Position numbers and translations under genes: made by a program. DNA of 64,000 bases, taken from positions 40,988-104,987 of IMG/VR virus record IMGVR_UViG_3300042731_007944; one strand, written 5' to 3'. The notes beneath the pieces are model-generated. The model saw nothing but the letters and a program-made list of their open reading frames with translations. It searched no databases and was not told where the DNA came from. Positions 1-64,000 of the stretch are shown piece by piece. Source of the DNA: a virus. Numbering within the stretch: position 1 is the stretch's first letter; each line of letters opens with the position of its first letter.

Positions 1-2334
1 TTCGAGTTGCTCCGCCAACGAAAATCGCGCGGTATCCGATAATGCCAGATCCGGCGCAATGGACAGATCGCCGGTGGCAAAAAACGAGTCGAGGACCCGG
101 TAGAGTTCCCGGACATTGCCCGGCCAATCATAGTCAAACAGCAGCGTCATGACCTCTGCCGGAAGAAATTCTCGCTCTCGCCATTGCGGATGGTGGCGAA
201 TATAGTGCTCAACGAGCAGTGGCAAGTCGTCTTTGCGCTTGCGCAAGGCAGGCAAGCGTATTTGTACGCCCTGGAGCCGATACCAGAGATCCTTCCGGAA
301 AGCCCCGTCTGCTATGTCTCGCATGAGATCCCGGTTGGTGGCCGCAAGAATTCTGAGATCAACCGAAATCACGCGATCCGATCCGACCGGGCGAAATGAC
401 AACGTATCGATTACGCGTAACAATTTTTGTTGCGACTCCAGCGACAAGTTTTCAATTTCATCCAGAAAGAGCGTGCCGCCGTTGGCCTGGATCAAGTACC
501 CATCCCGATGAGACATTGCGCCCGTAAACGCGCCTTTCCGGTGGCCGAAAAACGCGCTTTCAAACAAGTTCGGTGAGATCGCCCCGCAATCCACCTCAAT
601 AAATGCCCTGGCACTCCGAGGACTGCGTTGATGAATTTCACGGGCCACCAATTCTTTGCCCGTTCCGGTTTCGCCAACCAAGACGACCGAAATGTCCGAG
701 GCCGCTGTCTGCGAAATGCGCGAATACACCCGCTGCATTAATGGGTGTTTCCCGATTAATGCGCCGTACCGAAATCGGGTCTGCTGGGCATCTTCAAGTT
801 GCGTTTCCAGCGCCTGCTGTCGCTGTCGTTCTTCTGTGATGTCACGCCCGAAGGCAAAAAACTCACAGACCTTCCCGCTTTTGAGGATGATCGGCGTAAT
901 GGACCACTCGATCCACTTGTTGTCCTGGTGGACAATAAGCGGTGTCTGCTTGTTGATCGCAAGGATCTGACGAAAGATTTTTTCACTCGGGACAAACGCC
1001 CGAAACGAGATCGGAAGATCCGGCCATCGGTTGCGAATCGACGCATTCACTTCTGACAGCACTCCGTTCGGCAGAAACGCACAGAAAAAATTTTTTTCGT
1101 GTTCAAGCATCGCTATATGTCGTTTTGCGTTCAGTTCGGCGTCTTTGCGCAAGAGCCGCTCTTGCGTCCAGGCGTGCTGCAACCGGGCCGCCATCGCATT
1201 AAATGCCCGGCTGAGACGTCCGATCTCCTCAATTCGGGCCGTGTTGATATCTGCCCGGATGGACAACGATCCCCCGTGGTGCGCTTGATCCATCGTCTGA
1301 CACAGTGCTTCGAGAGGCCGGGCCAGGGACCGGCTGATCCGCCAGGAGAGTGCCGCGATGCCAGCCGATCCAAGCACCAGAATGCCGGTCACAACGCCAA
1401 ACAGACGCCACAGCACGATCCGTTCTTCATCCCGTGGCTGGATCAGCAGAAACGCCCCACCAGCAAACCCAACCTTGCTGAGATACGCCGCCCGCGTTGT
1501 GCGTATGTTCGGGGCCGTAGGAATCGCTGAAAGATCAACGTCAAGAGGGGCGTCAAGGGAACTCAGTCGTCGTATTCCGTCGATCATTAATGTGACATGG
1601 ACATCGCCCATTCGCCGGAACCGGTGCATGTCGAGATCGCTCACGGTCCGCAGTTCCCGCACGATCCCGAACCGCTCATGATTATACGTAATTGGCAGGC
1701 AATACTCGAAAAAGATGCCATCCGGGAAGGAGACGATTTCAAACCGGCCGTCTGTTGGAATCTCATCATCAAAGATGGTCGGCACGCTGGCAGGCGTCGG
1801 GATCGCGCGGATGTCTGTTTCTTGCTCGACGTATACATACCAGCGATCCTCCGGATGCATCTGTGTAAAGACTCCACCCTCGATAAAGGGTAAATAGACG
1901 CCGCCCGACAGGATATCCGGATCGTCAGGATCGCGCTGAGCCATTCCGACCAGTACGCCCTCTCGATCATACACGGCGGCGTTTTGCGCCCCGACGAGGC
2001 GAAAATAATTCACCAATTCCAGCGCAAAGAAATAATAATACGACTTCGTCCGATCAAAGCGCTCCATCGGGAGGAGGTCTTCGCTTTGCAACCACAGATC
2101 AAGCATATAGAGCCGATTCCGAATCGCTGGCTCAGCCTGCTTCATCTGATTGAGATAGATGATTTGCATGAGCCGCAAATCATCGTGAATGATGGCCGCC
2201 GCGCGTTCCACATGCTGTTGAAAATCATGCCGTACCTGCCAGAGGAAAACGGCATAATAGCCGGCCGCAACGATCAGGCATCCGACGAGCGTAAATTGAA
2301 AAAAGGAAAGAAAAAACCGTTTGCGTAAGGTCAT
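1..2334 (-). CDS. Membrane-bound sigma-54-dependent transcriptional activator with sensor, HAMP and PAS regions (partial, 3' end outside window)
   Basis: The minus-strand frame is open from an ATG at 2334 to the window edge (778 codons, no stop), so the C-terminal DNA-binding helix-turn-helix lies outside. An N-terminal membrane segment (about residues 9-31) is followed by a roughly 270-residue extracytoplasmic, cache-like stretch, a second membrane segment, a HAMP-like linker and a PAS-like region. The AAA+ domain has Walker A GETGTGKE near residue 555 and the sigma-54 contact motif GAFTGA near 605. Activators of this family remodel RNA polymerase-sigma-54. Fusing the membrane sensor directly to the activator, with no kinase or receiver domain, implies one-component signalling. 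Downstream of a vegetative-type promoter; may be a host gene flanking the element. Confidence 0.9.
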   Translation of the reverse strand, partial: MTLRKRFFLSFFQFTLVGCLIVAAGYYAVFLWQVRHDFQQHVERAAAIIHDDLRLMQIIYLNQMKQAEPAIRNRLYMLDLWLQSEDLLPMERFDRTKSYYYFFALELVNYFRLVGAQNAAVYDREGVLVGMAQRDPDDPDILSGGVYLPFIEGGVFTQMHPEDRWYVYVEQETDIRAIPTPASVPTIFDDEIPTDGRFEIVSFPDGIFFEYCLPITYNHERFGIVRELRTVSDLDMHRFRRMGDVHVTLMIDGIRRLSSLDAPLDVDLSAIPTAPNIRTTRAAYLSKVGFAGGAFLLIQPRDEERIVLWRLFGVVTGILVLGSAGIAALSWRISRSLARPLEALCQTMDQAHHGGSLSIRADINTARIEEIGRLSRAFNAMAARLQHAWTQERLLRKDAELNAKRHIAMLEHEKNFFCAFLPNGVLSEVNASIRNRWPDLPISFRAFVPSEKIFRQILAINKQTPLIVHQDNKWIEWSITPIILKSGKVCEFFAFGRDITEERQRQQALETQLEDAQQTRFRYGALIGKHPLMQRVYSRISQTAASDISVVLVGETGTGKELVAREIHQRSPRSARAFIEVDCGAISPNLFESAFFGHRKGAFTGAMSHRDGYLIQANGGTLFLDEIENLSLESQQKLLRVIDTLSFRPVGSDRVISVDLRILAATNRDLMRDIADGAFRKDLWYRLQGVQIRLPALRKRKDDLPLLVEHYIRHHPQWREREFLPAEVMTLLFDYDWPGNVRELYRVLDSFFATGDLSIAPDLALSDTARFSLAEQLE

Positions 2335-2458
2335 TAGAGAAACGGGGCGTCGAGCGAGTGCAAACAGGCAACCCGGCTGACTCGACACGAGTCCCGTGGC
2401 TTTCCGTCCCATCCTCGCGGATGGTTTGGCATTTTTCTGTGTTCAGTAGGTACTCTAT

Positions 2459-2487
2459 ACGATAGTGCGTGGGGAGAAAAATGTCAA
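2459..2487 (-). promoter_or_regulatory. Sigma-70-type promoter of the sigma-54 activator gene
   Basis: On the minus strand TTGACA (2487-2482) and TATCGT (2464-2459) are separated by 17 bases. The start codon lies about 120 bases downstream. Confidence 0.55.
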
Positions 2488-2498
2488 ATCGGTCTAGC

Positions 2499-2533
2499 AA
2501 AAAAAATGTCCACACCGATCCGAATCTGTGGAC
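2499..2533 (-). terminator. Rho-independent terminator after the FtsK-like gene
   Basis: Read on the minus strand, GTCCACA and TGTGGAC form a 7-bp stem around a 12-base loop, followed by one A and eight Ts. It sits 14 bases after the stop codon of the FtsK-like gene. Confidence 0.75.
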
Positions 2534-2889
2534 GGCGTGGACGCGACTAGCCAGCCGTGGACATCAGATCCCGGATGAATAAACCAGCATACATTTTCTG
2601 CTGGCGTTCTGTGGACAAGGGGCGTTCGGCTTCCAGGACTTTCCGGAAGGTGCTACGATCCATTCCGCACCATTCTGCGATCTGGGCATCGGCCAGTGTC
2701 GGGGTTGCTCGCTTCAAGGCTGCGATCTTGTGTCGCACCAGATCGAGTGTCACATCTTCTGGTCTTTGGATCTCAAAGGCAAACACCTTTCGTTCATCCG
2801 AGAGGCCATCAAACAGATCGTCTGCGTCCGTGTGGACGCCCGTGGACGCCGGTATCTGGGGCGTGGACGCTGCTTGTCCACGTGTGGAC
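2508..2889. repeat. Cluster of ten GTGGAC/GTCCAC hexamers
   Basis: Copies start at 2508, 2528, 2537, 2557, 2611, 2832, 2842, 2863, 2876 and 2884. Five of them extend to GTGGACGC. About 0.2 copies would be expected by chance in this length. They cover the 3' end of the FtsK-like gene and its terminator. Two of the copies double as the terminator stem. They may be binding sites for the translocase itself (inference). Confidence 0.6.
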
Positions 2890-4157
2890 GCCTCCACCAC
2901 AAGCCGCATATCGTCATCTTTGACTTCAGGTATTTTTGCCAGAATCGGATCATCACACACTGGCCAAAACAACACATCACCTGGCTCTTTGACAGACGTT
3001 TTCAACAGGCGGATGGCGTCCTTGTCTTGCAACAAGAGGTTCGCCTGTTTTGGTTTGATCCGATGGATATAGGCGCTCGTCAGAGTATCACGAACGGTTG
3101 AGTCGCCGCCGGTACGTGAGGCCAGCCACGTCTGTGAGGACGCGAGCATGTAGACCTGACACTTCCGGCCTTCCGTGCTAATCCGTTCCATCGTATACGC
3201 GATGTGTGATCCCATTGTCGTTTTTGACAGAAACGCGAGTTCATCAATCACTAGAACGACTGGTGTCGTGTCCAGATCGATTTGTTTCAAACGGTTGTTT
3301 ATGATCGTTTCCACGGCGGTCAACATAGTGGTCATATCATCCTTATACGTCGCCATCTGCATCAATCCGGCTTCCCAGAGCGGTTTTGTTTTGAACCCGA
3401 GTGAATTCGGGTGCGGATAATGCGGATCGATGCCGTAGAACCGGACGCCTTCCGTTATAATCCCGCTGCCAAGCAAAAAGAGCATGGTAGAGGTTTTCCC
3501 GCTGCCGGATTCCCCGGCAATGGCGGCGGAATAAATATTGAGAAACGATCCACGACGTGGCTCGCCGTGCTCAAATCCGAGAATCATGGGTTCATCCGGG
3601 GCGATCTCGCCTCGCCGTAAGAGATGGGCAAACGTTGGCACACGTTTTGGCCCGGTGAGCATCGCCGGTGCAGCCTGTTCGATCTGTTTCAGTCCGGCTT
3701 TATTGGCGGTTCCGGCAATCTCTTTGTAAATTTTGACTGCGGCTTCAGCCCCCTGTAACGTCCCTTCATTGACCGTCCGTGTTTGTTCAGCCGCCATCAA
3801 CCCCATTGAGAGCGGTACGGCGATGCCGAGATCTTTTTTACGCACAGGGATTTCTTTATGTTCGCCAAGTTTGATGGTGTGGACAGAGGCTTTTTCTCGC
3901 TCACACAATCCGCGATTAAGGATATAATACGATCCTAAAAGCAACAGCATAAGTGGTCCTATAATAGCAATCGAGCGTAAGACCGCATTCAGCACATGGG
4001 TGTTGTCAACCTTTTCTTGCGCTTCTGCGATCAAAATTTCCGGGTGCGCGTCATAGAGGCGATAATTTTTCCACACGCTAAAGACGGTATTGGCTCCGAA
4101 GGCGAGCGCGATAGCAATAAATAATCCGATGATCACGCTAATTTGTTGTTTTTTCAT
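2547..4157 (-). CDS. FtsK/SpoIIIE/TraB-like DNA-translocating ATPase with two membrane segments
   Basis: From the chosen ATG at 4157 the protein has 536 residues. A TGGAG ribosome site precedes this ATG; a start further upstream would lie inside the previous gene. Two membrane helices (about 7-27 and 56-80) are followed by an ATPase domain with Walker A GESGSGKT (215-222) and Walker B VVLVIDE (about 300). The C-terminus carries a helix-turn-helix-like segment around the sequence IAEWCGMDRSTFRKV. This order, membrane anchor then motor then DNA-binding tail, is that of FtsK-type translocases and of conjugative TraB-type pumps. It overlaps the exported-protein gene upstream by 20 bases and so is probably translated with it. 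A role in moving element DNA between cells is inferred, not shown. Confidence 0.8.
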   Translation of the reverse strand: MKKQQISVIIGLFIAIALAFGANTVFSVWKNYRLYDAHPEILIAEAQEKVDNTHVLNAVLRSIAIIGPLMLLLLGSYYILNRGLCEREKASVHTIKLGEHKEIPVRKKDLGIAVPLSMGLMAAEQTRTVNEGTLQGAEAAVKIYKEIAGTANKAGLKQIEQAAPAMLTGPKRVPTFAHLLRRGEIAPDEPMILGFEHGEPRRGSFLNIYSAAIAGESGSGKTSTMLFLLGSGIITEGVRFYGIDPHYPHPNSLGFKTKPLWEAGLMQMATYKDDMTTMLTAVETIINNRLKQIDLDTTPVVLVIDELAFLSKTTMGSHIAYTMERISTEGRKCQVYMLASSQTWLASRTGGDSTVRDTLTSAYIHRIKPKQANLLLQDKDAIRLLKTSVKEPGDVLFWPVCDDPILAKIPEVKDDDMRLVVEASTRGQAASTPQIPASTGVHTDADDLFDGLSDERKVFAFEIQRPEDVTLDLVRHKIAALKRATPTLADAQIAEWCGMDRSTFRKVLEAERPLSTERQQKMYAGLFIRDLMSTAG

Positions 4158-4863
4158 CCCGATTGATTCTCCAGAATATGACAATTCCGATAATGGCGAG
4201 ACCAAAGGCGATCACGCCCTGAACGACATCACGCAAGATTCGTTGATCGCGTTGCTGTTTGGCTAGCGTGAGATTCACAGGCGCTTTTTTCGTGGGGAGA
4301 ACAGATGTCGCCTGTTCCGGCGTCGGTGTCGGATCAATCGTGCGTATCTCTGGCAGGGGAACCTGGATCGCGGCGACCTGCGCCACAGGCTCAGGGGTAA
4401 CGACTTCCGGCGTTTCCACCACCACATCAGCAACCGGTGCTAGTTCTGACCGTGACACGGACGTCTGGATTGGCGGGGTCTGCCATGTAGAGAGCATGGC
4501 GGCATAATACGGATCGCCCATCCGTGACTGCTGGCGAGGATAAAAATATTGGACCGTCCGGCGCTGTGGCAACGGCAGATACTGCGCGCCATTCCACTTC
4601 CCATAACTGCGATAGATCGGCTGTGTCTCTGTATAGGCAGAGACCTGTTGCGCCTGCTGTTGAAACTCTGGGTGATCGTCCATGTTCCATTCGGCATGGC
4701 CGGTTACGGTCAGGGTTTTTTGGGCTTCGAGTTGCGCCGCATATTGCAGCAGCGCCCATTCGTCATCGGTAAAATCATCCCGGCTGACGACGCCGTCATT
4801 ATAGGCGAACGCCGGGCTTACAATAAACAATAGACTGACAAGTAGACTGACAAATACTTTCAT
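4138..4863 (-). CDS. Exported protein with C-terminal membrane anchor, partner of the FtsK-like ATPase
   Basis: The 241-residue product begins with a clear signal peptide (hydrophobic core, cleavage after about PAFA). A proline-, valine- and threonine-rich middle follows, and it ends with one membrane helix (about residues 212-233) and a charged tail. No enzymatic motif is visible. An AGGGAGGAA ribosome site precedes the ATG. Its overlap with the ATPase gene suggests a shared envelope complex. Not recognised as a named family. Confidence 0.7.
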   Translation of the reverse strand: MKVFVSLLVSLLFIVSPAFAYNDGVVSRDDFTDDEWALLQYAAQLEAQKTLTVTGHAEWNMDDHPEFQQQAQQVSAYTETQPIYRSYGKWNGAQYLPLPQRRTVQYFYPRQQSRMGDPYYAAMLSTWQTPPIQTSVSRSELAPVADVVVETPEVVTPEPVAQVAAIQVPLPEIRTIDPTPTPEQATSVLPTKKAPVNLTLAKQQRDQRILRDVVQGVIAFGLAIIGIVIFWRINRDEKTTN

Positions 4864-4921
4864 GATGTTCCTCCCTATGTTGATTGGTTTGTTCTACGTT
4901 CCAATTTTGCTTCCCGCTTTG

Positions 4922-5119
4922 TCAAGCGATTTTTCCGTTTCGCCCAGAGACCGGGCAAAGCGTTATTTGTGAAAATTTTCTCGTTTTCTGATGGCAGCTA
5001 AACAGATACCGGGCATAGGTGTCTTGCGAGACGATCCTATCTGCCGTCTTCTTGTATTGCCGGTACTGCTGTTGAATGGCGCGGTGGTGCGCCTGTTCCC
5101 AGGTCTCAAACGTTGTCAT
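4922..5119 (-). CDS. Small hypothetical protein, 65 aa
   Basis: A basic, glutamine- and tyrosine-rich small protein whose ATG overlaps the end of the preceding zinc-protein gene by 14 bases. No domain is recognised. The tight overlaps with neighbours support its being translated. Confidence 0.5.
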   Translation of the reverse strand: MTTFETWEQAHHRAIQQQYRQYKKTADRIVSQDTYARYLFSCHQKTRKFSQITLCPVSGRNGKIA

Positions 5120-5303
5120 CTGTCACCTCGCGTTTCTGTTCTTTCGCCCATTCTTTCTGAAACGCTTGCCACATGCGTTGTTCAAGCTCTTTAAACTTCT
5201 CATAGCAGGCGTCACAAACGACGCCATAGTTTCCCGGTCTGTCTTCCAGTTCTTTCCCTTCGCCGTCTTTCAGGTCTTGCAAACAATGACCACAGGTGTT
5301 CAT
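5106..5303 (-). CDS. Small zinc-ribbon protein, 65 aa
   Basis: Two CxxC pairs (CGHC near residue 4, CDAC near residue 30) form a likely zinc site, followed by a charged helix. It overlaps the gene upstream by 4 bases (ATGA). Probably a small nucleic-acid-binding accessory protein of the replication operon. Confidence 0.6.
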   Translation of the reverse strand: MNTCGHCLQDLKDGEGKELEDRPGNYGVVCDACYEKFKELEQRMWQAFQKEWAKEQKREVTDDNV

Positions 5304-5497
5304 TCTGCACCACCTCCATAAATGCGTTCCGGCGTCTCTGGATAGTCCGGCCCGTTCTCGCGCCGGAATTCGTCGATCACTACACCATCTTTCTTCAGTA
5401 CCACCTTGACGCAGGTCGGTTCGCGTTTTGTCAGCGCGAAATACGTCAATGCCTTCATTTCAGAATCAAATTGCTGAATTTCCTCAATGGTGTACAT
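5300..5497 (-). CDS. Small hypothetical protein, 65 aa
   Basis: An acidic small protein placed directly after the replication initiator and coupled by an ATGA overlap to the zinc protein that follows. No motif is recognised. Confidence 0.55.
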   Translation of the reverse strand: MYTIEEIQQFDSEMKALTYFALTKREPTCVKVVLKKDGVVIDEFRRENGPDYPETPERIYGGGAE

Positions 5498-5499
5498 CG

Positions 5500-6276
5500 C
5501 TATTGTTCCACTACTTGAAAGGTTATGTCAGGACGCTGCCCGATCTGTTTTTCGAGTTCATCCTGAATGATTGTCGTATAATAGTCTTGCAACCAGTAAA
5601 CAAAGTCTTCAGAAGGAACCCCTATCACAACACCTCTTCCGTTCTGCTCCAGCAGGCGTGTAGGCCGCAACCATGTGTCAAACGATGGACGGTTGATCGT
5701 TTTTTGAAGAGAAATTAAAATGGTGTCCCATAAATTATACTTCTTACAACCTTGCTTCTTATTCTTGTTAGTATTCAGATTTTCTGAATGTAGATTTTCT
5801 GAACGGCTACCCCCTTCTTTCAGATTTTCTGAACGTAGGTCAATCGCCTGTTTTTCTAGTACGTTCAGATTTTCTGAATGTAGCTTTAGATATCCACCTC
5901 GATAGAATTTCCGTTTGTCCGTCCCTTGGTGCTTTTTTCCAAGAGGAATAGACGTAGGGTCTTCGGGAGATGGATTGTGCTCTGGTGTCGCATACACATA
6001 ATAACACCACTCGCTAATTTGATCTGAAACCCTTTTCGGTTGATATGTCGCATATCCGAAATGTCGTAATTCTTTTAAGGCGCTATAGACGACTGTTTTT
6101 CCATCCACAGATCTCGAGACAAGATCCGTGACGTTCATTTCCCATCCGGCGGCTTGCGCTAGAACATATGACAAGATTCCTTTTGCGGCCCAGGAGAGTC
6201 TTGAGTCATGATCAAGGGCGGTTTTGTCAAAGAGCGCAAAATTCTTTTCGTAATGAGCATTTTTGATTGTCGGCAT
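5500..6276 (-). CDS. Replication initiator: helix-turn-helix N-terminus fused to a DnaA domain I-like C-terminus
   Basis: The likely start is the ATG at 6276 (258 residues); the upstream in-frame extension is poor in protein-like sequence. Residues 1-110 resemble helix-turn-helix replication proteins (SRLSWAAKGILSYVL, then a winged-helix-like stretch). The last 80 residues match the N-terminal domain of DnaA, with the pattern W..IL..LQ...N..SFDTWLRP, then a VPSEDFVYWL strand-helix. DnaA domain I binds helicase loaders and DnaB. A linker rich in repeated RSENL peptides separates the two parts because iterons lie in the DNA there. It sits in an operon with three small proteins. This architecture fits theta-type plasmid or phage initiators that carry their origin inside the gene. 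Confidence 0.75.
   Translation of the reverse strand: MPTIKNAHYEKNFALFDKTALDHDSRLSWAAKGILSYVLAQAAGWEMNVTDLVSRSVDGKTVVYSALKELRHFGYATYQPKRVSDQISEWCYYVYATPEHNPSPEDPTSIPLGKKHQGTDKRKFYRGGYLKLHSENLNVLEKQAIDLRSENLKEGGSRSENLHSENLNTNKNKKQGCKKYNLWDTILISLQKTINRPSFDTWLRPTRLLEQNGRGVVIGVPSEDFVYWLQDYYTTIIQDELEKQIGQRPDITFQVVEQ
5774..5883. repeat. Iterons inside the replication gene (candidate origin)
   Basis: Four copies of the palindrome-like core CAGATTTTCTGAA occur at about 5774-5793, 5791-5806 (left side degenerate), 5819-5838 and 5864-5883, most extended to TTCAGATTTTCTGAATGTAG. The core TTCAGA-TTT-TCTGAA is a perfect inverted repeat. They encode the repetitive linker of the initiator. Confidence 0.7.
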
Positions 6277-6414
6277 CTTTTCTGCTTGACAAAACGAGGG
6301 GGAGGCAGGATGATACTCACATACACAAGGGGTAAGCCTACCCTGGGGGCTTCTGTTTATCGACGTAATGGCGGGCAAACCATAGCAGATATTCAGAGGC
6401 CCTCTCTCTTTTGT

Positions 6415-6609
6415 CTACTCTTCTATTTTCTCTGTATTGTCAACTGTCTGCTGCTGAATAAATCGCTCGATCTCCTCTTGCGTAAACCGATAATCCCGGC
6501 CCAAATTGATCGCTTTCAGGCGACCATCCTTCACCATTTGATAGACCGTGGACTTTTTTATTTTGAATAAATCAGCGACTTCTTGCACTGTATAAAAATG
6601 TTCCGGCAT
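6415..6609 (-). CDS. Excisionase-family helix-turn-helix DNA-binding protein
   Basis: The 64-residue product is a single MerR/excisionase-type domain (HTH_17): YTVQEVADLFKIKKSTVYQ, then a wing ending NLGRDYRF. Such proteins act as excisionases or small repressors. It lies just upstream of the replication gene, so control of replication or excision are both plausible. A TTGACA element lies near 6638 on the minus strand. Confidence 0.75.
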   Translation of the reverse strand: MPEHFYTVQEVADLFKIKKSTVYQMVKDGRLKAINLGRDYRFTQEEIERFIQQQTVDNTEKIEE

Positions 6610-6718
6610 AATATTTCACTTTCGTTGAGTTTTGTCAAGTTTCTTTTTGTTACGTTGTGAAAAATCCTGTTATCACCAGGACTATTCAGAGTAAAACAGA
6701 TACGATACCTTTTGTCAA

Positions 6719-7420
6719 TTAATTTTGCTCGCTATTTTCCTGCTCGCTATCTTCCGGGCGTTCTGGCGATGGCAACAACAGCGCTTTCAATTCGTCAAGT
6801 AATGCCTTCCGGCGCTTACCCTGCAAGAATCCTTGGTGATGTTCGAGGTCCGCGATGAGGCGTGTCACGTCGCGCTGTTGGTGGACTGCTTCGATCTCTT
6901 GACGTATCGCTTCTCGTTGCCGAGCTTCATACTCCTTGCGAATATCGTCCGGGCTTTTCCCATCAGGCAACATCTTTATTTCGCCTTCCAGGGCCTCATT
7001 TCTCCTAATCAAATCGTAAATCTCTTTCTCTTTCTCCTGGAGATCCTTGAGGTGTTGGTCTTTTAATTGCGATATTTTTTCATGCAGATCGAAAAGCTGC
7101 TGGATATAGTGTGGAGTTTGAAGGTTGTTTGAAAGTGTTTGTGGTGGCGTGTCTTGCGCTGTTGGTGTTGGCGGCGGCTGCGGGAATTGATCCGGAAATG
7201 CCTGCTCTAGCCTGAGCCGAATTTCCGGCATGGATAAGCCCTGTTCTTTCATCTGTTTAATGCGGTCAAAAATTGGGAAGACCGCTTCGTCGAGCAGGAT
7301 CTTATTCTTATTGCCGTGTTTGGTGTGCTGTTTGAACAAGCCAGGGAACTGTTTGAGGCATTCCCGGAGAAACTGATATTTCAAGCCGGTTAAAGACTCC
7401 AGATCTTTTATGGAATACAT
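6719..7420 (-). CDS. MerR-like DNA-binding protein with long coiled coil
   Basis: The start is the ATG at 7420 (233 residues), because TAAGGAGG lies 7 bases upstream and the promoter at 7454-7482 excludes longer forms. The N-terminus has a MerR-like helix-turn-helix (SIKDLESLTGLKYQFLREC). A proline-rich spacer and a long charged coiled coil (about residues 95-210) follow, and the C-terminus is acidic. It is divergent from the partition operon and may be an additional partition or replication factor (inference). Confidence 0.55.
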   Translation of the reverse strand: MYSIKDLESLTGLKYQFLRECLKQFPGLFKQHTKHGNKNKILLDEAVFPIFDRIKQMKEQGLSMPEIRLRLEQAFPDQFPQPPPTPTAQDTPPQTLSNNLQTPHYIQQLFDLHEKISQLKDQHLKDLQEKEKEIYDLIRRNEALEGEIKMLPDGKSPDDIRKEYEARQREAIRQEIEAVHQQRDVTRLIADLEHHQGFLQGKRRKALLDELKALLLPSPERPEDSEQENSEQN

Positions 7421-7453
7421 GGGCATCCCCTCCTTATGAAACTGTCTAAAAAC

Positions 7454-7482
7454 ACGGTACGATTTTTCTGCCATCCCGTCAA
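7454..7482 (-). promoter_or_regulatory. Promoter of the MerR-like coiled-coil gene
   Basis: On the minus strand TTGACG (7482-7477) and TACCGT (7459-7454) are spaced by 17 bases, 34 bases upstream of the chosen start codon. Confidence 0.5.
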
Positions 7483-7572
7483 GCGATTTTTCTTCAGGGA
7501 AATGAAATGCGATCTTTTTTCGCACGAAGGTTCATTTTTTCTGCTTGCTGTCTGTTTTACGTTCTAACTCGT

Positions 7573-7613
7573 TGAAAACTCTGCGTTAGGAGAAAAACTA
7601 GAGAAAAACTCTG
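7573..7613. repeat. Short direct repeats, candidate centromere (parC-like) or operator
   Basis: Three tandem variants of (A)GAAAAACT(CTG) occur between the divergent MerR-like and actin-like genes. ParM systems carry their ParR-binding repeats directly upstream of parM, so position fits; the short array makes this tentative. The rest of 7421-7731 shows only AT-rich promoter-like sequence, including TTGACA near 7631. Confidence 0.35.
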
Positions 7614-7731
7614 TTTTTAGCGATTTTTTGATTGACAAAGGGTTTCCGTCTATGGTTTGGTGTTTCAGAATGATGCGTGTTTGATGCTATTCAATATCTT
7701 TTTAGCAACTATAGTTTTACAAGGAGATGTT

Positions 7732-8829
7732 ATGGAAGTTATTCTTGCATGTGATACAGGGACATCAGAAGATAAAGGGGCCATCATGCCCCTCGGATCA
7801 GACTTTCATCCGAAACGGATTATCTCACATTCCTTCCCTACGTTGGGAAAAATTGGGGAATTTACCGCGCTACCAGGGGATCACTTAGGCGTCTTGCGAG
7901 AGCCACATCCCTATCAAGGCGTCTACAAGGCCCGCGCCCGTGAATTTGGAGCGCGTCTGCATCGAAATTCAAACATCTATAATGATCCCGTCTATCTGCT
8001 CTATGTCTTTGGCATGGTGGCTGATCTGCTGGAAAAAGCCCATATTACAGAGAAGCAAATAGACGTGATGTTTGCGGGCTTTGGGTTCCCGGTCTCACAT
8101 AAAGAAGGACAGGCCGGGCAACTCAGATCCACGTTGCTGCATCGCGGAAAACCGTGGACAGTACAAAAACAAGACGGACGGGCCTATTCTGTCACGTTCC
8201 ACAATGTTGTGTGTGAGACGCAACCGTATTATATGGTCGTTGACCAGATTTTCACCTGGCAGCCGAACGGGACGCTGTCGGCTGAGCGTGGCAAACAGAT
8301 TTTTGCCAACGGGCCGCTATTATTCGGGGATCTTGGGTCAAACTCGAATGATTGGGAATGGGTTCCGTTGTCGCTCGCAAACTCCGAGAACGCCTGTTCG
8401 ATGGGCGGGACGTTCAATTTTTTTCCGAAACTGGCAAAGTTGGCCTATGAAAAAACCCATCAGGATTTAACAGAGTACGATCTCATGTATCAGGTGTTTC
8501 GGAAACGCCAAATCACCTTAAACGGTGTGACGTATGACTTTTCTCAGGAAATCCCGTTGCTCTATCAAGAGGCCGTCAAAGAGTTGGAGGGCGATATTGA
8601 TCTGTTTTTGCGAACCCTGAAAGAAAAGCCTCAGCCTTATGCGATGCGATTAGGCGGGGGTGGTGTCATTAATGGGGAATCGTATTTTCGACAGATCTTT
8701 TCCTCAAAATTCCCTGGCGGAGTGCAGATTGTTGAAGATGACCACGGGAAACCGGCCCCGGTCTGGTCTATCGTGCGTGGAATGGTGAAGAAAAGCGTCA
8801 TTGAGGCGCAAAAGGCAGAGGTACTATAG
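7732..8829 (+). CDS. parM: ParM-like actin-family plasmid segregation ATPase
   Basis: The start is the ATG at 7732, with AAGGAG 5 bases upstream, giving 365 residues. Actin-fold signatures are visible: phosphate-1 loop ACDTGTSEDKG (D8, G10, K15), phosphate-2 loop FGDLGSNSND (D200), and an adenosine-binding LGGGGVING (about 307-315). ParM filaments push plasmid copies apart after capture by ParR-parC. It is followed after one base by the small gene that fits ParR. The presence of an active segregation system implies a low-copy extrachromosomal state. Confidence 0.85.
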   Translation: MEVILACDTGTSEDKGAIMPLGSDFHPKRIISHSFPTLGKIGEFTALPGDHLGVLREPHPYQGVYKARAREFGARLHRNSNIYNDPVYLLYVFGMVADLLEKAHITEKQIDVMFAGFGFPVSHKEGQAGQLRSTLLHRGKPWTVQKQDGRAYSVTFHNVVCETQPYYMVVDQIFTWQPNGTLSAERGKQIFANGPLLFGDLGSNSNDWEWVPLSLANSENACSMGGTFNFFPKLAKLAYEKTHQDLTEYDLMYQVFRKRQITLNGVTYDFSQEIPLLYQEAVKELEGDIDLFLRTLKEKPQPYAMRLGGGGVINGESYFRQIFSSKFPGGVQIVEDDHGKPAPVWSIVRGMVKKSVIEAQKAEVL

Positions 8830-8830
8830 A

Positions 8831-9145
8831 ATGTCGAAAAAACCACTCACTGAAACAGGTCGGATACAGTTTGATCTCCAACCGCACCGACCTGATGATT
8901 ATGCTCGGCTGAAATATTTAGAACACCTCCGGCAAAAAGGGAAATTTGCCGATGGGATGCGGGAACTCATTGATTATAAGATGACACGTTCAACGACTGA
9001 GCAGCGGTTTGACGAGATTAAACGAATGCTTGAGATGGTGTATGAACGAATTTCGTCAGGAACCATAACGTTTACGCCACAGGAACGACAGCAACTCAAA
9101 AAGACGGTTGTCGATCTTGAGGATACGGTCACATTTGGAGTATGA
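8831..9145 (+). CDS. ParR-like adaptor of the actin segregation system
   Basis: 104 residues starting one base after the ParM stop codon. The N-terminal part has the size and pattern of a ribbon-helix-helix DNA-binding domain (a beta-like segment, then two helices), and the C-terminus is helical with a charged tail. ParR proteins bind the centromere and the filament tip. The call rests mostly on size and position. Confidence 0.55.
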   Translation: MSKKPLTETGRIQFDLQPHRPDDYARLKYLEHLRQKGKFADGMRELIDYKMTRSTTEQRFDEIKRMLEMVYERISSGTITFTPQERQQLKKTVVDLEDTVTFGV

Positions 9146-9148
9146 ACC

Positions 9149-9385
9149 ATGACACTGAACGAAAAAGAACTGAACGCCGTGCTAGCCTCAGCTTTGAAAG
9201 ATGCAAAAACGAATCAGATAACCTGGGGGCAAATTCGCACAAAGGTGTATCAACAAGTTGGACAACTCGCCCGGAAATACTATCAAATCGGGATAACGGA
9301 TTCTGAAGGCATGCACACGATAGCGCTGTTTTTCGCCCTGAACTATCAGGTAGACATGTACGAATTCATGCGCTACCTTGCATAA
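9149..9385 (+). CDS. Small hypothetical protein, 78 aa
   Basis: Begins three bases after the ParR-like stop codon and is co-directional with it. The composition is helical and mildly charged, with no recognised motif. Part of the partition operon by position. Confidence 0.5.
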   Translation: MTLNEKELNAVLASALKDAKTNQITWGQIRTKVYQQVGQLARKYYQIGITDSEGMHTIALFFALNYQVDMYEFMRYLA

Positions 9386-9400
9386 ACCGAGGGAAACATC

Positions 9401-9520
9401 ATGACATTCTCAACAGATAGCGATATCCTGCTCTCTGCGATCATACAAGAACATCGACTTCTCGCAGAACGGGATGAGCTAGAACAGGCGATGCCAAGCG
9501 ATTTTGAGGTGACGCCATGA
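9401..9520 (+). CDS. Very small hypothetical protein, 39 aa
   Basis: An ATG at 9401 preceded by GAGGGAAA opens a 39-codon frame. It ends in TGA at 9518-9520, overlapping the next start as ATGA. The overlap and ribosome site support translation. No function can be given. Confidence 0.4.
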   Translation: MTFSTDSDILLSAIIQEHRLLAERDELEQAMPSDFEVTP

Positions 9521-9792
9521 CCGCTTTCGATCTCTACTGTGAATTGCGACAGCATGACATGAGGGCGCTCTATCATGGAAAGCCCTGTCAAGTGCTGACA
9601 ATGCAATACGAAACACCGAATGAGTTGGGCATCAGCCAAGAGATGCATGACGCTTTACCGGAAGGCCGTACCACGACACTCAGGGTGCGCTATTTCAACG
9701 AATTTTTGCAGGAAGATGACGAGGCGTTGCTGTTTCTGGATGAGTTTGTGAACTGCTCCCGGACATCAATGCCCGGGCATCTATGCCGCTGA
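9517..9792 (+). CDS. Small acidic protein with 3' end replaced by a transposon
   Basis: The frame encodes 91 residues, but the last 14 come from the right end of the IS200/IS605 element. Removing 9748-11494 rejoins codon 77 to ATC AAC CCG TTA TAG, restoring an 81-residue product ending FLDEFINPL. The current protein is therefore an insertion-altered version that may still fold. No family recognised. Confidence 0.6.
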   Translation: MTAFDLYCELRQHDMRALYHGKPCQVLTMQYETPNELGISQEMHDALPEGRTTTLRVRYFNEFLQEDDEALLFLDEFVNCSRTSMPGHLCR

Positions 9793-9900
9793 CGCGGCAA
9801 GCGTCGCCAGCCCGCGACGCAATAAAACGAGAGAGGACACGTAGTCTCGATTTTCGACCAGCCCGCATTTCGGGCATTCATGCACTCGTTGCGACAGTGT
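9748..9900 (-). ncRNA. Probable TnpB omega RNA (reRNA) region and right-end hairpin
   Basis: TnpB guide RNAs derive from the 3' end of tnpB through the right end of the element. Here a hairpin with CCCGG/CCGGG stem lies at about 9757-9776, ahead of the right tip. The 5' boundary is a guess. In the present locus the guide would begin on the minus strand at 9747 (AAACTCATCC...). Confidence 0.45.
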
Positions 9901-10947
9901 TTTCCGTACTGGCTCCCCACAGACGCATACTTGTGAACTGCCTCTCGGGTTGGTCGGGATTCGACGTTTCCCTTGCTCTTTGACTTTATAGGCAACGATA
10001 TTCAGAAATAGGCCCCAGGCCGCGTCTGAAATAGAGAGGTGCAAGCCTGACGTATGACACGCACCGTTCGGCAGATACGTCCCAGTATCATCCTGTTTTG
10101 CCTTTGGACGCCTGAGCATATTTCGGATATTCAGGTTTTCGTGAATGAGATAATCCGTTTGTTTTAAGAGCGCGTTTGCTGTCTTGTGTAAAAAATCCAA
10201 CCGCTGACACTTGACGCGATAATGGGTTTTTTGGATGGCCTTCAAAAGTTTGTACCATTGCGGAGAGCGTTTCGGAGCCTTTGCAAATCGCCGTTGAAGA
10301 CGTTTCAGGCGTTGCTGTGATTTTCGGAAGGCTTTGGGATAGACGCAATGAAACCCGTTTGAGGCATAGACATAATCATTCAACCCTAAGTCAATCGCTA
10401 GAGGTGGCAAGGCGTCTTTAGGCTCTACTGATACTTCTAATTCAGTAGAGAAAGACGCAAACCACTTGCCTCCATCTTGTAAAATCGTCAGAGTTTTGAT
10501 TGTGGCCTCTTCCGGGATCGGGCGATGATACACACACTTCATGTTGCCAACTTTTGGTACATAGAATGAGTCAGAGGGACGTTGCGTATATTGCGGATAA
10601 GTAATTGACGACCACCTGCCACGTTTTTTAAACTTCGGGAACCCAGGCACGTCGCCCTGTTTAACTCGGCGGAAGAAGGCGTCAAAGGCGTTATCCAGAC
10701 GGCGTAAGACATCTTGAAGCACCTGAGAATGGACACCCTTAAACCACGGACGGGCTTTTTTAAGGAGAGGAAGTTGGCGTTTTTGTTCATACCAGGACAC
10801 AGACCGGCCTTCCTGCTCATAGACGTCCATACGTTCTTTGAGTGACCAGTTGTACACATAGCGGCACATCGAAAATTGATTCTTCAGGTTTGTCTGTTGC
10901 GCTTTTGTCGGATAAATCCTATATTTATACGCCTTACGAAGGATCAT
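9781..10947 (-). CDS. tnpB: TnpB RNA-guided nuclease of an IS200/IS605 element
   Basis: From the ATG at 10947, which overlaps the tnpA stop as ATGA, the protein has 388 residues. It starts with the typical MILRKAYKYRIYPTKAQQ. The RuvC-like catalytic acids appear intact: D186 in LAIDLGLND, E270 in LIHENLN and D368 in ENRDY. A zinc knuckle is formed by CVC (341-343) and CPKC (358-361). TnpB proteins are RNA-guided DNases that favour retention of the element at its donor site. No frameshift or stop is seen, so it may be active. Confidence 0.9.
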   Translation of the reverse strand: MILRKAYKYRIYPTKAQQTNLKNQFSMCRYVYNWSLKERMDVYEQEGRSVSWYEQKRQLPLLKKARPWFKGVHSQVLQDVLRRLDNAFDAFFRRVKQGDVPGFPKFKKRGRWSSITYPQYTQRPSDSFYVPKVGNMKCVYHRPIPEEATIKTLTILQDGGKWFASFSTELEVSVEPKDALPPLAIDLGLNDYVYASNGFHCVYPKAFRKSQQRLKRLQRRFAKAPKRSPQWYKLLKAIQKTHYRVKCQRLDFLHKTANALLKQTDYLIHENLNIRNMLRRPKAKQDDTGTYLPNGACHTSGLHLSISDAAWGLFLNIVAYKVKEQGKRRIPTNPRGSSQVCVCGEPVRKTLSQRVHECPKCGLVENRDYVSSLVLLRRGLATLAASAA

Positions 10948-11354
10948 TTGGTTTTTTGATCGGCAATATACCGCGTGACCGTCTCTTCTGAAACGTGTCC
11001 GATAGTTTCCACATACGTTGAGGGGTTCCACAGATGCCCATTCCAGAGACGTTTCTGTAACTCTGGAAATTCAAGCAAGAGGCGTCTCGCAGAAATGCCC
11101 TTCATTAATTTATACATATGCGAGGCAGAGTATTTTGGATGCCCAGACACAAACACATGTACATGATCCGGCATGACCTCCAGTGATTGGATGACAAATC
11201 CTTTTTCTTTTGCGATCTCATGTAACAGTGTCTTGAGTCTGGTATCAATGCCGTTGACCAATACCTTGCGACGATACTTGACCGTCCAAACAATGTGATA
11301 GTTCGCATTATACACGACCGTTCTGGCATAGGTAAACCGTTCCTTGTCTCGCAT
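10944..11354 (-). CDS. tnpA: IS200-type Y1 transposase TnpA
   Basis: 136 residues, the full size for this family. The HUH motif reads HVH (64-66) and the catalytic tyrosine is probably Y114 in PSTYVETIG. These enzymes cut and rejoin single-stranded DNA at subterminal hairpins. Followed by tnpB in an ATGA overlap. Intact. Confidence 0.9.
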   Translation of the reverse strand: MRDKERFTYARTVVYNANYHIVWTVKYRRKVLVNGIDTRLKTLLHEIAKEKGFVIQSLEVMPDHVHVFVSGHPKYSASHMYKLMKGISARRLLLEFPELQKRLWNGHLWNPSTYVETIGHVSEETVTRYIADQKTK

Positions 11355-11434
11355 ACAGATAGTCTAGAAAAGATAGGGAACTTTGTCAAGAAAATAAATG
11401 AATTTTATGGTGACAGATAGTCATTTTTTTAAGG

Positions 11435-11478
11435 ATAGCGATTCATCTCGGATATAAATAACCGAGGATTCTCGCTAT
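11435..11478. repeat. Left-end subterminal hairpin of the IS200/IS605 element
   Basis: ATAGCGA and TCGCTAT enclose a second stem CTCGG/CCGAG with a 10-base loop, giving a hairpin with an internal loop. It lies between tnpA and the left tip, as expected for a TnpA recognition site. Confidence 0.6.
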
Positions 11479-11527
11479 ATGATCCTAAAGTACTATCAAC
11501 CCGTTATAGCATCGCCGCGATCCAATA

Positions 11528-11959
11528 ATGACTGAACAACTTACAAAAATTTGTTCGAAATGTAAGGAACCAAAACCACTCTCTGCGTTCTACAGACAAC
11601 AGGAATGTGCCTATGGGGTTTCGCCAGAATGCAAAGAATGTCGAAGGGCATATAAACGACAACATTACCATCGACATGCGACACGTCTCAAAGCCTACGG
11701 CAGACGATATTATCAGGAACACCAGGGAATGGTTTCTCAAAAATTCAAGCGATACCGTAAGCAGCACAGCGAGAAATTCAAGGCGTATCAGCGAGAGTAT
11801 CGTGCTCGTATTCTGGAAAAAGTCATTCAGTTTCTTCGTATCATTGATACAACCACAACACTTGACGAAATCGTTGAAATTGTAGGTGTTCCGAGGACAG
11901 AAGCCAACCATGCCTTGAGAAAAGTCTCTGATCGCTTGCGAGAAAAAGTGCTATCCTAG
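11528..11959 (+). CDS. Phage-type zinc-finger protein with C-terminal helix-turn-helix-like region
   Basis: 143 residues. The N-terminus reads ICSKCKEPKPLSAFY and then CKECR, the zinc motif common in small phage proteins and in the leading part of HNH endonucleases. The middle is strongly basic. The C-terminal 50 residues resemble a helix-turn-helix (LDEIVEIVGVPRTEANHAL). It converges on, and overlaps by 9 bases, the SGNH hydrolase gene. Probably a DNA-binding protein; a nuclease role is not supported because no HNH core is seen. Confidence 0.6.
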   Translation: MTEQLTKICSKCKEPKPLSAFYRQQECAYGVSPECKECRRAYKRQHYHRHATRLKAYGRRYYQEHQGMVSQKFKRYRKQHSEKFKAYQREYRARILEKVIQFLRIIDTTTTLDEIVEIVGVPRTEANHALRKVSDRLREKVLS

Positions 11960-12733
11960 CGCCGCCGCGATCCGATCCGTCACCTTCCGAAATCCCTCTG
12001 ACGTGGGATGTAACTCATCTTTCCAGTCCTCCGGCGTCAGCGTGCCTTGCGTGTTCACCACCGTCAGCCCATCGATTGCTTGCACCGTTCGGGCATAGAG
12101 TGTTAGCAACACCCGAATCAGGTCCCGTTGATCCGCCTTCTTCGTGATGTGCGCCCGTTCTAAGGCGGGCGTGATCCACGGTTTCACGATCTGCCAGCTA
12201 AACAGGGAAAAGCCTTTGCCGGACGGATCGGGATAGTCATACGTATGGCAGATGATCCGGATATCAGGGTTCTTCGACACCTCCGGGACAACATGCGCCA
12301 GATCCTCATAATAGCCTTTGATCTTCAGCAGCCGGGCCGCCACGCGATCCCAGCGCACGCAATCCCGCCAGGGCATGCCTTTGCGGTGCGGCCACAACAA
12401 GCCGTCCAAATTCGAGACCAGATCGTTCCCGCCGCCTGAGAACAAGAGCACGTCAAACGCATACGACTCCAGCGTCCAGCGCAATTTCCAACGCTGTCCG
12501 CCGTCTAACATGTCTGAGAGCGTGTCGCCGGGCCGGGAAATATCGTAAATCGTCCAATTCCGGTCGTGTGCCTGTTTTCGCAAGTGATGGACGAGATTTG
12601 AGGCGCGGCCCCAGAACAGATACTTGCGCGGATACGAGAGCCAGCTATCACCCTCGCACAGGATGCGTTTTGCGCCACGAAAGCGGCGTTCCAGCGCGCG
12701 ATAGACGCGTTCATCTGCCGTAAAGCGTGTCAT
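11951..12733 (-). CDS. SGNH/GDSL-type hydrolase (phage-associated esterase)
   Basis: The start is taken at 12733, where the ATG overlaps the stop of the small gene upstream as ATGA; this gives 260 residues. SGNH blocks are visible: GDSW near residue 28, a glycine-asparagine block SGGGNDL near 110, and the catalytic DELHPTSEGF near 235. Members are esterases or lipases; in phages they often deacetylate surface polysaccharides. It closes the tail operon, so a virion or lysis-related role is plausible. Confidence 0.75.
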   Translation of the reverse strand: MTRFTADERVYRALERRFRGAKRILCEGDSWLSYPRKYLFWGRASNLVHHLRKQAHDRNWTIYDISRPGDTLSDMLDGGQRWKLRWTLESYAFDVLLFSGGGNDLVSNLDGLLWPHRKGMPWRDCVRWDRVAARLLKIKGYYEDLAHVVPEVSKNPDIRIICHTYDYPDPSGKGFSLFSWQIVKPWITPALERAHITKKADQRDLIRVLLTLYARTVQAIDGLTVVNTQGTLTPEDWKDELHPTSEGFRKVTDRIAAALG

Positions 12734-12822
12734 GATAGCCACCACCAAAAGAGAAACGGCAAGCAGCCGAAGACAAAGCAGCACGCAAGAAATAACAGCA
12801 TTTTAATAGTGCGCAAGGACAT
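12730..12822 (-). CDS. 30-residue hydrophobic peptide
   Basis: An ATG at 12822 with GGAGGG upstream opens a 30-codon frame that is almost entirely hydrophobic and cysteine/tryptophan-rich after six residues. It ends in TGA overlapping the hydrolase start. One membrane span is certain if it is made. A holin- or spanin-like role is only a guess. Confidence 0.45.
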   Translation of the reverse strand: MSLRTIKMLLFLACCFVFGCLPFLFWWWLS

Positions 12823-12827
12823 TGTTG

Positions 12828-14411
12828 CTACCCTCCTATCACGAAATATTGTGATTCCACCGGGAGGATTTCCGGATTCGTCACCTTATAGAGTATATCA
12901 TCCAGATAGACCGGATCGGGCGACGAGACCCCTTCTACGGCATTCAATACCGTGCCAACAGCCGTATACCCGGCCCCGACATAGAACTTTTCTGCGTAGC
13001 CGGTCGGCGCATAGGCGGGTTGCCAAAAATAGCGGCTCAGCATCGTGCCAGACGCTTCCACGCTGCCATCAATCAGGATCGACAGCGTGCCGAGGGAAAA
13101 GAGAATTTCCACCTGATGCCAGGCGTTATCATTCATCGTGGTCGTCGTGGTCAAGATGTAGCCGCCAGCCGGGTTCCAGACGTTTGTGAGTTTGATCTTC
13201 GGCGCGTTATACGGAGAGGCTGAGTCCAACGCGACACAAAGGTTGAATGCTTGTAAGATTCCGCGATTGGCGAAATACCCGCCGTTGGTTTTTACCCAGA
13301 AGGACAGGGAAAAATCGCCGTATGGCGTCAAATCGCTGCCCAATGCCGTCACAACTTCGAGATAGTCGCCTCCGGATCCCATACCGGTTGAGGCCGTTAG
13401 TTTGATGGACGAGGCCCCAGTGTGCGCGGTATCCGTGCTATGTTTGACGCCCCCGTGGGCTGTGATGGCATGCGGATCTCCGCTGGAATCGGTAAAGGTG
13501 GTACTGCCGTCTGTGGTGTCTGATTGGAGATTGAAGACCGTCACTTCCCCCGGTCCAGCAAACCCATTGATCAGGAATTTCCCGGTGCCGAGCGTGAGAT
13601 AATCCGGGGAGGCCGCCGCCATCGAGACATTGCTGAAATCGCGTGTTGCGGGCATGACGCCGAATTTAAACAGTGGCGCTTTCGGGGCATCTGGAAGCAA
13701 GAACACGGCTTTTACGGCATCTGTTACCGCCGCGAGTGCTTCTTCCTGTGCTGCGGATCCGGTAGGCGTACAGGATCCCTGTTCCGCTTCCGCTAACCCG
13801 GCAAACGCGCCTGAGAGATGTGCCCCGGCTTCGGTATGCCCTCCTTGAAATTTGGTATCCAGATCGTATTCCACCGAATTCGCCGAGGTGGTTTCATCGC
13901 CACCCTGAAGCGGGGTTCCGTGCTGAATCCAGGCGGGCGGATCATCATTCACCCCAGGATCGGGGGTGCTGCCGTACCCGAGGACAAAATAGTGATACGT
14001 CACGCCTGACGTATTTACCTCTGCCGCCGTGCCGAGCGTAAACCCGGTTGTGGAGATCGCCGTCACGCGATCTGTCTGTGGCGCTTCCTCTGCCGTGCTT
14101 TTCATCTTCGGCATTCCGTCACCTGTGACGAGATACAGGTTGCCGTCTTGCTCGCTCCAAATCCATAAGCAGAGGATTTCGGTAAAGGTCGTGATCAGAA
14201 AATCAATGGTTTGGGCGGCGCTTGCGCCTTCATAGGTACTCGTTTCCGGAATCGGGAAACTATTATACGGGGGCGTATGCCCCCCGCTCGGATAGTGTTG
14301 ATTCAGAAAGCTTTCCCAGAGCTCTTTTCCGTACCGATTTTTCGTATCCGGGTATTTTGGATGATTTTCCGCGATAATATACTCATCCGCGCTAATCAGT
14401 GTTCGTGCCAT
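12828..14411 (-). CDS. Phage tail-associated protein with C-terminal LamG/concanavalin-like domain
   Basis: 527 residues. The N-terminal half contains the repeated phrase VNTSGVTYHYFVLGYG, also present in the neighbouring 14418-14864 protein, so the two share a domain. Residues about 330-500 look like a jelly-roll LamG module (LSFWVKTNGGYFANRGI, then NDNAWHQVEILFSLG). Such modules bind carbohydrate. Position after the tail hub proteins suggests a receptor-binding or tip protein. Confidence 0.65.
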   Translation of the reverse strand: MARTLISADEYIIAENHPKYPDTKNRYGKELWESFLNQHYPSGGHTPPYNSFPIPETSTYEGASAAQTIDFLITTFTEILCLWIWSEQDGNLYLVTGDGMPKMKSTAEEAPQTDRVTAISTTGFTLGTAAEVNTSGVTYHYFVLGYGSTPDPGVNDDPPAWIQHGTPLQGGDETTSANSVEYDLDTKFQGGHTEAGAHLSGAFAGLAEAEQGSCTPTGSAAQEEALAAVTDAVKAVFLLPDAPKAPLFKFGVMPATRDFSNVSMAAASPDYLTLGTGKFLINGFAGPGEVTVFNLQSDTTDGSTTFTDSSGDPHAITAHGGVKHSTDTAHTGASSIKLTASTGMGSGGDYLEVVTALGSDLTPYGDFSLSFWVKTNGGYFANRGILQAFNLCVALDSASPYNAPKIKLTNVWNPAGGYILTTTTTMNDNAWHQVEILFSLGTLSILIDGSVEASGTMLSRYFWQPAYAPTGYAEKFYVGAGYTAVGTVLNAVEGVSSPDPVYLDDILYKVTNPEILPVESQYFVIGG

Positions 14412-14417
14412 AGCCTG

Positions 14418-14864
14418 TTATTCCACCCCTAAAATAAGATAGTCATAGGTGACGCCAGACGCATTCACCGCCGGATCGGTGCCGACTGTCAGAAACCCGA
14501 CATGCGAGATATCAGTCAGTTGATCCGCCTGAAAAGCGTTCGTGCCAATCTCCTTCGTCCCTGCCATGCCGAGTGTGCGAAAGACCGGATATTCCGTATC
14601 AGGCCGCGACACAAACGCGACAACCGCCTTCAGGCTACTATTGCTATAGCTCACAGGGTGCGCCGCATCCGTGCCCGGAAACGTCCCGGTCTCTGTGACG
14701 AGATAGCCCGAGATTTTATGACTTGAATCGTCATTATGCTCTTTGCTATACGCCGCATACCATTGTTTCATCGCGCGATTGCCAATATCTTCATTCCCTG
14801 ACGGATGATTGGCGTAATCGCGCGGTTCGTCATATTGCGCCCAGCCGAGTTCTGATGCTGCCAT
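14418..14864 (-). CDS. Phage tail protein, paralogous to the N-terminus of its neighbour
   Basis: 148 residues from the ATG at 14864, three bases after the previous stop codon. The C-terminal phrase VNASGVTYDYLILG parallels one in the 12828-14411 protein, suggesting duplication. No catalytic motif. Probably a structural tail-tip component. Confidence 0.6.
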   Translation of the reverse strand: MAASELGWAQYDEPRDYANHPSGNEDIGNRAMKQWYAAYSKEHNDDSSHKISGYLVTETGTFPGTDAAHPVSYSNSSLKAVVAFVSRPDTEYPVFRTLGMAGTKEIGTNAFQADQLTDISHVGFLTVGTDPAVNASGVTYDYLILGVE

Positions 14865-14866
14865 CG

Positions 14867-16075
14867 TTACAATGCCTCCATGTCGCGATCTCCTCCGAAC
14901 GACCCGCCATCCCCGGCGGAGCATGCCCCATCCCAGATGTCAGGTTCAGCGGTCAAGACCATGTTGAGCTTTTCCAGGATATAGGACAGCTGCCCGGCAT
15001 CAAGATCGACGTCTTTTTCTATCACTTTTCCAAACTGATTGACGAGGGGGTTTCCGGTGCTATCTCGCAAGAGCGCAGAGGAAAATACCACGCAATCGCC
15101 TTTTTCCGCCTGCATCGGTTTCATATTGATGCACGGCCAGGTCACGAGCCAGAGTGGATGCCCGAATTTCTCAACAAGCCGGGCCTGAATCGTGTGGACC
15201 GTCACGTCGCTGCGCGTCCAATCCAGCGAGAGTTCCCGCAGGCGGATCCCATACCGCGCTTGACTGAACGCATCCAGGCTATCCGCCCCGTCATCAGTGG
15301 CCCGGTAGTTGCTTCGCGCCCCTTCGCTGTAGCGCTTATCCGATTCATAGGCAACGGCATAATTACACTGCACCTGATTCACCAGATTGCGCACATACTG
15401 TGACACCCGCACCCCATCGGTTTCACGTTCGACAAAAAACGCCACAGGGCTGATCCCGGTCGTGAGACCCGTATCGAATCGCACGACAATTTTTCCGTCG
15501 CCATTGACATACCAATCCATCAAAAAGCTTGCGGCAATGGCATTTAGCCAGAACTGATAGGGGTTTTCGTCGAGCATCACCCCGGCGCACGTATACCCGA
15601 GACTCTCAGCCACGTTTCGCGCGATCGCAAAGCTTGTCGGATCAAGATTCGTGGCATCCCCCAGGAGAGCGAAAATCACATCAATCGGGTTCGTCAGGAG
15701 CGCTCCGGTGTCATCCACTGCCCCCAGACATTGCACCGTGATATTCCCCGGATCGGAGGGAAACGTCACATAGGCAATCACCCCTTGTCCTTCATAGTCG
15801 CCAGCCGTTGTGGTGGTAAAATTCGTCAATTCCGTCCCATCCCGATCAAAACAGCGGATGACATTGCCGTTCGCTTCACTCAGGATCGGATGCCCGGCCA
15901 GACAATAATCATGGCTGTTCACATTGAGACACGGCGCAGTCCAGAGCCCGGCATCTCCTGAATTTTCGGACATATCACCCCAGACCTTCGGCAAAAACGC
16001 ATTCGTTTCTCCAGGGGCGCTATAGATGTTCGTCTTTGTGAGCGTCAGGATGTCTGAGAGGGTTACATGAGACAT
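14867..16075 (-). CDS. Phage tail hub/baseplate-like structural protein
   Basis: 402 residues, beta-rich, with a middle part that suggests a tail-hub fold (the segment YVRNLVNQVQCNYAV and the flanking strands). The C-terminus ends GDGGSFGG, close to AGDGGTFGG in the protein encoded at 17075-18244. It overlaps the membrane-protein gene upstream by 13 bases. Called from position after the tape measure protein; no specific family is recognised. Confidence 0.6.
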   Translation of the reverse strand: MSHVTLSDILTLTKTNIYSAPGETNAFLPKVWGDMSENSGDAGLWTAPCLNVNSHDYCLAGHPILSEANGNVIRCFDRDGTELTNFTTTTAGDYEGQGVIAYVTFPSDPGNITVQCLGAVDDTGALLTNPIDVIFALLGDATNLDPTSFAIARNVAESLGYTCAGVMLDENPYQFWLNAIAASFLMDWYVNGDGKIVVRFDTGLTTGISPVAFFVERETDGVRVSQYVRNLVNQVQCNYAVAYESDKRYSEGARSNYRATDDGADSLDAFSQARYGIRLRELSLDWTRSDVTVHTIQARLVEKFGHPLWLVTWPCINMKPMQAEKGDCVVFSSALLRDSTGNPLVNQFGKVIEKDVDLDAGQLSYILEKLNMVLTAEPDIWDGACSAGDGGSFGGDRDMEAL

Positions 16076-16944
16076 AGACAGACCCCCCAGATCAGATACT
16101 TTGTTTGCCCGCTACGAGGGCTGGCAAGCGCGTACAACAGAAACAGCCACCCCACGACCCCAGAGAGCAGCAACGGCAACCCGTAATAGCCTATCGTCGT
16201 CATTCGAATACGATAGGCGGTCCGTTGCGATCCCGGCAGCAGACAGCGCGGCCTCGGCGACAGACTGTTCTTCCGGCATTCCCGCCAGAGTTTACGCATC
16301 CAGTACTCAGTACGAAAGGCCAGAACATACCACGGCGTGACCAGGAGACAGACCATTATCGTCATCCAGCCGTGTGTCAGCGCACAGGCGATCACCGCAA
16401 GCAAGGCCACCGGTTTCACCCAGAGCGTGACGGCTAACAGCACGCCGGATACGAGCGGGATCGGACACCCCCACGCCCAGAGTAAGCACATCACGGCCAG
16501 GCTATCATGCGTCAGTTGCCCGATCACCATGGCGAATACCGGAGCCAGCAGCACCCATGCGGCGCGGCGCGGAAGCCAGAGCATCGGCAGCAGACAGCCA
16601 GCGATAGACAGGATTCTCGCGAACTGGCGTGAGTGAATCCGCGACAGCGCAAAGGACACAAACGGATTCTGGAAGCGGCAATAATTCAGAAAGGAGAAAT
16701 CCTGTAGGAAGAGCGCGAGCGACTTCCTGTTCCGCGTTTCCTGCCAAAGCAGATCCGCATCGGCATAGGACGCCTGCTGCCAGAAGACGAACGCGCCACA
16801 ACTCACCAGGGGCAGCAGACGCCATGCTCCGGAGAGGAGAGAGAACCCCCAAGCGAGGACTCCTGAGAGCACGAGCCACACGAGATCCTGCCATCGTAGG
16901 GGTCGAATTGGATCGGCTGCGGTCATGCCATACACGGAGATCAT
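16063..16944 (-). CDS. Multi-pass membrane protein inside the tail operon
   Basis: About 293 residues from the ATG at 16944 (ATGA overlap with the small gene upstream). Seven or more hydrophobic helices alternate with basic loops, for example WQDLVWLVLSGVLAWGF and a final GYYGLPLLLSGVVGWLF. It has no transporter or enzyme signature I recognise. It is a surprising gene between tail proteins, and a moron or superinfection-exclusion role is possible. Confidence 0.65.
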   Translation of the reverse strand: MISVYGMTAADPIRPLRWQDLVWLVLSGVLAWGFSLLSGAWRLLPLVSCGAFVFWQQASYADADLLWQETRNRKSLALFLQDFSFLNYCRFQNPFVSFALSRIHSRQFARILSIAGCLLPMLWLPRRAAWVLLAPVFAMVIGQLTHDSLAVMCLLWAWGCPIPLVSGVLLAVTLWVKPVALLAVIACALTHGWMTIMVCLLVTPWYVLAFRTEYWMRKLWRECRKNSLSPRPRCLLPGSQRTAYRIRMTTIGYYGLPLLLSGVVGWLFLLYALASPRSGQTKYLIWGVCLCLM

Positions 16945-17084
16945 CGCTTTTGTCCCTCCTCCGCCAGGATCGTGAGATAGCGGTGCCGTTCGTCTGGGGT
17001 TGCTCGAAGAAAGGACACGACAGACAGCACGATCCACGACGCCAACAAGAACAGACATATTCCGACAAACAGCATTACGGCCAT
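16941..17084 (-). CDS. Small single-pass membrane protein, 47 aa
   Basis: The ATG at 17084 overlaps the end of the preceding tail gene, and the TGA overlaps the next ATG. One N-terminal hydrophobic helix (about residues 3-24) is followed by a charged tail. The chain of overlaps supports expression together with the multi-pass protein. Confidence 0.5.
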   Translation of the reverse strand: MAVMLFVGICLFLLASWIVLSVVSFLRATPDERHRYLTILAEEGQKR

Positions 17085-18244
17085 GTGACCCACTCCCCAT
17101 CAACCAGCGACAGCGGAAGGGCCCCGACAATGATGTCCGGCATCGCTGTCAGTTCATCATTCCCGTCGCTGTTAACGTACCAGTATTGTTCATCGTTCCA
17201 CACGATCTGGCGCAGTTTGCCGTCATACCCTTCGCCAAACGTGATTGTATTATCAGCCCCGGTGTCGCTGCGGTCCATCAACGTGACGCCGCTCTGGGTT
17301 TCTGCATTCGCGGCCTCGCCCCAATAGAGTTCCAGCGTATTGCCGCCGTCTGTCGAGCACCGGACATAGACGAGTAAGGGCCGGTCGAGATCGTCAGCCG
17401 TCAGCGCATGTGTGTTCGTATACGTCGCGGTGGTCGGCGTTCCGTCAAGATTTTGCCCGGTCGTCACATACAAACAATTACTGGCATTAAATCCGATCTG
17501 GAGTCGGATCGCGCTATATGTTCCGTCACGGATCTCAAAGATCACCCCGGCGTCCGCAAGATCGTCTTTCGTCACCAGCGCCCGAAAGATCCAGTCGTCA
17601 CTTGCCAGAAAGGACCCGGCCAAAACACTATAGGCGACCGTTTCAGATGCCATTGTCCCGGTGCCATCATCTTCTAATGCCAAGACCTCAACCGCGATTC
17701 CGGTTCCGGCGTCAGGAAACACCGTGGACACCGCTTCAGCGACAAGCCGCAAGGTCATCTCATCCAGATGCACTTCCGTAATTTCGCCGGAGAAGAGTTG
17801 GCGAAAGGCTGACGAGGTATTGCCTTCAAACGCCTGCAAAACGGCGATCTGCTGTCCTAATAACGGCTCGTCACGATGATCCCCCAGCAGATCGGAGAAA
17901 AACCCGTCCGTATTGTCCAACATCACGCTATACGCCCCGATCTCTGTTTGCGTGAGGCTCGTGATGAGATCTGAGATCTGCGGGGCCAATGTCTCTGTAA
18001 CGTTACCAAACTCGATCACACGGCCTTCGGCATAGGCCACCGGGATCCCACCAAACGTGCCACCATCGCCAGCCGTGACAGAACCATCCCACTGCGCAAG
18101 TTCTCCAAATCCGCCGATCTCGTCATCGGTGGGCGTGGTAAGCCCGAAAATATAGCGCGTGCGCACGGTCGTAATCACCACGAGCACTTGCACGCGATGT
18201 TCCGCGTCTTTCGCGGCGATATAGGCAGAGTCAAGGTGTAACAT
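17075..18244 (-). CDS. Phage tail protein (distal tail/hub region)
   Basis: 389 residues; beta-rich with an N-terminal part of the type seen in tail proteins near the hub (LMLDNTDGFFSDLL-like segment near residue 110). A C-terminal part may form a carbohydrate-binding-like sandwich. Immediately follows the 18245-19324 gene. Function from position only. Confidence 0.6.
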   Translation of the reverse strand: MLHLDSAYIAAKDAEHRVQVLVVITTVRTRYIFGLTTPTDDEIGGFGELAQWDGSVTAGDGGTFGGIPVAYAEGRVIEFGNVTETLAPQISDLITSLTQTEIGAYSVMLDNTDGFFSDLLGDHRDEPLLGQQIAVLQAFEGNTSSAFRQLFSGEITEVHLDEMTLRLVAEAVSTVFPDAGTGIAVEVLALEDDGTGTMASETVAYSVLAGSFLASDDWIFRALVTKDDLADAGVIFEIRDGTYSAIRLQIGFNASNCLYVTTGQNLDGTPTTATYTNTHALTADDLDRPLLVYVRCSTDGGNTLELYWGEAANAETQSGVTLMDRSDTGADNTITFGEGYDGKLRQIVWNDEQYWYVNSDGNDELTAMPDIIVGALPLSLVDGEWVTWP

Positions 18245-19324
18245 TCAGATCCTCGTCTTCACGCACTCTTTGAAGTGCAGATCCACGGCCCCGTGAAAAT
18301 CCACCCCGGCGAACTGCTGGCGGAAATCCCGAATATTGCGCCAATCACAGAGAAAGAATGTCTCTGGCTCATCATAAAACAGATGGACATACAGTGGGTG
18401 GATCTTTCCGCTCGTGACGATATCCACCACGGCGGCCTGCATGGCAGCGAGACTCGCAATATCGTTCAGCGATTGCACGTCATAGTGCAGCAGGAGATCC
18501 GCTTGCTGCGCATACGCCTTGTGTCGAAACATGCCGGCTGGATTCTCACTCTCCGCCCCGGTGTAGCCGTAGCCTCGCGAGGACGTCCACCAGGCGTTTG
18601 CTTCGAGTTCGCGATAGGATCCCAGATAGAGCGTCGCCGTTTGAAAATACGACAGCGCCCCATCCACCGGGACGATGCGCCAGTACCGGTACGTCTGATC
18701 CAGGTAGAAGATCAGCTTGTGATCCGTCACGGTGATCGCCTGCGAATACGCCGGGCTGCCCCAACTGTCTGAGGAGTTCGCCTGAAGCGTCAACGTGCTT
18801 TGCCCGGCCACCAGATTGTGATTCATCAGGGCAAAGGCCGTCACCTGCTGCGCACTGCCGAGGTCAATCACGATCGGAAACGTGGCTCCTGACCGAAAAA
18901 GACTGTTGGGGTTCAAATTCAGCAGGTTTCCGGCTCCGTATTTCGCCACGGCGAAGAACTGAAAGGTGTCTTCCAGCGTGAAGTCATCGCCGACCCCCGC
19001 CTGCCAGGCGATCTTAACGCCATAATTCAGCGTGGCAAGCGTCGTGAGGGTCGTGACGCCGGTGGCTTCCCAGCCGGAGCTTTCTGAGGTCTTCCAACGA
19101 TAGGTCGCCTGCCCCACAGAGACGCCGGGTGTGATGCTGTCGATCTGGGCGATGTAATCCAGGTTCTGCGCCCCGGCAAACGATCCGGCGGCAAACGCCG
19201 CCGCGCTGCCGGTCCCTCGCGTTTTCTCCACCCCGGAGACGATCCCCCCGGCCTGACTGCCTGCGGCGATCATATCCACGGACGTAATGTAGTTCGTATC
19301 CAGATAGCGCTCAGCGGTATACAT
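18245..19324 (-). CDS. Phage distal tail-like protein
   Basis: 359 residues encoded directly after the tape measure gene, whose stop overlaps its start by one base. The content is beta-rich, with a discoidin-like segment near residues 140-220 (VIDLGSAQQVTAFALMNHN). That pattern is typical of carbohydrate-binding jelly rolls. Probably the first tail-tip protein. Confidence 0.6.
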   Translation of the reverse strand: MYTAERYLDTNYITSVDMIAAGSQAGGIVSGVEKTRGTGSAAAFAAGSFAGAQNLDYIAQIDSITPGVSVGQATYRWKTSESSGWEATGVTTLTTLATLNYGVKIAWQAGVGDDFTLEDTFQFFAVAKYGAGNLLNLNPNSLFRSGATFPIVIDLGSAQQVTAFALMNHNLVAGQSTLTLQANSSDSWGSPAYSQAITVTDHKLIFYLDQTYRYWRIVPVDGALSYFQTATLYLGSYRELEANAWWTSSRGYGYTGAESENPAGMFRHKAYAQQADLLLHYDVQSLNDIASLAAMQAAVVDIVTSGKIHPLYVHLFYDEPETFFLCDWRNIRDFRQQFAGVDFHGAVDLHFKECVKTRI

Positions 19325-21819
19325 CAGCGGCTCCCCCAGCGGGTGGCGGTGGACACGACGCGGCTTTCCTGGGTGCGCTGGGCGTTCGTGATCCGCTTGG
19401 CAAACGCCTCCACGCTGCGCTCGTCCACAATATTGTTGCCTTCAAACACGACGGTCACCGGCGCGGTGTGCGCGGGTGTTGCCGCCTGCGCCTGTACCTG
19501 TGGCGGCTGATACTGTGACCGCGTGGGCATCGTGAGCACGCCTACCCCGCTCGCGCCGTAATACGATCCGCCCCCGGCCAGCGCACTGGCAATGTTCAGG
19601 CCCCCTCCGGCCATGTACTCGCCGCCTCCGGCCAACATCGTCGCCAGGCTCGATCCAATCGCCTGCCCGGTCGTCTTCGCCTGGGAGGTCACGCCCTGAA
19701 GACTCGATCCGATGCCGTCCACGGACGCCACGACTTTGTCCGCCCAGGACGCCATTTCTGGGAACACACTATGCTCATAGGCTTCATCGCCCAACGCCTT
19801 CACCTCTTCTTTTGCGCCAAAAATTTTGTCTTTCAATTGTGTCATGGCGACGCCCACTTTGTCAACCATGCGTGACATGCCTTCACTCACCGCTTCCCAC
19901 GCGCCTGCTAATTCATTTTTCAGCAAATCAATAATGGTCCGGATACTGTCGCCAAGCGTGCCAAACACATCCAAATACGCTTCTTTAAAGCCATAGGCGC
20001 TATCACCCATTAATTCAAATCCGGCAACGACCGCCTGAAACAAGGGCATCGTGATTTTACGCGCCTTCTCGATCCCCCCCGCGATACCATCCAGTACCGG
20101 CCTGATCACGTCCCACGCCACACCGAACGCATCGCCCACTTTTTCAGCGAAATCCACAACTTTCGTCAACTTAGGAATCAATTCTGTGAGCGCCGGGCCG
20201 AGCGTCGTCACGATCTCTTTGGCCGTTGTGAACGCTTTACTCAGGCCCGTTTGCCCGGATTCGTCCGGCGTGGTGTACTTCACAAACACCTCTTTAATCT
20301 GCTCGCCCAGGCCCTTCAGGGTTTCCCAGAATTTCGAGGCCCCGGCTTCAACAGAATCCCAAAGGGTTGCCCCGTGCTCTTCGACATACGTCATCCAGAC
20401 TTCAAACTGTTCTGATAGCGGTCCAATGACGGCCCCGGCAAGTTCCAGGGCTTTATCATGGAGAATACCAAACACCTCATGTAATTTCTCGCTGTTCCGG
20501 CTCCACTCCTCAAATTTGTCAACCAAGGGGTTAATGTAATTTTTGAGGAAATCCGCAAATGTTTCGGCAAATGGTTCGCCGAATGTGATCAAAATGCTAT
20601 TCCAAATACTACCAAGGACTTTTTGCGCTTCTGACGCCCGATCTACCTGACGGGCATAACTGTCCATGTGTGAGTTTGCGCTAATAAATGCGTCCTCAGC
20701 AATTTTGAAAATAGATAAAAAGCCCTCTCCAATAGGCATTGTCTGATCCATTGCCGCTGCTAATGTTGAAATAGCTTTGAGGCCGATTGCTCCAAAAGCA
20801 TCGGTGGCAAGGGTATTTTGATCAACCCCCGCCCTGATAGATTCAACGGACATATCCAGGCCGTTAAACGCCTCGGTGAGCAAATTCATTGTGTTGAACG
20901 AATCCTGTCCGAGGGCATATTGAATCATTTCACCGAGTGAAGAGAAGGAGATCCGGCTTTTGCCGGTGATCGCCTCTAATCTGGCAATGGCTGCCGTTCC
21001 GCCGTCTGATTGTGCCGTCAGCATTTTCGCTGCGGCGGCTAACGCATCCGTTTTGGTTGTCAGGTTGAAATAGGCACTTCCCATCTGCCGCGATGCGCTC
21101 GTGGCCGCTAATCCTCCTGAGATCAGAGCCCCGCCCCAGGCTGTCGCTTGTTCATAGCTGAGCCTCATCACAGCGTTATTTTGCCCCATTGCCTTGTTAA
21201 AATTGCTGATCTCAAGCTCGTTCGCATTCATGCTTTTGCTGACAGCATCCAGGGCAGAGAGCATATTTGCGGTAGAATCAGCGGCGAGTTTAAAAATGGT
21301 CTGGGATTTCCCCATGTGGAGGGCGAGCTTTTCCGTACTACCTCCAAATTTATCAAGTGCAACAGCGCCAATCCCGACTTGACGTGAAAATTCGGCGATT
21401 GACTCAGCGCCTTTGATCCCCATCTGACCAGCAACCTGCGCCACTTCAAGAAGGTTGGCGGCCGTCAGACTCCCAATTGGTTTGGCGAGTTCGCGGATCT
21501 GTTTGCCGAACTCATCAAGGGCATCGCCAGTCATGCCGGTGGTTTTTCCGACTAGCGCGAGGGCGTCATCATACGTTTGGTAGGCATCGACGGCATCAGT
21601 CACAAATTCCGTACTGATGTCCATCATCGAGGAGGCGACATTGCTAACAAGGTCAATAATGCCACCGAAGGCTTTGGTCGCAATAGAGGCGAGTGATGTG
21701 AATGCGCCACCGAGAGAAGTGACGCCCTTAATTGAACCCCCGAGATCCAGGCGGACTTTTACGGTAATTTCATCGACTGTTGCCACTACGTGGTCGTAGA
21801 GCGCCCGTGTTGACGCCAC
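19324..21819 (-). CDS. Phage tail tape measure protein, TP901 family
   Basis: Up to 831 residues. The TP901 core is clear at about residues 45-370 (YQTYDDALALVGKTTGMTGD, IRELAKPIGSLTA, VAGQMGIKGAESIAEFSRQ). Long helices and a hydrophobic segment follow. The protein sets tail length and is ejected with the DNA. The GTG at 21819 directly abuts the U-tract of the upstream hairpin, leaving no room for a ribosome site, so the true start may be a later GTG near residue 12. Confidence 0.9.
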   Translation of the reverse strand: MASTRALYDHVVATVDEITVKVRLDLGGSIKGVTSLGGAFTSLASIATKAFGGIIDLVSNVASSMMDISTEFVTDAVDAYQTYDDALALVGKTTGMTGDALDEFGKQIRELAKPIGSLTAANLLEVAQVAGQMGIKGAESIAEFSRQVGIGAVALDKFGGSTEKLALHMGKSQTIFKLAADSTANMLSALDAVSKSMNANELEISNFNKAMGQNNAVMRLSYEQATAWGGALISGGLAATSASRQMGSAYFNLTTKTDALAAAAKMLTAQSDGGTAAIARLEAITGKSRISFSSLGEMIQYALGQDSFNTMNLLTEAFNGLDMSVESIRAGVDQNTLATDAFGAIGLKAISTLAAAMDQTMPIGEGFLSIFKIAEDAFISANSHMDSYARQVDRASEAQKVLGSIWNSILITFGEPFAETFADFLKNYINPLVDKFEEWSRNSEKLHEVFGILHDKALELAGAVIGPLSEQFEVWMTYVEEHGATLWDSVEAGASKFWETLKGLGEQIKEVFVKYTTPDESGQTGLSKAFTTAKEIVTTLGPALTELIPKLTKVVDFAEKVGDAFGVAWDVIRPVLDGIAGGIEKARKITMPLFQAVVAGFELMGDSAYGFKEAYLDVFGTLGDSIRTIIDLLKNELAGAWEAVSEGMSRMVDKVGVAMTQLKDKIFGAKEEVKALGDEAYEHSVFPEMASWADKVVASVDGIGSSLQGVTSQAKTTGQAIGSSLATMLAGGGEYMAGGGLNIASALAGGGSYYGASGVGVLTMPTRSQYQPPQVQAQAATPAHTAPVTVVFEGNNIVDERSVEAFAKRITNAQRTQESRVVSTATRWGSR

Positions 21820-21866
21820 AAAAAAACCGGACAGACGGAGTGTAGCGGACCCCGTGTTTGTCCGGT
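21820..21866 (-). promoter_or_regulatory. Structured leader/terminator-like hairpin before the tape measure gene
   Basis: Minus-strand ACCGGACA pairs with TGTCCGGT around a GC-rich interior and is followed by seven Ts, 31 bases after a promoter. It could be an attenuator for the tail operon. The other leader elements of this window have the same layout. Confidence 0.55.
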
Positions 21867-21896
21867 AAGAAAATCATGATTTCGTGTGTTGGCAGC

Positions 21897-21925
21897 AGTA
21901 TGGCAGGGGGGTGGTGAAAAGTCAA
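21897..21925 (-). promoter_or_regulatory. Late-type phage promoter of the tail operon
   Basis: Minus strand: TTGACT (21925-21920), 17 bases, CATACT (21902-21897). The -35 box is preceded by the perfect palindrome TGAAAATTTTCA, whose TTTTCAC half recurs before other phage promoters here. Confidence 0.65.
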
Positions 21926-22062
21926 GTGAAAATTTTCACTGTGAAAAGAAAGGCAACTTATTTTTTTGTGCCATAGGGGAAGCGTAAAAAGGCTGACGAA
22001 ATTTGTCAAGTTTTTCTCGCAAAAATTATTATAAAAAATGGGTCTTTTTTGGTAAATATACC

Positions 22063-22092
22063 TTGACAAAAAACCTGTTCATCTGTCAGTAT
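22063..22092 (+). promoter_or_regulatory. Possible promoter reading into the left cassette array
   Basis: TTGACA with CAGTAT after 18 bases, or TATTAT after 21. It lies just before the first cassette boundary, in the place of an integron Pc promoter. The -10 match is weak. Confidence 0.35.
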
Positions 22093-22143
22093 TATCTATG
22101 TTGAGAGTTTAAAGAATAATATTGTTAGCAGGCTTTTGAATAT

Positions 22144-22236
22144 GTGGCGTGTACCGTAGGGGTAACGAGAGGACAGACCTTGTCTCACGTACTCGCGATG
22201 CCGTGAGGCCCGTTGGTTCGATTCCAACCACGCCAC
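22144..22236 (+). tRNA. tRNA-like structure, anticodon undetermined
   Basis: The 93-base segment has a 7-bp acceptor-like stem GTGGCGT/ACGCCAC, a TACC/GGTA D-like arm and a perfect T-arm GTTGG-TTCGATT-CCAAC. A 6-bp variable-arm-like stem CTCACG/CGTGAG is also present. The anticodon arm is not canonical: no 5-bp stem with a 7-base loop and U33 can be drawn. It may be a degenerate or specialised tRNA within the first cassette. Confidence 0.5.
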
Positions 22237-22259
22237 CCACAGAACAAGAAAAGAGGAAG

Positions 22260-22481
22260 ATGATGTCATTAGCAAAGATATTTTTTACCCAGTTAAGACT
22301 ATCGCTTTGTTTGCTTTTTTTGCAACTCGTTTTGAAAATTGTTCCAAAAGATGACGATGAAGGAAAACTCATTATAGCATCAATTGGTGCATTGGCAAAA
22401 ATGGAGTCGGCCTTGTTATCGTCACAACTGCCTGCTAACAAGGCCATGCAAAAGACACAGGCCGATGCCCGCAAAAATTAG
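22260..22481 (+). CDS. Small cassette protein with N-terminal membrane segment, 73 aa
   Basis: The ATG at 22260 follows AAGAGGAAG. Residues about 10-28 are hydrophobic; the rest is mixed helical. The 3' end of the frame lies in attC-1, as typical for cassette genes. No known family. Confidence 0.5.
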   Translation: MMSLAKIFFTQLRLSLCLLFLQLVLKIVPKDDDEGKLIIASIGALAKMESALLSSQLPANKAMQKTQADARKN

Positions 22482-22556
22482 GAAATAACTATATACTGTA
22501 TCGCCCGCTATCAGGTTCACTCTTTGCCTGTGCTTCTGATGGCCGGCCGTTATGAG
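22434..22556 (+). repeat. attC site 1
   Basis: The R'' side GCTAACAAGGCCAT and the R' side ATGGCCGGCCGTTATGAG pair, with a second block ACACAGGC/GCCTGTGC. The centre is variable, and recombination would occur at GTTATGA (22549). Confidence 0.75.
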
Positions 22557-22566
22557 GCTTCGTTAA

Positions 22567-22842
22567 ATGGCAATCCGATTAAGGAAAATAGAAAATACGT
22601 ATGTAGCGTTATGTGCTGTTGAATCAGACGCAAAAGTTGGCGATATTTATCTTGATGATAATATGCACCATGCGCTTTATACGAAATTCGCAATAGATTT
22701 TAATAGTGAGCGGAATTGCGGTATTGTGTTTGATGAAATTGTCGCAAAACTTATGGAGTCTCAAAAGGTTCGTGATGCACAAGAAGAAGCCGAGAGGTGG
22801 AGTGCAGAACGCCGTCATAACGCTCCAAATCAGCAGAGGTGA
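22567..22842 (+). CDS. Hypothetical cassette protein, 91 aa
   Basis: Starts 11 bases after the attC-1 core region; a mixed alpha/beta N-terminus and a glutamate-rich helical C-terminus. No motif is recognised. It shares its cassette with the next gene, which starts four bases after its stop codon. Confidence 0.5.
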   Translation: MAIRLRKIENTYVALCAVESDAKVGDIYLDDNMHHALYTKFAIDFNSERNCGIVFDEIVAKLMESQKVRDAQEEAERWSAERRHNAPNQQR

Positions 22843-22845
22843 CGT

Positions 22846-23076
22846 ATGCGAGAAATAAATTTATTGAAGTGGATGCGAGATCATTGTTTGCGTTATGGCA
22901 GTATTGGAATTGCTGCAAAAAGATTCACTGTCTCGAATATTTGCTATGAATTGTTCATAGACCGCGATACCATTACGACGGAGATTGAAAAAATGGTTGA
23001 AAGTGGTTTGGTAATGTGGTTGTTTGATAAAGATACGCTTGAATTAACAAAAAAAGGCATCCATGCAACCTCATAA
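22846..23076 (+). CDS. Small winged-helix-like cassette protein, 76 aa
   Basis: The pattern LKWMRDHCLRYGSIGIAAK, then RDTITTEIEKMVESGLV, resembles a compact winged helix. It could bind DNA and control the cassette pair. The stop codon lies in attC-2. Confidence 0.45.
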   Translation: MREINLLKWMRDHCLRYGSIGIAAKRFTVSNICYELFIDRDTITTEIEKMVESGLVMWLFDKDTLELTKKGIHATS

Positions 23077-23201
23077 CAATAAAATGCACGTGAGTTTGCC
23101 CGCTGTCAGCAGTTTCCAGCGTTGCACTTCCGCTCACATGTTGTCGTAGTCCAAACGTGGTTGCCCGCTATGGCAAACCACGTGATTTTCAGCGTTATGA
23201 G
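23072..23201 (+). repeat. attC site 2
   Basis: CATAAC at the left and GCGTTATGAGG at the right bound a stem in which GCACGTGAGTTTGCC pairs with GGCAAACCACGTGAT. Confidence 0.75.
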
Positions 23202-23207
23202 GCTTGT

Positions 23208-23399
23208 ATGACACGTCAATTTGAACTGTGGAATCAGGGAAGATGGATGGAAGAATTTCCGGCAGAGATCATTACGAATTCCCGCGCGCCGCAAGGCGGG
23301 GGCTTCCTGATGAGTGGGCCAGATGGAGTAGCCCCGGAATTGTCCCGCAGGCTCCCTGAGCTAAGAAAGGGCGAGAACCCTGAAAGTGAGAAGGGCTGA
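23208..23399 (+). CDS. Short open frame overlapping a structured RNA (doubtful gene)
   Basis: A 63-codon frame follows attC-2. Only its first 25 codons look protein-like. The rest runs through GC-rich sequence that folds well, so the frame may be incidental. Confidence 0.25.
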   Translation: MTRQFELWNQGRWMEEFPAEIITNSRAPQGGGFLMSGPDGVAPELSRRLPELRKGENPESEKG

Positions 23400-23530
23400 C
23401 ACTCGGAAAGGACGAGCTAACCTGTCGTCATAAATTGATAAGAAAGGCGACCCCGGACGAGAGTAACCGGGAAATCTTGAACATATTCCGTGGGGAGTGC
23501 TCCGAGGAGAGAGCCCCGGCTGTGCAGCAT
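23276..23530 (+). ncRNA. Structured GC-rich RNA candidate, possibly an orphan omega (HEARO-like) RNA
   Basis: The stretch has many nested stems: CCGCAAGGCGG, GGGCCAGATGGAGTAGCCC, CCCCGG/CCGG and GGGG/CCCC. It resembles what I recall of the GC-rich hairpin ends of TnpB/IscB guide RNAs. No nuclease gene is adjacent. The identification is from memory of such RNAs and is tentative. Confidence 0.35.
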
Positions 23531-23566
23531 CCAAAAAAAGAATGGCAGCCAAAACAGGAGCGCCAT

Positions 23567-23669
23567 CATAACAAGCAATTTCACCAGACAACGCCCGCCG
23601 TCAGGTGTTTTGCAGATTAGAAACCACGTCGCAAGCGGGCATTGCAGGTGATTTGCGGCGTTCTAATGC
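23567..23669 (+). repeat. attC site 3
   Basis: CATAACAAGCAATTTCACC on the left pairs with GGTGATTTGCGGCGTTCTAA on the right, with GCCCGC/GCGGGC as the inner stem. Confidence 0.75.
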
Positions 23670-23686
23670 CTTCAGCGGAGGATGTC

Positions 23687-24013
23687 ATGTTTGAAAAAAT
23701 AGAACTTACTAAAGACAATCTTTTGGAATTTCTATCAAATAATGTGTGCGCGAAAGACTCTGAATTCAATCTTGAACTATGCGAATCAAAAGGCCGTGGC
23801 CGCAGTGGGCGTACAGTTTTTTATATTCATGGCGAATTGATAAGCCATTTGTGGAAAACATGTCAAATTAATCGAGCCCCTCGGTTTTCCGTATTCTCCG
23901 ATCAAGATGTCATTGAAAGGGCGAATAACTGGATAAAACGAAAAAGAAAGTTGTTGGTTGGGGCATTAGAACAAACGCTTGCAAAAGACCCCAAAGACGC
24001 GGGCGAAAATTAA
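23687..24013 (+). CDS. Hypothetical cassette protein, 108 aa
   Basis: The ATG at 23687 is preceded by GCGGAGGA at 7 bases. A mixed alpha/beta protein with a basic patch (NNWIKRKRKLLVG) near the end. The left half of attC-4 lies in its coding sequence. No known domain. Confidence 0.55.
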   Translation: MFEKIELTKDNLLEFLSNNVCAKDSEFNLELCESKGRGRSGRTVFYIHGELISHLWKTCQINRAPRFSVFSDQDVIERANNWIKRKRKLLVGALEQTLAKDPKDAGEN

Positions 24014-24073
24014 TCTTGTTAACGTCAGCTTCGGTGGCCGCGTCTTTGGGGCTGTTGAAGCGAGGCGTTACAT
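23969..24073 (+). repeat. attC site 4
   Basis: GAACAAACGCTTGC pairs with GAAGCGAGGCGTTAC, and CCCCAAAGACGCGG with CCGCGTCTTTGGGG, one of the strongest stems of the array. Confidence 0.8.
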
Positions 24074-24135
24074 GCCCTCCCCGTAGGCGTAACCGCTCAT
24101 TGAAAACTTAAAAATCTTCCTGAAATCAAAAAAAC

Positions 24136-24186
24136 ATTCAATTTGAATAAATAATACTTGACAATATTCATATTGAATATTATATT
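24136..24186 (+). promoter_or_regulatory. Promoter with palindromic operators inside a cassette
   Basis: TTGACA (24158-24163) and TATATT (24181-24186) are 17 bases apart. The spacer is a perfect palindrome AATATTCA-TAT-TGAATATT. A second palindrome ATTCA-ATT-TGAAT lies at 24136-24148. The arrangement suggests autorepression by the encoded helix-turn-helix protein. Confidence 0.75.
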
Positions 24187-24238
24187 ACATGTGACGCTGA
24201 AAAAGGGAACATAAACACAAATTCAGGAGGATTCAATC

Positions 24239-24535
24239 ATGACAGCTTATGAAAAAAACCAGGCAATGTTAAACAAGCCAAAACAACAGTTATACCCCCT
24301 TGAAAAAGTTTTGAGAAAAGAAGGGTGGGAATACATGTATTGCGACAATACAAGCGAGGTATGGGATGTAAAAGCCCTGCTTGAAAGCGAATGTCCGGCA
24401 TTGCAAGAATTGTGTCGCCCTGAGATGGGAGAAGGTGAGGTCGTCTTTCATTTTCATCAATATTGTTTGCGCAAGGGTTCGCTTGGGGTTGCTGCCTCAG
24501 TGAACACTTTTCGTACTATCAAAACGACCATCTAA
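24239..24535 (+). CDS. Hypothetical protein of a two-gene cassette (possible toxin), 98 aa
   Basis: A ribosome site CAGGAGG precedes the ATG. The product is a small, mixed protein with several cysteines and histidines and no recognised fold. It is followed after 12 bases by a helix-turn-helix gene under an autoregulated-looking promoter, the layout of toxin-antitoxin operons. Confidence 0.55.
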   Translation: MTAYEKNQAMLNKPKQQLYPLEKVLRKEGWEYMYCDNTSEVWDVKALLESECPALQELCRPEMGEGEVVFHFHQYCLRKGSLGVAASVNTFRTIKTTI

Positions 24536-24547
24536 GGGAGATTCGCA

Positions 24548-24958
24548 ATGTATCCACGTATCGCGACAGCAGCGCAGATTATGGCGGCCTTAATGGCCGC
24601 CCTCGGCTGGAAACAAGCCGACGTAGAGCAAGAATTAGGCTTCAACCAGAGCGAAATCAGCAAGCTTCTTACTGGTGATATTGGCTTCACCAAAAAAACA
24701 GAGAAGCTTGTGGATTTATATTTAGAGCATAAGCTTTCTGACGATCAGAAGCGTGAATTTGGATGGGAAATCTTTTTGCAGCTTCATCGCGAAGAAGTTG
24801 TCGATTTGGCGAAAAAAGCCGGATGGTTTCCGCGCTCTGGCAGCAGTTTAGAACTTGATGCGTTTTTACTGCCAGATGGTTTTGAGGCTCCGGCAGTTGA
24901 AGCGTATTCAGAATTATGTAATGTGTTAGACGCTACAAAAATGGAGTATGGCATGTAA
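24548..24958 (+). CDS. Xre-type helix-turn-helix protein (possible antitoxin), 136 aa
   Basis: An N-terminal HTH reads GWKQADVEQELGFNQSEISK with a following helix LVDLYLEHKL. The C-terminal half is acidic and could bind a partner protein. The operators upstream suggest it represses its own promoter. Its stop codon lies in attC-5. Confidence 0.65.
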   Translation: MYPRIATAAQIMAALMAALGWKQADVEQELGFNQSEISKLLTGDIGFTKKTEKLVDLYLEHKLSDDQKREFGWEIFLQLHREEVVDLAKKAGWFPRSGSSLELDAFLLPDGFEAPAVEAYSELCNVLDATKMEYGM

Positions 24959-25056
24959 CAAAGCGTTTCACGGGACTTTGCCCGCCCGCGACGTTTGATT
25001 CAGTTTTGAAACTTGGTTCCGGGGCGGGCAAACCCCGTGAACGCAGGCGTTATAAA
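24954..25056 (+). repeat. attC site 5
   Basis: TAACAAAGCGTTTCACGGG pairs with CCCGTGAACGCAGGCGTTA; inner GGCGGGC blocks also pair. The core is GTTATAA at 25049. Confidence 0.85.
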
Positions 25057-25080
25057 CCTTAGCGCCAACGGAGTACAAAC

Positions 25081-25801
25081 TTGAAAATAGGCCCATACGA
25101 AACAAATCAGATTTACACCGGAGACGCGAGAGCCTTGTCAAAGGAAATCCCTGATGAGTCTATCGACTTAATTTTGACCGATATATCAGAATATAGAAGA
25201 CTATCTGTGGCTTTCAAATTTGGCTCAGAGAGTGTTGAAACCGAATTGCGCCTGTCTTATGTGGCAGGGCCAGCAGTGGCTTTCTGACACAATCTGCGCG
25301 TTGAAAGCGGGGCCTTTGGCGTATCGTTGGGTTTTGGGGTGGTATGCGTCCAACAATATGCAGATGGTCGGCAAGATAGGGCGCAAGATTGCGCCCTGTT
25401 TATGGTACGAGAAAGGCCACAGCAACCCGTTCAAAGCCGTCCGTGAAGTGGTTGACGTGCCGATCCCAGGCAAGAAGCCGCCGTTCAAATGGGCGAAGAA
25501 TCCGAAAGCTCTTGCGTATTATCTCAGCAAGTTTGCAAATGAGGACAGTGTCGTTTTTGACCCGTTTTCAGGCATGGGCAGTTTACCGGCAGTCTGCAAA
25601 AGTTTTGGGATAAATTTTCTTGCCTTTGAACTGGAAGCGGATCGCGCAGAATCAGCGCGTGAACGTTTAGCCCAAACTCCGGTGCCATTGCCTTTTAAAG
25701 TCCTGCAATCAGAGCAAACAAGCTTTGACTGTGGGGTTTATAACAATGGCATGGAGCCGGATTTGAAACCCGCCGCGTCAAGTTTTGCGGCGAACAATTA
25801 A
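25081..25801 (+). pseudogene. DNA methyltransferase (beta-class arrangement), frameshifted and missing its catalytic motif
   Basis: The first frame (TTG start at 25081) gives YTGDARALSKEIPDESIDL, where DPPY should follow but LTDISEY is found. At about 25190 a single-base shift moves the homology to the second frame, which continues YLWLSNLAQRVLKPN and carries the SAM-binding DPFSGMGS. The order, motif IV before motif I, fits N4/N6-adenine methylases of the beta class. Loss of DPPY and the shift make activity very unlikely. It ends inside attC-6. Confidence 0.7.
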
Positions 25802-25848
25802 CAACGGTGGGCGGCGGGCTTCAAACCGCTCATGCCTGCCGTTATAAC
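25738..25848 (+). repeat. attC site 6
   Basis: TATAACAATGGCATGGAGCC pairs with GCTCATGCCTGCCGTTATAA; GGATTTGAAACCCGCC pairs with GGCGGGCTTCAAACC. Confidence 0.85.
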
Positions 25849-25949
25849 GCATATCATACTCAACGTGGGCAGTACAACAAAAAGCTGTAAAAACGTCTTG
25901 CGCTTTCCAGATTGATGCGTTACGATGATTGGAAGAGAGGTATGGTGGC

Positions 25950-26059
25950 CCACACAGCACGGTTGCGCCGAGGTTTGTTCACGCTACTCCTCGTCAAATA
26001 TGGTGTGGCGTTTTGTGATGGTTGGTTGCCTTTGGTCATGGCGCAACCGTCCAGTGTGG
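25950..26059 (+). repeat. Long inverted repeat of unknown role
   Basis: CCACAC-AGC-ACGGTTGCGCC and its counterpart GGCGCAACCGT-CCA-GTGTGG enclose a 70-base loop. The geometry recalls attC but no GTT core flanks it. The rest of 25850-26143 shows no convincing gene. Confidence 0.5.
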
Positions 26060-26143
26060 AGTCAGGGGAGTTGCTCGTATCAAAAATACGCATCGCGCCA
26101 CGCTTCGCGTCGCGCTTATTTGGATTTTCGCCCCAGAAATATT

Positions 26144-26335
26144 ATGCAGTACACAGTAAATTTTTTAGAAAACGATGGAGAATACATAGGGATCTTGACA
26201 GTGAATTGTGATCATGGTGTTAAGGTCGATGAAAGTGATCCCCGTATATTTTATGCCGACAACGTAAGTATTGCCATTGATGAGGAAATTGTTTCTGTTA
26301 AAGATGATAATGGTAATGTAGTATTCAAAGGGTAA
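26144..26335 (+). CDS. Small acidic protein, 63 aa
   Basis: From the ATG at 26144 the product is beta-rich and acidic, resembling small phage or cassette proteins. It ends 7 bases before the HEPN-like gene, so the two may be co-translated. Confidence 0.45.
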   Translation: MQYTVNFLENDGEYIGILTVNCDHGVKVDESDPRIFYADNVSIAIDEEIVSVKDDNGNVVFKG

Positions 26336-26342
26336 ATATAAT

Positions 26343-27002
26343 ATGCCTGTTCCAGATCACGTCATCTTTGGCCCAAATTCCCAAGGCGAGGGAATCACAT
26401 ATGGGCAAGTTCGCGCCCTTGAAGAAAACGATCGTTACTCAGCGCTGAAGCAGAGACTCGATACTTTTCTGATTTCACAAATACACGAACTCGCCAAAGA
26501 GGAGGACGGGCAAAGAAAAGTCTACAGCCCATTTCCATTATTCTTGCTGACATGCATAGCCATAGAGGCTCTCGGGAAGGCATTGTACCGACCCTCCCAG
26601 CCTATGTCTGATAAGGACGCTCAACGTGAAGGCTTCTTTACGGTGTGTGGCAAGATCGATAAACATTTCTCCCGACCGTTGCGTAAGAAGGATAAAAAGA
26701 GACTTGATATGCTTTGGGGAGAAAATATGCAGAAAAAGCCTGAAACGTTGGCAGATGTGATATATCGTTTTGGTCGGCATACTATGGCGCACGGGTTTCG
26801 AGGAAAAGGAGTCTATCTTACCGAAGATAAGAAGATCGAATGGGAATTTATTGACTGTGCGTTATATTTAAATCCTTACTGGTTCTGGCGGACATTCACG
26901 GCTGTATACGAACAGGGATGGGCTGCGTTGTTTGAGAATAAAGAGCCAACGAATACACTAAAACGTTCGGCTGATCAGTATTTGGCAGAAATATTGGAAT
27001 AA
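26343..27002 (+). CDS. HEPN-like protein, 219 aa
   Basis: Mostly helical. Near residue 140 it has RHTMAHGF, an R-x4-H pattern typical of HEPN ribonucleases, preceded by a helix (LLTCIAIEALGKALY) of the kind that packs in HEPN bundles. HEPN proteins act in RNA degradation and phage defence. The match is by motif only. The adjacent 26144 gene could be its partner. Confidence 0.45.
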   Translation: MPVPDHVIFGPNSQGEGITYGQVRALEENDRYSALKQRLDTFLISQIHELAKEEDGQRKVYSPFPLFLLTCIAIEALGKALYRPSQPMSDKDAQREGFFTVCGKIDKHFSRPLRKKDKKRLDMLWGENMQKKPETLADVIYRFGRHTMAHGFRGKGVYLTEDKKIEWEFIDCALYLNPYWFWRTFTAVYEQGWAALFENKEPTNTLKRSADQYLAEILE

Positions 27003-27078
27003 ACCAACAAAAAGGGAAGTAATATTTAAAGGCGTTATAATAATATTGTTATAACCACCTTAGAAGGAGCAGCCAACT

Positions 27079-27402
27079 ATGGGCATGAAAAAACATACAT
27101 ACGTAATGACTGGGATAAAATTGACACCTAAAATGCTTGAGACTCAAATGATTGATATTTTCAGTGACAAACTGCTTCCACTTGTTGAAGGTCATAAAGA
27201 TGTTTCGTTGTCCATTGTTTATGGTGAAGGAAGTAGCGTCTATGCTGGAAAGATTGTTGCTAAAAGTGAACCATATAGCGATGATGTATCACAAGAGCTA
27301 CAATTCCCGTCTCGTCAGGAAGTGGCAAATGAGTTGAGGAAATATGGGTTTAAAATTGAATCCTATTCCGTTAATAACTGGTTTTTCGATATTTGGCGAT
27401 GA
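27079..27402 (+). CDS. Hypothetical cassette protein, 107 aa
   Basis: GAAGGAG precedes the ATG. A mixed alpha/beta product with no recognised motif; the attC follows the stop directly. Confidence 0.55.
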   Translation: MGMKKHTYVMTGIKLTPKMLETQMIDIFSDKLLPLVEGHKDVSLSIVYGEGSSVYAGKIVAKSEPYSDDVSQELQFPSRQEVANELRKYGFKIESYSVNNWFFDIWR

Positions 27403-27404
27403 TT

Positions 27405-27507
27405 ATAACAATGCGTTTCAAGCGACTCCTGCCCGCCACGACGCTTTGGATAAGCTTTGAACTTTAGTTTCAGGCGGGCAGGAGCGCCTGAACGCAAACG
27501 TTAGGGC
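27405..27507 (+). repeat. attC site 7
   Basis: TATAACAATGCGTTTCAAGCG pairs with the right side CGCCTGAACGCAAACGTTAGGG, and CTCCTGCCCGCC with GGCGGGCAGGAG. The core GTTAGGG lies at 27500. Confidence 0.85.
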
Positions 27508-27632
27508 GCATATCGCTTGTAGCATAGTTGGTTGGTACGAGCAGTGAAAAATAACTTGCGCCCGTAACCAATCCATGCCATATTAATTCGATTTGAGATA
27601 ATGGAGATAATATACAACAAAAGGAGAATGAT

Positions 27633-28367
27633 ATGAAAACATATCGTGTGATTTTCATTATTGTCATAGCATTATTTTTATCTACTTCATGTTCAAACAA
27701 AAAGCAATGGGAACAGGCAATTAAAGAACGCGATGATATTATTCTGGGACTTCAGCAACAATTACAGGAGACACAGAGACAACTCGGCACTTGTCAAGAA
27801 GATCTCGCTTCGGCACAAGAAGCCTTAACGGCTTCCCCTTCATCGGAACCGGAAGGGTATACGCCAACACACTATAATTCAGTGTATGATGTTCTGCATG
27901 AATGGTATTCTTACAGCACCGATGACGGGACATTCAAGACCATATCAGAGAATCCGCTACATATTCAGATTGTTCCTACTTTCATGCAAGATGAATATCC
28001 CGACATCAACCGTAATGACGTAAAAACGGCACTCCTTGAGGCCGTCTATCGGACATTTATCCATACGGATACAAAGGCATTGACCGTAACATGTACCCCG
28101 CAATTAATCCAGAATAATAATGGAGATTTTGAGACCAAACCGCTTGAAAAATATGCAAAAACGATCACTGTTTCGAAAGAAATGGCCGTAAAGATAGCGG
28201 AAAGCCATCTCAACATATCAACTCTTTCCGAATTGGTCATGGACCAGAAGGTAGGAGGGATACTCATTACTGACGAATGGACGGACAAATTCAAAATGGT
28301 AATTTATGGGGAAGATTACAACACACCGGATTTGTTAGATACAATTTTTTCTAAGCTTGAGGGATAA
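27633..28367 (+). CDS. Predicted lipoprotein with coiled coil, 244 aa
   Basis: AAAGGAG precedes the ATG. The signal peptide ends in a lipobox LSTSC (cysteine about residue 20). A coiled coil of about 45 residues (KQWEQAIKERDDIILGLQQQ and onward) is followed by a globular domain of unknown type. Probably anchored in the envelope. Last gene of the left array, or just beyond it. Confidence 0.65.
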   Translation: MKTYRVIFIIVIALFLSTSCSNKKQWEQAIKERDDIILGLQQQLQETQRQLGTCQEDLASAQEALTASPSSEPEGYTPTHYNSVYDVLHEWYSYSTDDGTFKTISENPLHIQIVPTFMQDEYPDINRNDVKTALLEAVYRTFIHTDTKALTVTCTPQLIQNNNGDFETKPLEKYAKTITVSKEMAVKIAESHLNISTLSELVMDQKVGGILITDEWTDKFKMVIYGEDYNTPDLLDTIFSKLEG

Positions 28368-28408
28368 ATAGATCGTGTTATAATGAGGATAGGGATCGCG
28401 ACCTGAAC

Positions 28409-28436
28409 GGGCCGATTGCTCCTGTCATCGGCTCTT
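28409..28436 (+). terminator. Weak terminator-like hairpin
   Basis: GCCGAT and ATCGGC form a stem with a 10-base loop followed by CTTCCTC rather than a run of Ts. Confidence 0.25.
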
Positions 28437-28499
28437 CCTCATCTTTATAAATTGTCAGGAGAAGAAATCGACGATAGGAGTGTTCATGGTTGTTGTGCT

Positions 28500-28790
28500 A
28501 TGCCAGTAAAAGAAGTCCATCATGAAAATATTGTGCTATTTGGTTCAACTGTGATATGTTGGCATTATCCAGAGATTTATCACCCGAAGAAACAGGATAG
28601 CATTATTCTTGAATTAGCACATATTCGTTCCGCAAATAATCTTCATATCACGTTTGATGCAAAACGAGATGGCTATGTTATCTCTCAACAGACAATATTT
28701 TCGTGGCCTCTAGATGATGATATTTGCGATCCAGGTTGGCAAGAAGTGGCCTTTATTGAAGCGTGGCAACCAAAACAACGATATTTCTGA
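28500..28790 (+). CDS. Hypothetical protein, 96 aa
   Basis: From the ATG at 28500 the protein is beta-rich with a tryptophan-rich end (SWPLDDDICDPGWQE). No known family. The next small gene starts shortly after. Confidence 0.45.
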   Translation: MPVKEVHHENIVLFGSTVICWHYPEIYHPKKQDSIILELAHIRSANNLHITFDAKRDGYVISQQTIFSWPLDDDICDPGWQEVAFIEAWQPKQRYF

Positions 28791-28812
28791 AGAAAATGAA
28801 CAACATCGCATA

Positions 28813-29034
28813 ATGGTGTCTACGATTCTTTATAATATCTTTGAGGAAGAATCGCAAGACGTGTTGACATGGTATGAAGAAAACTTAAAAACCGGTTTAA
28901 ATCAAGACGACCGGTTAGAAAAATATGCACAAGCCCAGGATCAAGACCAATTTGTTCGTTTGGTTATTGTCACAAATGACAATGGATATTCTATAAGCAT
29001 TGAAATTACGCCTGAATCAAAAGAGAAGAAATAG
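28813..29034 (+). CDS. Small acidic hypothetical protein, 73 aa
   Basis: From the ATG at 28813; acidic with helix then strands. No ribosome site is obvious. Could be coupled with the gene before it. Confidence 0.4.
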   Translation: MVSTILYNIFEEESQDVLTWYEENLKTGLNQDDRLEKYAQAQDQDQFVRLVIVTNDNGYSISIEITPESKEKK

Positions 29035-29155
29035 GTGCTGGAAGTAAAAATAGATAGTGTTCTAAAAATGATAATAGGATCGTATCAGATGGATAACTCT
29101 GGTCTAAACTCTCTAGGGTGATAGGATAAGAGCCTGTAGGGGGGATAAAATAAAC

Positions 29156-29782
29156 ATGAAACAAACCATAGAAGAACAACTCGAAGAGGCCAATATCGAT
29201 GCACATTGTGCGGTCAGCCTCCATAAAGCTCACATTGCCAAATATGAGAAGCTTCTAACTGCTGTTGATGCATTATCTGTTTGTGTCCCCGTTGGGTTTT
29301 TTGGTGTCCAAGTGGCCTCTATTCAATTTCCCGCCGTAGCAACTTTCTTGGCGAGTGTCATTAACCCTCTCTTATCCGCCGCTCTCTTAATCTTGGTACT
29401 TTTTACCCTAGTGACGCAATCCCGTGCTAAACTCAAGCAGCATCAGCGCTTTTTATCGGAAGAAATTATCGTTATTCGCGAAATAAAAGAACTGTTGTCA
29501 GGGGAGACAATCACTTCTGAAGCGACTAAGCGTATATTAGATTGGGCGGCACGCTTGGCACAAGATGAAGAACAGATGTTTTCAAAGTTATCTGAATTGG
29601 AAAAACGAAATTATTATCGTCTTGGGTTGCGGGCTATTGGAGATCCGACGGTAGTCTGCCCGATCTGTGGTGCATCTCCGTATCACTATCAGAAACCTCA
29701 AAAAAACGAAATGTGTCAAACGTGTGGGAATACGCCGGGGCATCAACTCACAAGGGGGACAGAATATGAGTTGGGCAGTTGA
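29156..29782 (+). CDS. Two-helix membrane protein with C-terminal zinc ribbon (SLATT-like)
   Basis: 208 residues. An N-terminal helix precedes two close membrane spans (about 45-95) and a cytoplasmic helical region. The C-terminus has CPIC and CQTC 15 residues apart. This recalls SLATT-type two-TM effectors and mobilome zinc proteins tied to defence islands; the match is by architecture, not sequence search. It leads a three-gene overlapping operon. Confidence 0.5.
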   Translation: MKQTIEEQLEEANIDAHCAVSLHKAHIAKYEKLLTAVDALSVCVPVGFFGVQVASIQFPAVATFLASVINPLLSAALLILVLFTLVTQSRAKLKQHQRFLSEEIIVIREIKELLSGETITSEATKRILDWAARLAQDEEQMFSKLSELEKRNYYRLGLRAIGDPTVVCPICGASPYHYQKPQKNEMCQTCGNTPGHQLTRGTEYELGS

Positions 29783-29954
29783 CGAGTTTAAAAAGTGGTA
29801 CACTCAATTGCCAGAATCCGAAAAACGGCAATTGCAGCAATTTTTATCAAAGGGGTTGCCCGGTGGCCCACCAGACAAATTTGGAGTGCGGTTAGGTCCT
29901 CCTCCAGCGCAAAAGAAAGGAAGTGTGTGTCCGACATGCGGAAAACCGTGGTAA
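29766..29954 (+). CDS. Small zinc-knuckle protein, 62 aa
   Basis: Overlaps the previous gene by 17 bases. Helical N-terminus (FKKWYTQLPESEKRQLQQF), proline-glycine-rich middle, and a final CPTCGKPW half zinc knuckle that may pair with a partner. Confidence 0.5.
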   Translation: MSWAVDEFKKWYTQLPESEKRQLQQFLSKGLPGGPPDKFGVRLGPPPAQKKGSVCPTCGKPW

Positions 29955-30118
29955 CAAATACTGGTCTGATCAATATGCGAATTCTCGCCATTCTTCTCAG
30001 CATTCTTGGATGGTTTTGGTTGGAGGGTGTGGCTTGGCTCGGAATCATTTTGGCGAACGTATTGTTGTTATGGCAAGATTTACGCTCTACAAATTGGAAG
30101 AAGCCATTATGCCGTTGA
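29936..30118 (+). CDS. Small membrane protein, 60 aa
   Basis: Begins inside the previous gene. Two hydrophobic segments (about 15-28 and 33-46) and a basic tail. Likely the third member of the membrane/zinc operon. Confidence 0.45.
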   Translation: MRKTVVTNTGLINMRILAILLSILGWFWLEGVAWLGIILANVLLLWQDLRSTNWKKPLCR

Positions 30119-30439
30119 CGGTTCTTGACCCGCTTCGCCCTTGCGCCGGTACAGGTCTCGAAATTCGATCCAGCGCGTGCGGGTAACGGTTATGATTTCT
30201 TGCGGTTGCTGTACGGGTGACTCTGCTTTTATTTCCGGTACTGAAGAAGCTTCTTGAGAGGGACTGGCGAGTTGCAGTTTCAGGTCATTGATTTCTTGCT
30301 TGAGGTTTCGGATCGTTACATCGCGGGATTCGACAAGCTGCTTATAATGATCGACGTCATTCCCTATGCTACCGATCACGAAGAAAAACAGGACCGCAAT
30401 AACGGCCAGGACGATTGTTACAATCTTCCATTTGTTCAT
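30107..30439 (-). CDS. Membrane-anchored coiled-coil protein, 110 aa
   Basis: The start is the ATG at 30439, with GGAGG 7 bases upstream. One N-terminal membrane helix (about 6-26) is followed by a coiled coil (about 30-60) and a basic tail. It resembles phage lysis i-spanins in layout, but no outer partner is seen. Convergent with the plus operon, overlapping by 12 bases. Confidence 0.5.
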   Translation of the reverse strand: MNKWKIVTIVLAVIAVLFFFVIGSIGNDVDHYKQLVESRDVTIRNLKQEINDLKLQLASPSQEASSVPEIKAESPVQQPQEIITVTRTRWIEFRDLYRRKGEAGQEPSTA

Positions 30440-30460
30440 ATCGCATCCTCCTTTCAAGAG

Positions 30461-30489
30461 AAGATGCGAAACACTGACATTTCTGTCAA
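30461..30489 (-). promoter_or_regulatory. Promoter with palindrome upstream of the coiled-coil membrane gene
   Basis: Minus strand TTGACA, 17 bases, CATCTT. TGACA-GAAA-TGTCA overlaps the -35 box and could be an operator. Confidence 0.5.
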
Positions 30490-30525
30490 GAATTTTTTAA
30501 AACAGGCTTTTTTGTCTCCTGATTT

Positions 30526-30945
30526 TTAGACGCCAAACTGACGAATCTTCGCGATTCCATCCGCGATCCGAGCTTCACTCACTTGCTCTAACTCAGTGAT
30601 CGGGTCGTGGTTCTCATCGAATCTCATTCCCGCCGGCGCGGTAAATACTTTCACGACGGCGGTTATTTTTAGATACGCGGCCAGGCGATCCGCGTAATTG
30701 ACGATGCGTTGCGCCTTTTTTAACTCGCGGCCAACGTATGCGTACACGGTGACGTATTTGCGAATGTTTTTCTCATTCCGGAACCAGATGGATTGTTTGT
30801 TGCTGCCCTTATGGGTCCGGGCGGTGGTCTCTAAGAAGGCTTCAATGCTGTTTAAGAGGTCGGTGTCAACCGCTTGTACTTTTGGTTGCGGTTGTGCTTT
30901 TTGAAAATTTACCTGAATCACATTGCCGTGTACTGAGTATTCCAT
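30526..30945 (-). CDS. Hypothetical protein, 139 aa
   Basis: AGGGGAA precedes the ATG. The middle is basic (NKQSIWFRNEKNIRKYV), suggesting nucleic-acid contact. No domain recognised. Divergent from the ribbon-helix-helix gene across an AT-rich operator region. Confidence 0.5.
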   Translation of the reverse strand: MEYSVHGNVIQVNFQKAQPQPKVQAVDTDLLNSIEAFLETTARTHKGSNKQSIWFRNEKNIRKYVTVYAYVGRELKKAQRIVNYADRLAAYLKITAVVKVFTAPAGMRFDENHDPITELEQVSEARIADGIAKIRQFGV

Positions 30946-30970
30946 GTTGTTCCCCTCCGGTGTTTTGTGT

Positions 30971-31026
30971 TATAGTATTTTCTTGTTACTATATTATAAA
31001 TATAGTACTTTTTTATAATTTGTCAA
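30971..31026. promoter_or_regulatory. AT-rich operator/promoter region between divergent genes
   Basis: TATAGTA occurs at 30971 and 31001 and, inverted, at 30987. A minus-strand promoter TTGACA (31026-31021), 17 bases, ATATTT overlaps the third copy. The nearby ribbon-helix-helix protein is a plausible ligand. Confidence 0.5.
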
Positions 31027-31146
31027 TAGAACCACCTGTTTTTTTTATAAATTTTTATAGTTTTTTTTTGACAAAAGAGGCCCGAACAGTTATTTTTATG
31101 AAAATTATTTATCAAATAAGGCTTTTTCTTTATAGGGGGGGGTTCT

Positions 31147-31341
31147 ATGGCAAGACGTGAAGACTCGAGACAGCTTATTATACAACTAAAACCTGAACTA
31201 CACCGATGGTTTAAAGCTTATTGTGCTCAACGGGGCGTATCTATGAATAGCCACATCGCAACATATCTTTATGAGTTGCGACAGGCTGAGGAAGAAAAAA
31301 CCTTGCGCCTTCAAAAATTAGCAAAGGATGTTGAGGAGTAA
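31147..31341 (+). CDS. Arc/CopG-type ribbon-helix-helix regulator
   Basis: 64 residues: SRQLIIQLKPELHRWFKAY then a turn and SMNSHIATYL, the ribbon-helix-helix pattern. GGGGGGG precedes the start. Such proteins are repressors or antitoxins. Five bases separate it from the nuclease gene. Confidence 0.7.
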   Translation: MARREDSRQLIIQLKPELHRWFKAYCAQRGVSMNSHIATYLYELRQAEEEKTLRLQKLAKDVEE

Positions 31342-31345
31342 CCCT

Positions 31346-32053
31346 ATGAACCGTCTATTTTTTGTGAGTCTGTTTATTTTGTTCGCCGTCTCCGTGTCAA
31401 CGGCGGTCATCGAACCGCCTCGCGTATTCAGCGAGAGCGGGACCGTGGTTATGGTTGTGGACGGCGACACGATTAAGGTCAAGATCCGGAACACGGTAGA
31501 GACGATCCGGCTGATCGGGATTAATACGCCAGAGACGAAAGACCCACGCAAACCGGTGGAGTGCTTCGGGAAAGAGGCATTTGAACATGCAAAGAAGCTG
31601 CTCGAAGGAAAAAAGGTCAAGCTGAAATCTGATAAGACACAGCAGAACCGGGACAAATATGATCGGATGCTCCGGTACGTGTGGATTGGCGGGAATGAGC
31701 TTGTTAACCACATGATGATAGCAGACGGGTACGCCTTCGAATACACCTATGAGACGCCGTATCTTTATCAAAAGGAATTTCAGGAGGCTCAAAAAGACGC
31801 GAAAGAAGCCCAGCGCGGCCTGTGGCATCCTGACACCTGTGCCGGGGAATTGAAACCGGAGAAACAGGACGCCACGCCAACACCAACAGCCACGCCGAAA
31901 CAGAACACGTCAGCATTCTCCTGTACGCCGAAAAAGACGTGTGGCAAGATGACGTCCTGTGAAGAAGCCTATTATCATCTAAACACCTGCGGGAATAGCA
32001 GTCTAGATAGGGATAAAGACGGCATTCCGTGCGAGTCCATTTGTGGAAATTGA
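31346..32053 (+). CDS. Exported staphylococcal-type nuclease with C-terminal excalibur calcium-binding domain
   Basis: 235 residues with a signal peptide (1-20). The SNase domain runs from about 28 to 150: VVDGDTIKVKI, RLIGINTPETK, YDRMLRYVW. A threonine/proline linker leads to an excalibur domain with four cysteines and the calcium loop DRDKDGIPCE. Secreted nucleases of this type degrade extracellular DNA or RNA. Context beside a small repressor suggests regulated expression; an exclusion role against incoming DNA is possible. Confidence 0.85.
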   Translation: MNRLFFVSLFILFAVSVSTAVIEPPRVFSESGTVVMVVDGDTIKVKIRNTVETIRLIGINTPETKDPRKPVECFGKEAFEHAKKLLEGKKVKLKSDKTQQNRDKYDRMLRYVWIGGNELVNHMMIADGYAFEYTYETPYLYQKEFQEAQKDAKEAQRGLWHPDTCAGELKPEKQDATPTPTATPKQNTSAFSCTPKKTCGKMTSCEEAYYHLNTCGNSSLDRDKDGIPCESICGN

Positions 32054-32060
32054 GCCATGA

Positions 32061-32234
32061 AACACTGTTCCGCGTAAAATTCTCTGGACGGTTCGTGAAG
32101 ATCGCGACACGTCGCGTTTTGTTCAAGACAAGCAAAAATCCGGTGTGTCGTCTGCCGATTTCTCAGCAGCGATTGAACGTTTGAATCAGGGATGCGAGGA
32201 AGGACAAGAGGGAGCAGACCATGTTAACACGTAG
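32061..32234 (+). other. Open frame without a start codon, possible gene remnant
   Basis: 58 codons free of stops with protein-like composition end in TAG overlapping the next gene, but no ATG, GTG or TTG opens it. Either a degraded gene or a frame with a rare start. Confidence 0.25.
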
Positions 32235-32472
32235 AAAGAAGAACCTGACGCGCACCTTGCGCCTGTCGTATTCGGAGGCGGATCGGCTACGGCAAAAGCT
32301 GTATTCCGATGTAGACCGGCTCTCGCTGTCTGACGTGAAGAAGCTGATCACGGTTTTGGATGACGTGTATCCGGAGATCACGAAAAGGACGCAACAATGG
32401 CCATGGCGTCTGGCGCTGACCTGCTTTGGGGCGGGCATGGGGCTTGTGGTACTGGTACTGCTGATAGTATAA
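32221..32472 (+). CDS. Small protein with C-terminal membrane helix, 83 aa
   Basis: A basic N-terminus (RRKKNLTRTLRLSYSEADRL) precedes one membrane helix at the extreme C-terminus. GAGGGAG lies upstream of the ATG. The stop directly abuts the tRNA-like element. Confidence 0.5.
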   Translation: MLTRRKKNLTRTLRLSYSEADRLRQKLYSDVDRLSLSDVKKLITVLDDVYPEITKRTQQWPWRLALTCFGAGMGLVVLVLLIV

Positions 32473-32601
32473 GGGGGTGTAGCTCATCGGAGGAGCAGGC
32501 GGGGAGGGTGCTAGATGAGTCCAAAGGGCTGTGACACGGCCAGCCACATTGAACGCTCGACGATCCGTAACAGGAAAGTCGGTTCGACTCCGACCACCCC
32601 T
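32473..32601 (+). tRNA. tRNA-like structure with an 80-base insert between D and T arms
   Basis: An acceptor stem GGGGGTG/CACCCCT, a canonical D arm GCTC-ATCGGAG-GAGC and a canonical T arm GTCGG-TTCGACT-CCGAC are clear. Between them are 80 bases instead of about 22-40; these contain a GGCTG/CAGCC hairpin but no anticodon arm I can draw. It may be a tRNA gene with an insertion or a tRNA-mimicking RNA. Confidence 0.5.
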
Positions 32602-32628
32602 TTACCCGAAAATTCTTTTTACACAACA

Positions 32629-32835
32629 ATGCTCCTTGCGCAAGCCCTATACCACTCGGGGAGTTGGCGAGAGGTGCACACTCTTGATAGCGTGGGCCCG
32701 TCCGGAATGGCATATGGCAAGACCGATGACGCTATGCTCCACTGGTGGAAGGATGTGTGCGAGGCTGCACGAGTCCAGACGGCGCTTGAACGAGAGATTG
32801 CATGGAAGTACGGGCTTGAACGATTACGGTGTTGA
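32629..32835 (+). CDS. Small hypothetical protein, 68 aa
   Basis: An ATG shortly after the tRNA-like element opens a helical protein-like frame. No ribosome site stands out. The following 190 bases to the head genes hold nothing recognisable. Confidence 0.35.
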   Translation: MLLAQALYHSGSWREVHTLDSVGPSGMAYGKTDDAMLHWWKDVCEAARVQTALEREIAWKYGLERLRC

Positions 32836-33024
32836 GCGAGACAAGAACATCCCTATACTTAATGCGAGACATCCGAGGATATTTGGCTTCCATGTCGCAA
32901 GGAAGACCTGCATTTGCGACAATTCCGGAAACCGTGCCCAATGGTAGACGGGAAGAATTAAGGCCGCACACCCTCCCGCGACCAGCATTAAACCAAGACC
33001 TTTTTGACAGTTCCCTTCTTCATC

Positions 33025-33453
33025 TTATTCCATGCTAAACGCCAACCGACAGCGGCAGTTGATGCGATCCCCTGGGTGGATGATCGGATCACGTGGATGC
33101 ATCGGACCTGGCCAACCCTTGAACTGCACAGAAAACCGTTCATCAATCCGGCGTTCTTCCAGGTGTCGAAAGTTATGTTTTTTGCGGACCCGTGAATCCC
33201 GCCGTGTGAGCCACGTTTTGAACAAAAATCCTGCCTCTTTTGCCCGTTTCCACCCCGCGTCATCGTGCGGCGAGGGAATATCACTGAATCCCCAGGATCG
33301 CAATTTCGCGGCCATGGCGTTCAAATAGTGTTCTACGAGGAAACCGTGTTCCGTCTGAAATCGGTCAGGGGGAACCGTCTGCACGAGCATCGCGTGAAAG
33401 CGTGCGTACTGTCCGAAAGACTGCTGCAGAAGGGTGTCAAGTGGAAGGGTCAT
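33025..33453 (-). CDS. Minor head protein-like product with MuF/SPP1 gp7-type C-terminal motif
   Basis: 142 residues from the ATG at 33453 (ATGA overlap). Its end reads MHPRDP...HPGDRINCRC, the signature at the C-terminus of phage head-morphogenesis proteins (Mu gpF, SPP1 gp7). The full-length family is 300-400 residues, so this is a shortened or split form. Last gene before the accessory island. Confidence 0.65.
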   Translation of the reverse strand: MTLPLDTLLQQSFGQYARFHAMLVQTVPPDRFQTEHGFLVEHYLNAMAAKLRSWGFSDIPSPHDDAGWKRAKEAGFLFKTWLTRRDSRVRKKHNFRHLEERRIDERFSVQFKGWPGPMHPRDPIIHPGDRINCRCRLAFSME

Positions 33454-33881
33454 AGGTCGATGTCCCAAAAGTATTCACGAGCATCTTTGCGTATTTCTTC
33501 AATATCCTCAGTCGTAAATTCTACAAATTGTCTCTTCGGAACGCCCTTTCCGAACTGATGATATTGTCCATATTCAACAGCCGTCCCTTTTTCAAGAAAG
33601 GCTTCTCGACTGCCGATGGTATACCGGACAACCGCATCCCCGGTCTCCGTTGTCATTTCCATACTATCGCGCATCCGGCCAGTCCTATCGAGGATCGGGT
33701 GCGTCAGGTCGTCTTTCCGATCCACCCATTTAGGCCGCCCTTGCGCATCAAACGTCTTCCCGGCACTTTTTGCCAAAATTTCGGCACACGTTTCCAGAAA
33801 CGGACGAGGGTTCTCCAGCCGATCCCGGATCCCGTCTAGCCGTTTTTGTAGTGTACCTAAGCCGTCTATCGTAACCTTCAT
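33450..33881 (-). CDS. Phage virion morphogenesis protein (Mu gpG/tail-completion type)
   Basis: 143 residues from the ATG at 33881 (ATGA overlap). The pattern FDAQGRPKW...HPILDRTGRMRDS...YGQYHQFG is typical of this family, which links head and tail. Conserved order with its neighbours supports the call. Confidence 0.75.
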   Translation of the reverse strand: MKVTIDGLGTLQKRLDGIRDRLENPRPFLETCAEILAKSAGKTFDAQGRPKWVDRKDDLTHPILDRTGRMRDSMEMTTETGDAVVRYTIGSREAFLEKGTAVEYGQYHQFGKGVPKRQFVEFTTEDIEEIRKDAREYFWDIDL

Positions 33882-34153
33882 CGCGCCACAATGCGCAGGG
33901 CCGGAGTGCGGTACGTCACCCCCAGCGCCTGCCCTTCTGCTCTCGTCAACGGCAGATAGAGACACCGTTCCTGCCCCAGGTCGATCAGCTTGCGCTCAGT
34001 CGCAGAGACCACCGTGAAGGACACCCCTTCTTTTTGCTCGTCGTCTGGTGGCGTCGGTGGTGCTGTCGACGCAGACGCCTGACACTGTTCACACAGGTGT
34101 TGAAGCGTCTCGCTGAATTCTTCCAGCAGTGTGATGATCGGGAGTGGTGTCAT
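33878..34153 (-). CDS. Small hypothetical phage protein, 91 aa
   Basis: Coupled on both sides by ATGA overlaps. Two cysteines near residue 20 (CEQC), a proline-rich middle and a beta-rich end. Family not recognised. Confidence 0.55.
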   Translation of the reverse strand: MTPLPIITLLEEFSETLQHLCEQCQASASTAPPTPPDDEQKEGVSFTVVSATERKLIDLGQERCLYLPLTRAEGQALGVTYRTPALRIVAR

Positions 34154-34530
34154 ACGGTTTTAAAAAAGTCAAACACGCCACGCGATTGCGTGATGCGATG
34201 ACAGAGAATGAGTTTTTCCAATAAGAGTTGTTGCGCCCGCCGGGTGTCTTCATAGAGTTGCACCACGGGCACGAGAGCAGCAAAATTCAGATGCGCCGCC
34301 ATCTCTTTCTGTGTCTTCATCAAGAAGAAGACTTGCGCGTTGACGAGACTCCACACCTGCCACGCGGTCACATTGTCCGGCCAGAGAAATGGGGTTCCAT
34401 GCGTCTGGCATGGAAGCATCGGTTGTGAGGTCAACCGCTTTTTCCCACGGAGCCTGGCGTCAATCAAACACGCCTGACAGACTTTGTGCTCGCGCTTCTG
34501 GTTGGCCTTCTGGTGGAAGGCCCAGACCAT
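34150..34530 (-). CDS. Hypothetical phage protein with zinc-type CxxC motif, 126 aa
   Basis: CQAC near residue 18 and a later C-x-T-H pair suggest a zinc site. It follows a tail-assembly-type gene with which it shares one base; the pair has the position of tail chaperones between tail tube and tape measure. No frameshift signal was confirmed. Confidence 0.5.
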   Translation of the reverse strand: MVWAFHQKANQKREHKVCQACLIDARLRGKKRLTSQPMLPCQTHGTPFLWPDNVTAWQVWSLVNAQVFFLMKTQKEMAAHLNFAALVPVVQLYEDTRRAQQLLLEKLILCHRITQSRGVFDFFKTV

Positions 34531-35000
34531 TAAATTTTTTTTTCCGCGTCCGTCTGGAGTTCAGCCTGGAGCGCAAGTTGCGTCACGGTGTTGATCAGCC
34601 ATTCCACGATCCCCGGCAAAACCTTTTCCTTGAAGAAGATCCATTCGAATTTGACGACATTACCAGACGCATCTTTTACGCCGCGCCAGGTTTCCACATA
34701 TTTCGCCCCGCAGCGTTCCGCCAACTTCATCAGATCCACAATGGCCGGGTTCGTGATCAATTGCATAAAGACCGTCAGGTAGGCTGCCGCCGGGTCGTCG
34801 TCTTTCACCAGTTTATCAAGCAGCAGGTGCGCGGTTTCCTGTTTGATGCAGCTTTTCCAATCCTCAAAGAGTTCCAACCGTGAGGGGATCTTGAAACGTA
34901 ATTCCAACGGGTCACCGGAGACGTCCGGTAACGGAACCGTGACCCAACGGTGAAACTTATCTTCGCCGCTGGGGGTTTGTGTGAAGTAGGAAATGTCCAT
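34530..35000 (-). CDS. Probable tail assembly protein, 156 aa
   Basis: From the ATG at 35000. Lies between the tail tube gene and the tape measure side, where tail assembly chaperones are usual. Helical, no diagnostic motif. Confidence 0.5.
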   Translation of the reverse strand: MDISYFTQTPSGEDKFHRWVTVPLPDVSGDPLELRFKIPSRLELFEDWKSCIKQETAHLLLDKLVKDDDPAAAYLTVFMQLITNPAIVDLMKLAERCGAKYVETWRGVKDASGNVVKFEWIFFKEKVLPGIVEWLINTVTQLALQAELQTDAEKKI

Positions 35001-35059
35001 ATGCGTCCGTGTTCTCCGGTCCTGCGGTTGACAGACCCGGCACACGTGAGTTTTCCTGG

Positions 35060-36238
35060 TTAAAAGAACGCAAAGATCACCGGCCCGAGGGCGGTTGATC
35101 TCGGATTCGCCTTCCAATTGATATCGGAGATCCAGAGCCCTTCAGAATCCACCGGCGCGACTTTCGCCCGTCGACAATCCGGAACAATGATCACTGGCAT
35201 ATTGCCAGCCGTATCCCCAAACTTGATCAGCAAGTTCGAGTCGGTTTGCGCGATCCATGCGGTGTACTCACTATCATCGTCCAGATCCAGATCATACTTG
35301 CCGGTGACCTGCCGCTTCGTGTAGCGTGAGGATCGAACGCCGCTCGTTGGGATCATAGACAGGCGTTTCGTGACTTCCATCCCCAGATCAAGTTCCAGGT
35401 TCTGTGTGTGGATCGTGGTGCGCGACGCCCCTAACGTAATCGTTGCGCTTAAGCAGATAGGCGGCACGGTCTCCGTGTCGACATCCGGCGCGAGTCCAAG
35501 TGTGGACAGATTTGAGCCGGTATGCTGCACCGACCAATTACAGGGCGTAAACGTGAACTGCATCTTCGGGATTTGCCCGGTACTGACATTCGTAAAGGTG
35601 AGATTTGGACGACACCCGCCAAATTTGATCCACAGGCCATCCTGTCCGACGCAATCAAGGAAGATATGGACAGACAGCGAGTCATGCCCGGATCCTTTTT
35701 GCTTGTAGGTCGGTGCGGATTTTACGACATCTGAGGATTGTGGCGTGCCGGAAAATTCCGGTTCGACCTTGATCCATTGTGTAGTGGTCCCACTGCACTG
35801 CGTCACGACCGCATATTCCGCCGCACCACCGTCAATGCCCACACTGAGCGCATCGCCCACGGCAAAGCCGGGAGAGCCGGTCATGTCGAATTCTGAGGCA
35901 GTATAGCCGGTATTCACGGCCCCGTCTCCGGCAGACAACGGATCGGTCGGATCCTCACAGCAGGCTCTCAGGACCGCATCGCTTTCCGGGGCAGTATGCG
36001 CTTCGCCGGAACCCTTGAGTTCAACGGTAAACGAGCAGGAGCCGTCCTGCATGCCCAGAATAGACGCGAGCGGATCAAGCCCGCCTGTGATCACGGCGCG
36101 TTCAATTTCTTCATAACTGGTATCCAGATCGAAATCTTCATCAATCAGGATAAAATCCGAATCGGTTGGATTGACAATCGTACCCTGGACGGATTCTTTC
36201 ACCACCGCCACATAGGTATTTTGTTTTGCTAATGCCAT
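35060..36238 (-). CDS. Major tail (tail tube) protein
   Basis: 392 residues from the second ATG (36238). Beta-rich with duplicated sandwich-like halves and an N-terminus (KQNTYVAVVKESVQG) common in long-tail tube proteins. The position just after the tail terminator-like gene agrees. Confidence 0.7.
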   Translation of the reverse strand: MALAKQNTYVAVVKESVQGTIVNPTDSDFILIDEDFDLDTSYEEIERAVITGGLDPLASILGMQDGSCSFTVELKGSGEAHTAPESDAVLRACCEDPTDPLSAGDGAVNTGYTASEFDMTGSPGFAVGDALSVGIDGGAAEYAVVTQCSGTTTQWIKVEPEFSGTPQSSDVVKSAPTYKQKGSGHDSLSVHIFLDCVGQDGLWIKFGGCRPNLTFTNVSTGQIPKMQFTFTPCNWSVQHTGSNLSTLGLAPDVDTETVPPICLSATITLGASRTTIHTQNLELDLGMEVTKRLSMIPTSGVRSSRYTKRQVTGKYDLDLDDDSEYTAWIAQTDSNLLIKFGDTAGNMPVIIVPDCRRAKVAPVDSEGLWISDINWKANPRSTALGPVIFAFF

Positions 36239-36273
36239 GCCTGGCAAGCCCTGCCGTGTTTCAGCGCTTTATT

Positions 36274-36708
36274 CTAGGCCCCGCGAAGGCCGTATTCCAT
36301 TGTAATGCGAACTTCGCTCAGTTTTTCAAAATTCCGTGCGAAGAATGTTGGATAAATCGTTGACACCCATCGTGGAACCGTCGTTCCGGCAAATTGATTT
36401 CCCTCCAGATAGCATTTCAACACCGTGGCAATATCAAGAATCGTAAACAACCCCTCTTCTTTTCCGAACCCTTCGGCGTAGGCGTAAAACGTTACCGTGA
36501 CCAGATCGTCACGGGCATTCAGCAGCCGCCGCCCTGCCGGACGAGGGGCTTCTTGCGCCGGGGAAATAACGAGATTCGGCTGTCGGACCTTCTCCGGGTT
36601 GAAATAGCCTGCCTGTGAGCACTGCATGCGTTGCTCAAAGACGGACAACGTACTTTCTGCGACCATCGCCGCTTTCACGGACTGGAAAAAGCTTTTTGTA
36701 CTTGCCAT
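36274..36708 (-). CDS. Head-tail joining/tail terminator-like protein, 144 aa
   Basis: Small protein between the DUF1320-type connector and the tail tube. Alternating helices and strands, as in tail terminator proteins. Called from gene order (the Mu gp37 position). Confidence 0.6.
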   Translation of the reverse strand: MASTKSFFQSVKAAMVAESTLSVFEQRMQCSQAGYFNPEKVRQPNLVISPAQEAPRPAGRRLLNARDDLVTVTFYAYAEGFGKEEGLFTILDIATVLKCYLEGNQFAGTTVPRWVSTIYPTFFARNFEKLSEVRITMEYGLRGA

Positions 36709-37446
36709 TTAATACCACCGTTCCGCCATTGGATACATTGTTGTGCGTGAATAGATCGGCGTCCGAGTATCTGAGATTTTCCCGGCATGACGACCTGACA
36801 GGCTGGTCAAGGTCGTTCCGTCCGCCAGTTGCAGCGCGATCTCACCAGCCGCGATCTTGTGTAACCGCGCTCGCGCTTCATCATATTCCTTGGAATACGC
36901 CTTTTGGCTTGTATACAGGTCTTTCTCGCGTTGACACAGCAGATAAATTGCAAACGTCACCGCGATATTATGGATGACGCCGGGCAACGTGGCGCTCGTA
37001 AACGGCAGATAGTCTTCATACCGTTCCATGAGTTCCGCATTGATTTCGTGATACGCCCAGGCGATCACCGCATTGATCACGGTATCATCCGGGACATCAT
37101 CGCCGTCATCATCTGCCCAATCAATCAACCGATCATTGCCTTTCCGGTCCTGTAAGTCACCTAAATCACAATAATAGTTCCCATCCGGAGGATTCCAGGC
37201 TGGGGTTTCTGCGCCGAACCAGCCGCTCAGGATATACAAATCCCCCGCGCCACTGGCTGCCGGGGGTGCGGTGCCAAATTCCAGGGTCGTTGGATTCGTG
37301 TACGTGTAATCCGTCCACGGCAGCGACCCCTGAAGCACGGTCAAGGTTCCCGTCACACACGCCTCATCGAATGTGAAGGTTGTTAAAACCCCATTCGGCG
37401 TCTCATTGAATGCCGGCGTATTCGGATAGGTTTTATACGTGCTCAT
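36709..37446 (-). CDS. DUF1320-type head-tail connector (Mu gp36-like) with N-terminal extension
   Basis: 245 residues. The DUF1320 pattern is clear at about 88-210: DYCDLGDLQDRKG-like start, acidic loop, VINAVIAWAYHEINAELMER, AVTFAIYLLCQREKDLY. An extra N-terminal beta domain of about 85 residues precedes it, ending in a tryptophan-rich segment. Predicted connector protein below the portal. Confidence 0.75.
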   Translation of the reverse strand: MSTYKTYPNTPAFNETPNGVLTTFTFDEACVTGTLTVLQGSLPWTDYTYTNPTTLEFGTAPPAASGAGDLYILSGWFGAETPAWNPPDGNYYCDLGDLQDRKGNDRLIDWADDDGDDVPDDTVINAVIAWAYHEINAELMERYEDYLPFTSATLPGVIHNIAVTFAIYLLCQREKDLYTSQKAYSKEYDEARARLHKIAAGEIALQLADGTTLTSLSGRHAGKISDTRTPIYSRTTMYPMAERWY

Positions 37447-37448
37447 AG

Positions 37449-38174
37449 TTAGTTGATAAGACCGTATCCCCCTTTCATGTATTGATAGGTTTGCCTGATT
37501 TCTACGGCTGATCGAGTCGCCGTAGAAAGCCGAATGGTATCAAGAATCCCGTGAAACCGAAAGGTATATTGATCAAACCCTCCGATTTTCAGGACAGTCG
37601 TTCCTGTAAAACTTATAGCCTCGTCATAATAGGCCCAATTATCAAGGTTGCCATTCAGATAGATACCAAGATACGGACGCGCAAACCCTGCGGCAATATA
37701 GACCCATTCGCCTTCATAATCATTCATCGCAGTGGTCGTGCAGACTTTTCGTTCTCCCCCTGTAAGATGTATCGTAAAGCAAACATCGCCATCGGCTGAT
37801 GTTTCAAATTTCAGCCGCCAAGCATTATACACGCCTACAAGATAGGCGCTATTATCCGGAGGGCTTGTTTCCCAATCGGCTTGGCAGACGACTTCTACTG
37901 CTAACACATCATAATAGGCACTATTATATGGGGCTTCTCCATACGCTGATGTTCCATCATAAACTTTGCCGTTCCCAAAAAATGCTGTTGTTGAAGACGT
38001 ATTATACAATGTGGCATCATTAGCCGTTGTCGATTCATCGTCAATGGTACTTCCAGATTCTTCAAATCGCCATAAGCCAATTGTAGAGAAATCGGCAGAT
38101 AAATCACCATAGCCTCCGGCATAGCAGTGAAAAATACAATGAAGAAGAAAAAGAATGAGAAAGATTGTTCGCAT
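37449..38174 (-). CDS. Exported LamG-domain protein inserted among head genes
   Basis: About 241 residues. A signal peptide (to about HCYAGG) precedes one LamG/concanavalin-like jelly roll: STIGLWRFEESGSTIDD at the front, GEWVYIAAGFARPYLGIYLN in the middle. Such proteins bind glycans. AT-richer than the capsid genes around it, so probably acquired. It likely forms a surface-modifying unit with the next two genes. Confidence 0.7.
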   Translation of the reverse strand: MRTIFLILFLLHCIFHCYAGGYGDLSADFSTIGLWRFEESGSTIDDESTTANDATLYNTSSTTAFFGNGKVYDGTSAYGEAPYNSAYYDVLAVEVVCQADWETSPPDNSAYLVGVYNAWRLKFETSADGDVCFTIHLTGGERKVCTTTAMNDYEGEWVYIAAGFARPYLGIYLNGNLDNWAYYDEAISFTGTTVLKIGGFDQYTFRFHGILDTIRLSTATRSAVEIRQTYQYMKGGYGLIN

Positions 38175-38175
38175 A

Positions 38176-38751
38176 TTATTCACTTACAGTAAAATAATGG
38201 CTTGGGAGCGATTGAAAATTATCATCATAGGCGACAACATAATTACTTCCTATTGGAATACTTGAAAATGTCCAGGTTCCACTATCAAGAATGCCAGTGA
38301 CAGATTGTTCGGTAAATGTGCCGCTAAGCCGTTGCCACAGAAGAATTGTTCGTTCTTCACCTGTTGGATCTTCATCGCATGTAATAGTTGAACTAACCTT
38401 ACTACAGCCTTGTGGCGGGAGATATTCAGGTGCAACTTGGGCATTTCCAAAATTGTATTCAATAATTTTTGATAAAATATCAGTATAGACTTGCTGATAA
38501 TAGATTTTCCCGAATTCAACCGCGACATAAAGCTTGAGCCAAATAGCCCATTCTTGCTGTGAATTTGATGCTTGATAACTATCATCTAAGCTGTTCATAT
38601 TCGTGAGCAATGTAGCAAGAATATCTGGGCTGCTATGGGCCGTAATGAGCCAAATGGTCTTATGCAATCCCGAGAGTTCGTCACCTGGTTCGGCCATTGT
38701 GAAAAATGGTAAAAGACTGAAAATCAACAAACTAAGCAGTAATTTTTTCAT
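38176..38751 (-). CDS. Exported hypothetical protein, 191 aa
   Basis: Signal peptide (KKLLLSLLIFSLLPFFTMA). The rest is helical, then a small beta domain ending in a carbohydrate-module-like SIPIGSNYVVAYDD. Clearly AT-rich. Overlaps the adjoining exported gene region and follows the large fibre-like gene. Confidence 0.6.
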   Translation of the reverse strand: MKKLLLSLLIFSLLPFFTMAEPGDELSGLHKTIWLITAHSSPDILATLLTNMNSLDDSYQASNSQQEWAIWLKLYVAVEFGKIYYQQVYTDILSKIIEYNFGNAQVAPEYLPPQGCSKVSSTITCDEDPTGEERTILLWQRLSGTFTEQSVTGILDSGTWTFSSIPIGSNYVVAYDDNFQSLPSHYFTVSE

Positions 38752-38766
38752 AGGTAACTTCCTTTT

Positions 38767-41508
38767 TTATGGGTAAATAAATGAGAGTGTCACCGACAGA
38801 GTTTGCCCTGGCGTTGAACTTCCACATTGACTTGTTGAGACATGGATGGTTTCGCCAAATTCCACATCATAGTTACTCGTGTTGACGGTCACACCGCTAT
38901 CAAACTGAGAAGATGACCCGGCGCTAATTGAAATTTCTGAACTGAAGGCATCAGTGTCCTCGACTTCTACATTGAATTCCAAGGCACTGCCAGCCGGAGC
39001 CGTATCTTGTGCGATACCTGTGGCCCGAACAAGGTAGGCGGTATTTTCTTGATGATAGAGCACGAGTGAGAATGGATCAGCTACAGTACAATTACCAGGC
39101 ATGACAATATTTTTGGCACGCATTCTTGAACTATCGCCATATTGTAAGTAATCATCATAACTGGTACTAAACGCTACTCCATCAAGATCCACATTAATGG
39201 TAGCGCCAATATCTGAGCAGGCTACAGTAACACCATAATACCAGGTAGATTCATCAGCCGAATATCTGATCGGCGTGCCTGCTTGATAGTTTGTGCAATC
39301 ATCTACAGTGATGGTAATGGTATCATCATCTGATCGGGCAAATGTACTTTCAGCCGTCCAGAAAGAGGCACCACCACTAACAGATGAATCTACAGAATCT
39401 ACATCGCCATCATCGTCAGTGTCAAGTTGATGGAGATAATCATAAATCGCATTTTGAGATGCGCCGTTTGTCGTATCACCGTTCCAGCCAGAACTATAAA
39501 CATCATTTTCAATACTTGCAGAACCGGCTCCATCATCGGTATCCCATTCGGGAGCTGTAGCCGTCGCATTCATTTCTAGCACTTGTCCGGCTGTTCCTTT
39601 GGCTAATCGAATCCAATTTGAACCATTAAAATACAACACATCGCCTTGTGTTTCATTAGAAATACTGAGGCTCCCATTATTGTCTAAATTTGTTGCCGCA
39701 CCAAAGTCACCCGACTCTGGTATATCATCATCTGTACCGCCTGCGTTGTGAAAGTCGTTACTGAGAGCCGTCTGGACATCTACCAAACTTACATCGTCAT
39801 CTGAGAGTGCCCCATCACTGGTTGTAAACACTCCGACTCCGATTTGCGTTTCTAGTTCATTTTCGCTATCAAGTTCTGATTCATACAAGAGATTGGCAGT
39901 ATCAGACAAATCTGTCGAAACAGTTACATCGTCGGTACTGTCCATGTCGGCGTTCGGATATGTATCTAAGTCTAGGTAATTTTGTAAGGCATGGTTTCCC
40001 CATCCATAAGCAGTGTTATAGTTGGTGTGATTATATGTACTTTCATGAGTCGTAACGCCTGGATCAGATTCAATAGCCGAAATATCACCACTGGTAACAG
40101 TTCCAACCGTTGTAATACTCGCTTGCGTAAAATGTTCTGACGCACTAAAGTTTGTTAGAGCATCATGATCAATATTTGCTTCATTAATCGTTAATTCTAC
40201 ATCATGTGTGCCACTATCTAAAGAGATAGATAGCCGATCATTTTCACTTTTGATAGCATTGAACTGAAGGTCTACTCCACTTTTGGTATAATATAATGAT
40301 GTTCCGGTCCCCTGATTGCTGGCCGTATTTGCTTCACCACTTCCGACCCCGCCGACATTATCCACATCTTCCCATCCGGCTCCTGTGTATCGTCGTAAGC
40401 ATGGACCATCACCGACACAATTTGTGCCATCATCCAAATAAACGTCACCTATAGATGGTAAACTAGGGGTTGTACTACGTTCAGTAAGATTCAAAGGCGA
40501 TGTTGTGGCGCTATCTGAAATGGTAAGCGCCGGGGCCATTATATCGCCACCACTATTATGCACAAAATCGTCGTCAACATTTAACGTGTCATCTGAAAGC
40601 GTAAGGCTTGTTCCTCCGGCGAGATTTGTATCATCGGAAATATCTAATCCTGAAATAGTCGTCGTTGTATGATTGTGACTATCATTTGAAACGGAAGGTG
40701 ATGCTCCGATGCCGGAAAGATCACCACCCCAAGAAGTATTTGTCGTTAAGTCGTCTATGCTATTAGTATCGGTGTTTGGATAAGTATCTAGATCAAGATA
40801 GTTTTGTATTGCGTGATTGCCCCAGCCATAGGCAGTGTTATAGTTGGCGTGATTATAGGTGCTTTCATGGGTGGTCACCCCCGGATCGCTTTCAATGGCG
40901 GAGACATCCCCGCTTGCCACAGTGCCGACGGTCGTAATACTCGCCTGTGTGAAATGTTCTGACGCGCTGAAATTTGTCAGGGCATCATGGTCAATATTCG
41001 CCTCGTTGATGGTGAGTTCGACATCATGCGTCCCGGAATCCAGCGACACAGACAGGCGGTCATTTTCGCTTTTGATGGCGTTCAGTTGTAGGTCTACGCC
41101 GTCTTTCTGATACGCGAGGGATGCTCCTGTCCCGGCGCTGCTTATCGTATTGGCTTCCCCTGATCCGGAAATCCCAGAGGCGAGGTTTGCCATCGTGATC
41201 TTGTAATAGTCCGAGGATGACACATTGTAGACATGTAGTTCGTCGGCATTATCGATGGACGACAGGGCCGTTAAGGTATGAAATTGGCTGCCGGTACTGG
41301 CGTTGAGCTTCGTCTGGACCGCAGAAGACAATTTCGGCTCGGAGATCAGGCCGTCCGGAATATTGTCGAGATAGATCTGTGGCGCAGCCCGTGAAGACAG
41401 ATCTGCCAGGTCCTGGGGGATCGGGGGCATCCACACAAGAAACAATGCTATCCCTGCCAGGATAAACGCACAGAGACTGATGGAAAGGAATGCCGGATGT
41501 CGTATCAT
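38767..41508 (-). CDS. Large fibre-like surface protein with N-terminal membrane anchor and internal duplication
   Basis: About 913 residues. An N-terminal hydrophobic helix (residues 8-28) could anchor it. The remainder resembles tail-fibre/trimeric stalk sequence. A segment of about 150 residues occurs twice (near 130-280 and 430-570), with phrases such as NAIKSENDRLS, TINEANIDHDALTNFSASEH and YNTAYGWGNHA. The 5' copy uses GC-rich codons and the 3' copy AT-rich ones. Sits between connector and major capsid genes; may be a moron-type adhesin. Confidence 0.65.
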   Translation of the reverse strand: MIRHPAFLSISLCAFILAGIALFLVWMPPIPQDLADLSSRAAPQIYLDNIPDGLISEPKLSSAVQTKLNASTGSQFHTLTALSSIDNADELHVYNVSSSDYYKITMANLASGISGSGEANTISSAGTGASLAYQKDGVDLQLNAIKSENDRLSVSLDSGTHDVELTINEANIDHDALTNFSASEHFTQASITTVGTVASGDVSAIESDPGVTTHESTYNHANYNTAYGWGNHAIQNYLDLDTYPNTDTNSIDDLTTNTSWGGDLSGIGASPSVSNDSHNHTTTTISGLDISDDTNLAGGTSLTLSDDTLNVDDDFVHNSGGDIMAPALTISDSATTSPLNLTERSTTPSLPSIGDVYLDDGTNCVGDGPCLRRYTGAGWEDVDNVGGVGSGEANTASNQGTGTSLYYTKSGVDLQFNAIKSENDRLSISLDSGTHDVELTINEANIDHDALTNFSASEHFTQASITTVGTVTSGDISAIESDPGVTTHESTYNHTNYNTAYGWGNHALQNYLDLDTYPNADMDSTDDVTVSTDLSDTANLLYESELDSENELETQIGVGVFTTSDGALSDDDVSLVDVQTALSNDFHNAGGTDDDIPESGDFGAATNLDNNGSLSISNETQGDVLYFNGSNWIRLAKGTAGQVLEMNATATAPEWDTDDGAGSASIENDVYSSGWNGDTTNGASQNAIYDYLHQLDTDDDGDVDSVDSSVSGGASFWTAESTFARSDDDTITITVDDCTNYQAGTPIRYSADESTWYYGVTVACSDIGATINVDLDGVAFSTSYDDYLQYGDSSRMRAKNIVMPGNCTVADPFSLVLYHQENTAYLVRATGIAQDTAPAGSALEFNVEVEDTDAFSSEISISAGSSSQFDSGVTVNTSNYDVEFGETIHVSTSQCGSSTPGQTLSVTLSFIYP

Positions 41509-41573
41509 ACAAAAAAACGGGGCGAGGCGCAAGGCCCTGCCCCGTGAGTGTTTCAGGTTTCAGAAAGACCAGA

Positions 41574-42608
41574 TTACGACGTGGTTGGCGTGGTTGATCC
41601 GATACAATCCTGGATCAGGCACGCGCAATCAAGCGCCACCAGTTTTTCAGTAACCCAGTTTTCCACCTCAACCCAGAGACCACCGCCACCGGTTTCGAGA
41701 TCTTCATACGTGCGTGCCCGCCAGCCCTGTTGGGCTCCAGGCACTTGAATCGTCTGCGATCCCTTCGGCGAAAGTTCCGGAGTGTAGATAAAGGTCGAGC
41801 CGAGTTGCGTGGCATCACGGCTTGGCGATTTGGCCCGATAGAAGACCAACATGTGGCGTCCCCAGATATACTCATAGGACCCGGTTGAGCGCTTGGAGGT
41901 GCCGTCGTACTTCGCGCCACCCACCAGAATCTCATCCGCTTCGATCAGTTCCGCCACCACGCGCTTCAACACCGCCGCCGGCATCTCAGTGGTCGCCCCA
42001 CCGGACACCCGCGCTAACACATCAGGATGGTGTTTGATAATCTGCCACGATTCCGGGTTAATCAAAACCACCAAGTCAGCATTCGGCGGACGATAGCACT
42101 TCGCAATTGCGGCCTCAATGATCGGAAAAAAGGTTCCTGCACCAGAGGCATACTGATCGAGTTGATAGCCATCAGAGGTTCCTCCGGCAGTTAAGGTCAT
42201 TTTCTGGGCGGTCGGATAGGTCGCCGCAGCAAAAATTTGCTCGGCGATCCGGACTTCCTGATCGAGCAACACGGTATTCACACAGGCGTCCGCCTTGCCC
42301 ATTTGATCGCGCACTGGAGGTTCGGCGTTGTCATAATCGACATACGGCATGAACTCCCGCCAGGCGAACCCTTCACAGGAGAAGGTTTCCCGATTGACCT
42401 TAGTATCGGAATGGCCCGCCTTTGATAGATGTCCCCGGCGGGTATCTTCCCGTTTGAACCTGTTCTTTTTATCGAAGACGGTATATTTGCCTTCGAGCTT
42501 AAAATGCGGGACATAGGGCAGCGCCCGCGTTCCCACCACGGCATCATTCTCATATTTGACCACGTAATCGGTCAACACAGGGCTGTTATATGTTTCACCT
42601 ACTAACAT
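41574..42608 (-). CDS. Major capsid protein
   Basis: 344 residues, directly after a DUF2190-type decoration protein and the protease gene, the conserved order in Mu-like heads. Contains features of HK97-fold capsids in this group (ADLVVLINPESWQIIKHHPDV; SYEYIWGRHMLVFYRA). Confidence 0.8.
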   Translation of the reverse strand: MLVGETYNSPVLTDYVVKYENDAVVGTRALPYVPHFKLEGKYTVFDKKNRFKREDTRRGHLSKAGHSDTKVNRETFSCEGFAWREFMPYVDYDNAEPPVRDQMGKADACVNTVLLDQEVRIAEQIFAAATYPTAQKMTLTAGGTSDGYQLDQYASGAGTFFPIIEAAIAKCYRPPNADLVVLINPESWQIIKHHPDVLARVSGGATTEMPAAVLKRVVAELIEADEILVGGAKYDGTSKRSTGSYEYIWGRHMLVFYRAKSPSRDATQLGSTFIYTPELSPKGSQTIQVPGAQQGWRARTYEDLETGGGGLWVEVENWVTEKLVALDCACLIQDCIGSTTPTTS

Positions 42609-42620
42609 TGCTGAGCCTCC

Positions 42621-43046
42621 TTAGCCCTGATAGACGCTATGGGCGATCTTCATAAATCCCCACTCGTCTGCACTGGCACTGGATTCGGTCGCAAAGCCGA
42701 ACATTTCAACATTATCACCGGCGCTAATGGACGCTTCGCCCGTGGGGGCTAAGTTTCCATTCGTATCATACACAACCATTTTATCGCCGGGGCTTACAGT
42801 GTACCCGGTCGCCTTGTTGAAGCGAATGACCCGGCCTTCTTCAAAGGCAAGGTCGGCGTACTCGCCAGCCGCATAGCCATCCGCGTCGGCGGTATTGGCT
42901 TTTGGCAGCAAGATGCCTGCGATATTCCCCGCTTTGGCGGCACCGGGCAGATCTACCTTGCGATCAGCAGATCCCCAGACCACCGTGTCGTAAAATCTCG
43001 CAGCGCTTTCAACTTCGACCGTCATCGGTCCTGACATCGCTTGCAT
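42621..43046 (-). CDS. Capsid decoration protein, DUF2190-like
   Basis: 141 residues of a beta-barrel-type protein (AGNIAGILLPKANTADADGY; ISAGDNVEMFGFATESSA). Located between scaffold/protease and capsid genes, where cement proteins occur. Confidence 0.7.
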   Translation of the reverse strand: MQAMSGPMTVEVESAARFYDTVVWGSADRKVDLPGAAKAGNIAGILLPKANTADADGYAAGEYADLAFEEGRVIRFNKATGYTVSPGDKMVVYDTNGNLAPTGEASISAGDNVEMFGFATESSASADEWGFMKIAHSVYQG

Positions 43047-43049
43047 GGA

Positions 43050-44591
43050 CTACGCTCCTTGGTTGGTGGGGAATAACTCAGGGTGTTCGGTTGCGACGAG
43101 CTTGAGCGCGTCGGTGTCCGACAGCTTCGGATTCCCTTGTTGTTTGTCTTTGGCTAACGCCTCACGTTTGGCTTTGAGTTTGGCGTTATCTTCGCGTGTT
43201 GGCTCCTTTGCGTCAGGGGCCAACGGTTCTGTCGGCACTCGGGCAAACTTGGCGGCTTCTGCGAGCAGCATCTGTGCCCAAGTCTGTTGGGACACCGTGT
43301 CACCGGTTCCCAGGGTGATGGTTGGCTCCTGACTCAACGTCAACAGCCCATCCACAACGTTCAATTCATCAAACGACGCCGGCAGGTGTCCGGCCTGAAG
43401 ATCAGTGTAAAAAATCTCAACCTGATGTCGCCGGTCTTTTGCCTGCATCTGGGCGGCATGTGTGGCTTCCAGATCAGCCTTTTCCTGATCGAAGGCTTCG
43501 CGCTGGGTTTGTAATGCCTGTGCAACCGCATCTTTGATCGCCGCGTTCAGTTCAGGGGTGACGGCGCTGGTGCTGACGTTTTCTACGTCCTGCGTCTCTT
43601 CAGTGAGTTCGGTCTCCGGGGCTTCGTCCGGAGCGTCGTCACTGGCACGATCAGCAGGGGCGTCAATGGTATCGTCCGAGTCCGGGGTGTCCTGTTTCAG
43701 GGTCTCTTGAGAGTCTTCAACAGGGGTGTCTTTCCCTTCTTCCGGAGCGTCCACCACGTCGTCAACGGCCTGATCTTCCGCGTCCATGGCTTGTGTCTTT
43801 TTGCGTGGCATAGGTGGTTTCTCCTTATGCTCAGGGTTATCAGAGAGGGAGACCATCGCCTTTCGGTCAGGCAATGACCACCCGGCGGACGAAAACGACG
43901 CCGCCAGATCAGCGCGGGTGTCGTCTTCGAGGGTGTCAGCGGGTTGCGCCAGAGGGTCAGCGCCCGCAATCACAATAGAGGTTTCGAGGTAGCGGCGGAT
44001 ATGGGTGGCGATGAAGCGCACGATCTGCCCATCCACTTCCGTGCCCATCGCCTCATAGAACGACCAATCATCGAGGGTTGGATGGGATTTCTCGTAATCG
44101 AACCAGACACGAACCGAAGAGCCTTTAATATAGCCTTGTTCGACCCCTCGCACGACGATGCGGTGCGGGTGTTCCGGGGGAAGTTGGGGCTTTTTATCAA
44201 GCTTATAGATCGCATCAATGCCGGACACGGGCACGCCGTTGATGTCATCCGTCCAAAAGGCGTCATCCACGATCCCGATATATTCAGCCGCGGAAAACCG
44301 ATGATCAGACATGACCGTGACATCTTTCAGCAGCGGGGCGCTCGGTTTCAGGACGCCCTCTTTCGAGAAATCCGTAACGACCATCCCGAAAAAGCCTTCT
44401 TGCCAAACCAGGGCCTGCGAGAGGGCGCGATAGTGTAACTTCAGGAATTCTGAGGTTTCCTCAAGGACGCGTGGGGCCTGGAGCGTGGCGCGATGCTGAG
44501 GCTGTGCGGCCAGCGAAAAGGAGACCGGAGAAATCCGGCCTTCAATAGTTCCGTCGTCATACACGCTGAACAGCGGGCGTGTCGTAGTCAT
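43050..44591 (-). CDS. Prohead protease fused to scaffold
   Basis: The ATG at 44591 overlaps the upstream small gene as ATGA; 513 residues. An N-terminal domain (about 1-215) matches the phage maturation protease position and length. A central acidic stretch of about 100 residues and a C-terminal coiled coil (about 330-500) form a scaffold-like part. Protease-scaffold fusion is known in many tailed phages. The catalytic residues were not pinned down. Confidence 0.65.
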   Translation of the reverse strand: MTTTRPLFSVYDDGTIEGRISPVSFSLAAQPQHRATLQAPRVLEETSEFLKLHYRALSQALVWQEGFFGMVVTDFSKEGVLKPSAPLLKDVTVMSDHRFSAAEYIGIVDDAFWTDDINGVPVSGIDAIYKLDKKPQLPPEHPHRIVVRGVEQGYIKGSSVRVWFDYEKSHPTLDDWSFYEAMGTEVDGQIVRFIATHIRRYLETSIVIAGADPLAQPADTLEDDTRADLAASFSSAGWSLPDRKAMVSLSDNPEHKEKPPMPRKKTQAMDAEDQAVDDVVDAPEEGKDTPVEDSQETLKQDTPDSDDTIDAPADRASDDAPDEAPETELTEETQDVENVSTSAVTPELNAAIKDAVAQALQTQREAFDQEKADLEATHAAQMQAKDRRHQVEIFYTDLQAGHLPASFDELNVVDGLLTLSQEPTITLGTGDTVSQQTWAQMLLAEAAKFARVPTEPLAPDAKEPTREDNAKLKAKREALAKDKQQGNPKLSDTDALKLVATEHPELFPTNQGA

Positions 44592-44722
44592 GCGTTCAAC
44601 AGGCGTCCGTGTTGGCCTGTTCGACGCGGGGCGTTGACCGCCTGCCATCGTGCGAGCATGTCGTTGTGCTTCTGGTGGTCTCGCGTGGGTTGTTGTGTCT
44701 TCTCCTCGTCAATTTTCTTCAT
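44588..44722 (-). CDS. Small basic protein preceding the protease, 44 aa
   Basis: The ATG at 44722 follows the leader hairpin by 12 bases, and the stop overlaps the protease start. Charged throughout. It may act in translational coupling of the capsid operon. Confidence 0.45.
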   Translation of the reverse strand: MKKIDEEKTQQPTRDHQKHNDMLARWQAVNAPRRTGQHGRLLNA

Positions 44723-44734
44723 TGTTACAGGCAC

Positions 44735-44797
44735 AAAAAAAGGGAGAATCGCCAAACGCAGGCAACACGGGAGCCCGCGCTTTTGAATTCTCCCTTT
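44735..44797 (-). promoter_or_regulatory. Structured leader with U-tract before the head operon
   Basis: Minus-strand AAAGGGAGAAT pairs with ATTCTCCCTTT and is followed by further Ts. Inside are two small hairpins (CGGG/CCCG and GCC/GGC). It is either an attenuator for the protease-capsid operon or a terminator of the portal transcript. Confidence 0.6.
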
Positions 44798-44890
44798 CAC
44801 GTCCAATCTGATCGCCCCCGTCAGGACTCTCAGAGGATTGTGCCAATTCTTAGTACAATACTGTTAAAAAGATCGTATGTTGTTCCTCTT

Positions 44891-44920
44891 AGTATGGGCT
44901 AACATTTCCTATCTTGTCAA
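44891..44920 (-). promoter_or_regulatory. Late-type phage promoter of the head operon
   Basis: Minus strand TTGACA (44920-44915), 18 bases, CATACT (44896-44891). It is preceded by AAATTTTTCAC, as at the tail and portal promoters. Confidence 0.65.
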
Positions 44921-44940
44921 GTGAAAAATTTCATTAAATG

Positions 44941-46275
44941 TTACTCGTGTTCTGTCTCGGCCTGATTGTCAGGCGAAGACGCCTGTAATAAAAATTGCGA
45001 AATATCCCCGGTCAACCGAATTTGGCAGCGTGGCGGGCGTGTGCCTGCCGGGAAATTATAAAATGTCATCCAGGCCAGGGTCTGTGTGCTGTGGACCCAA
45101 TTCACCAGCTTGATTAAGCGCCGGATCTTCCAGCGAAAATTTGGTTTCGCCGTGGCTGCTGCCAGTGCCAGCGACCCGTTATCTCCTTCTTCCAGGGCCA
45201 GGGCCGAGCCTAAGAGCACTTTGGAGGTGTAGCGGTTATTGCGCCGGATCGTGACGTCATATTCCGAGGAGCCTCCTCGCCGGGACGTTTCCATGAACTG
45301 CACGTCTTCAATGTGGCCTTTTTCGTCCTGGTTCAATGTCATCGACTGCCCGCGCTGGAGCTTTTCGAGCATAACCAGGAGATCGTCAGTAGACATCCCT
45401 TCTCGTCTCGTATCCGTCCAGCCAACCACTGTGGGCATCCCAAACCGTTCCTCGGAGATCGCGCACATACTTTCGGAGTTCCATTTCAGGTCCGTGGCAA
45501 ACGAGAGGCTGTGCAGAATGCTTTGGCCGTGGTAGTTCTCATATTTCGGGTGAAACGAGGCGAGCACAACTTTATTGGACGGCACGGGGATCGTACCCTC
45601 TAGCGAACCGAGCCATTCTTTCATCCAGAGCTTATTGTTGTCGTCAAAGGTGAAAAACTCCGGATAGCGCCAGAGGAAATCATTGATGCCCCATTTCCCT
45701 TTCCAGGGACCGTCAGGAATTTTCTGCCACTCAAGTTCCAGACACGCCTTGCCATCTTCAATACAGGAGAGGGTTTCTTCGACGACTCGTCCAAAATCGC
45801 GTCCGGTGATGTCGCTATCTTCCTTGCGATTACGCCCCAAAAATTCGTCAAGGGTATAACGGGCGAACTCCGTGGCTTTCAGTTCCATTGGGGTCGGATC
45901 TTTGGGCGGCACGATTTGCGGGGCGCTGACCTCCACGGTTTGCGCCAGAACTTTCGCTTGAAGCTGTGGTGGCAGATGGCTAATGCTCGCCAGTAGATCC
46001 TCCCATTCTTCAGCAGACGGGATTTGTCCGGCGGCGGAATTCCAACAGGAGGACACAGCGGCGTACAGCAGATCGAGGGAGGCGAAGACTTGCGGATCGG
46101 CAGCGATCTTTTTATACCAACGCAACCCGCGCTGCCGGATCAATTCATCCGGATTTTGAGAGGACGCGAGCAGGTAGCCGCCGGGTGTGTAGCGGCTGAC
46201 CCGGCCTACCATGCGCATGGTGGGTGTCGAAAGCGCGAACTTGCGCCCGGTATGATCATAGAGTGTAACGCTCAA
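44941..46275 (-). CDS. Portal protein, DUF935/Mu gp29-like
   Basis: 444 residues with the features of DUF935 portals: an N-terminal clamp region, NDFLWRYPEFFTFDDNNKLW, then PSNKVVLASFHPKYENYHG with the following helix, and a C-terminal helical crown. Forms the DNA entry ring of the head. Confidence 0.8.
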   Translation of the reverse strand: MSVTLYDHTGRKFALSTPTMRMVGRVSRYTPGGYLLASSQNPDELIRQRGLRWYKKIAADPQVFASLDLLYAAVSSCWNSAAGQIPSAEEWEDLLASISHLPPQLQAKVLAQTVEVSAPQIVPPKDPTPMELKATEFARYTLDEFLGRNRKEDSDITGRDFGRVVEETLSCIEDGKACLELEWQKIPDGPWKGKWGINDFLWRYPEFFTFDDNNKLWMKEWLGSLEGTIPVPSNKVVLASFHPKYENYHGQSILHSLSFATDLKWNSESMCAISEERFGMPTVVGWTDTRREGMSTDDLLVMLEKLQRGQSMTLNQDEKGHIEDVQFMETSRRGGSSEYDVTIRRNNRYTSKVLLGSALALEEGDNGSLALAAATAKPNFRWKIRRLIKLVNWVHSTQTLAWMTFYNFPAGTRPPRCQIRLTGDISQFLLQASSPDNQAETEHE

Positions 46276-46322
46276 CAGAAAAACAGACGCCCGTGTTTGC
46301 GTCCGGTGATGTTCTGTGAGGA

Positions 46323-46351
46323 AGTGTACCGAAGGCTGGGAAATAAGTCAA
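46323..46351 (-). promoter_or_regulatory. Late-type phage promoter of the portal gene
   Basis: Minus strand TTGACT (46351-46346), 17 bases, TACACT (46328-46323), preceded by AAATTTCAC. Confidence 0.6.
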
Positions 46352-46361
46352 GTGAAATTTT

Positions 46362-46895
46362 TTACAACGGTTCTAACCACGGCCAGAAGGCGTCTTTCTC
46401 AGACAGGATCGGCGTCGCGATCGGCCACGTAATCTTGAGCGCCGGATCATCCCAGCGAATGCCGCGCTCCGCAGGAAAACAATACTCCGCCGTCACCTTA
46501 TACAACACCACCGCATCTTGACTCAGCACGCAATAGCCATGCGCAAAGCCGGGCGGAAGATAGAGCAACGTGCCTGCGTAATCGGACAACGTGACACCGA
46601 TCCACTCCCGGAAGGTGGGCGAGTCCGGCCTGAGATCGACGGCCACGTCAAAGATTTCACCATGCACGGCGGTCACAAGCTTGCCCTGGGCATACGGGGC
46701 TTCTTGATAATGTAGGCCCCGCAGGACACGGGCTTTCGAGTAGACGCAATTATCCTGGATGAAGGGCTCAGGAATCTGCTGTTGAAAGGTTTTCGCGCGA
46801 TAGGACACGCAGAACGCGCCGCGTGTGTCGGTGTAGACGTCAGGTGTAATGCGCAAGACGTCTGGAAGATCGGTGGGGTGAATCAGATACGCCAT
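46362..46895 (-). CDS. rmlC: dTDP-4-dehydrorhamnose 3,5-epimerase (RmlC-like)
   Basis: 177 residues, the family's usual length. The active-site motif RGLHYQ (59-64, catalytic H62) and a cupin core with GEIFDVAVDLRPDSPTFREW are present. RmlC makes dTDP-L-rhamnose precursors. Here it is isolated from rmlABD, so it must use host intermediates or a related nucleotide sugar. In a cluster with four sugar-transfer-type genes. Confidence 0.85.
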   Translation of the reverse strand: MAYLIHPTDLPDVLRITPDVYTDTRGAFCVSYRAKTFQQQIPEPFIQDNCVYSKARVLRGLHYQEAPYAQGKLVTAVHGEIFDVAVDLRPDSPTFREWIGVTLSDYAGTLLYLPPGFAHGYCVLSQDAVVLYKVTAEYCFPAERGIRWDDPALKITWPIATPILSEKDAFWPWLEPL

Positions 46896-46904
46896 TGTTC
46901 ACCC

Positions 46905-47855
46905 TCACCTCACAAGCAGCGTCCACACCCACATCGCCTCTCGCAGTCGGTCCCAATACTCACCTTCAGGCAAGGCAAGCGACAAGTGGTGATAGCACCC
47001 GGCGACGGTGTTTCCGGTCAGGACAACATCGTCAAGCGTCTTCCAGAGCGTGTCATTGATCGGCAGGCCCGGCGTTTCCTTCTCAAGATTCTTCCAGACG
47101 TTTGAGGCGCGGGCGTGCTGGACAAACGGACGCCCGTAGGTCATCGAAAAGCGCAGGTGGTCAAGAATGCGTTTCACAAACAGTCCACACCAGATGTCTC
47201 CGAATCGGTCAAACGGGTATGCCTGCCCCATAAGCAAAAAATACATGGCCGGCAGCATCTTCACGCGAAACGCCAAATTCATCCCACAGACCGGAAAGTA
47301 TGTCCCGATCGGAGCCGTGCCTTCGCGGAGGCTTGTGAATTGAGGAGTGCGTTGATCGGTGAGTTGTGTAGGCGCGTCAAGATCGAGCACGCCTTTCCAG
47401 AGACCAAGATTGACCATGACCGGGTGTTCGCGGTCTCGCTGAAAATACGGGATGCCCCGCACGTCGATCCCGTCAACTGTGGATTGCCACGCGGGATCGT
47501 GACCAGAGGAGAGGAGCCGGTCAGCGTGCAGGGCAAAAAATTTATCAGGCGGTGTGTCGTCTGTCGGAAAGCAGTCATCGTCCAGGGTAACAATAATATC
47601 CGCCCCAGCTTGCGCCGCTTTCAAAAACCCATAGCTACGGATACAATCAGAGCGCCGGGGAATAATCCAGGCATATTCTTGGAGATCCCGATCAATGTCA
47701 TTCCAGGCGTACTGCGTGACACCGGACAAACGAAAGGTCTTTTCCGGGTTGTCCTCTACGACAATCGTCTGTGGCAAGCCGTCACGCCAGGCGTCGAGAA
47801 AGCGCGTGATACAGTTTTCGCGGATCGTGGGGACAACGAGGATAATTTTATCCAT
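46905..47855 (-). CDS. Reversibly glycosylated polypeptide-like glycosyltransferase/mutase (GT75-like)
   Basis: 316 residues. VPTIRE near the start and the metal-binding LDDDC (about 91-95), with a later PFDRFGDIWCG, match the family of UDP-arabinopyranose mutases and related enzymes. Known members interconvert or transfer nucleotide sugars. In a phage cluster this suggests modification of host surface glycans or of virion proteins. Confidence 0.65.
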   Translation of the reverse strand: MDKIILVVPTIRENCITRFLDAWRDGLPQTIVVEDNPEKTFRLSGVTQYAWNDIDRDLQEYAWIIPRRSDCIRSYGFLKAAQAGADIIVTLDDDCFPTDDTPPDKFFALHADRLLSSGHDPAWQSTVDGIDVRGIPYFQRDREHPVMVNLGLWKGVLDLDAPTQLTDQRTPQFTSLREGTAPIGTYFPVCGMNLAFRVKMLPAMYFLLMGQAYPFDRFGDIWCGLFVKRILDHLRFSMTYGRPFVQHARASNVWKNLEKETPGLPINDTLWKTLDDVVLTGNTVAGCYHHLSLALPEGEYWDRLREAMWVWTLLVR

Positions 47856-48600
47856 GATTCAAGACGTATAACCCGGCCAGCCCGCCAGGAAACCAATGAT
47901 TCATCCAGGTCCGCCCGTCTGAAATCTCGTACCCGTGCGCCAGACTTGCCGCTGTACTGAGCGTCTGAAACGAATTTGTGGAATGCCAACGAGACGACTT
48001 CAACTCCAACACCTTCACCTTCTCAATTTCATTCATGAGGCCCACGTGCAACCCGGCCTTCAGACATATCTGATGCGAGGCGTGATCGATCCCGTTGACG
48101 TTCCCGCCGTCCGGATAGAGTTTCCAGTTCAATTTGTCCATCCCGGCGGCGGTGATCATGCGTCCGTTGCCGTCCGGCTCACTGGCACGGCTGCCCTGAT
48201 ACCCGCGTGCAATCACCTCTCCGGTCTCGACATTCAGCACGTTAAACACGCTTTTCCCGGTCACATCAAGATGGTTGCGCATCATGTAGTCATACCCGAT
48301 TCGGCAGTAGTCATCCGTGAGCCAGGAGTCTGAGCCGGTTGTCACAATCGCCAGCGGGTTCAACTTGCGGGCGTAGTCGATCCCGGCCTGATATTTCTCT
48401 GACAAGGGCAGGTTTTTGTGTTGCACGTACAGACAGCCGGTTTCTTTCGCCATGCGGTACTCTGCGTCTGAGTCGCCAACGACCACCACGTTGATCGGAA
48501 CCGTCTGCCACAACAGGCGCTCACAGGTCAAGCGCGTGATCGCTTCACGCGCCGGGGTGTCAAAATGGATGGCGAGGACCGCCACAATCGCTCTATTCAT
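47848..48600 (-). CDS. GT-A-type glycosyltransferase
   Basis: 250 residues. The N-terminal strand (RAIVAVLAIHFDTPAREAIT) is followed by VVVGDSDAEYRMA and a TTGSDSWLTDDY stretch in the place of the DXD motif. Overlaps neighbours by a few bases on both sides. Family 2-like; substrate unknown. Confidence 0.65.
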   Translation of the reverse strand: MNRAIVAVLAIHFDTPAREAITRLTCERLLWQTVPINVVVVGDSDAEYRMAKETGCLYVQHKNLPLSEKYQAGIDYARKLNPLAIVTTGSDSWLTDDYCRIGYDYMMRNHLDVTGKSVFNVLNVETGEVIARGYQGSRASEPDGNGRMITAAGMDKLNWKLYPDGGNVNGIDHASHQICLKAGLHVGLMNEIEKVKVLELKSSRWHSTNSFQTLSTAASLAHGYEISDGRTWMNHWFPGGLAGLYVLNHG

Positions 48601-49331
48601 TGAAGATCTGCTTCCGTTCGTTCAGGCGGAGGGACATACACGTTCCCGGCCTGGATCTGCTGTTTGCGTGCTGAAAAATGCGACAGGGCCGTATGCAGGA
48701 TCTCCCATTTCATCTGACGATAGGCGCTGTCTGCGTCCACATCGTCGCCGTGGTGCACAGAGACGTCATCCCCCACAAAATAATTCAGCAGGCCCGTCTG
48801 TCGAATGCGTAAGCCCCAATCAGAATCTCCTAGCCCGTACTTGCCATACCCTTCATAGAAATAGCCGATCCGATCATGCAGCGATCGGGACCAAAGACCA
48901 CCGCCAAACACCGCCCCTTTCACGACCTTGATCGCGATCCCGTTGCGGACTTCCGGCGTGCCGTGATCCTTGCCCACACAATAGAACCCTACCATGCCGG
49001 TCTCTGGGATCACGGCTGCCGCTGTCACGAGTTTCTTGAGCCATTGTGTCGGATATTCAATATCCCCGGCAATATAGGCAATATACTCACCGGATGCCCG
49101 GAGGACCAATTGGTTGAGCATCTGATAATTGCCCTGATTTTCACGGTTGCGCCGAAAATAGACCGGGTTGAGGGCCTGAATCAGATCGGCGACCTCGTGC
49201 GAATTTGTGCCGTTGTCACAGACCAAAAATTCGATATCTTGCCATCCAGCGCGGGCAAACGTCTGTGGTAAGCAACGATGCAGCATCTTGACCCTGGGGG
49301 CCGGGCCGACATTCAAAATAATCGAAATCAT
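48597..49331 (-). CDS. Family 2 glycosyltransferase
   Basis: 244 residues. Features: ISIILNVGPAPRVKML, then CDNGTNSHEV, NQGNYQMLNQLVLRASGEYIA and AGDIEYPTQWL in the DXD position. ATGA overlaps both neighbours. Probably adds one sugar in the same surface pathway. Confidence 0.75.
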   Translation of the reverse strand: MISIILNVGPAPRVKMLHRCLPQTFARAGWQDIEFLVCDNGTNSHEVADLIQALNPVYFRRNRENQGNYQMLNQLVLRASGEYIAYIAGDIEYPTQWLKKLVTAAAVIPETGMVGFYCVGKDHGTPEVRNGIAIKVVKGAVFGGGLWSRSLHDRIGYFYEGYGKYGLGDSDWGLRIRQTGLLNYFVGDDVSVHHGDDVDADSAYRQMKWEILHTALSHFSARKQQIQAGNVYVPPPERTEADLQ

Positions 49332-50347
49332 ACGCCACCTCCGACGACATGACGCCGAAATTGGGTGTCATAGACCTCGGCGACGCTCAAGAAGTGCTGC
49401 TGCAATTCGTCAACGACAGGCCCTGTCCCATTTCGCGCCAATGCCGCTGCTCGCGCCAGGCGTGATTCAATCTGTTGGGGCGAGGCGTACAGCAGCCGAT
49501 CAGCCTGCTCAATTCCGGTTGTCCATTCCGGCCACTTCGGCCCCACGGTCAGCATGCCGCCAAACGTCGCCTCAAGTTGGGCAATATTGCTTTTGGCCCG
49601 GTTAAAGGCATTGTCACGGAGCGGGACGACCATCATGTCTGCGCGTGGCCCGTCTGCGATCAGCCATCGAAAATAGGCTTCCATCGGAATTTCCCCCCGT
49701 TGATACACAGGACAGAGCGCTGTGAGTCGTTCAATCAGCCATTGCGGGGCGATGCCGACAAGATGCCATTCAACGGTGTGCTGCTTCGAGAATGCCAGAA
49801 TGCCGTCAGCAGAATCGATCCAATCTGCTGCATGGGTTTGTGACCCTCGCCAGAGAAGTTTCAGCCGTTCTCCCGGGGGCTGCGGGGCGGTACAGATCCG
49901 CCAGCGGACCGGGAGCCGATTGCGGATGATCTGGATTTTCTCATGATAGCGTTCCGGGAAGGCGTGTTGAAAGGCGGCTGTTGACACGGTGACGCGATCC
50001 GCCATATCCGCACATTTCAGGATGCCGTTTTTAACCGCCGTGGGATCGACGTAATAGAGGCGGGCCTGATTGCCGGGCGGAATTTCCCACAGCAGATCAT
50101 CCCAATCACACCAGACCGGGACCTGACAGTCTCTGGCGATCTTGAGCACCTCAAAATGGGATGACGTACACGGGCGCTGCAGCACCACAAGCGACTTATC
50201 CGCAATCGTGGACCAGGCCACCCGTTCAGCACGGTGTAAAACGATTTGTGTGTCAGGATCGCGGGCCAGGTCGCCAAATGGCCCCCAACCGCGGTAAAAT
50301 GAAGTCGCGTCTTTTTCATCTGGGCATAAGAGGAGGATATGATTCAT
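49328..50347 (-). CDS. GT-B-type glycosyltransferase
   Basis: 339 residues with a two-domain GT-B layout: an N-terminal Rossmann half, then LKLLWRGSQTHAADW opening the donor half, and NRAKSNIAQLEATFGGM near the end. First gene of the sugar cluster and behind its own promoter. Confidence 0.7.
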   Translation of the reverse strand: MNHILLLCPDEKDATSFYRGWGPFGDLARDPDTQIVLHRAERVAWSTIADKSLVVLQRPCTSSHFEVLKIARDCQVPVWCDWDDLLWEIPPGNQARLYYVDPTAVKNGILKCADMADRVTVSTAAFQHAFPERYHEKIQIIRNRLPVRWRICTAPQPPGERLKLLWRGSQTHAADWIDSADGILAFSKQHTVEWHLVGIAPQWLIERLTALCPVYQRGEIPMEAYFRWLIADGPRADMMVVPLRDNAFNRAKSNIAQLEATFGGMLTVGPKWPEWTTGIEQADRLLYASPQQIESRLARAAALARNGTGPVVDELQQHFLSVAEVYDTQFRRHVVGGGV

Positions 50348-50355
50348 GCGGGGGG

Positions 50356-50384
50356 ACTATAGCAGATCGTGAAGAAATGCGCAA
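50356..50384 (-). promoter_or_regulatory. Promoter of the glycosyltransferase cluster
   Basis: Minus strand TTGCGC, 17 bases, TATAGT, with AAATTTTTCAC 8 bases further upstream. The start codon is 9 bases after the -10 box, so the transcript would be nearly leaderless. Confidence 0.5.
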
Positions 50385-50452
50385 GAAGTTTTGTGAAAAA
50401 TTTAATTATTTTCTTCGGAGGGTACGTTCAAGACATCTCCTTTTCCTTCCAT

Positions 50453-52291
50453 TTATCGATGACGAAAGCGGTCATACGCGCTGCGGGCCGGTGGTTGATT
50501 CCGGCGCGGTTCCTGGCTCTGGGCGGGTTTCTTGCGCGGGCGCTTCTGTAATTGTGTATACAGCATGGTCATGGCGTCAGCCGTATCAATTTTATACTCG
50601 ATCTCCATCAGCTTATGGGTATTCGTTCCGGGTATCCAGCCACACCATTGCGTGACAAGCAAATCCTGCTGCGAGTGCCCGCTCATGACATGAATGCGTT
50701 GCTGTTCAAGCTCCGGACGGATGGCGAGCAGGCGTAAATCCTTATTCCCTCCGGGCGGGACCTCTTTTACGGGCAATGGATCCCAGAAGTCTGCGCGGGA
50801 CGGGTGTCTGTGTTGCGCATTTTCAGCCCCCTGCTGAAAAAACGACCGGCCTAACCCTTTCGCCGACACAATCGCTTCGAGGAAGACAGAGGCCGTGCGA
50901 TCCTGGGTGCGAAACTGCCGCCAATAGATCTCATGCGCGACGGAGAGCAGCTTTTCCGGTGTGGCCTGATCGCTCCAGACCTCCAGAATATACAAATCCC
51001 GTGTTGTCAGGTTAAACGCCCCTGCGACAATCGCCATCGGATCCGTGCCTTCTTTCGGCTCACCACTGGTATCAATTGCCAACCCGAACCGATAGAGCCC
51101 ACGTGGTAACGTGCCGTCATACGGGACAAACCACTCACGGAACACCTTTTGAAAGGCCGCGTCTGATGTGACATGTTGGCGCTCTTGCATGAAGGCCCCA
51201 GTGTCCTCTGCCGCGTCAAACACAAAAAACGCCATCGAATAGACCTCCGGCCAATAACTCTGTAACGCGCCATCTCTTCCGAGAAACCCGTCTTCGTCGC
51301 CTTCGTCCGGGATCGCAAAAAACGGCGCGTATTTCTCCCGGTTCGCGCGGATATATGCCCAGCGCTCCCGGTCAGTAATTTCCAACTCCTCCGGGGAAAT
51401 CTCCTCGGCGTCAAGTTGCGCCTCTTTCTCTCGTTCGATCTGGTCGCAAAAGTCGCTGATGTGACGGGCGTCTTCTGAGATCACGGCCATTAACTGTTTG
51501 ATCCGATCCGGATGTCCATTGATCGCCGGAATCTTAATGACCTTGACCATCGGAGACTGCGACAGTTGCCACGCGGCGTCCGTCTGGCTGATCGAGGTCC
51601 CTAAATAGCACCGTCGTAAAATGCCTTCACCAGGCAGTGGCCCGGCCTTTGCCAGATCCTTTGTGATCATGTCATAGATAAACTTTGTCTCTGACCGGCT
51701 TTTGGCGTTCTTCAGGTCAACGAGATCATTACAGATGGCGAGCGTGATCCGGTGTTCATGATGGGTTGAACCACGGCTTTTCAATTGGTTCAACCCCATA
51801 AATCGAATGATGCAGCCGTTTGTAAAATTCAGTTCGCCGCTGGACGGCGACCAGGGCGTAGATGGGCGCACGTCCGGAAAGTCGTGAATGACCTTTTGAT
51901 TTTCCTCAAACACCTTCACGAATTTCTGGACAATCGTTCCGGCCAGATCGCCATCATGCTCGATCTGGACGATATACGGCTCCAGGCTATAACAGACGGC
52001 ATGGAGGGCGATAAGAAACAGGATCGTGCTTTTGCCTGCCCCTCTCGGCAAAAGGACTAAGACGATCCTTGATGTCCGGGTTTGCATGGCCTGAAACATC
52101 AAGAAATGATGCGGGGCATACTCGGCAGTCACATAGTCCGGAATGTAGGTTTTTCCGAAGAGAGGGATGTCGCGTTCGCATGCCAGACGATCAGGGAGGA
52201 AGATGACGTCTTTCCCGGTAGGGACCGCTACGGTGAAATGAACAGCACGACGAGCGTTTTCTTGATAGCGGCGTTGACGGCGTTTCAGCAT
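50453..52291 (-). CDS. Terminase large subunit
   Basis: 612 residues. The ATPase Walker A is LLPRGAGKST (about 80-89). The nuclease domain starts with GLAIDTSGEPKEGTDPMA, near residue 405, where the first metal-binding aspartate is expected. The C-terminus is basic. It packages DNA into the prohead. Follows the small subunit after 4 bases. Confidence 0.9.
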   Translation of the reverse strand: MLKRRQRRYQENARRAVHFTVAVPTGKDVIFLPDRLACERDIPLFGKTYIPDYVTAEYAPHHFLMFQAMQTRTSRIVLVLLPRGAGKSTILFLIALHAVCYSLEPYIVQIEHDGDLAGTIVQKFVKVFEENQKVIHDFPDVRPSTPWSPSSGELNFTNGCIIRFMGLNQLKSRGSTHHEHRITLAICNDLVDLKNAKSRSETKFIYDMITKDLAKAGPLPGEGILRRCYLGTSISQTDAAWQLSQSPMVKVIKIPAINGHPDRIKQLMAVISEDARHISDFCDQIEREKEAQLDAEEISPEELEITDRERWAYIRANREKYAPFFAIPDEGDEDGFLGRDGALQSYWPEVYSMAFFVFDAAEDTGAFMQERQHVTSDAAFQKVFREWFVPYDGTLPRGLYRFGLAIDTSGEPKEGTDPMAIVAGAFNLTTRDLYILEVWSDQATPEKLLSVAHEIYWRQFRTQDRTASVFLEAIVSAKGLGRSFFQQGAENAQHRHPSRADFWDPLPVKEVPPGGNKDLRLLAIRPELEQQRIHVMSGHSQQDLLVTQWCGWIPGTNTHKLMEIEYKIDTADAMTMLYTQLQKRPRKKPAQSQEPRRNQPPARSAYDRFRHR

Positions 52292-52295
52292 CGCA

Positions 52296-52769
52296 TCACC
52301 GCCCTAATTCTGCAAGTTTCTGTCGGTGGACCTCAAGACAGTCATTCAACAGGTGCGCGGCCTGCGTGGAATCTTCAAGGGCGTAGTGTTCCCGTATCCA
52401 CTCTATCGCCATCATCGCCCCTTCGATGATTTGTAGGACTGGTAGGGCTTCGGCCTGATTCAGCATTTTTTCACGGGAGGCCATGTGATTCGCAATGGTC
52501 ACAGAAAGATCTCGGTGTGCCTGGAAATTGTCTTTCGAGAGGGTGAGTGCATAATAGGAGAGATCGCCAATTACCACCTCAAGATCGGCAATGCTGGTAT
52601 CAATGCCGTGCTTTGGGCAAACGTCTTTTGTCCATCCACATACTCTCGCTTTTTTAATGATGGTAGATTTAGCGATTGTTGTACGGTTCTTTATGGTCGC
52701 TAAATCATAGCCTAATTTATAGAGCCGTTCCGCCTCTTCCCAGGCAGCTTTCGGTTTTGGTTTCGCCAT
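52296..52769 (-). CDS. Terminase small subunit-like DNA-binding protein
   Basis: 157 residues from the ATG at 52769. An N-terminal helix-turn-helix (AERLYKLGYDLATIKNRTTI AKSTI region) and a helical oligomerisation region fit small terminases. Placement right before the large subunit supports this. Confidence 0.75.
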   Translation of the reverse strand: MAKPKPKAAWEEAERLYKLGYDLATIKNRTTIAKSTIIKKARVCGWTKDVCPKHGIDTSIADLEVVIGDLSYYALTLSKDNFQAHRDLSVTIANHMASREKMLNQAEALPVLQIIEGAMMAIEWIREHYALEDSTQAAHLLNDCLEVHRQKLAELGR

Positions 52770-52851
52770 TAAGTGGATACCTAAAGCATTATGACATAAA
52801 TCTTTCTCTTTTGTTAGTATCGAAAATTCGCCGTCTTGTGAATTTAGGTAC

Positions 52852-52880
52852 AAGATAACAGGGCGGGAGCGGTTTGGCAA
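52852..52880 (-). promoter_or_regulatory. Promoter of the terminase genes
   Basis: Minus strand TTGCCA, 17 bases, TATCTT, about 80 bases upstream of the small terminase start. Confidence 0.5.
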
Positions 52881-52941
52881 GGAATTTTTTGTGGGGGCTG
52901 CGTTTCAGCCTAGCTCTGGAGGACAGAGAAATGGCGTGCAG

Positions 52942-53157
52942 TCAGACGGGTTTCAGCAGTTCCTGACAGGCGGCCCGTATTTCTCGTTTACGAGGATTGT
53001 GGGCGCTCACGCCCCGGACATAATACTGAATGGCATCAGTCCATTGCTTTCCGGTTCGAGGCGTGGCCGCCTGTTCCAAAATCGTTTTGTACTGTGCCGG
53101 TTCGTGATAGTGCTTCAGCCATTCACGGATGTAGTCTTGCAATTTTTTACTGTCCAT
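52942..53157 (-). CDS. Small basic hypothetical protein, 71 aa
   Basis: Helical and lysine/arginine-rich. Its ATG overlaps the end of the ASCH gene by 11 bases. Possibly DNA-binding; no domain recognised. Confidence 0.5.
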   Translation of the reverse strand: MDSKKLQDYIREWLKHYHEPAQYKTILEQAATPRTGKQWTDAIQYYVRGVSAHNPRKREIRAACQELLKPV

Positions 53158-53584
53158 AGTATTTCACCTCGAACAATCCGAGTTGTCCCTTACACGCCAT
53201 GAACGGCAACGGCTCCGGGTGTTCCAGCACCCAATGCCACTGCCCTTTTATCGCCCAGATGCTCGGATGGTTCTGCACGCAATCCACCAGATCGACCTTG
53301 CCGACAATGCCACCCGTCAAGAAGACCTCGCCAAACGTCCGCTTGCCGCTCTCTCGTATCCACTGCTTGACGATCTCTATCGTGATGCCATAACGTTCCA
53401 TCACAAGATCGAACATCTCCGGATCGATACTAGCTTTCCCACTTTGGATGTTCTCATCCCACAACTTCCCGGCATGGATAAACAACGGGCCGCGATAGGG
53501 CGTGTACCATGTCCGGTTTTCAATATTTTTGCCCTGGTGTAAGATAAGCCAACTCCAGGGTTGTCTAATACTCAACGTTTTCAT
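53147..53584 (-). CDS. ASCH-domain protein
   Basis: 145 residues from the ATG at 53584 (ATGA overlap with the DUF4326-like gene). KTLSIRQPWSWLIL and ENRTWYTPYRGPLFIHAG are diagnostic of ASCH, a PUA-like fold that binds RNA or modified nucleobases. Neighbours include other nucleic-acid-related small enzymes. No catalytic claim is made. Confidence 0.8.
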   Translation of the reverse strand: MKTLSIRQPWSWLILHQGKNIENRTWYTPYRGPLFIHAGKLWDENIQSGKASIDPEMFDLVMERYGITIEIVKQWIRESGKRTFGEVFLTGGIVGKVDLVDCVQNHPSIWAIKGQWHWVLEHPEPLPFMACKGQLGLFEVKYYGQ

Positions 53585-53940
53585 GACGTTCCACCATTCG
53601 CGAATTTGAGTAGAACATCCACATGACACGGACCATCCAGCGAACACCAGCAGACAAGATCCTTGCCTCCAAGCTCGCGCTGTAACCGCTGTAAATACCC
53701 AGGACTTTGGCAAAGTTGCGCCATCAATGCCTCATACAGCCGAACCGCATCCTCTCTCGTAATCTTGTAGCTGGCTGGCAGATCAGCCATACCGCAACGG
53801 TGAACATAAATATCCGGGATGTCACGAAGCGGCATGCCTTCCTTGTATGGGTTCCCGTATTTCGTCGGACGCCCGACATACACGGCATTTTCAGGCATCC
53901 GCCAGCCTTTCGTGCGTTTTCGTTGTATGCGTTTTGGCAT
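53581..53940 (-). CDS. DUF4326-like protein
   Basis: 119 residues. RIQRKRTKGWRMPENAVYVG, GRPTKYGNPY and the closing CWCSLDGPCHVDVLL match the pattern I know for this domain. The cysteines and histidine could bind metal. Function is not established; often found in phages near nucleotide-modifying genes. Confidence 0.75.
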   Translation of the reverse strand: MPKRIQRKRTKGWRMPENAVYVGRPTKYGNPYKEGMPLRDIPDIYVHRCGMADLPASYKITREDAVRLYEALMAQLCQSPGYLQRLQRELGGKDLVCWCSLDGPCHVDVLLKFANGGTS

Positions 53941-53947
53941 TACTTTT

Positions 53948-54664
53948 TCACCTCAGTTCAGTCAAACTCCGTTTCAAGTAATAGCTCGCGCCGTAGCGTT
54001 CAAGCTGTTCCGTGATGTCCTCTCGAAATTTCAACCAGTCTACGCCGTGCGCGGCCTTGTGATAGTTCAACTTGCCGACCTTCCAATGATCGACCACATC
54101 ATGCAACATTTCGACTACGTTCAACGCTTGGCCTGGATAAATCACTGGTTCCATGCTGACCCACGTCGGAATGCCGCGTATCTTTGCGGCTCGAAGCACC
54201 GCGATCCGTTCTGAAATACTGGCGGCGTTCGGTTCCCATTCCGCCGCACTCTCATCATTGTCGAAGACGAGACTTGTCCCAAATCGCGCCTTGTCATAGC
54301 GTTCCAACAAGTCAAAGTCTCGCACTGCCCGCTTGCCACCCTTCGTCAAAATCGTAAACGGCAAGTTGTGCGCAATGAAGAGTTCTAGCGCCTGTCGTGT
54401 CACCCCTAACTCAACCTCAGCATGTTGGTACACATCGCCCTGGAAACTCAAGAGAATTTCCGGCGTGTGTCCATTTAGGCGTGAGACATCTTTCCGTAAT
54501 TTCGCGATAACGTCACGCTTTGGCGCGGCATCCTGATAGTACGCCTCTTGTTTATAGCGCTTGCCATAGCAATACTCACACCCGTGCGTACAGCCATTGT
54601 AGGGATTGCAGGCAAGATCGGCATACTCACGAGCACGGCCCTGGGGAATGTATAAAATATTCAT
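53948..54664 (-). CDS. Radical SAM protein, phage spore photoproduct lyase-like family
   Basis: 238 residues. NPYNGCTHGCEYCYG holds the three-cysteine [4Fe-4S] motif, and ILLSFQGDVYQHAE follows where the SAM-binding strand is expected. Members without the full lyase domain are common in phages and probably modify nucleic acids. Overlaps the next gene by 4 bases. Confidence 0.75.
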   Translation of the reverse strand: MNILYIPQGRAREYADLACNPYNGCTHGCEYCYGKRYKQEAYYQDAAPKRDVIAKLRKDVSRLNGHTPEILLSFQGDVYQHAEVELGVTRQALELFIAHNLPFTILTKGGKRAVRDFDLLERYDKARFGTSLVFDNDESAAEWEPNAASISERIAVLRAAKIRGIPTWVSMEPVIYPGQALNVVEMLHDVVDHWKVGKLNYHKAAHGVDWLKFREDITEQLERYGASYYLKRSLTELR

Positions 54665-55041
54665 CGGTTTTCCTCCTCGCTGTCTTCAGACGCAAGCACC
54701 TTTCCACATGACGCGCAGCGAAACGTAAGATACGACACCTGCGCCGCTGTGTCTCCACAGGCATCACAATATTTCGTGACAAAGACCTGTGCCGTATTAT
54801 CCGGGTGAATATACCGCTGAATAATAGGGATGGCCCTTTCCCATGACACCTGCCAGATGACCTCATACAGCGCCGGACGAAACCGTTTGATCACATCGGC
54901 CAACAACCCCGTGTGATCAAACGACGGATATTTTAGCTTCCAGTCATTCTCCTTTGGAATATCAGCGATCACATAATATTTCCATTCTGCCATCATGTAG
55001 GCGATCAATGCCGTATGAATGGCAACGTCTTCATTTTTCAT
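54661..55041 (-). CDS. Hypothetical protein with C-terminal zinc ribbon, 126 aa
   Basis: CDACG and CASCG near the end form a zinc ribbon. The N-terminal part is alpha/beta and unknown. Coupled by ATGA overlaps to genes on both sides, so likely functions with the radical SAM protein. Confidence 0.6.
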   Translation of the reverse strand: MKNEDVAIHTALIAYMMAEWKYYVIADIPKENDWKLKYPSFDHTGLLADVIKRFRPALYEVIWQVSWERAIPIIQRYIHPDNTAQVFVTKYCDACGDTAAQVSYLTFRCASCGKVLASEDSEEENR

Positions 55042-56114
55042 GGCATTTCCACCTCGCAGGCGCTGGTCAGCATCCCGTAATCAAGTAATTTTGCGAGGTG
55101 CTGTATTCCCGCTTTCACCGAACCGAACTGGTCAATAAACGCCGTTTGCACATGAGACCAGTCTTTATTTCCAACCGTATCTAGATCGACACCATATCCG
55201 GTAGTCCTTGCTGTCGGCACAGAATAATCATAGAGGCATTCATCCGTTTCCTCGCCGTCTCCATCAACAGCATACTTACAAAATTCATCGTCAGTATTTT
55301 TGCCATCGATGGTAAGCTGCCAATCACGAACAGGCACAGGACGTTTTAGATCGAAAAGTGTTCGTTGAATCGCCTCATTCATCCGTCGTTCAAGACTCTC
55401 TTCCGGCAAGCTCTTCCAAAAGGGAATTCCAGGGATATCATCACTGAGAACATGGCATCTCAAGTTATTTTGCCGTTCAGGGAGAGGATGACTGTGTTTG
55501 TACTCATCAGCAAATTTTCGACATTCTTCATGTTTTTCATGCCAAAAACGATAGGCGATGCCTTTCACAGCAACCTCAATTTTTTTGGCAAGTTGTTCGA
55601 CAGATTCTTCAGTATACTCATCTGGATACGTTTTCCGCAGCCATGCCTCAGACGCGAATTCAAATTCCTCGTCCGTATACTGCCCGGCCCAATGCCCTGA
55701 GTCAACCAACACAACACCGTGCGTCTCTTTGGCCCATTTGTGGCAGTGTTTCCCCCATTCAACAAACAGAGCGGATTGCTCATTGCTAAGTTCTCTCGTC
55801 AACGGATTTTTCAGTAAATACCCAAATGGCGAGACACTTGTCGGCGTTACCGTGAGAAAGACGCCTTCCATTGGCGTGACAAGAATCCACTTACAGAGTT
55901 CTTTATCGTTATCCCACCCATTTGCCGGGTATCCAAACCGGCGAAAGCCATAGGCCATAAGATGCCCAACATCAAATGTCTGAATCCCGCAATAATGATA
56001 AGCAATGCCGGATGGTTCCAACAACCCGCCCGTTCCTCCTCGCGCCGGAAGGATCTCATCCAGGGTCTGAATCGGCATCACCGTAAACCCATCGTCAAAA
56101 ATATGGATATTCAT
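55038..56114 (-). CDS. Hypothetical protein, 358 aa
   Basis: AGGAGGAAA precedes the start. Acidic, mixed alpha/beta, with several H/C residues but no motif I recognise. Largest protein of the early block. Confidence 0.55.
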   Translation of the reverse strand: MNIHIFDDGFTVMPIQTLDEILPARGGTGGLLEPSGIAYHYCGIQTFDVGHLMAYGFRRFGYPANGWDNDKELCKWILVTPMEGVFLTVTPTSVSPFGYLLKNPLTRELSNEQSALFVEWGKHCHKWAKETHGVVLVDSGHWAGQYTDEEFEFASEAWLRKTYPDEYTEESVEQLAKKIEVAVKGIAYRFWHEKHEECRKFADEYKHSHPLPERQNNLRCHVLSDDIPGIPFWKSLPEESLERRMNEAIQRTLFDLKRPVPVRDWQLTIDGKNTDDEFCKYAVDGDGEETDECLYDYSVPTARTTGYGVDLDTVGNKDWSHVQTAFIDQFGSVKAGIQHLAKLLDYGMLTSACEVEMP

Positions 56115-56135
56115 GGTATTTCCTCCTCGCAGGCG

Positions 56136-56378
56136 TCACGCCCTGCGTTTCTGTCGTTTTCTCCGTTTCTTATATTTCGGCAGGCCCTTCCAGAACGGGT
56201 CCGGATCGGCCCATTCCTCGTTCTCGTGTTCCGGCTGTGGTGGAGAACAATACACACGCCGCCCTTGTGTCAAAGCATAGGCTTCTTCGTAGGAGTAGCC
56301 AGGCCCGACAAAGGTGGTATCCGTCACGTCTCGGAACCGGACGCCGTTAATGGTGATGTACCATTCAATCGTGACCAC
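56136..56378 (-). CDS. Small hypothetical protein with GTG start, 80 aa
   Basis: A GTG at 56378 preceded by GGGAAAGG and overlapping the end of the gene upstream is the best start. The C-terminus is very basic (KYKKRRKRQKRR), suggesting nucleic-acid contact. Confidence 0.5.
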   Translation of the reverse strand: MVTIEWYITINGVRFRDVTDTTFVGPGYSYEEAYALTQGRRVYCSPPQPEHENEEWADPDPFWKGLPKYKKRRKRQKRRA

Positions 56379-56646
56379 ACCTTTCCCTCTGCTGTTTGAG
56401 GTATTCTTGCAATTTCTGGGCATGTGTCGTGAGTTGCGAAAGCCGGGCCAACTGCTCTTCATACAAATCGTTCGCGATATTCTCTTTTTCTTCCTGTCGC
56501 GGAGAGAATGCATGAAAGCAGGTCAACACTCCACCAGCGACGACATTCGCCCAAAGTTGCCGAACCCCACGAAAGGCGATCAGGTTGTCTTCAATTTCTT
56601 GAATATGCTTCAACGTGGTTCGATCTATTATATCAAATTTATACAT
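56365..56646 (-). CDS. Hypothetical helical protein, 93 aa
   Basis: Ribosome-site-like GAGGTGAGC lies before the ATG. The C-terminal half is a predicted coiled coil (LYEEQLARLSQLTTHAQKLQ). Unknown family. Confidence 0.5.
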   Translation of the reverse strand: MYKFDIIDRTTLKHIQEIEDNLIAFRGVRQLWANVVAGGVLTCFHAFSPRQEEKENIANDLYEEQLARLSQLTTHAQKLQEYLKQQRERCGHD

Positions 56647-56654
56647 CGCTCACC

Positions 56655-56855
56655 TCACCCCGTTTCCCGCAAGTGATCGGCCAACTCACCAATCGCCCAC
56701 ACCTTGATAACATCAGGGTTGATGGGGATCGCAACCCGAACAATCTTATCAAATGGCATGTCGAGTATGTCGGCGATCTGTTTCAGCTTGTCAGGGTTGC
56801 CTCCTTGCACGAAAAACTTGCTCTTCCCAATAATAACTCTACATATTTTGTTCAT
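56655..56855 (-). CDS. Small hypothetical protein, 66 aa
   Basis: Compact alpha/beta protein (KICRVIIGKSKFFVQGG; ILDMPFDKIVRVAI). Unknown. Begins just after the hairpin at 56882. Confidence 0.5.
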   Translation of the reverse strand: MNKICRVIIGKSKFFVQGGNPDKLKQIADILDMPFDKIVRVAIPINPDVIKVWAIGELADHLRETG

Positions 56856-56881
56856 CGCGTTACCTGCTTGTGTTCACCCTA

Positions 56882-56917
56882 CTAGCACCATCAGGCCGCG
56901 CAGCCTGATGGTGCTAG
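56882..56917. repeat. Perfect 15-bp inverted repeat near the integrase
   Basis: CTAGCACCATCAGGC and GCCTGATGGTGCTAG enclose the six-base loop CGCGCA. There is no U-tract on either strand, so it is not an obvious terminator. The loop side AGGCCGCGCA recurs at the 3' end of the integrase gene (about 57178). A candidate attachment or resolution site. Confidence 0.6.
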
Positions 56918-56927
56918 GGAATTTCCT

Positions 56928-57152
56928 TCAGATAATATCGAGAGCCCTGAGATGGTCCACCTGCTCAGAGTCACAGCCGAAATTATCTAACAGATCGTTT
57001 TCAGCCCGATCAAAATCTCGCTCTGGATCGGGATAGTCTTCCGCATGCGTGTCCATATACTCCCAGACTATCGCATTCCATTCCGTTTCGTCCTCACAGG
57101 CGAGAATCTGGGGACAAATCATCTGATATTCTGCTACGTCAATATTCATCAA
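56928..57152 (-). CDS. Small acidic hypothetical protein, 74 aa
   Basis: Very acidic (EDYPDPERDFDRAENDLLD), starts just after the integrase stop with a GAGGTGA ribosome site. DNA-mimic-like composition, which is speculative. Confidence 0.55.
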   Translation of the reverse strand: MMNIDVAEYQMICPQILACEDETEWNAIVWEYMDTHAEDYPDPERDFDRAENDLLDNFGCDSEQVDHLRALDII

Positions 57153-57158
57153 ATCACC

Positions 57159-58217
57159 TCAATTTCCCAGCACCCCCAGGCCGCGCAAGTACTGCTGCGT
57201 GGTGGTGATGGTTTTGTGTCCGAGTTCTTTCCTGACCCGTTCCAAATCATGATCTTTCTGATACTCTTTAATGGCGTAATAGTGCCTGAAGTCATGTGGA
57301 CTATAGGCATATTTCACGATCCCCTGCTTGTGTAACTGCCTACAGGTTGTGTGAATCCCGCGCCGGATCGAATCCACCTTAAAACCCTTGAACGGCTCCG
57401 GGTAGTCAGGGAGCACACGTAACGACTTGATTAACTCTTTCGACAAGCCACGCTTGACTATCGGTTTCTCCTTCGAGGTACCATAGAGTACCTTTTGACG
57501 CTCATGAATAGAAATCGTCGGCATAATCCCGACACGAACCCCATACTGATAAAACAGCAGAATCATAGGATACTGCCAGATCGCCTTGTCCCTGAGCGTC
57601 TTTCGGATATCGCTCTCTTCCGAGGCATCTCGCCACGTCAACAGCATCTGGAGCAGTGCCTCGACTTCCGACTTTTGCGGAACCCGGTATTTCGGATACA
57701 CCGTCACTTTCGGCAATTTTATGTGGTGAAATGGGTTTGACGGGACATGCCGATCCCGAACGAGTTTGCCATACAATGAGGACACACACCAGATCCGATG
57801 TCGGATCGTCACGGCATGGTTCTGTTTGTCGCTGTGATGATACATCTGATACAAAAAGAGCAGATATTCATCAGCGACCTCTGACGTCACATCCAGAACA
57901 TGCGTGCGCCGGGTATCCAGAAACGTCTTAAAAATCTCATACGCTTTCCGGTACGCTGTCTGCGTCTTTTGCGACTGATAGCGCTGAATCCAGACATCGA
58001 CATACGCGCCCAACGGAAACCGGCGCTTTTCCGCTTCCCGTTCGACTTTCTCTTCTACCCGGCTGTTCGCAATCTTCTGCGCAAATTTCGCCAGGACGTC
58101 TGGATCGACGGTCGTTAAATCGAGTTGATCGATGAGATCGAACGACGTTGACAGTTTATTCAGGATATCGTTCGAGGTCAGGGCCTCACTGCTGTTGTTG
58201 ACGTTGAGTGCGTTCAT
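57159..58217 (-). CDS. int: Tyrosine recombinase (phage integrase family)
   Basis: 352 residues. The catalytic set is complete: R228 (YQYGVRVG), H308-x-x-R311 (SPHDFRHY), H334 (LGHKT) and Y343 (TTTQQYLRG). A SAM-like core-binding region spans about 70-165. It lacks the additional domain of integron integrases. Probably mediates integration of the element. Overlaps the xre gene by 32 bases. Confidence 0.9.
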   Translation of the reverse strand: MNALNVNNSSEALTSNDILNKLSTSFDLIDQLDLTTVDPDVLAKFAQKIANSRVEEKVEREAEKRRFPLGAYVDVWIQRYQSQKTQTAYRKAYEIFKTFLDTRRTHVLDVTSEVADEYLLFLYQMYHHSDKQNHAVTIRHRIWCVSSLYGKLVRDRHVPSNPFHHIKLPKVTVYPKYRVPQKSEVEALLQMLLTWRDASEESDIRKTLRDKAIWQYPMILLFYQYGVRVGIMPTISIHERQKVLYGTSKEKPIVKRGLSKELIKSLRVLPDYPEPFKGFKVDSIRRGIHTTCRQLHKQGIVKYAYSPHDFRHYYAIKEYQKDHDLERVRKELGHKTITTTQQYLRGLGVLGN

Positions 58218-58464
58218 GTCTCGCCTTGTTATAGCGTTTTTTCAATGTTCTGGCCTGTGCTCTGGCCTTTTTTTTCGCATCGTGCTGTTTCTCTTCCGGG
58301 AGATCCAGGAAGAACGTTATGGCCTTCGCCACATACGGACTGACCCGGCGTTTTCCACGTTCCCATTCCGAAATGCGTTGCTGTGTCGTATTAAACAGAC
58401 AGGCGAATTCCAGTTGTTTCAATTCAATTCTCTCACGGGCGGCTTTCAATTCATTCGGTGTCAT
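58186..58464 (-). CDS. Xre-family regulator, controller-like
   Basis: 92 residues with an HTH_3 domain: LKQLEFACLFNTTQQRISEWERG. The C-terminus is a lysine/arginine/glutamine-rich helix. Coupled (ATGA) to the methyltransferase and preceded by inverted repeats, like controller proteins of restriction-modification systems. Also overlaps the integrase gene. Confidence 0.75.
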   Translation of the reverse strand: MTPNELKAARERIELKQLEFACLFNTTQQRISEWERGKRRVSPYVAKAITFFLDLPEEKQHDAKKKARAQARTLKKRYNKARHERTQRQQQQ

Positions 58465-59249
58465 TTGTTCACCAGGTCAATCTGTTGTATCATCTTGAAT
58501 AACGGGATAACCACATGAGGAACGACCGCATTGCCGGTCATTCTTGCCACGCTGCTTTGAGAACACCCATCAAGCCATCCTTTAGGCATGCCGGCAAATC
58601 GCTGTCGCTCTTCAGAGTCCAAGATTCGCAATCTTCCGTCGTAAATGTAACAATCACGGGAATCGTATCGTTGTCGGTTCGTAGTAAGACACGGAATGAC
58701 CTGCCTCGACGCACAGCCCGGCGTATAATAACTTGAATTGCCTTGAAGTTCACATAACTCCCGGAGTGTGCTTTGCCAGGCTTCTTGATTTGATGCGACA
58801 ATAAAATCTCGGATTCGTTGTTGACCTGTAAACGGAGCGGCGTCTGTCCGGACAATAACCGATCCGTATCCGAGCAACTCCAATGCGGTCGCAAAGTCAA
58901 CATCATCTGATGAAGGAACATTTTCGCGGAGTACCCACCGTGGCCGGCACTCTCCAACCACTCTGAGGAAATGTCCTGATAAGTCTGGGGTATTGCTTTG
59001 ACCATTGCTTCGCGCTCGGCTTCTGATAGGACAGGGATCGCCACCTGAAACAAGCGTAATTGATTCATACTCATCACCGTGTAACTTTCGGATATCAGAC
59101 ACACAGGGAACATCGGGCCATCGTTTTTGAAGCACCCGCCGGCATTGTGCGTTTTTCTCACAGAACACGACCGGCTCATAATCGGGAAAAACCTGAGACG
59201 CCGCATACACAAACATGCCAGACCCTGTGAATAAATCGATCTGTCTCAT
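58461..59249 (-). CDS. C5-cytosine DNA methyltransferase
   Basis: 262 residues from the ATG at 59249. Motif I IDLFTGSGMF, motif IV GGDPCP (C73 catalytic), motif VI ENV (109-111), motif VIII QQRIRDF (143-149) and motif X near the end (MTGNAVVPHV) are all present. It is short, with a small target-recognition region. No restriction enzyme gene is adjacent, so an orphan methylase protecting phage DNA is likely. Confidence 0.85.
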   Translation of the reverse strand: MRQIDLFTGSGMFVYAASQVFPDYEPVVFCEKNAQCRRVLQKRWPDVPCVSDIRKLHGDEYESITLVSGGDPCPIRSRARSNGQSNTPDLSGHFLRVVGECRPRWVLRENVPSSDDVDFATALELLGYGSVIVRTDAAPFTGQQRIRDFIVASNQEAWQSTLRELCELQGNSSYYTPGCASRQVIPCLTTNRQRYDSRDCYIYDGRLRILDSEERQRFAGMPKGWLDGCSQSSVARMTGNAVVPHVVIPLFKMIQQIDLVNK

Positions 59250-59257
59250 ACAAATTA

Positions 59258-59318
59258 CCACACCATAGAGTGTGGGAACTGTCAAGCAAAAAAAAGAGGA
59301 AAAAACACCAGAGGGTGT
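59258..59318. promoter_or_regulatory. Two inverted repeats upstream of the methyltransferase-xre operon
   Basis: CCACAC-CATAGA-GTGTGG (59258-59275) and ACACC-AGAG-GGTGT (59305-59318) flank a minus-strand TTGACA near 59285. They look like operators for the Xre protein. Confidence 0.6.
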
Positions 59319-59471
59319 ATCACAGGATCTTTGCTGACTTTTCTAAGATAAACCCGGAAATGTCGTGTGAAGAATTCATGCTTGAGAAATATTTCCCTAA
59401 GTGACTGTCACACTACGGATTTAGATGGTTTTTTGCACAACACACAAGTGATCGATAAGGGCAGTTATGTG

Positions 59472-59885
59472 TTAATATTCATAGGCCTCTTTTGTGTACT
59501 TCCCATACTGTCTAAAATCATCTTCCCTTTTTTGATAGGCAAGTTCTTTGCAGATATTACAACGATCTCCTTTGTTCTTCGGGTTTAACAAGGCTCTTCT
59601 TGACCTTGTTTCATATCGGCCACAAGCACATTTCACGACCCATAATGTTTTCTTGCGATAGTTTTTAGCGCCATCAAAAACGCCAATCACTAGGAATCTA
59701 CCAAAGCGCTTTCCGGTTAGATCGTGGTAACTCCATCCCCTAAAAGGGACAACAGGTGGTTGAACCTCCCAATGGCGCTCAGTTATTTTTTTCTTCGATG
59801 TAAAATGAACGCCTTTAGCATACAAAACAGTTGCAGACGTTTTATCTACGGCTTTACGTGGAGAATCAAAATAATCTCTTGGCAT
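59472..59885 (-). CDS. Phage-type zinc-finger protein of the HNH/AP2 leader family, 137 aa
   Basis: From the ATG at 59885. The pattern DLTGKRFGRFLVIG, then CACGRYETRS and CNICKEL, matches the N-terminal zinc domain that precedes HNH or AP2 domains in many phage homing endonucleases; here it stands alone. First gene after attC-R1. The 180 bases between it and the methyltransferase operon show no gene. Confidence 0.6.
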   Translation of the reverse strand: MPRDYFDSPRKAVDKTSATVLYAKGVHFTSKKKITERHWEVQPPVVPFRGWSYHDLTGKRFGRFLVIGVFDGAKNYRKKTLWVVKCACGRYETRSRRALLNPKNKGDRCNICKELAYQKREDDFRQYGKYTKEAYEY

Positions 59886-59915
59886 TTTAAAAACAACCTT
59901 CAACTTACTGATGAC

Positions 59916-60055
59916 ACATAACGCCGAACATCACAAGCCATGTCCGCGCCCCTCACGACGGGTACCGAAGCATGCGAAACCACCAAACCTTTAAGCGAGA
60001 GGAGTATGTTGAAAACTACCGCGCGGACATGGTCTTGTGCATGTTTTTGTTAGCG
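59916..60055 (-). repeat. attC site R1
   Basis: On the minus strand GCTAACAAAAACATGCACAAG pairs with CTTGTGATGTTCGGCGTTATG. Inside, CCATGTCCGCGC and GCGCGGACATGG form a 12-bp perfect stem. Confidence 0.85.
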
Positions 60056-60066
60056 CTTACGTCCCT

Positions 60067-60249
60067 TTAGTGTATTTTCTTGATAGCTTTTTCGCTTCTT
60101 AACTCTAAACGATAAAGACTTTCCCTTTTTTCAAGAATTTGATCAACTGTTCTCGCAATGATTTCTTTCAATTGCGTTCCATCAATAAATAGAACACCAT
60201 TGTCATTATCATCAAATTCTGCATTTATTCTTATCGGAGCTTTAATCAT
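60067..60249 (-). CDS. Small cassette protein, 60 aa
   Basis: ATG at 60249 with AAGAGGTG upstream. Beta strands, then a charged helix (KEIIARTVDQILEKRESL). Its position after the 264-residue gene and before attC-R1 makes it the second gene of one cassette. Confidence 0.5.
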   Translation of the reverse strand: MIKAPIRINAEFDDNDNGVLFIDGTQLKEIIARTVDQILEKRESLYRLELRSEKAIKKIH

Positions 60250-60280
60250 AAAAGAATTCACCTCTTACAAAATCATCTAT

Positions 60281-61075
60281 TTATGGCTCTATTGCATCAA
60301 TATCGTCAATACGATAGAAAAGTAAACGTCTCTCCCGTACTTTCTCAGTTGAAATTTCTTTAACTTGCTGTAATTCTGAGTCTGTCAAAACATTTTTCTG
60401 CGATAGTATGTTCAATAGGTTGTCCATTATCTCAATATTATCTTCAAGCATTTCCATAATATTGGGAATTTCAGGATATAATCCAACCCTCTTTTTATGG
60501 GTGATGTCATAGCTTCTTTCGACCAAACAGATATGCTGTTTTATTTTGCCATCATTCTGAGACCACAGCCCCTGTCCGAAACGCATTTCTTTCTCTTGCT
60601 CGCTGATGCCTACTCTGACAACTGGAAAATATAACTCACCATATCTTATTTTCTTAAAATTCTCATATTCTTCAGGTGTCAGAAGTATTCTGGCATCAAT
60701 AATCAAGGAGTCTTCATCTATGGATTCTTTGTAGAAATATGGCTGAAAAGACAAACCGTTGATTACTAATTTTTCGATTGAAAGGACTTCCTGCTCAGTA
60801 AGTTCCAATGTATGCCTATAAGGCCCACTATCGTTAGAGTAAGTATATGAGCTATTACTAATTTTCCACTTCTTCCTATGGTCTTCTTCATCAACGGAAC
60901 TTATAATCTTATTATCTCTAATAATGTCTAAAAAAGCCCGATGTCCGTTTTCATTTCTGAATGTTAGGGAAACCTCTATGACATTCAGTTCTGTCCCAGT
61001 ATGTTTTGATAGAATTGTTTCCCGCAACTCTGTTTGCACCGGAACTTTGTCATTAAAAAGTTCTAAATACAGCAT
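60281..61075 (-). CDS. Hypothetical cassette protein, 264 aa
   Basis: AAAGGAG precedes the ATG. Acidic, beta-rich N-terminal 200 residues and a helical C-terminus. No known family. It is expressed from a promoter followed by a structured leader. Confidence 0.6.
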   Translation of the reverse strand: MLYLELFNDKVPVQTELRETILSKHTGTELNVIEVSLTFRNENGHRAFLDIIRDNKIISSVDEEDHRKKWKISNSSYTYSNDSGPYRHTLELTEQEVLSIEKLVINGLSFQPYFYKESIDEDSLIIDARILLTPEEYENFKKIRYGELYFPVVRVGISEQEKEMRFGQGLWSQNDGKIKQHICLVERSYDITHKKRVGLYPEIPNIMEMLEDNIEIMDNLLNILSQKNVLTDSELQQVKEISTEKVRERRLLFYRIDDIDAIEP

Positions 61076-61113
61076 TGTTTAGCTCCTTTCCTGTTCAAGG
61101 ACTCCTGTTACAT

Positions 61114-61177
61114 AAAAAAAAGAGGGCAGGCGGGAACAGGATACCCGCTTTTCGGGAGCGACCCTATCCTCTCTTTT
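61114..61177 (-). promoter_or_regulatory. Structured leader RNA (three-way-junction type) with U-tract
   Basis: Minus-strand order: closing stem GAGAGG/CCCTC, hairpin GGGTCGCTCCC, GAAAA, hairpin GCGGG/CCCGC, then eight Ts. The 5' part GAGGATAGGGTCGCTCCCGA is nearly the same as in the leader at 62883-62935. It lies between promoter and start codon. Confidence 0.65.
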
Positions 61178-61192
61178 GTGAATGATGCTCAA

Positions 61193-61220
61193 AGTATCAT
61201 ATCGTTTTCGCTTATGTCAA
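61193..61220 (-). promoter_or_regulatory. Cassette promoter
   Basis: Minus strand TTGACA, 16 bases, GATACT (with TG one base before as an extended -10). Directly downstream of attC-R2. Confidence 0.6.
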
Positions 61221-61247
61221 TACATTTCTTCGCTGTTTACAAATAGA

Positions 61248-61388
61248 GCGCTAACGCCTGCGTTCACAAGCAAAACTCGCGCCCTATGCGGGAGACAGAC
61301 GTTGATGCTAAGATTAAGTTTTATGCGTTGCACGTATGTTCAAACTACAGCGCGCGGGTTTTGTCTTTGTGCAACGCTTTGTTAGGGC
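61248..61388 (-). repeat. attC site R2
   Basis: On the minus strand GCCCTAACAAAGCGTTGCAC at the left pairs with GTGAACGCAGGCGTTAGCGC at the right; AAAACCCGCGCGC pairs with GCGCGAGTTTT. Its right half is repeated exactly at the window end. Confidence 0.9.
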
Positions 61389-61458
61389 GATTTTAGACAA
61401 CATTGACATAGCTTCATGGAAGAAACTACGCCAATGTTGTTTCTATATGACAAAAATA

Positions 61459-61839
61459 CTATATTGACACTTCCTCAAATAGGCGATCAAAAATAGCATC
61501 TTTACACGCCTGGAAATCGAAATTGCCACCACCAACACACACAGAAAAATGTTCTTCATCACCATTCTTCCCATATCCATAGGACAAATTCTGAACAATC
61601 CTGTCTTCTTCGATTTCCAGGTTTTTGAATTTTACAGCAAGATCAAAATCACACCGGATCGCAGCATCTTCATAAAAGACTTCACCAAAATCAGCGTGAA
61701 GCATTTCAGGTTTGCAGCCTAAATATTCTGCGAAACCGCGAAGAACAACTTCCGCAAATCTCCTCTGTGACTTTTTAATGTTGTTCTTTGTGGCTGCTAT
61801 TTGCTGACAAACTTCTGTATATCTTGTCATATCATTCAT
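61459..61839 (-). CDS. Hypothetical cassette protein, 126 aa
   Basis: Helical N-terminal half (QQIAATKNNIKKSQRRFAEV) and a beta-rich acidic C-terminal half. Ends 70 bases before attC-R2. Behind a strong promoter with a structured leader. Unknown. Confidence 0.6.
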   Translation of the reverse strand: MNDMTRYTEVCQQIAATKNNIKKSQRRFAEVVLRGFAEYLGCKPEMLHADFGEVFYEDAAIRCDFDLAVKFKNLEIEEDRIVQNLSYGYGKNGDEEHFSVCVGGGNFDFQACKDAIFDRLFEEVSI

Positions 61840-61874
61840 CGCCCCAATCCCGTGTTTTATCAGGGTAATAAACT

Positions 61875-61946
61875 AAAAGCCCGAAAATCGCTACCGCCAA
61901 ATAGAGAGAAAAGGCGTCTGCCACGATGGGCAGAAATCTTCGGGCT
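61875..61946 (-). promoter_or_regulatory. Structured leader RNA before the 126-aa gene
   Basis: Closing stem AGCCCGAA/TTCGGGCT followed by TTTTAG; inside lie hairpins TCTGCC/GGCAGA and CGCC/GGCG. Same three-way layout as the other leaders, with a different sequence. Confidence 0.55.
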
Positions 61947-61993
61947 AATTTTATTTTACAATGCTACCTCTCTCTATTTTAGTAGCAGATAAG

Positions 61994-62022
61994 ATAATAT
62001 CCCTCTATAAAGAGCATGTCAA
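61994..62022 (-). promoter_or_regulatory. Strong cassette promoter with internal dyad
   Basis: Minus strand TTGACA, 17 bases, TATTAT. The spacer contains CTCT-TTAT-AGAG, a possible operator. The region 62037-62215 between this promoter and the SieB-like gene may be a degenerate attC (GTAA and TTAG edges, weak pairing). Confidence 0.65.
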
Positions 62023-62188
62023 GAAAAATCAATGCCCTCAGTGTAACGCACGGCGCGAAGTGCGGTGCAACTCCTCCTGTTAATATTAGCAACTCACTTG
62101 ACCCCGTTGCTGCCGCGACAAGTATAATGCTTGTACTGCCCTCCCAAACATCACAGAGCGGGAGCAACGCGGGACGACTCCCCCTATT

Positions 62189-62842
62189 TTATATTACTGA
62201 CCTATCCCCTGATGTTAGATATTGCTGTCGTCTTTTCTCCCTTTCCTGTAATGCTGCTATAAATGCTGGACGTTGTTGGATGATCCTTACAAGCTCTTCT
62301 TCGGCGAGTTCTCCGGCTAACTCTAAAAGCTCCTCGGTGACAAATGGTTTCGCTTCCGCAGTAATTTCAAATGTATGTACAGGCCCCAAGGGAGTTTGTT
62401 CACCGACCTGCGAAATTTGCATAAGAATACGTTTCTTCAGTAAGCCAACCACCGCAGGATCGAGAAGGGGAAGTAATACAGCATGTTGTTTTTGGAAGAA
62501 AGTAAATTCTCGCAAGACACTCTTCTCTTTTGTATCCAACGTATTAAGCGCATTTTTCACTCCAACAATATGACGTCTTGATGCAAAACGTTTTTTGAAA
62601 GATAATCCAACCGCCCAACCTACATCTACAACAATATATGAAACCGTAATAAGAAATACTCCGCCAAAATAGTTCTTATAGGTAGCAATAATCTGCTGTA
62701 AACCAAAAACAGAAAGCCAGCTTTGAGGGAAAAGCAAGCATATTCCAGAAACAATACACAAAAAGAGTACCATTTTTATAAAAACCTTACTTTTAAGTAA
62801 CTCAGCCGCCTTTATGGCAATATCAAACACTTTTTCTATCAC
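62189..62842 (-). CDS. SieB-like superinfection-exclusion membrane protein
   Basis: 217 residues. Two N-terminal membrane helices (about 22-38 and 58-78) with the segment LFPQSWLSVFGLQQI between them fit the SieB family, which blocks growth of related phages. The C-terminal region is helical and charged, longer than classic SieB. Call from pattern, not from a search. Confidence 0.5.
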   Translation of the reverse strand: MIEKVFDIAIKAAELLKSKVFIKMVLFLCIVSGICLLFPQSWLSVFGLQQIIATYKNYFGGVFLITVSYIVVDVGWAVGLSFKKRFASRRHIVGVKNALNTLDTKEKSVLREFTFFQKQHAVLLPLLDPAVVGLLKKRILMQISQVGEQTPLGPVHTFEITAEAKPFVTEELLELAGELAEEELVRIIQQRPAFIAALQEREKRRQQYLTSGDRSVI

Positions 62843-62882
62843 ATATCCTCCCCGTTACAGGATTATCACCCGTTGATTTATG

Positions 62883-62935
62883 GATGAGGAAGACCGGCAA
62901 CGGAAACCGGCCTTTCGGGAGCTACCCTATCCTCG
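62883..62935 (-). promoter_or_regulatory. Structured leader RNA before the SieB-like gene
   Basis: Minus strand: GAGGATAGGGTAGCTCCCGA, then CCGG/CCGG hairpin and a closing TTCCTC. The first 20 bases differ at one position from the leader at 61114-61177. No U-tract follows here, so it would not end transcription by itself. Confidence 0.6.
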
Positions 62936-62942
62936 GCATAAT

Positions 62943-62970
62943 TTTATATTCCGTTCTTTTAGAATGTCAA
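62943..62970 (-). promoter_or_regulatory. Promoter of the SieB-like gene
   Basis: Minus strand TTGACA, 16 bases, TATAAA. The predicted RNA would start just before the structured leader. Confidence 0.6.
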
Positions 62971-62988
62971 GCAATTCTCTGTATGGGA

Positions 62989-63255
62989 TTATTCAAACTG
63001 CCTGTGACAACTCGGACACTCTTGAACTGTTTTATCTTCTAATCGTGTCCCACAATTGCCACACACAAAGTATTGCGAGGCTTGTGACCCGTATACGAAC
63101 AAGATAACCGCAAAAACAGTACCGAGCAGACCGAATATTGGACCTCCAAGCCACCCCCCTAAACACAACAAACCAAGCAATTGCAAAAAACACCCTTTTC
63201 CGGCGGTACTGGTTTTCTTTTTCTTCTGTGCAGTAGCGATATTCCCTGTTTCCAT
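62989..63255 (-). CDS. Small membrane protein with zinc ribbon, 88 aa
   Basis: GGAGGG precedes the ATG. Two closely spaced hydrophobic segments (about 22-58) precede CGNCG and CPSCH. The architecture recalls the left island's membrane/zinc proteins. Confidence 0.6.
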   Translation of the reverse strand: METGNIATAQKKKKTSTAGKGCFLQLLGLLCLGGWLGGPIFGLLGTVFAVILFVYGSQASQYFVCGNCGTRLEDKTVQECPSCHRQFE

Positions 63256-63307
63256 AATCCCTCCTGATTATTCCTGTGCTGTGTTTTATGTTGACTTTCG
63301 ATCACGA

Positions 63308-63523
63308 CTATCGTATCTTTCGATACCGATATTGTCCCTTCTTAATGTGGTCATCTAAATATCCACCTTTTGAAGAGGCATTCATCAAGCTCATATACAC
63401 ATGTTGCGGTACACGAAAATATTGATACACCGCGCCATCATGGAATTCAACTTCTAAGGTATGTGTTTCAGGATCGTACCCCACAGATTTGAGATTGGTA
63501 GATGAAACGAATGTCCTGTGCAT
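63308..63523 (-). CDS. KTSC-domain protein
   Basis: 71 residues from the ATG at 63523, preceded by AGGAGG. SSTNLKSVGYDPETHTLEV and VYQYFRVPQHVYMSLMNASS are typical of KTSC, a small domain found alone or with RNA-related enzymes. Function not established. Confidence 0.8.
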   Translation of the reverse strand: MHRTFVSSTNLKSVGYDPETHTLEVEFHDGAVYQYFRVPQHVYMSLMNASSKGGYLDDHIKKGQYRYRKIR

Positions 63524-63540
63524 AGTACCTCCTTTACAAT

Positions 63541-63720
63541 ATGGAAGAGCACCTTGATATAACTCCACCACCGATAGAAACCATGACTGAACAAGAAATT
63601 TTTGCCTTGTTCGACAAATACCACTTTAAGGATGATCATGGGCATAACTTGCTCTACTGTGAGGACTTTATCCTCTTGGTAAAACAAGTTGCCTATCATC
63701 GCACAATAAACACCCCATAA
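63541..63720 (+). CDS. Possible small plus-strand protein, 59 aa
   Basis: An ATG at 63541 opens an acidic, helical, protein-like frame (MTEQEIFALFDKYHFKDDHG) but without a ribosome site. It is opposite to its neighbours. The hairpin at 63725 could serve as its 3' structure. Confidence 0.35.
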   Translation: MEEHLDITPPPIETMTEQEIFALFDKYHFKDDHGHNLLYCEDFILLVKQVAYHRTINTP

Positions 63721-63724
63721 ACAC

Positions 63725-63800
63725 AAAAAGCTCCGAAGAGTTGCTATTGCCACGGAATGTGGTTTCCCGGTCGTCGCCGATCCGGAACTCTTCGGAGCTT
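63725..63800 (-). promoter_or_regulatory. Structured leader or terminator with three-way-junction layout
   Basis: A 14-bp perfect closing stem AGCTCCGAAGAGTT/AACTCTTCGGAGCT holds hairpins CCGG/CCGG and CCAC/GTGG. On the minus strand it ends in five Ts. Lies upstream of the KTSC gene and downstream of the plus-strand frame. Confidence 0.6.
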
Positions 63801-63935
63801 ATCAATATTTCATTCCACATTCTGACAATAGCGTCACAAATGTGGTACAGCTATAACTTCACGTCAAGGAAAATTCTGAGAGATCTTCATATTTTTCACA
63901 TACTATAGTGTGAGGTGATGTTGATGTGATGATGC

Positions 63936-64000
63936 GCGCTAACGCCTGCGTTCACAAGCAAAACTCGCGCCCTATGCGGGAGACAGACGTTGATGCTAAG
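63936..64000 (-). repeat. Partial attC site R3, cut by the window end
   Basis: The 65 bases are identical to 61248-61312, the right half (R') of attC-R2 on the minus strand. The array therefore continues beyond the window. Confidence 0.85.

Follow-up and report, generated by a model that had tools for sequence, protein, structure and literature searches.

A cassette array beside the tape-measure gene of a large tailed phage, and its probable place in a two-array phage integron

The DNA analysed here, hereafter the window, is a 64,000-nt stretch of the ~105-kb virus record IMGVR_UViG_3300042731_007944 (IMG/VR), which is a large tailed phage, with PHROGs matches to Caudoviricetes hallmark proteins (major capsid, portal, terminase and tape measure). 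A preliminary description made from the sequence of the window proposed an integron-type cassette array of at least seven attC-like sites, alternating with plus-strand genes, at 22122-27507. R''/R' pairing, together with folding, locates seven attC sites of 101-130 nt at 22433-27506, and a plus-strand cassette ends at each of them. The proposed limits proved correct to a few bases, the first R' beginning at 22124. The array does lie between the tape-measure and head genes, as described, but not directly against the latter, from which it is separated by ~5 kb of mainly plus-strand genes without attC. The features of the array and its flanks are given below, where R1 denotes a covariance model built from the window's seven attC sites alone.

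19324-21819, minus strand, tape-measure gene (PHROGs, best E 2e-14), adjoining the array on its left
21954-22127, plus strand, attI copy heading the array, 174 nt, 97.7% identical to the reverse complement of record 9771-9944
22124-22555, plus strand, cassette 1: tRNA-like element (22145-22239, ARAGORN) and short ORF; opens GTTAGCA, closes TGCTAAC
22433-22555, plus strand, attC of cassette 1 (R1 training site, 61.4 bits)
22567-22842 and 22846-23076, plus strand, ORFs of cassette 2
23071-23200, plus strand, attC of cassette 2 (R''/R' pairing, folding, R1)
23566-23666, plus strand, attC of cassette 3 (R''/R' pairing, folding, R1)
23642-24013, plus strand, ORF of cassette 4
23966-24073, plus strand, attC of cassette 4 (R''/R' pairing, R1; no bottom-strand folding preference)
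24239-24535 and 24548-24958, plus strand, ORFs of cassette 5, the second HTH-like (HTH_31 24.8 bits, below the cut-off of 27)
24953-25055, plus strand, attC of cassette 5 (R''/R' pairing, folding, R1)
25220-25801, plus strand, gene of cassette 6, C-terminal part of a broken N6_N4 methyltransferase (N6_N4_Mtase 28 bits, cut-off 26.7)
25738-25847, plus strand, attC of cassette 6 (R''/R' pairing, folding, R1)
25840-26115, plus strand, cassette leader common to both arrays (78.6% over 280 nt to record 7403-7676)
26343-27002 and 27079-27402, plus strand, ORFs of cassette 7
27403-27506, plus strand, attC of cassette 7 (R''/R' pairing, folding, R1)
33025, minus strand, head-morphogenesis-like gene, right flank
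35060, minus strand, minor tail gene, right flank
36709, minus strand, adaptor gene, right flank
41574, minus strand, capsid gene, right flank (PHROGs 1e-50)
43050, minus strand, protease gene, right flank
44941, minus strand, portal gene, right flank (PHROGs 1e-34)
50453, minus strand, terminase gene, right flank (PHROGs 7e-47)

A covariance-model search had been proposed as a check on these sites, and R1 recovered eight held-out attC sites elsewhere in the same record (E 8e-15 to 8e-7, ~104 kb searched). The only other R1 matches in the record at E<=1 are the opposite strands of two training sites. The expectation that the sites would fold on one and the same strand holds for most of them: six of seven fold better as the bottom than as the top strand with RNA energies, and five of seven with DNA energies, the exceptions being 23966-24073 with both energy sets and 24953-25055 with DNA energies only. 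In 7/7 cassettes here, and in eight of the nine of a further array described below, the opening R' and the closing R'' are exactly complementary. This makes 15 of 16 box pairs, with one breaking the rule, compared with a mean of 1.9/16 in shuffled boxes (0 of 200,000 shuffles reach 15).

The preliminary description held the array to be without an integrase, which is true of the window only; that reading was discarded when a search of the whole record found, ~52 kb from the window's array, an intact reading frame that its sequence assigns to the IntI family of integron integrases, with the catalytic residues and the WEWFWVFPS stretch present. Fourteen control genomes match the same family model (TIGR02249), none above its cut-off. 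The gene has an array of its own, of nine cassettes on the minus strand, opposite to the window's array, which crosses the record ends towards the phage integrase; eight of its attC sites are intact and one is split over the record ends, the gap between which is bridged by a second record.

Record 9924-10883, outside the window, integron integrase gene intI (TIGR02249, NCBIfam, 329.8 bits, cut-off 265)
63937-64000, minus strand, one half of the split attC (the final 65-70 nt match the attC at record 4033-4102 exactly); other half at record 1 to ~80
62189-62842, minus strand, SieB-family superinfection-exclusion gene in a cassette (PF14163 97.3 bits, cut-off 26)
61249-61387, minus strand, attC (held-out, R1 39.4 bits, E 6.6e-7)
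59916-60055, minus strand, last attC of the intI-side array (held-out, R1 52.7 bits, E 3.7e-10)
57159-58217, minus strand, phage-type tyrosine integrase, distinct from IntI, near the array's far end (phrog_1 63.1 bits)

In total, the record has two copies of attI and 15 intact attC sites for a single IntI. In the window, at least two attC sites with intI ~52 kb off on the record make the array a CALIN, an attC cluster with no integrase close by; in the record as a whole, attC sites close the cassettes of both arrays (seven here, eight intact and one split in the other), as in an integron. Phage genes flank both arrays on both sides, rather than the bacterial chromosome of a sedentary chromosomal integron. 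The attI next to the first cassette of each array is identified by position and duplication: the 150 nt closest to the cassettes are identical in the two copies, the left end of the window's copy is an inverted copy of the first seven intI codons, and the intI-side region ends GTTATGC and its copy GTTAGCA. Within the copy, TTGTCA-18-TATTAT at 22003-22032 is a weak match to a promoter consensus and a candidate cassette promoter Pc, in a region with nine such sites compared with 4.7 in shuffles.

The intI-side cargo includes SieB (superinfection exclusion), a SocA/Panacea antitoxin, and restriction-modification-like and antirepressor genes. PADLOC, run on 10 proteins, gave clear restriction or methyltransferase models for two and a weak candidate model for a T5orf172 protein, and no model for the other seven, those of SieB and SocA included. 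In the window's array, the tRNA-Gly identity that ARAGORN gave to 22145-22239 was rejected, the element falling below the Rfam gathering scores (its highest score is 23.9 bits, for tRNA-Sec, where 47 is required), and we keep it as tRNA-like. A structured RNA in the 23205-23565 cassette, suggestive by eye, was dropped at a fold z-score of -0.30; this cassette had no plasmid or phage match and one 25-nt match among 385 genomes. Since the cassette common to the two arrays is only 79% alike between them, recent exchange is unsupported.

Because the window's array starts with a copy of the intI-side attI region, we read the whole as one integrase with two attI-headed arrays, and consider it likely that the cassettes of the window form the second array of a phage-owned integron. 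IntI would act in trans both on the primary attI beside its gene, which heads the nine minus-strand cassettes, and on the 174-nt copy just upstream of the tape-measure gene, which heads the seven plus-strand cassettes antisense to the late operon. Cassettes would enter when attC, folded as a single strand, recombines with attI at G|TT, and could be cut out and moved from array to array. In their antisense placement they could be read, perhaps from a promoter of their own and in lysogeny, independently of the lytic transcription of the late genes, as the 'moron' genes of prophages are, with a possible benefit to the phage.

A piece of a host chromosomal integron might instead have been captured as passive cargo and duplicated by general recombination, leaving the late-region array a fossil on which IntI no longer acts. 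The copied segment does extend into intI codons, beyond what cassette insertion alone carries, the methyltransferase cassette gene is broken, and captured pieces of this sort are described in Vibrio phages (PMC9892861), but IntI reads intact, the boxes agree in all late-region cassettes and the cassette-proximal 150 nt of attI are identical in both copies, and we regard this history as unlikely. Fusion of a bacterial integron to a phage contig during assembly is considerably less probable still. Integron repeats do stand at both ends of the record and at one end of the second record, and the latter stops within the attI copy, so that the join of array and tape-measure gene depends on a single assembly that contains a 174-nt repeat; however, window 22001-64000, array and head genes included, recurs in the second record with one difference in 42,000 bases, and to the right of intI come phage replication genes, while left of the window's array stand tail genes. 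That the repeats are terminators or other hairpins, such as are commonly found between small genes, is ruled out for practical purposes, despite the missing strand preference of 23966-24073, by the box rule, the attI copy, held-out R1 matches found only beside a true IntI, and further R1 matches in known integrons (at E<=0.1, eight sites in Vibrio phage p16 and only one in Shewanella M16-3).

Searches by tape measure, capsid, terminase and attI found no close relative that either has or lacks the array: IMG/VR held no tape-measure relatives, the capsid search gave one near-identical record, the best phage terminase match was 24%, and a 30-nt piece of attI matched one record. In the phylum of one IntI-bearing MAG, 0 of 395 genomes had the terminase at E<=1e-20, in a search without a positive control. 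As to the host, R1 matched 4 of 390 genomes (E<=1e-5) and none of three with IntI relatives (E<=0.001), and the phage's IntI forms a long lone branch in an 18-row tree from which three partial sequences had been removed beforehand.

The preliminary description considered an array among phage structural genes unusual, yet phage-borne cassette arrays, and complete integrons as well, were published in 2023 (Qi et al. 2023, PMC9892861), one of them adjoining the structural genes of Shewanella prophage vB_SspM_M16-3 (MZ568829), and the present locus is a real and interesting variant of these. Our reanalysis of M16-3 shows the same layout, with IntI on the plus strand, its array on the minus strand, a second attI-headed plus-strand array within minus-strand tail genes, and an inverted copy of the attI region (151 nt, 87%). 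Cassettes are likewise common to both arrays, those of M16-3 being 99.1% and 99.7% identical and the sharing in this phage older. M16-3 differs in being P2-like (Peduoviridae), with a Shewanella-type IntI (36% identity) and other cargo, and no Shewanella record is among 13 terminase matches of this phage; the phage integrase of M16-3 is described as broken, for which reason that prophage is held to be cryptic (PMC9892861). The Vibrio anguillarum phages p16 and p42 and a phage P1 isolate with a class 1 integron also have IntI in temperate phages, with cassettes in p16 and P1, but are described as captured pieces of known host or class 1 integrons with a single IntI-side location (PMC9892861); their IntI proteins are 39-44% identical to that found here. 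The virulent phages TJE1, P12002L and PH101 carry CALINs, of whose attC sites IntI1 recombined five of six tested, in phages reported to be without an integrase (PMC9892861), whereas in the present case array and integrase share one record. Virus Rctr41k (KX853513) has an IntI-like protein (38.6%) followed by four R1-positive sites ahead of the terminase, but in a single array on the intI strand of a partial genome and annotated just as 'integrase-like'.

Of the 80 best IMG/VR loci that contain an IntI-like gene, 12 show at least two box-linked attC-like pairs on one strand, compared with none of 80 shuffled copies, and the integron of this phage is therefore no lone curiosity; a second attI copy, sought within ~10 kb, was suggested by a repeat only in L064 (223 nt, 100%) and L050 (84 nt, 93%). 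Given the same layout in M16-3, we tentatively put forward, at somewhat short of even odds, a recurrent design that would have arisen at least twice, in this phage and in M16-3: an integron owned by the phage, in which one integrase serves two attI-headed arrays, the second copied in inverted orientation into the tail-gene region with its cassettes antisense to the late operon and exchangeable with those of the first. It would give the phage an evolvable locus for genes that manipulate the host or compete with other phages. That the phage is a carrier of cassettes, as first suggested, is plausible, but on the present reading it would shift from mere carrier to owner of a collecting machine with two loading places, and, if the machine is active, such phages could sample bacterial integron cassettes, pass them on and deploy them against rival phages.

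The preliminary description had reported an array of integron-type cassettes among the structural genes of a tailed phage, and that observation is confirmed and proves to have been understated: seven cassettes, each closed by one attC site, are sited beside the tape-measure gene, between it and the remaining head and tail genes. Each attC site spans 101-130 nt and shows R''/R' boxes of seven bases, complementary L arms and central stems that vary. A covariance model (R1) trained on these seven sites was run on 104,000 of the 104,987 bases of the IMG/VR record that contains the window (the window and two further stretches, L003 and L004). At E<=1 it returned 17 matches, namely the seven training sites, the opposite strand of two of them, and eight held-out sites with E-values of 8e-15 to 8e-7, all eight within a second array adjoining the integron integrase gene, intI. 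The array and its location stand as described; the supposed absence of an integrase does not, since IntI is encoded at record positions 9924-10883 (NCBIfam TIGR02249, 329.8 bits, cut-off 265).

attC sites of the intI-side array
Record 9211-9340, minus strand
Record 8798-8898, minus strand
Record 8357-8460, minus strand
Record 7669-7802, minus strand
Record 6392-6532, minus strand
Record 4039-4177, minus strand
Window 61249-61387, minus strand, beyond the record ends
Window 59916-60055, minus strand, beyond the record ends

In 7/7 cassettes of the window's array and 8/9 of the intI-side array, the opening and closing boxes are exactly complementary, the sole mismatch being the cassette between a split attC and window 61387; permuted boxes gave a mean of 1.9 matches in 16, and 15 was never attained in 200,000 trials. 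As a control, R1 at E<=0.1 matched eight sites in the part of Vibrio phage p16 searched, four in Virus Rctr41k and just one in a 21-kb stretch of Shewanella prophage M16-3. The model is tuned to the sites of the present phage: in the neighbourhood of 16 IntI relatives from bacteria and of one viral contig, it found one site in total at the same threshold.

The integrase contains WEWFWVFPS, a stretch typical of IntI, as well as the catalytic residues, and all 14 control genomes matched TIGR02249, none of them above the cut-off. Among the matches listed, its highest identity is 47% to bacterial MAGs (49% across a partial match), 48% within 390 genomes of one phylum (122 matching at E<=1e-50), 48% to other IMG/VR contigs, and 44% to named phage records; in a tree of 18 rows the phage IntI forms a lone long branch.

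The sequence separating intI from the first cassette of its array recurs as an inverted copy at window 21954-22127 (174 nt, 97.7%), in which the first seven codons of intI are carried and the 150 nt closest to the cassettes are identical, and the window's array therefore has its own attI. The join between array and tape-measure gene is supported by one assembly, because G001, a second IMG/VR record overlapping the window, ends within the attI copy. Both arrays also contain a common cassette leader (78.6% over 280 nt, plus 82% over 67 nt), which would fit an old exchange or a common source and gives no sign of recent exchange.

The intI-side array leads away from intI, crosses the record ends and stops before the phage integrase gene (window 57159-58217), with one attC divided between both ends and lacking three bases. 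These are supplied by G001 (42,051 bases), which then tracks window positions 64000 down to 22001, differing once in 42,000. Such bridging fits a circular or permuted genome, short of proof because the split attC is present in three near-identical copies.

Antiphage cassettes have been reported from bacterial integrons. Above their Pfam cut-offs, the intI-side array encodes SieB (97.3 bits), a SocA/Panacea antitoxin (65.3 bits), an AntA antirepressor, a T5orf172 protein and a methyltransferase-specificity fusion whose N-terminus is of restriction type. Among 11 ORFs searched from the window's array, only a broken N6_N4 methyltransferase exceeds its cut-off, one HTH protein matches below it, and nine have no match; a reading as a "defence platform" therefore depends on the intI-side array.

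By PHROGs, the surrounding minus strand encodes tape measure, tail fibre, minor tail, adaptor, capsid, protease, portal and terminase proteins, and the left part of the record DnaB and an exonuclease. G+C is 0.39-0.50 for windows starting at 21.5-31.0 kb versus 0.52-0.56 for starts at 31.5-35.5 kb, and the foreign-looking stretch therefore continues past the last attC; 27.6-32.1 kb holds mainly plus-strand genes (an SNase lipoprotein and others without assigned function) and no R1 match.

Other features, in window coordinates
2363-2439, minus strand, c-di-GMP-I-GGC riboswitch match
9781-11031, minus strand, transposase gene (phrog_506)
21827-21870, minus strand, hairpin with a T run immediately ahead of the tape-measure gene, resembling a terminator by eye, absent from the scan output
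22145-22239, tRNA-like element leading the first cassette (ARAGORN tRNA-Gly, weak Rfam tRNA-Sec)
25082-25801, the N6_N4 methyltransferase gene, N- and C-terminal parts in different frames
25950-26059, inverted repeat with 20-nt arms (90%) inside the common leader
39947-40278 and 40769-41100, direct repeat (332 nt, 77%) within a 921-aa late gene
61104-61174, minus strand, int-alpA RNA (Rfam RF02996) within an intI-side cassette

An alignment-based scan of IMG/VR confirmed at least 364 of 599 stretches as IntI relatives, among which other tyrosine recombinases may be included, and the best 80 of these loci, some possibly on bacterial contigs, were retained. R1 gave 16 matches across them at E<=0.1. 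An attC scanner written for the present analysis, whose single hits are noisy (744 real versus 504 shuffled) and which may count palindromic sites on both strands, was combined with the box rule and found at least one linked pair in 26/80 loci versus 1/80 shuffled, and at least two same-strand links in 12/80 versus 0/80. PHROGs was searched with 20 proteins of 14 linked loci, comprising 10 of these 12 multiply linked loci and four with a single link. Terminase or tail matches came from L114 and L115 among the multiply linked loci and from L073, L105 and, weakly, L044 among the singly linked; seven more loci had matches of replication, partition, integrase or methyltransferase type, and L083 and L093 had none. 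L114 (IMGVR_UViG_3300034109_000875), a phage contig, carries tape-measure and tail-fibre genes together with IntI and numerous box-linked attC-like sites. Rctr41k (KX853513, 4680-10101) has an IntI-like gene, annotated only as integrase-like, directly followed by its four R1-positive attC sites, before the terminase gene.

The phage-borne integron as a kind is already known. According to Qi et al. 2023 (PMC9892861), a screen of 10,705 phage genomes gave 17 attC clusters and three complete integrons, plus one lone integrase; IntI1 recombined five of six attC sites tested; and prophage M16-3 has two attI-bearing elements, an integron and an attC cluster, the latter flanked by tail, scaffolding and terminase genes. 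No second paper centred on phage-borne integrons was among the matches listed in a literature search lacking most subscription papers. Reanalysis of M16-3 (MZ568829) places a plus-strand second array between baseplate and tail-completion genes of the minus strand; this array starts with an inverted attI-region copy (151 nt, 87%) and shares 424 nt at 99.1% and 334 nt at 99.7% identity with the main array.

Arrays sharing cassettes in M16-3 (MZ568829)
14473-17000 and 33160-38737, second array antisense inside tail genes

Mention of this sharing was not found in the passages of PMC9892861 consulted, and a term search of the M16-3 genome paper (PMC8541194) gave no occurrence of integron, attC or cassette. 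The layout of M16-3 is like that of the present phage, and terminase similarity between the two was not detected. Judged from sequence, the arrangement as a whole, with its own integrase, two attI-headed arrays, one of them antisense to late genes, and phage-competition cargo, has one published, little-analysed precedent, and the main new point is that two phages without detected terminase similarity have this layout in common.
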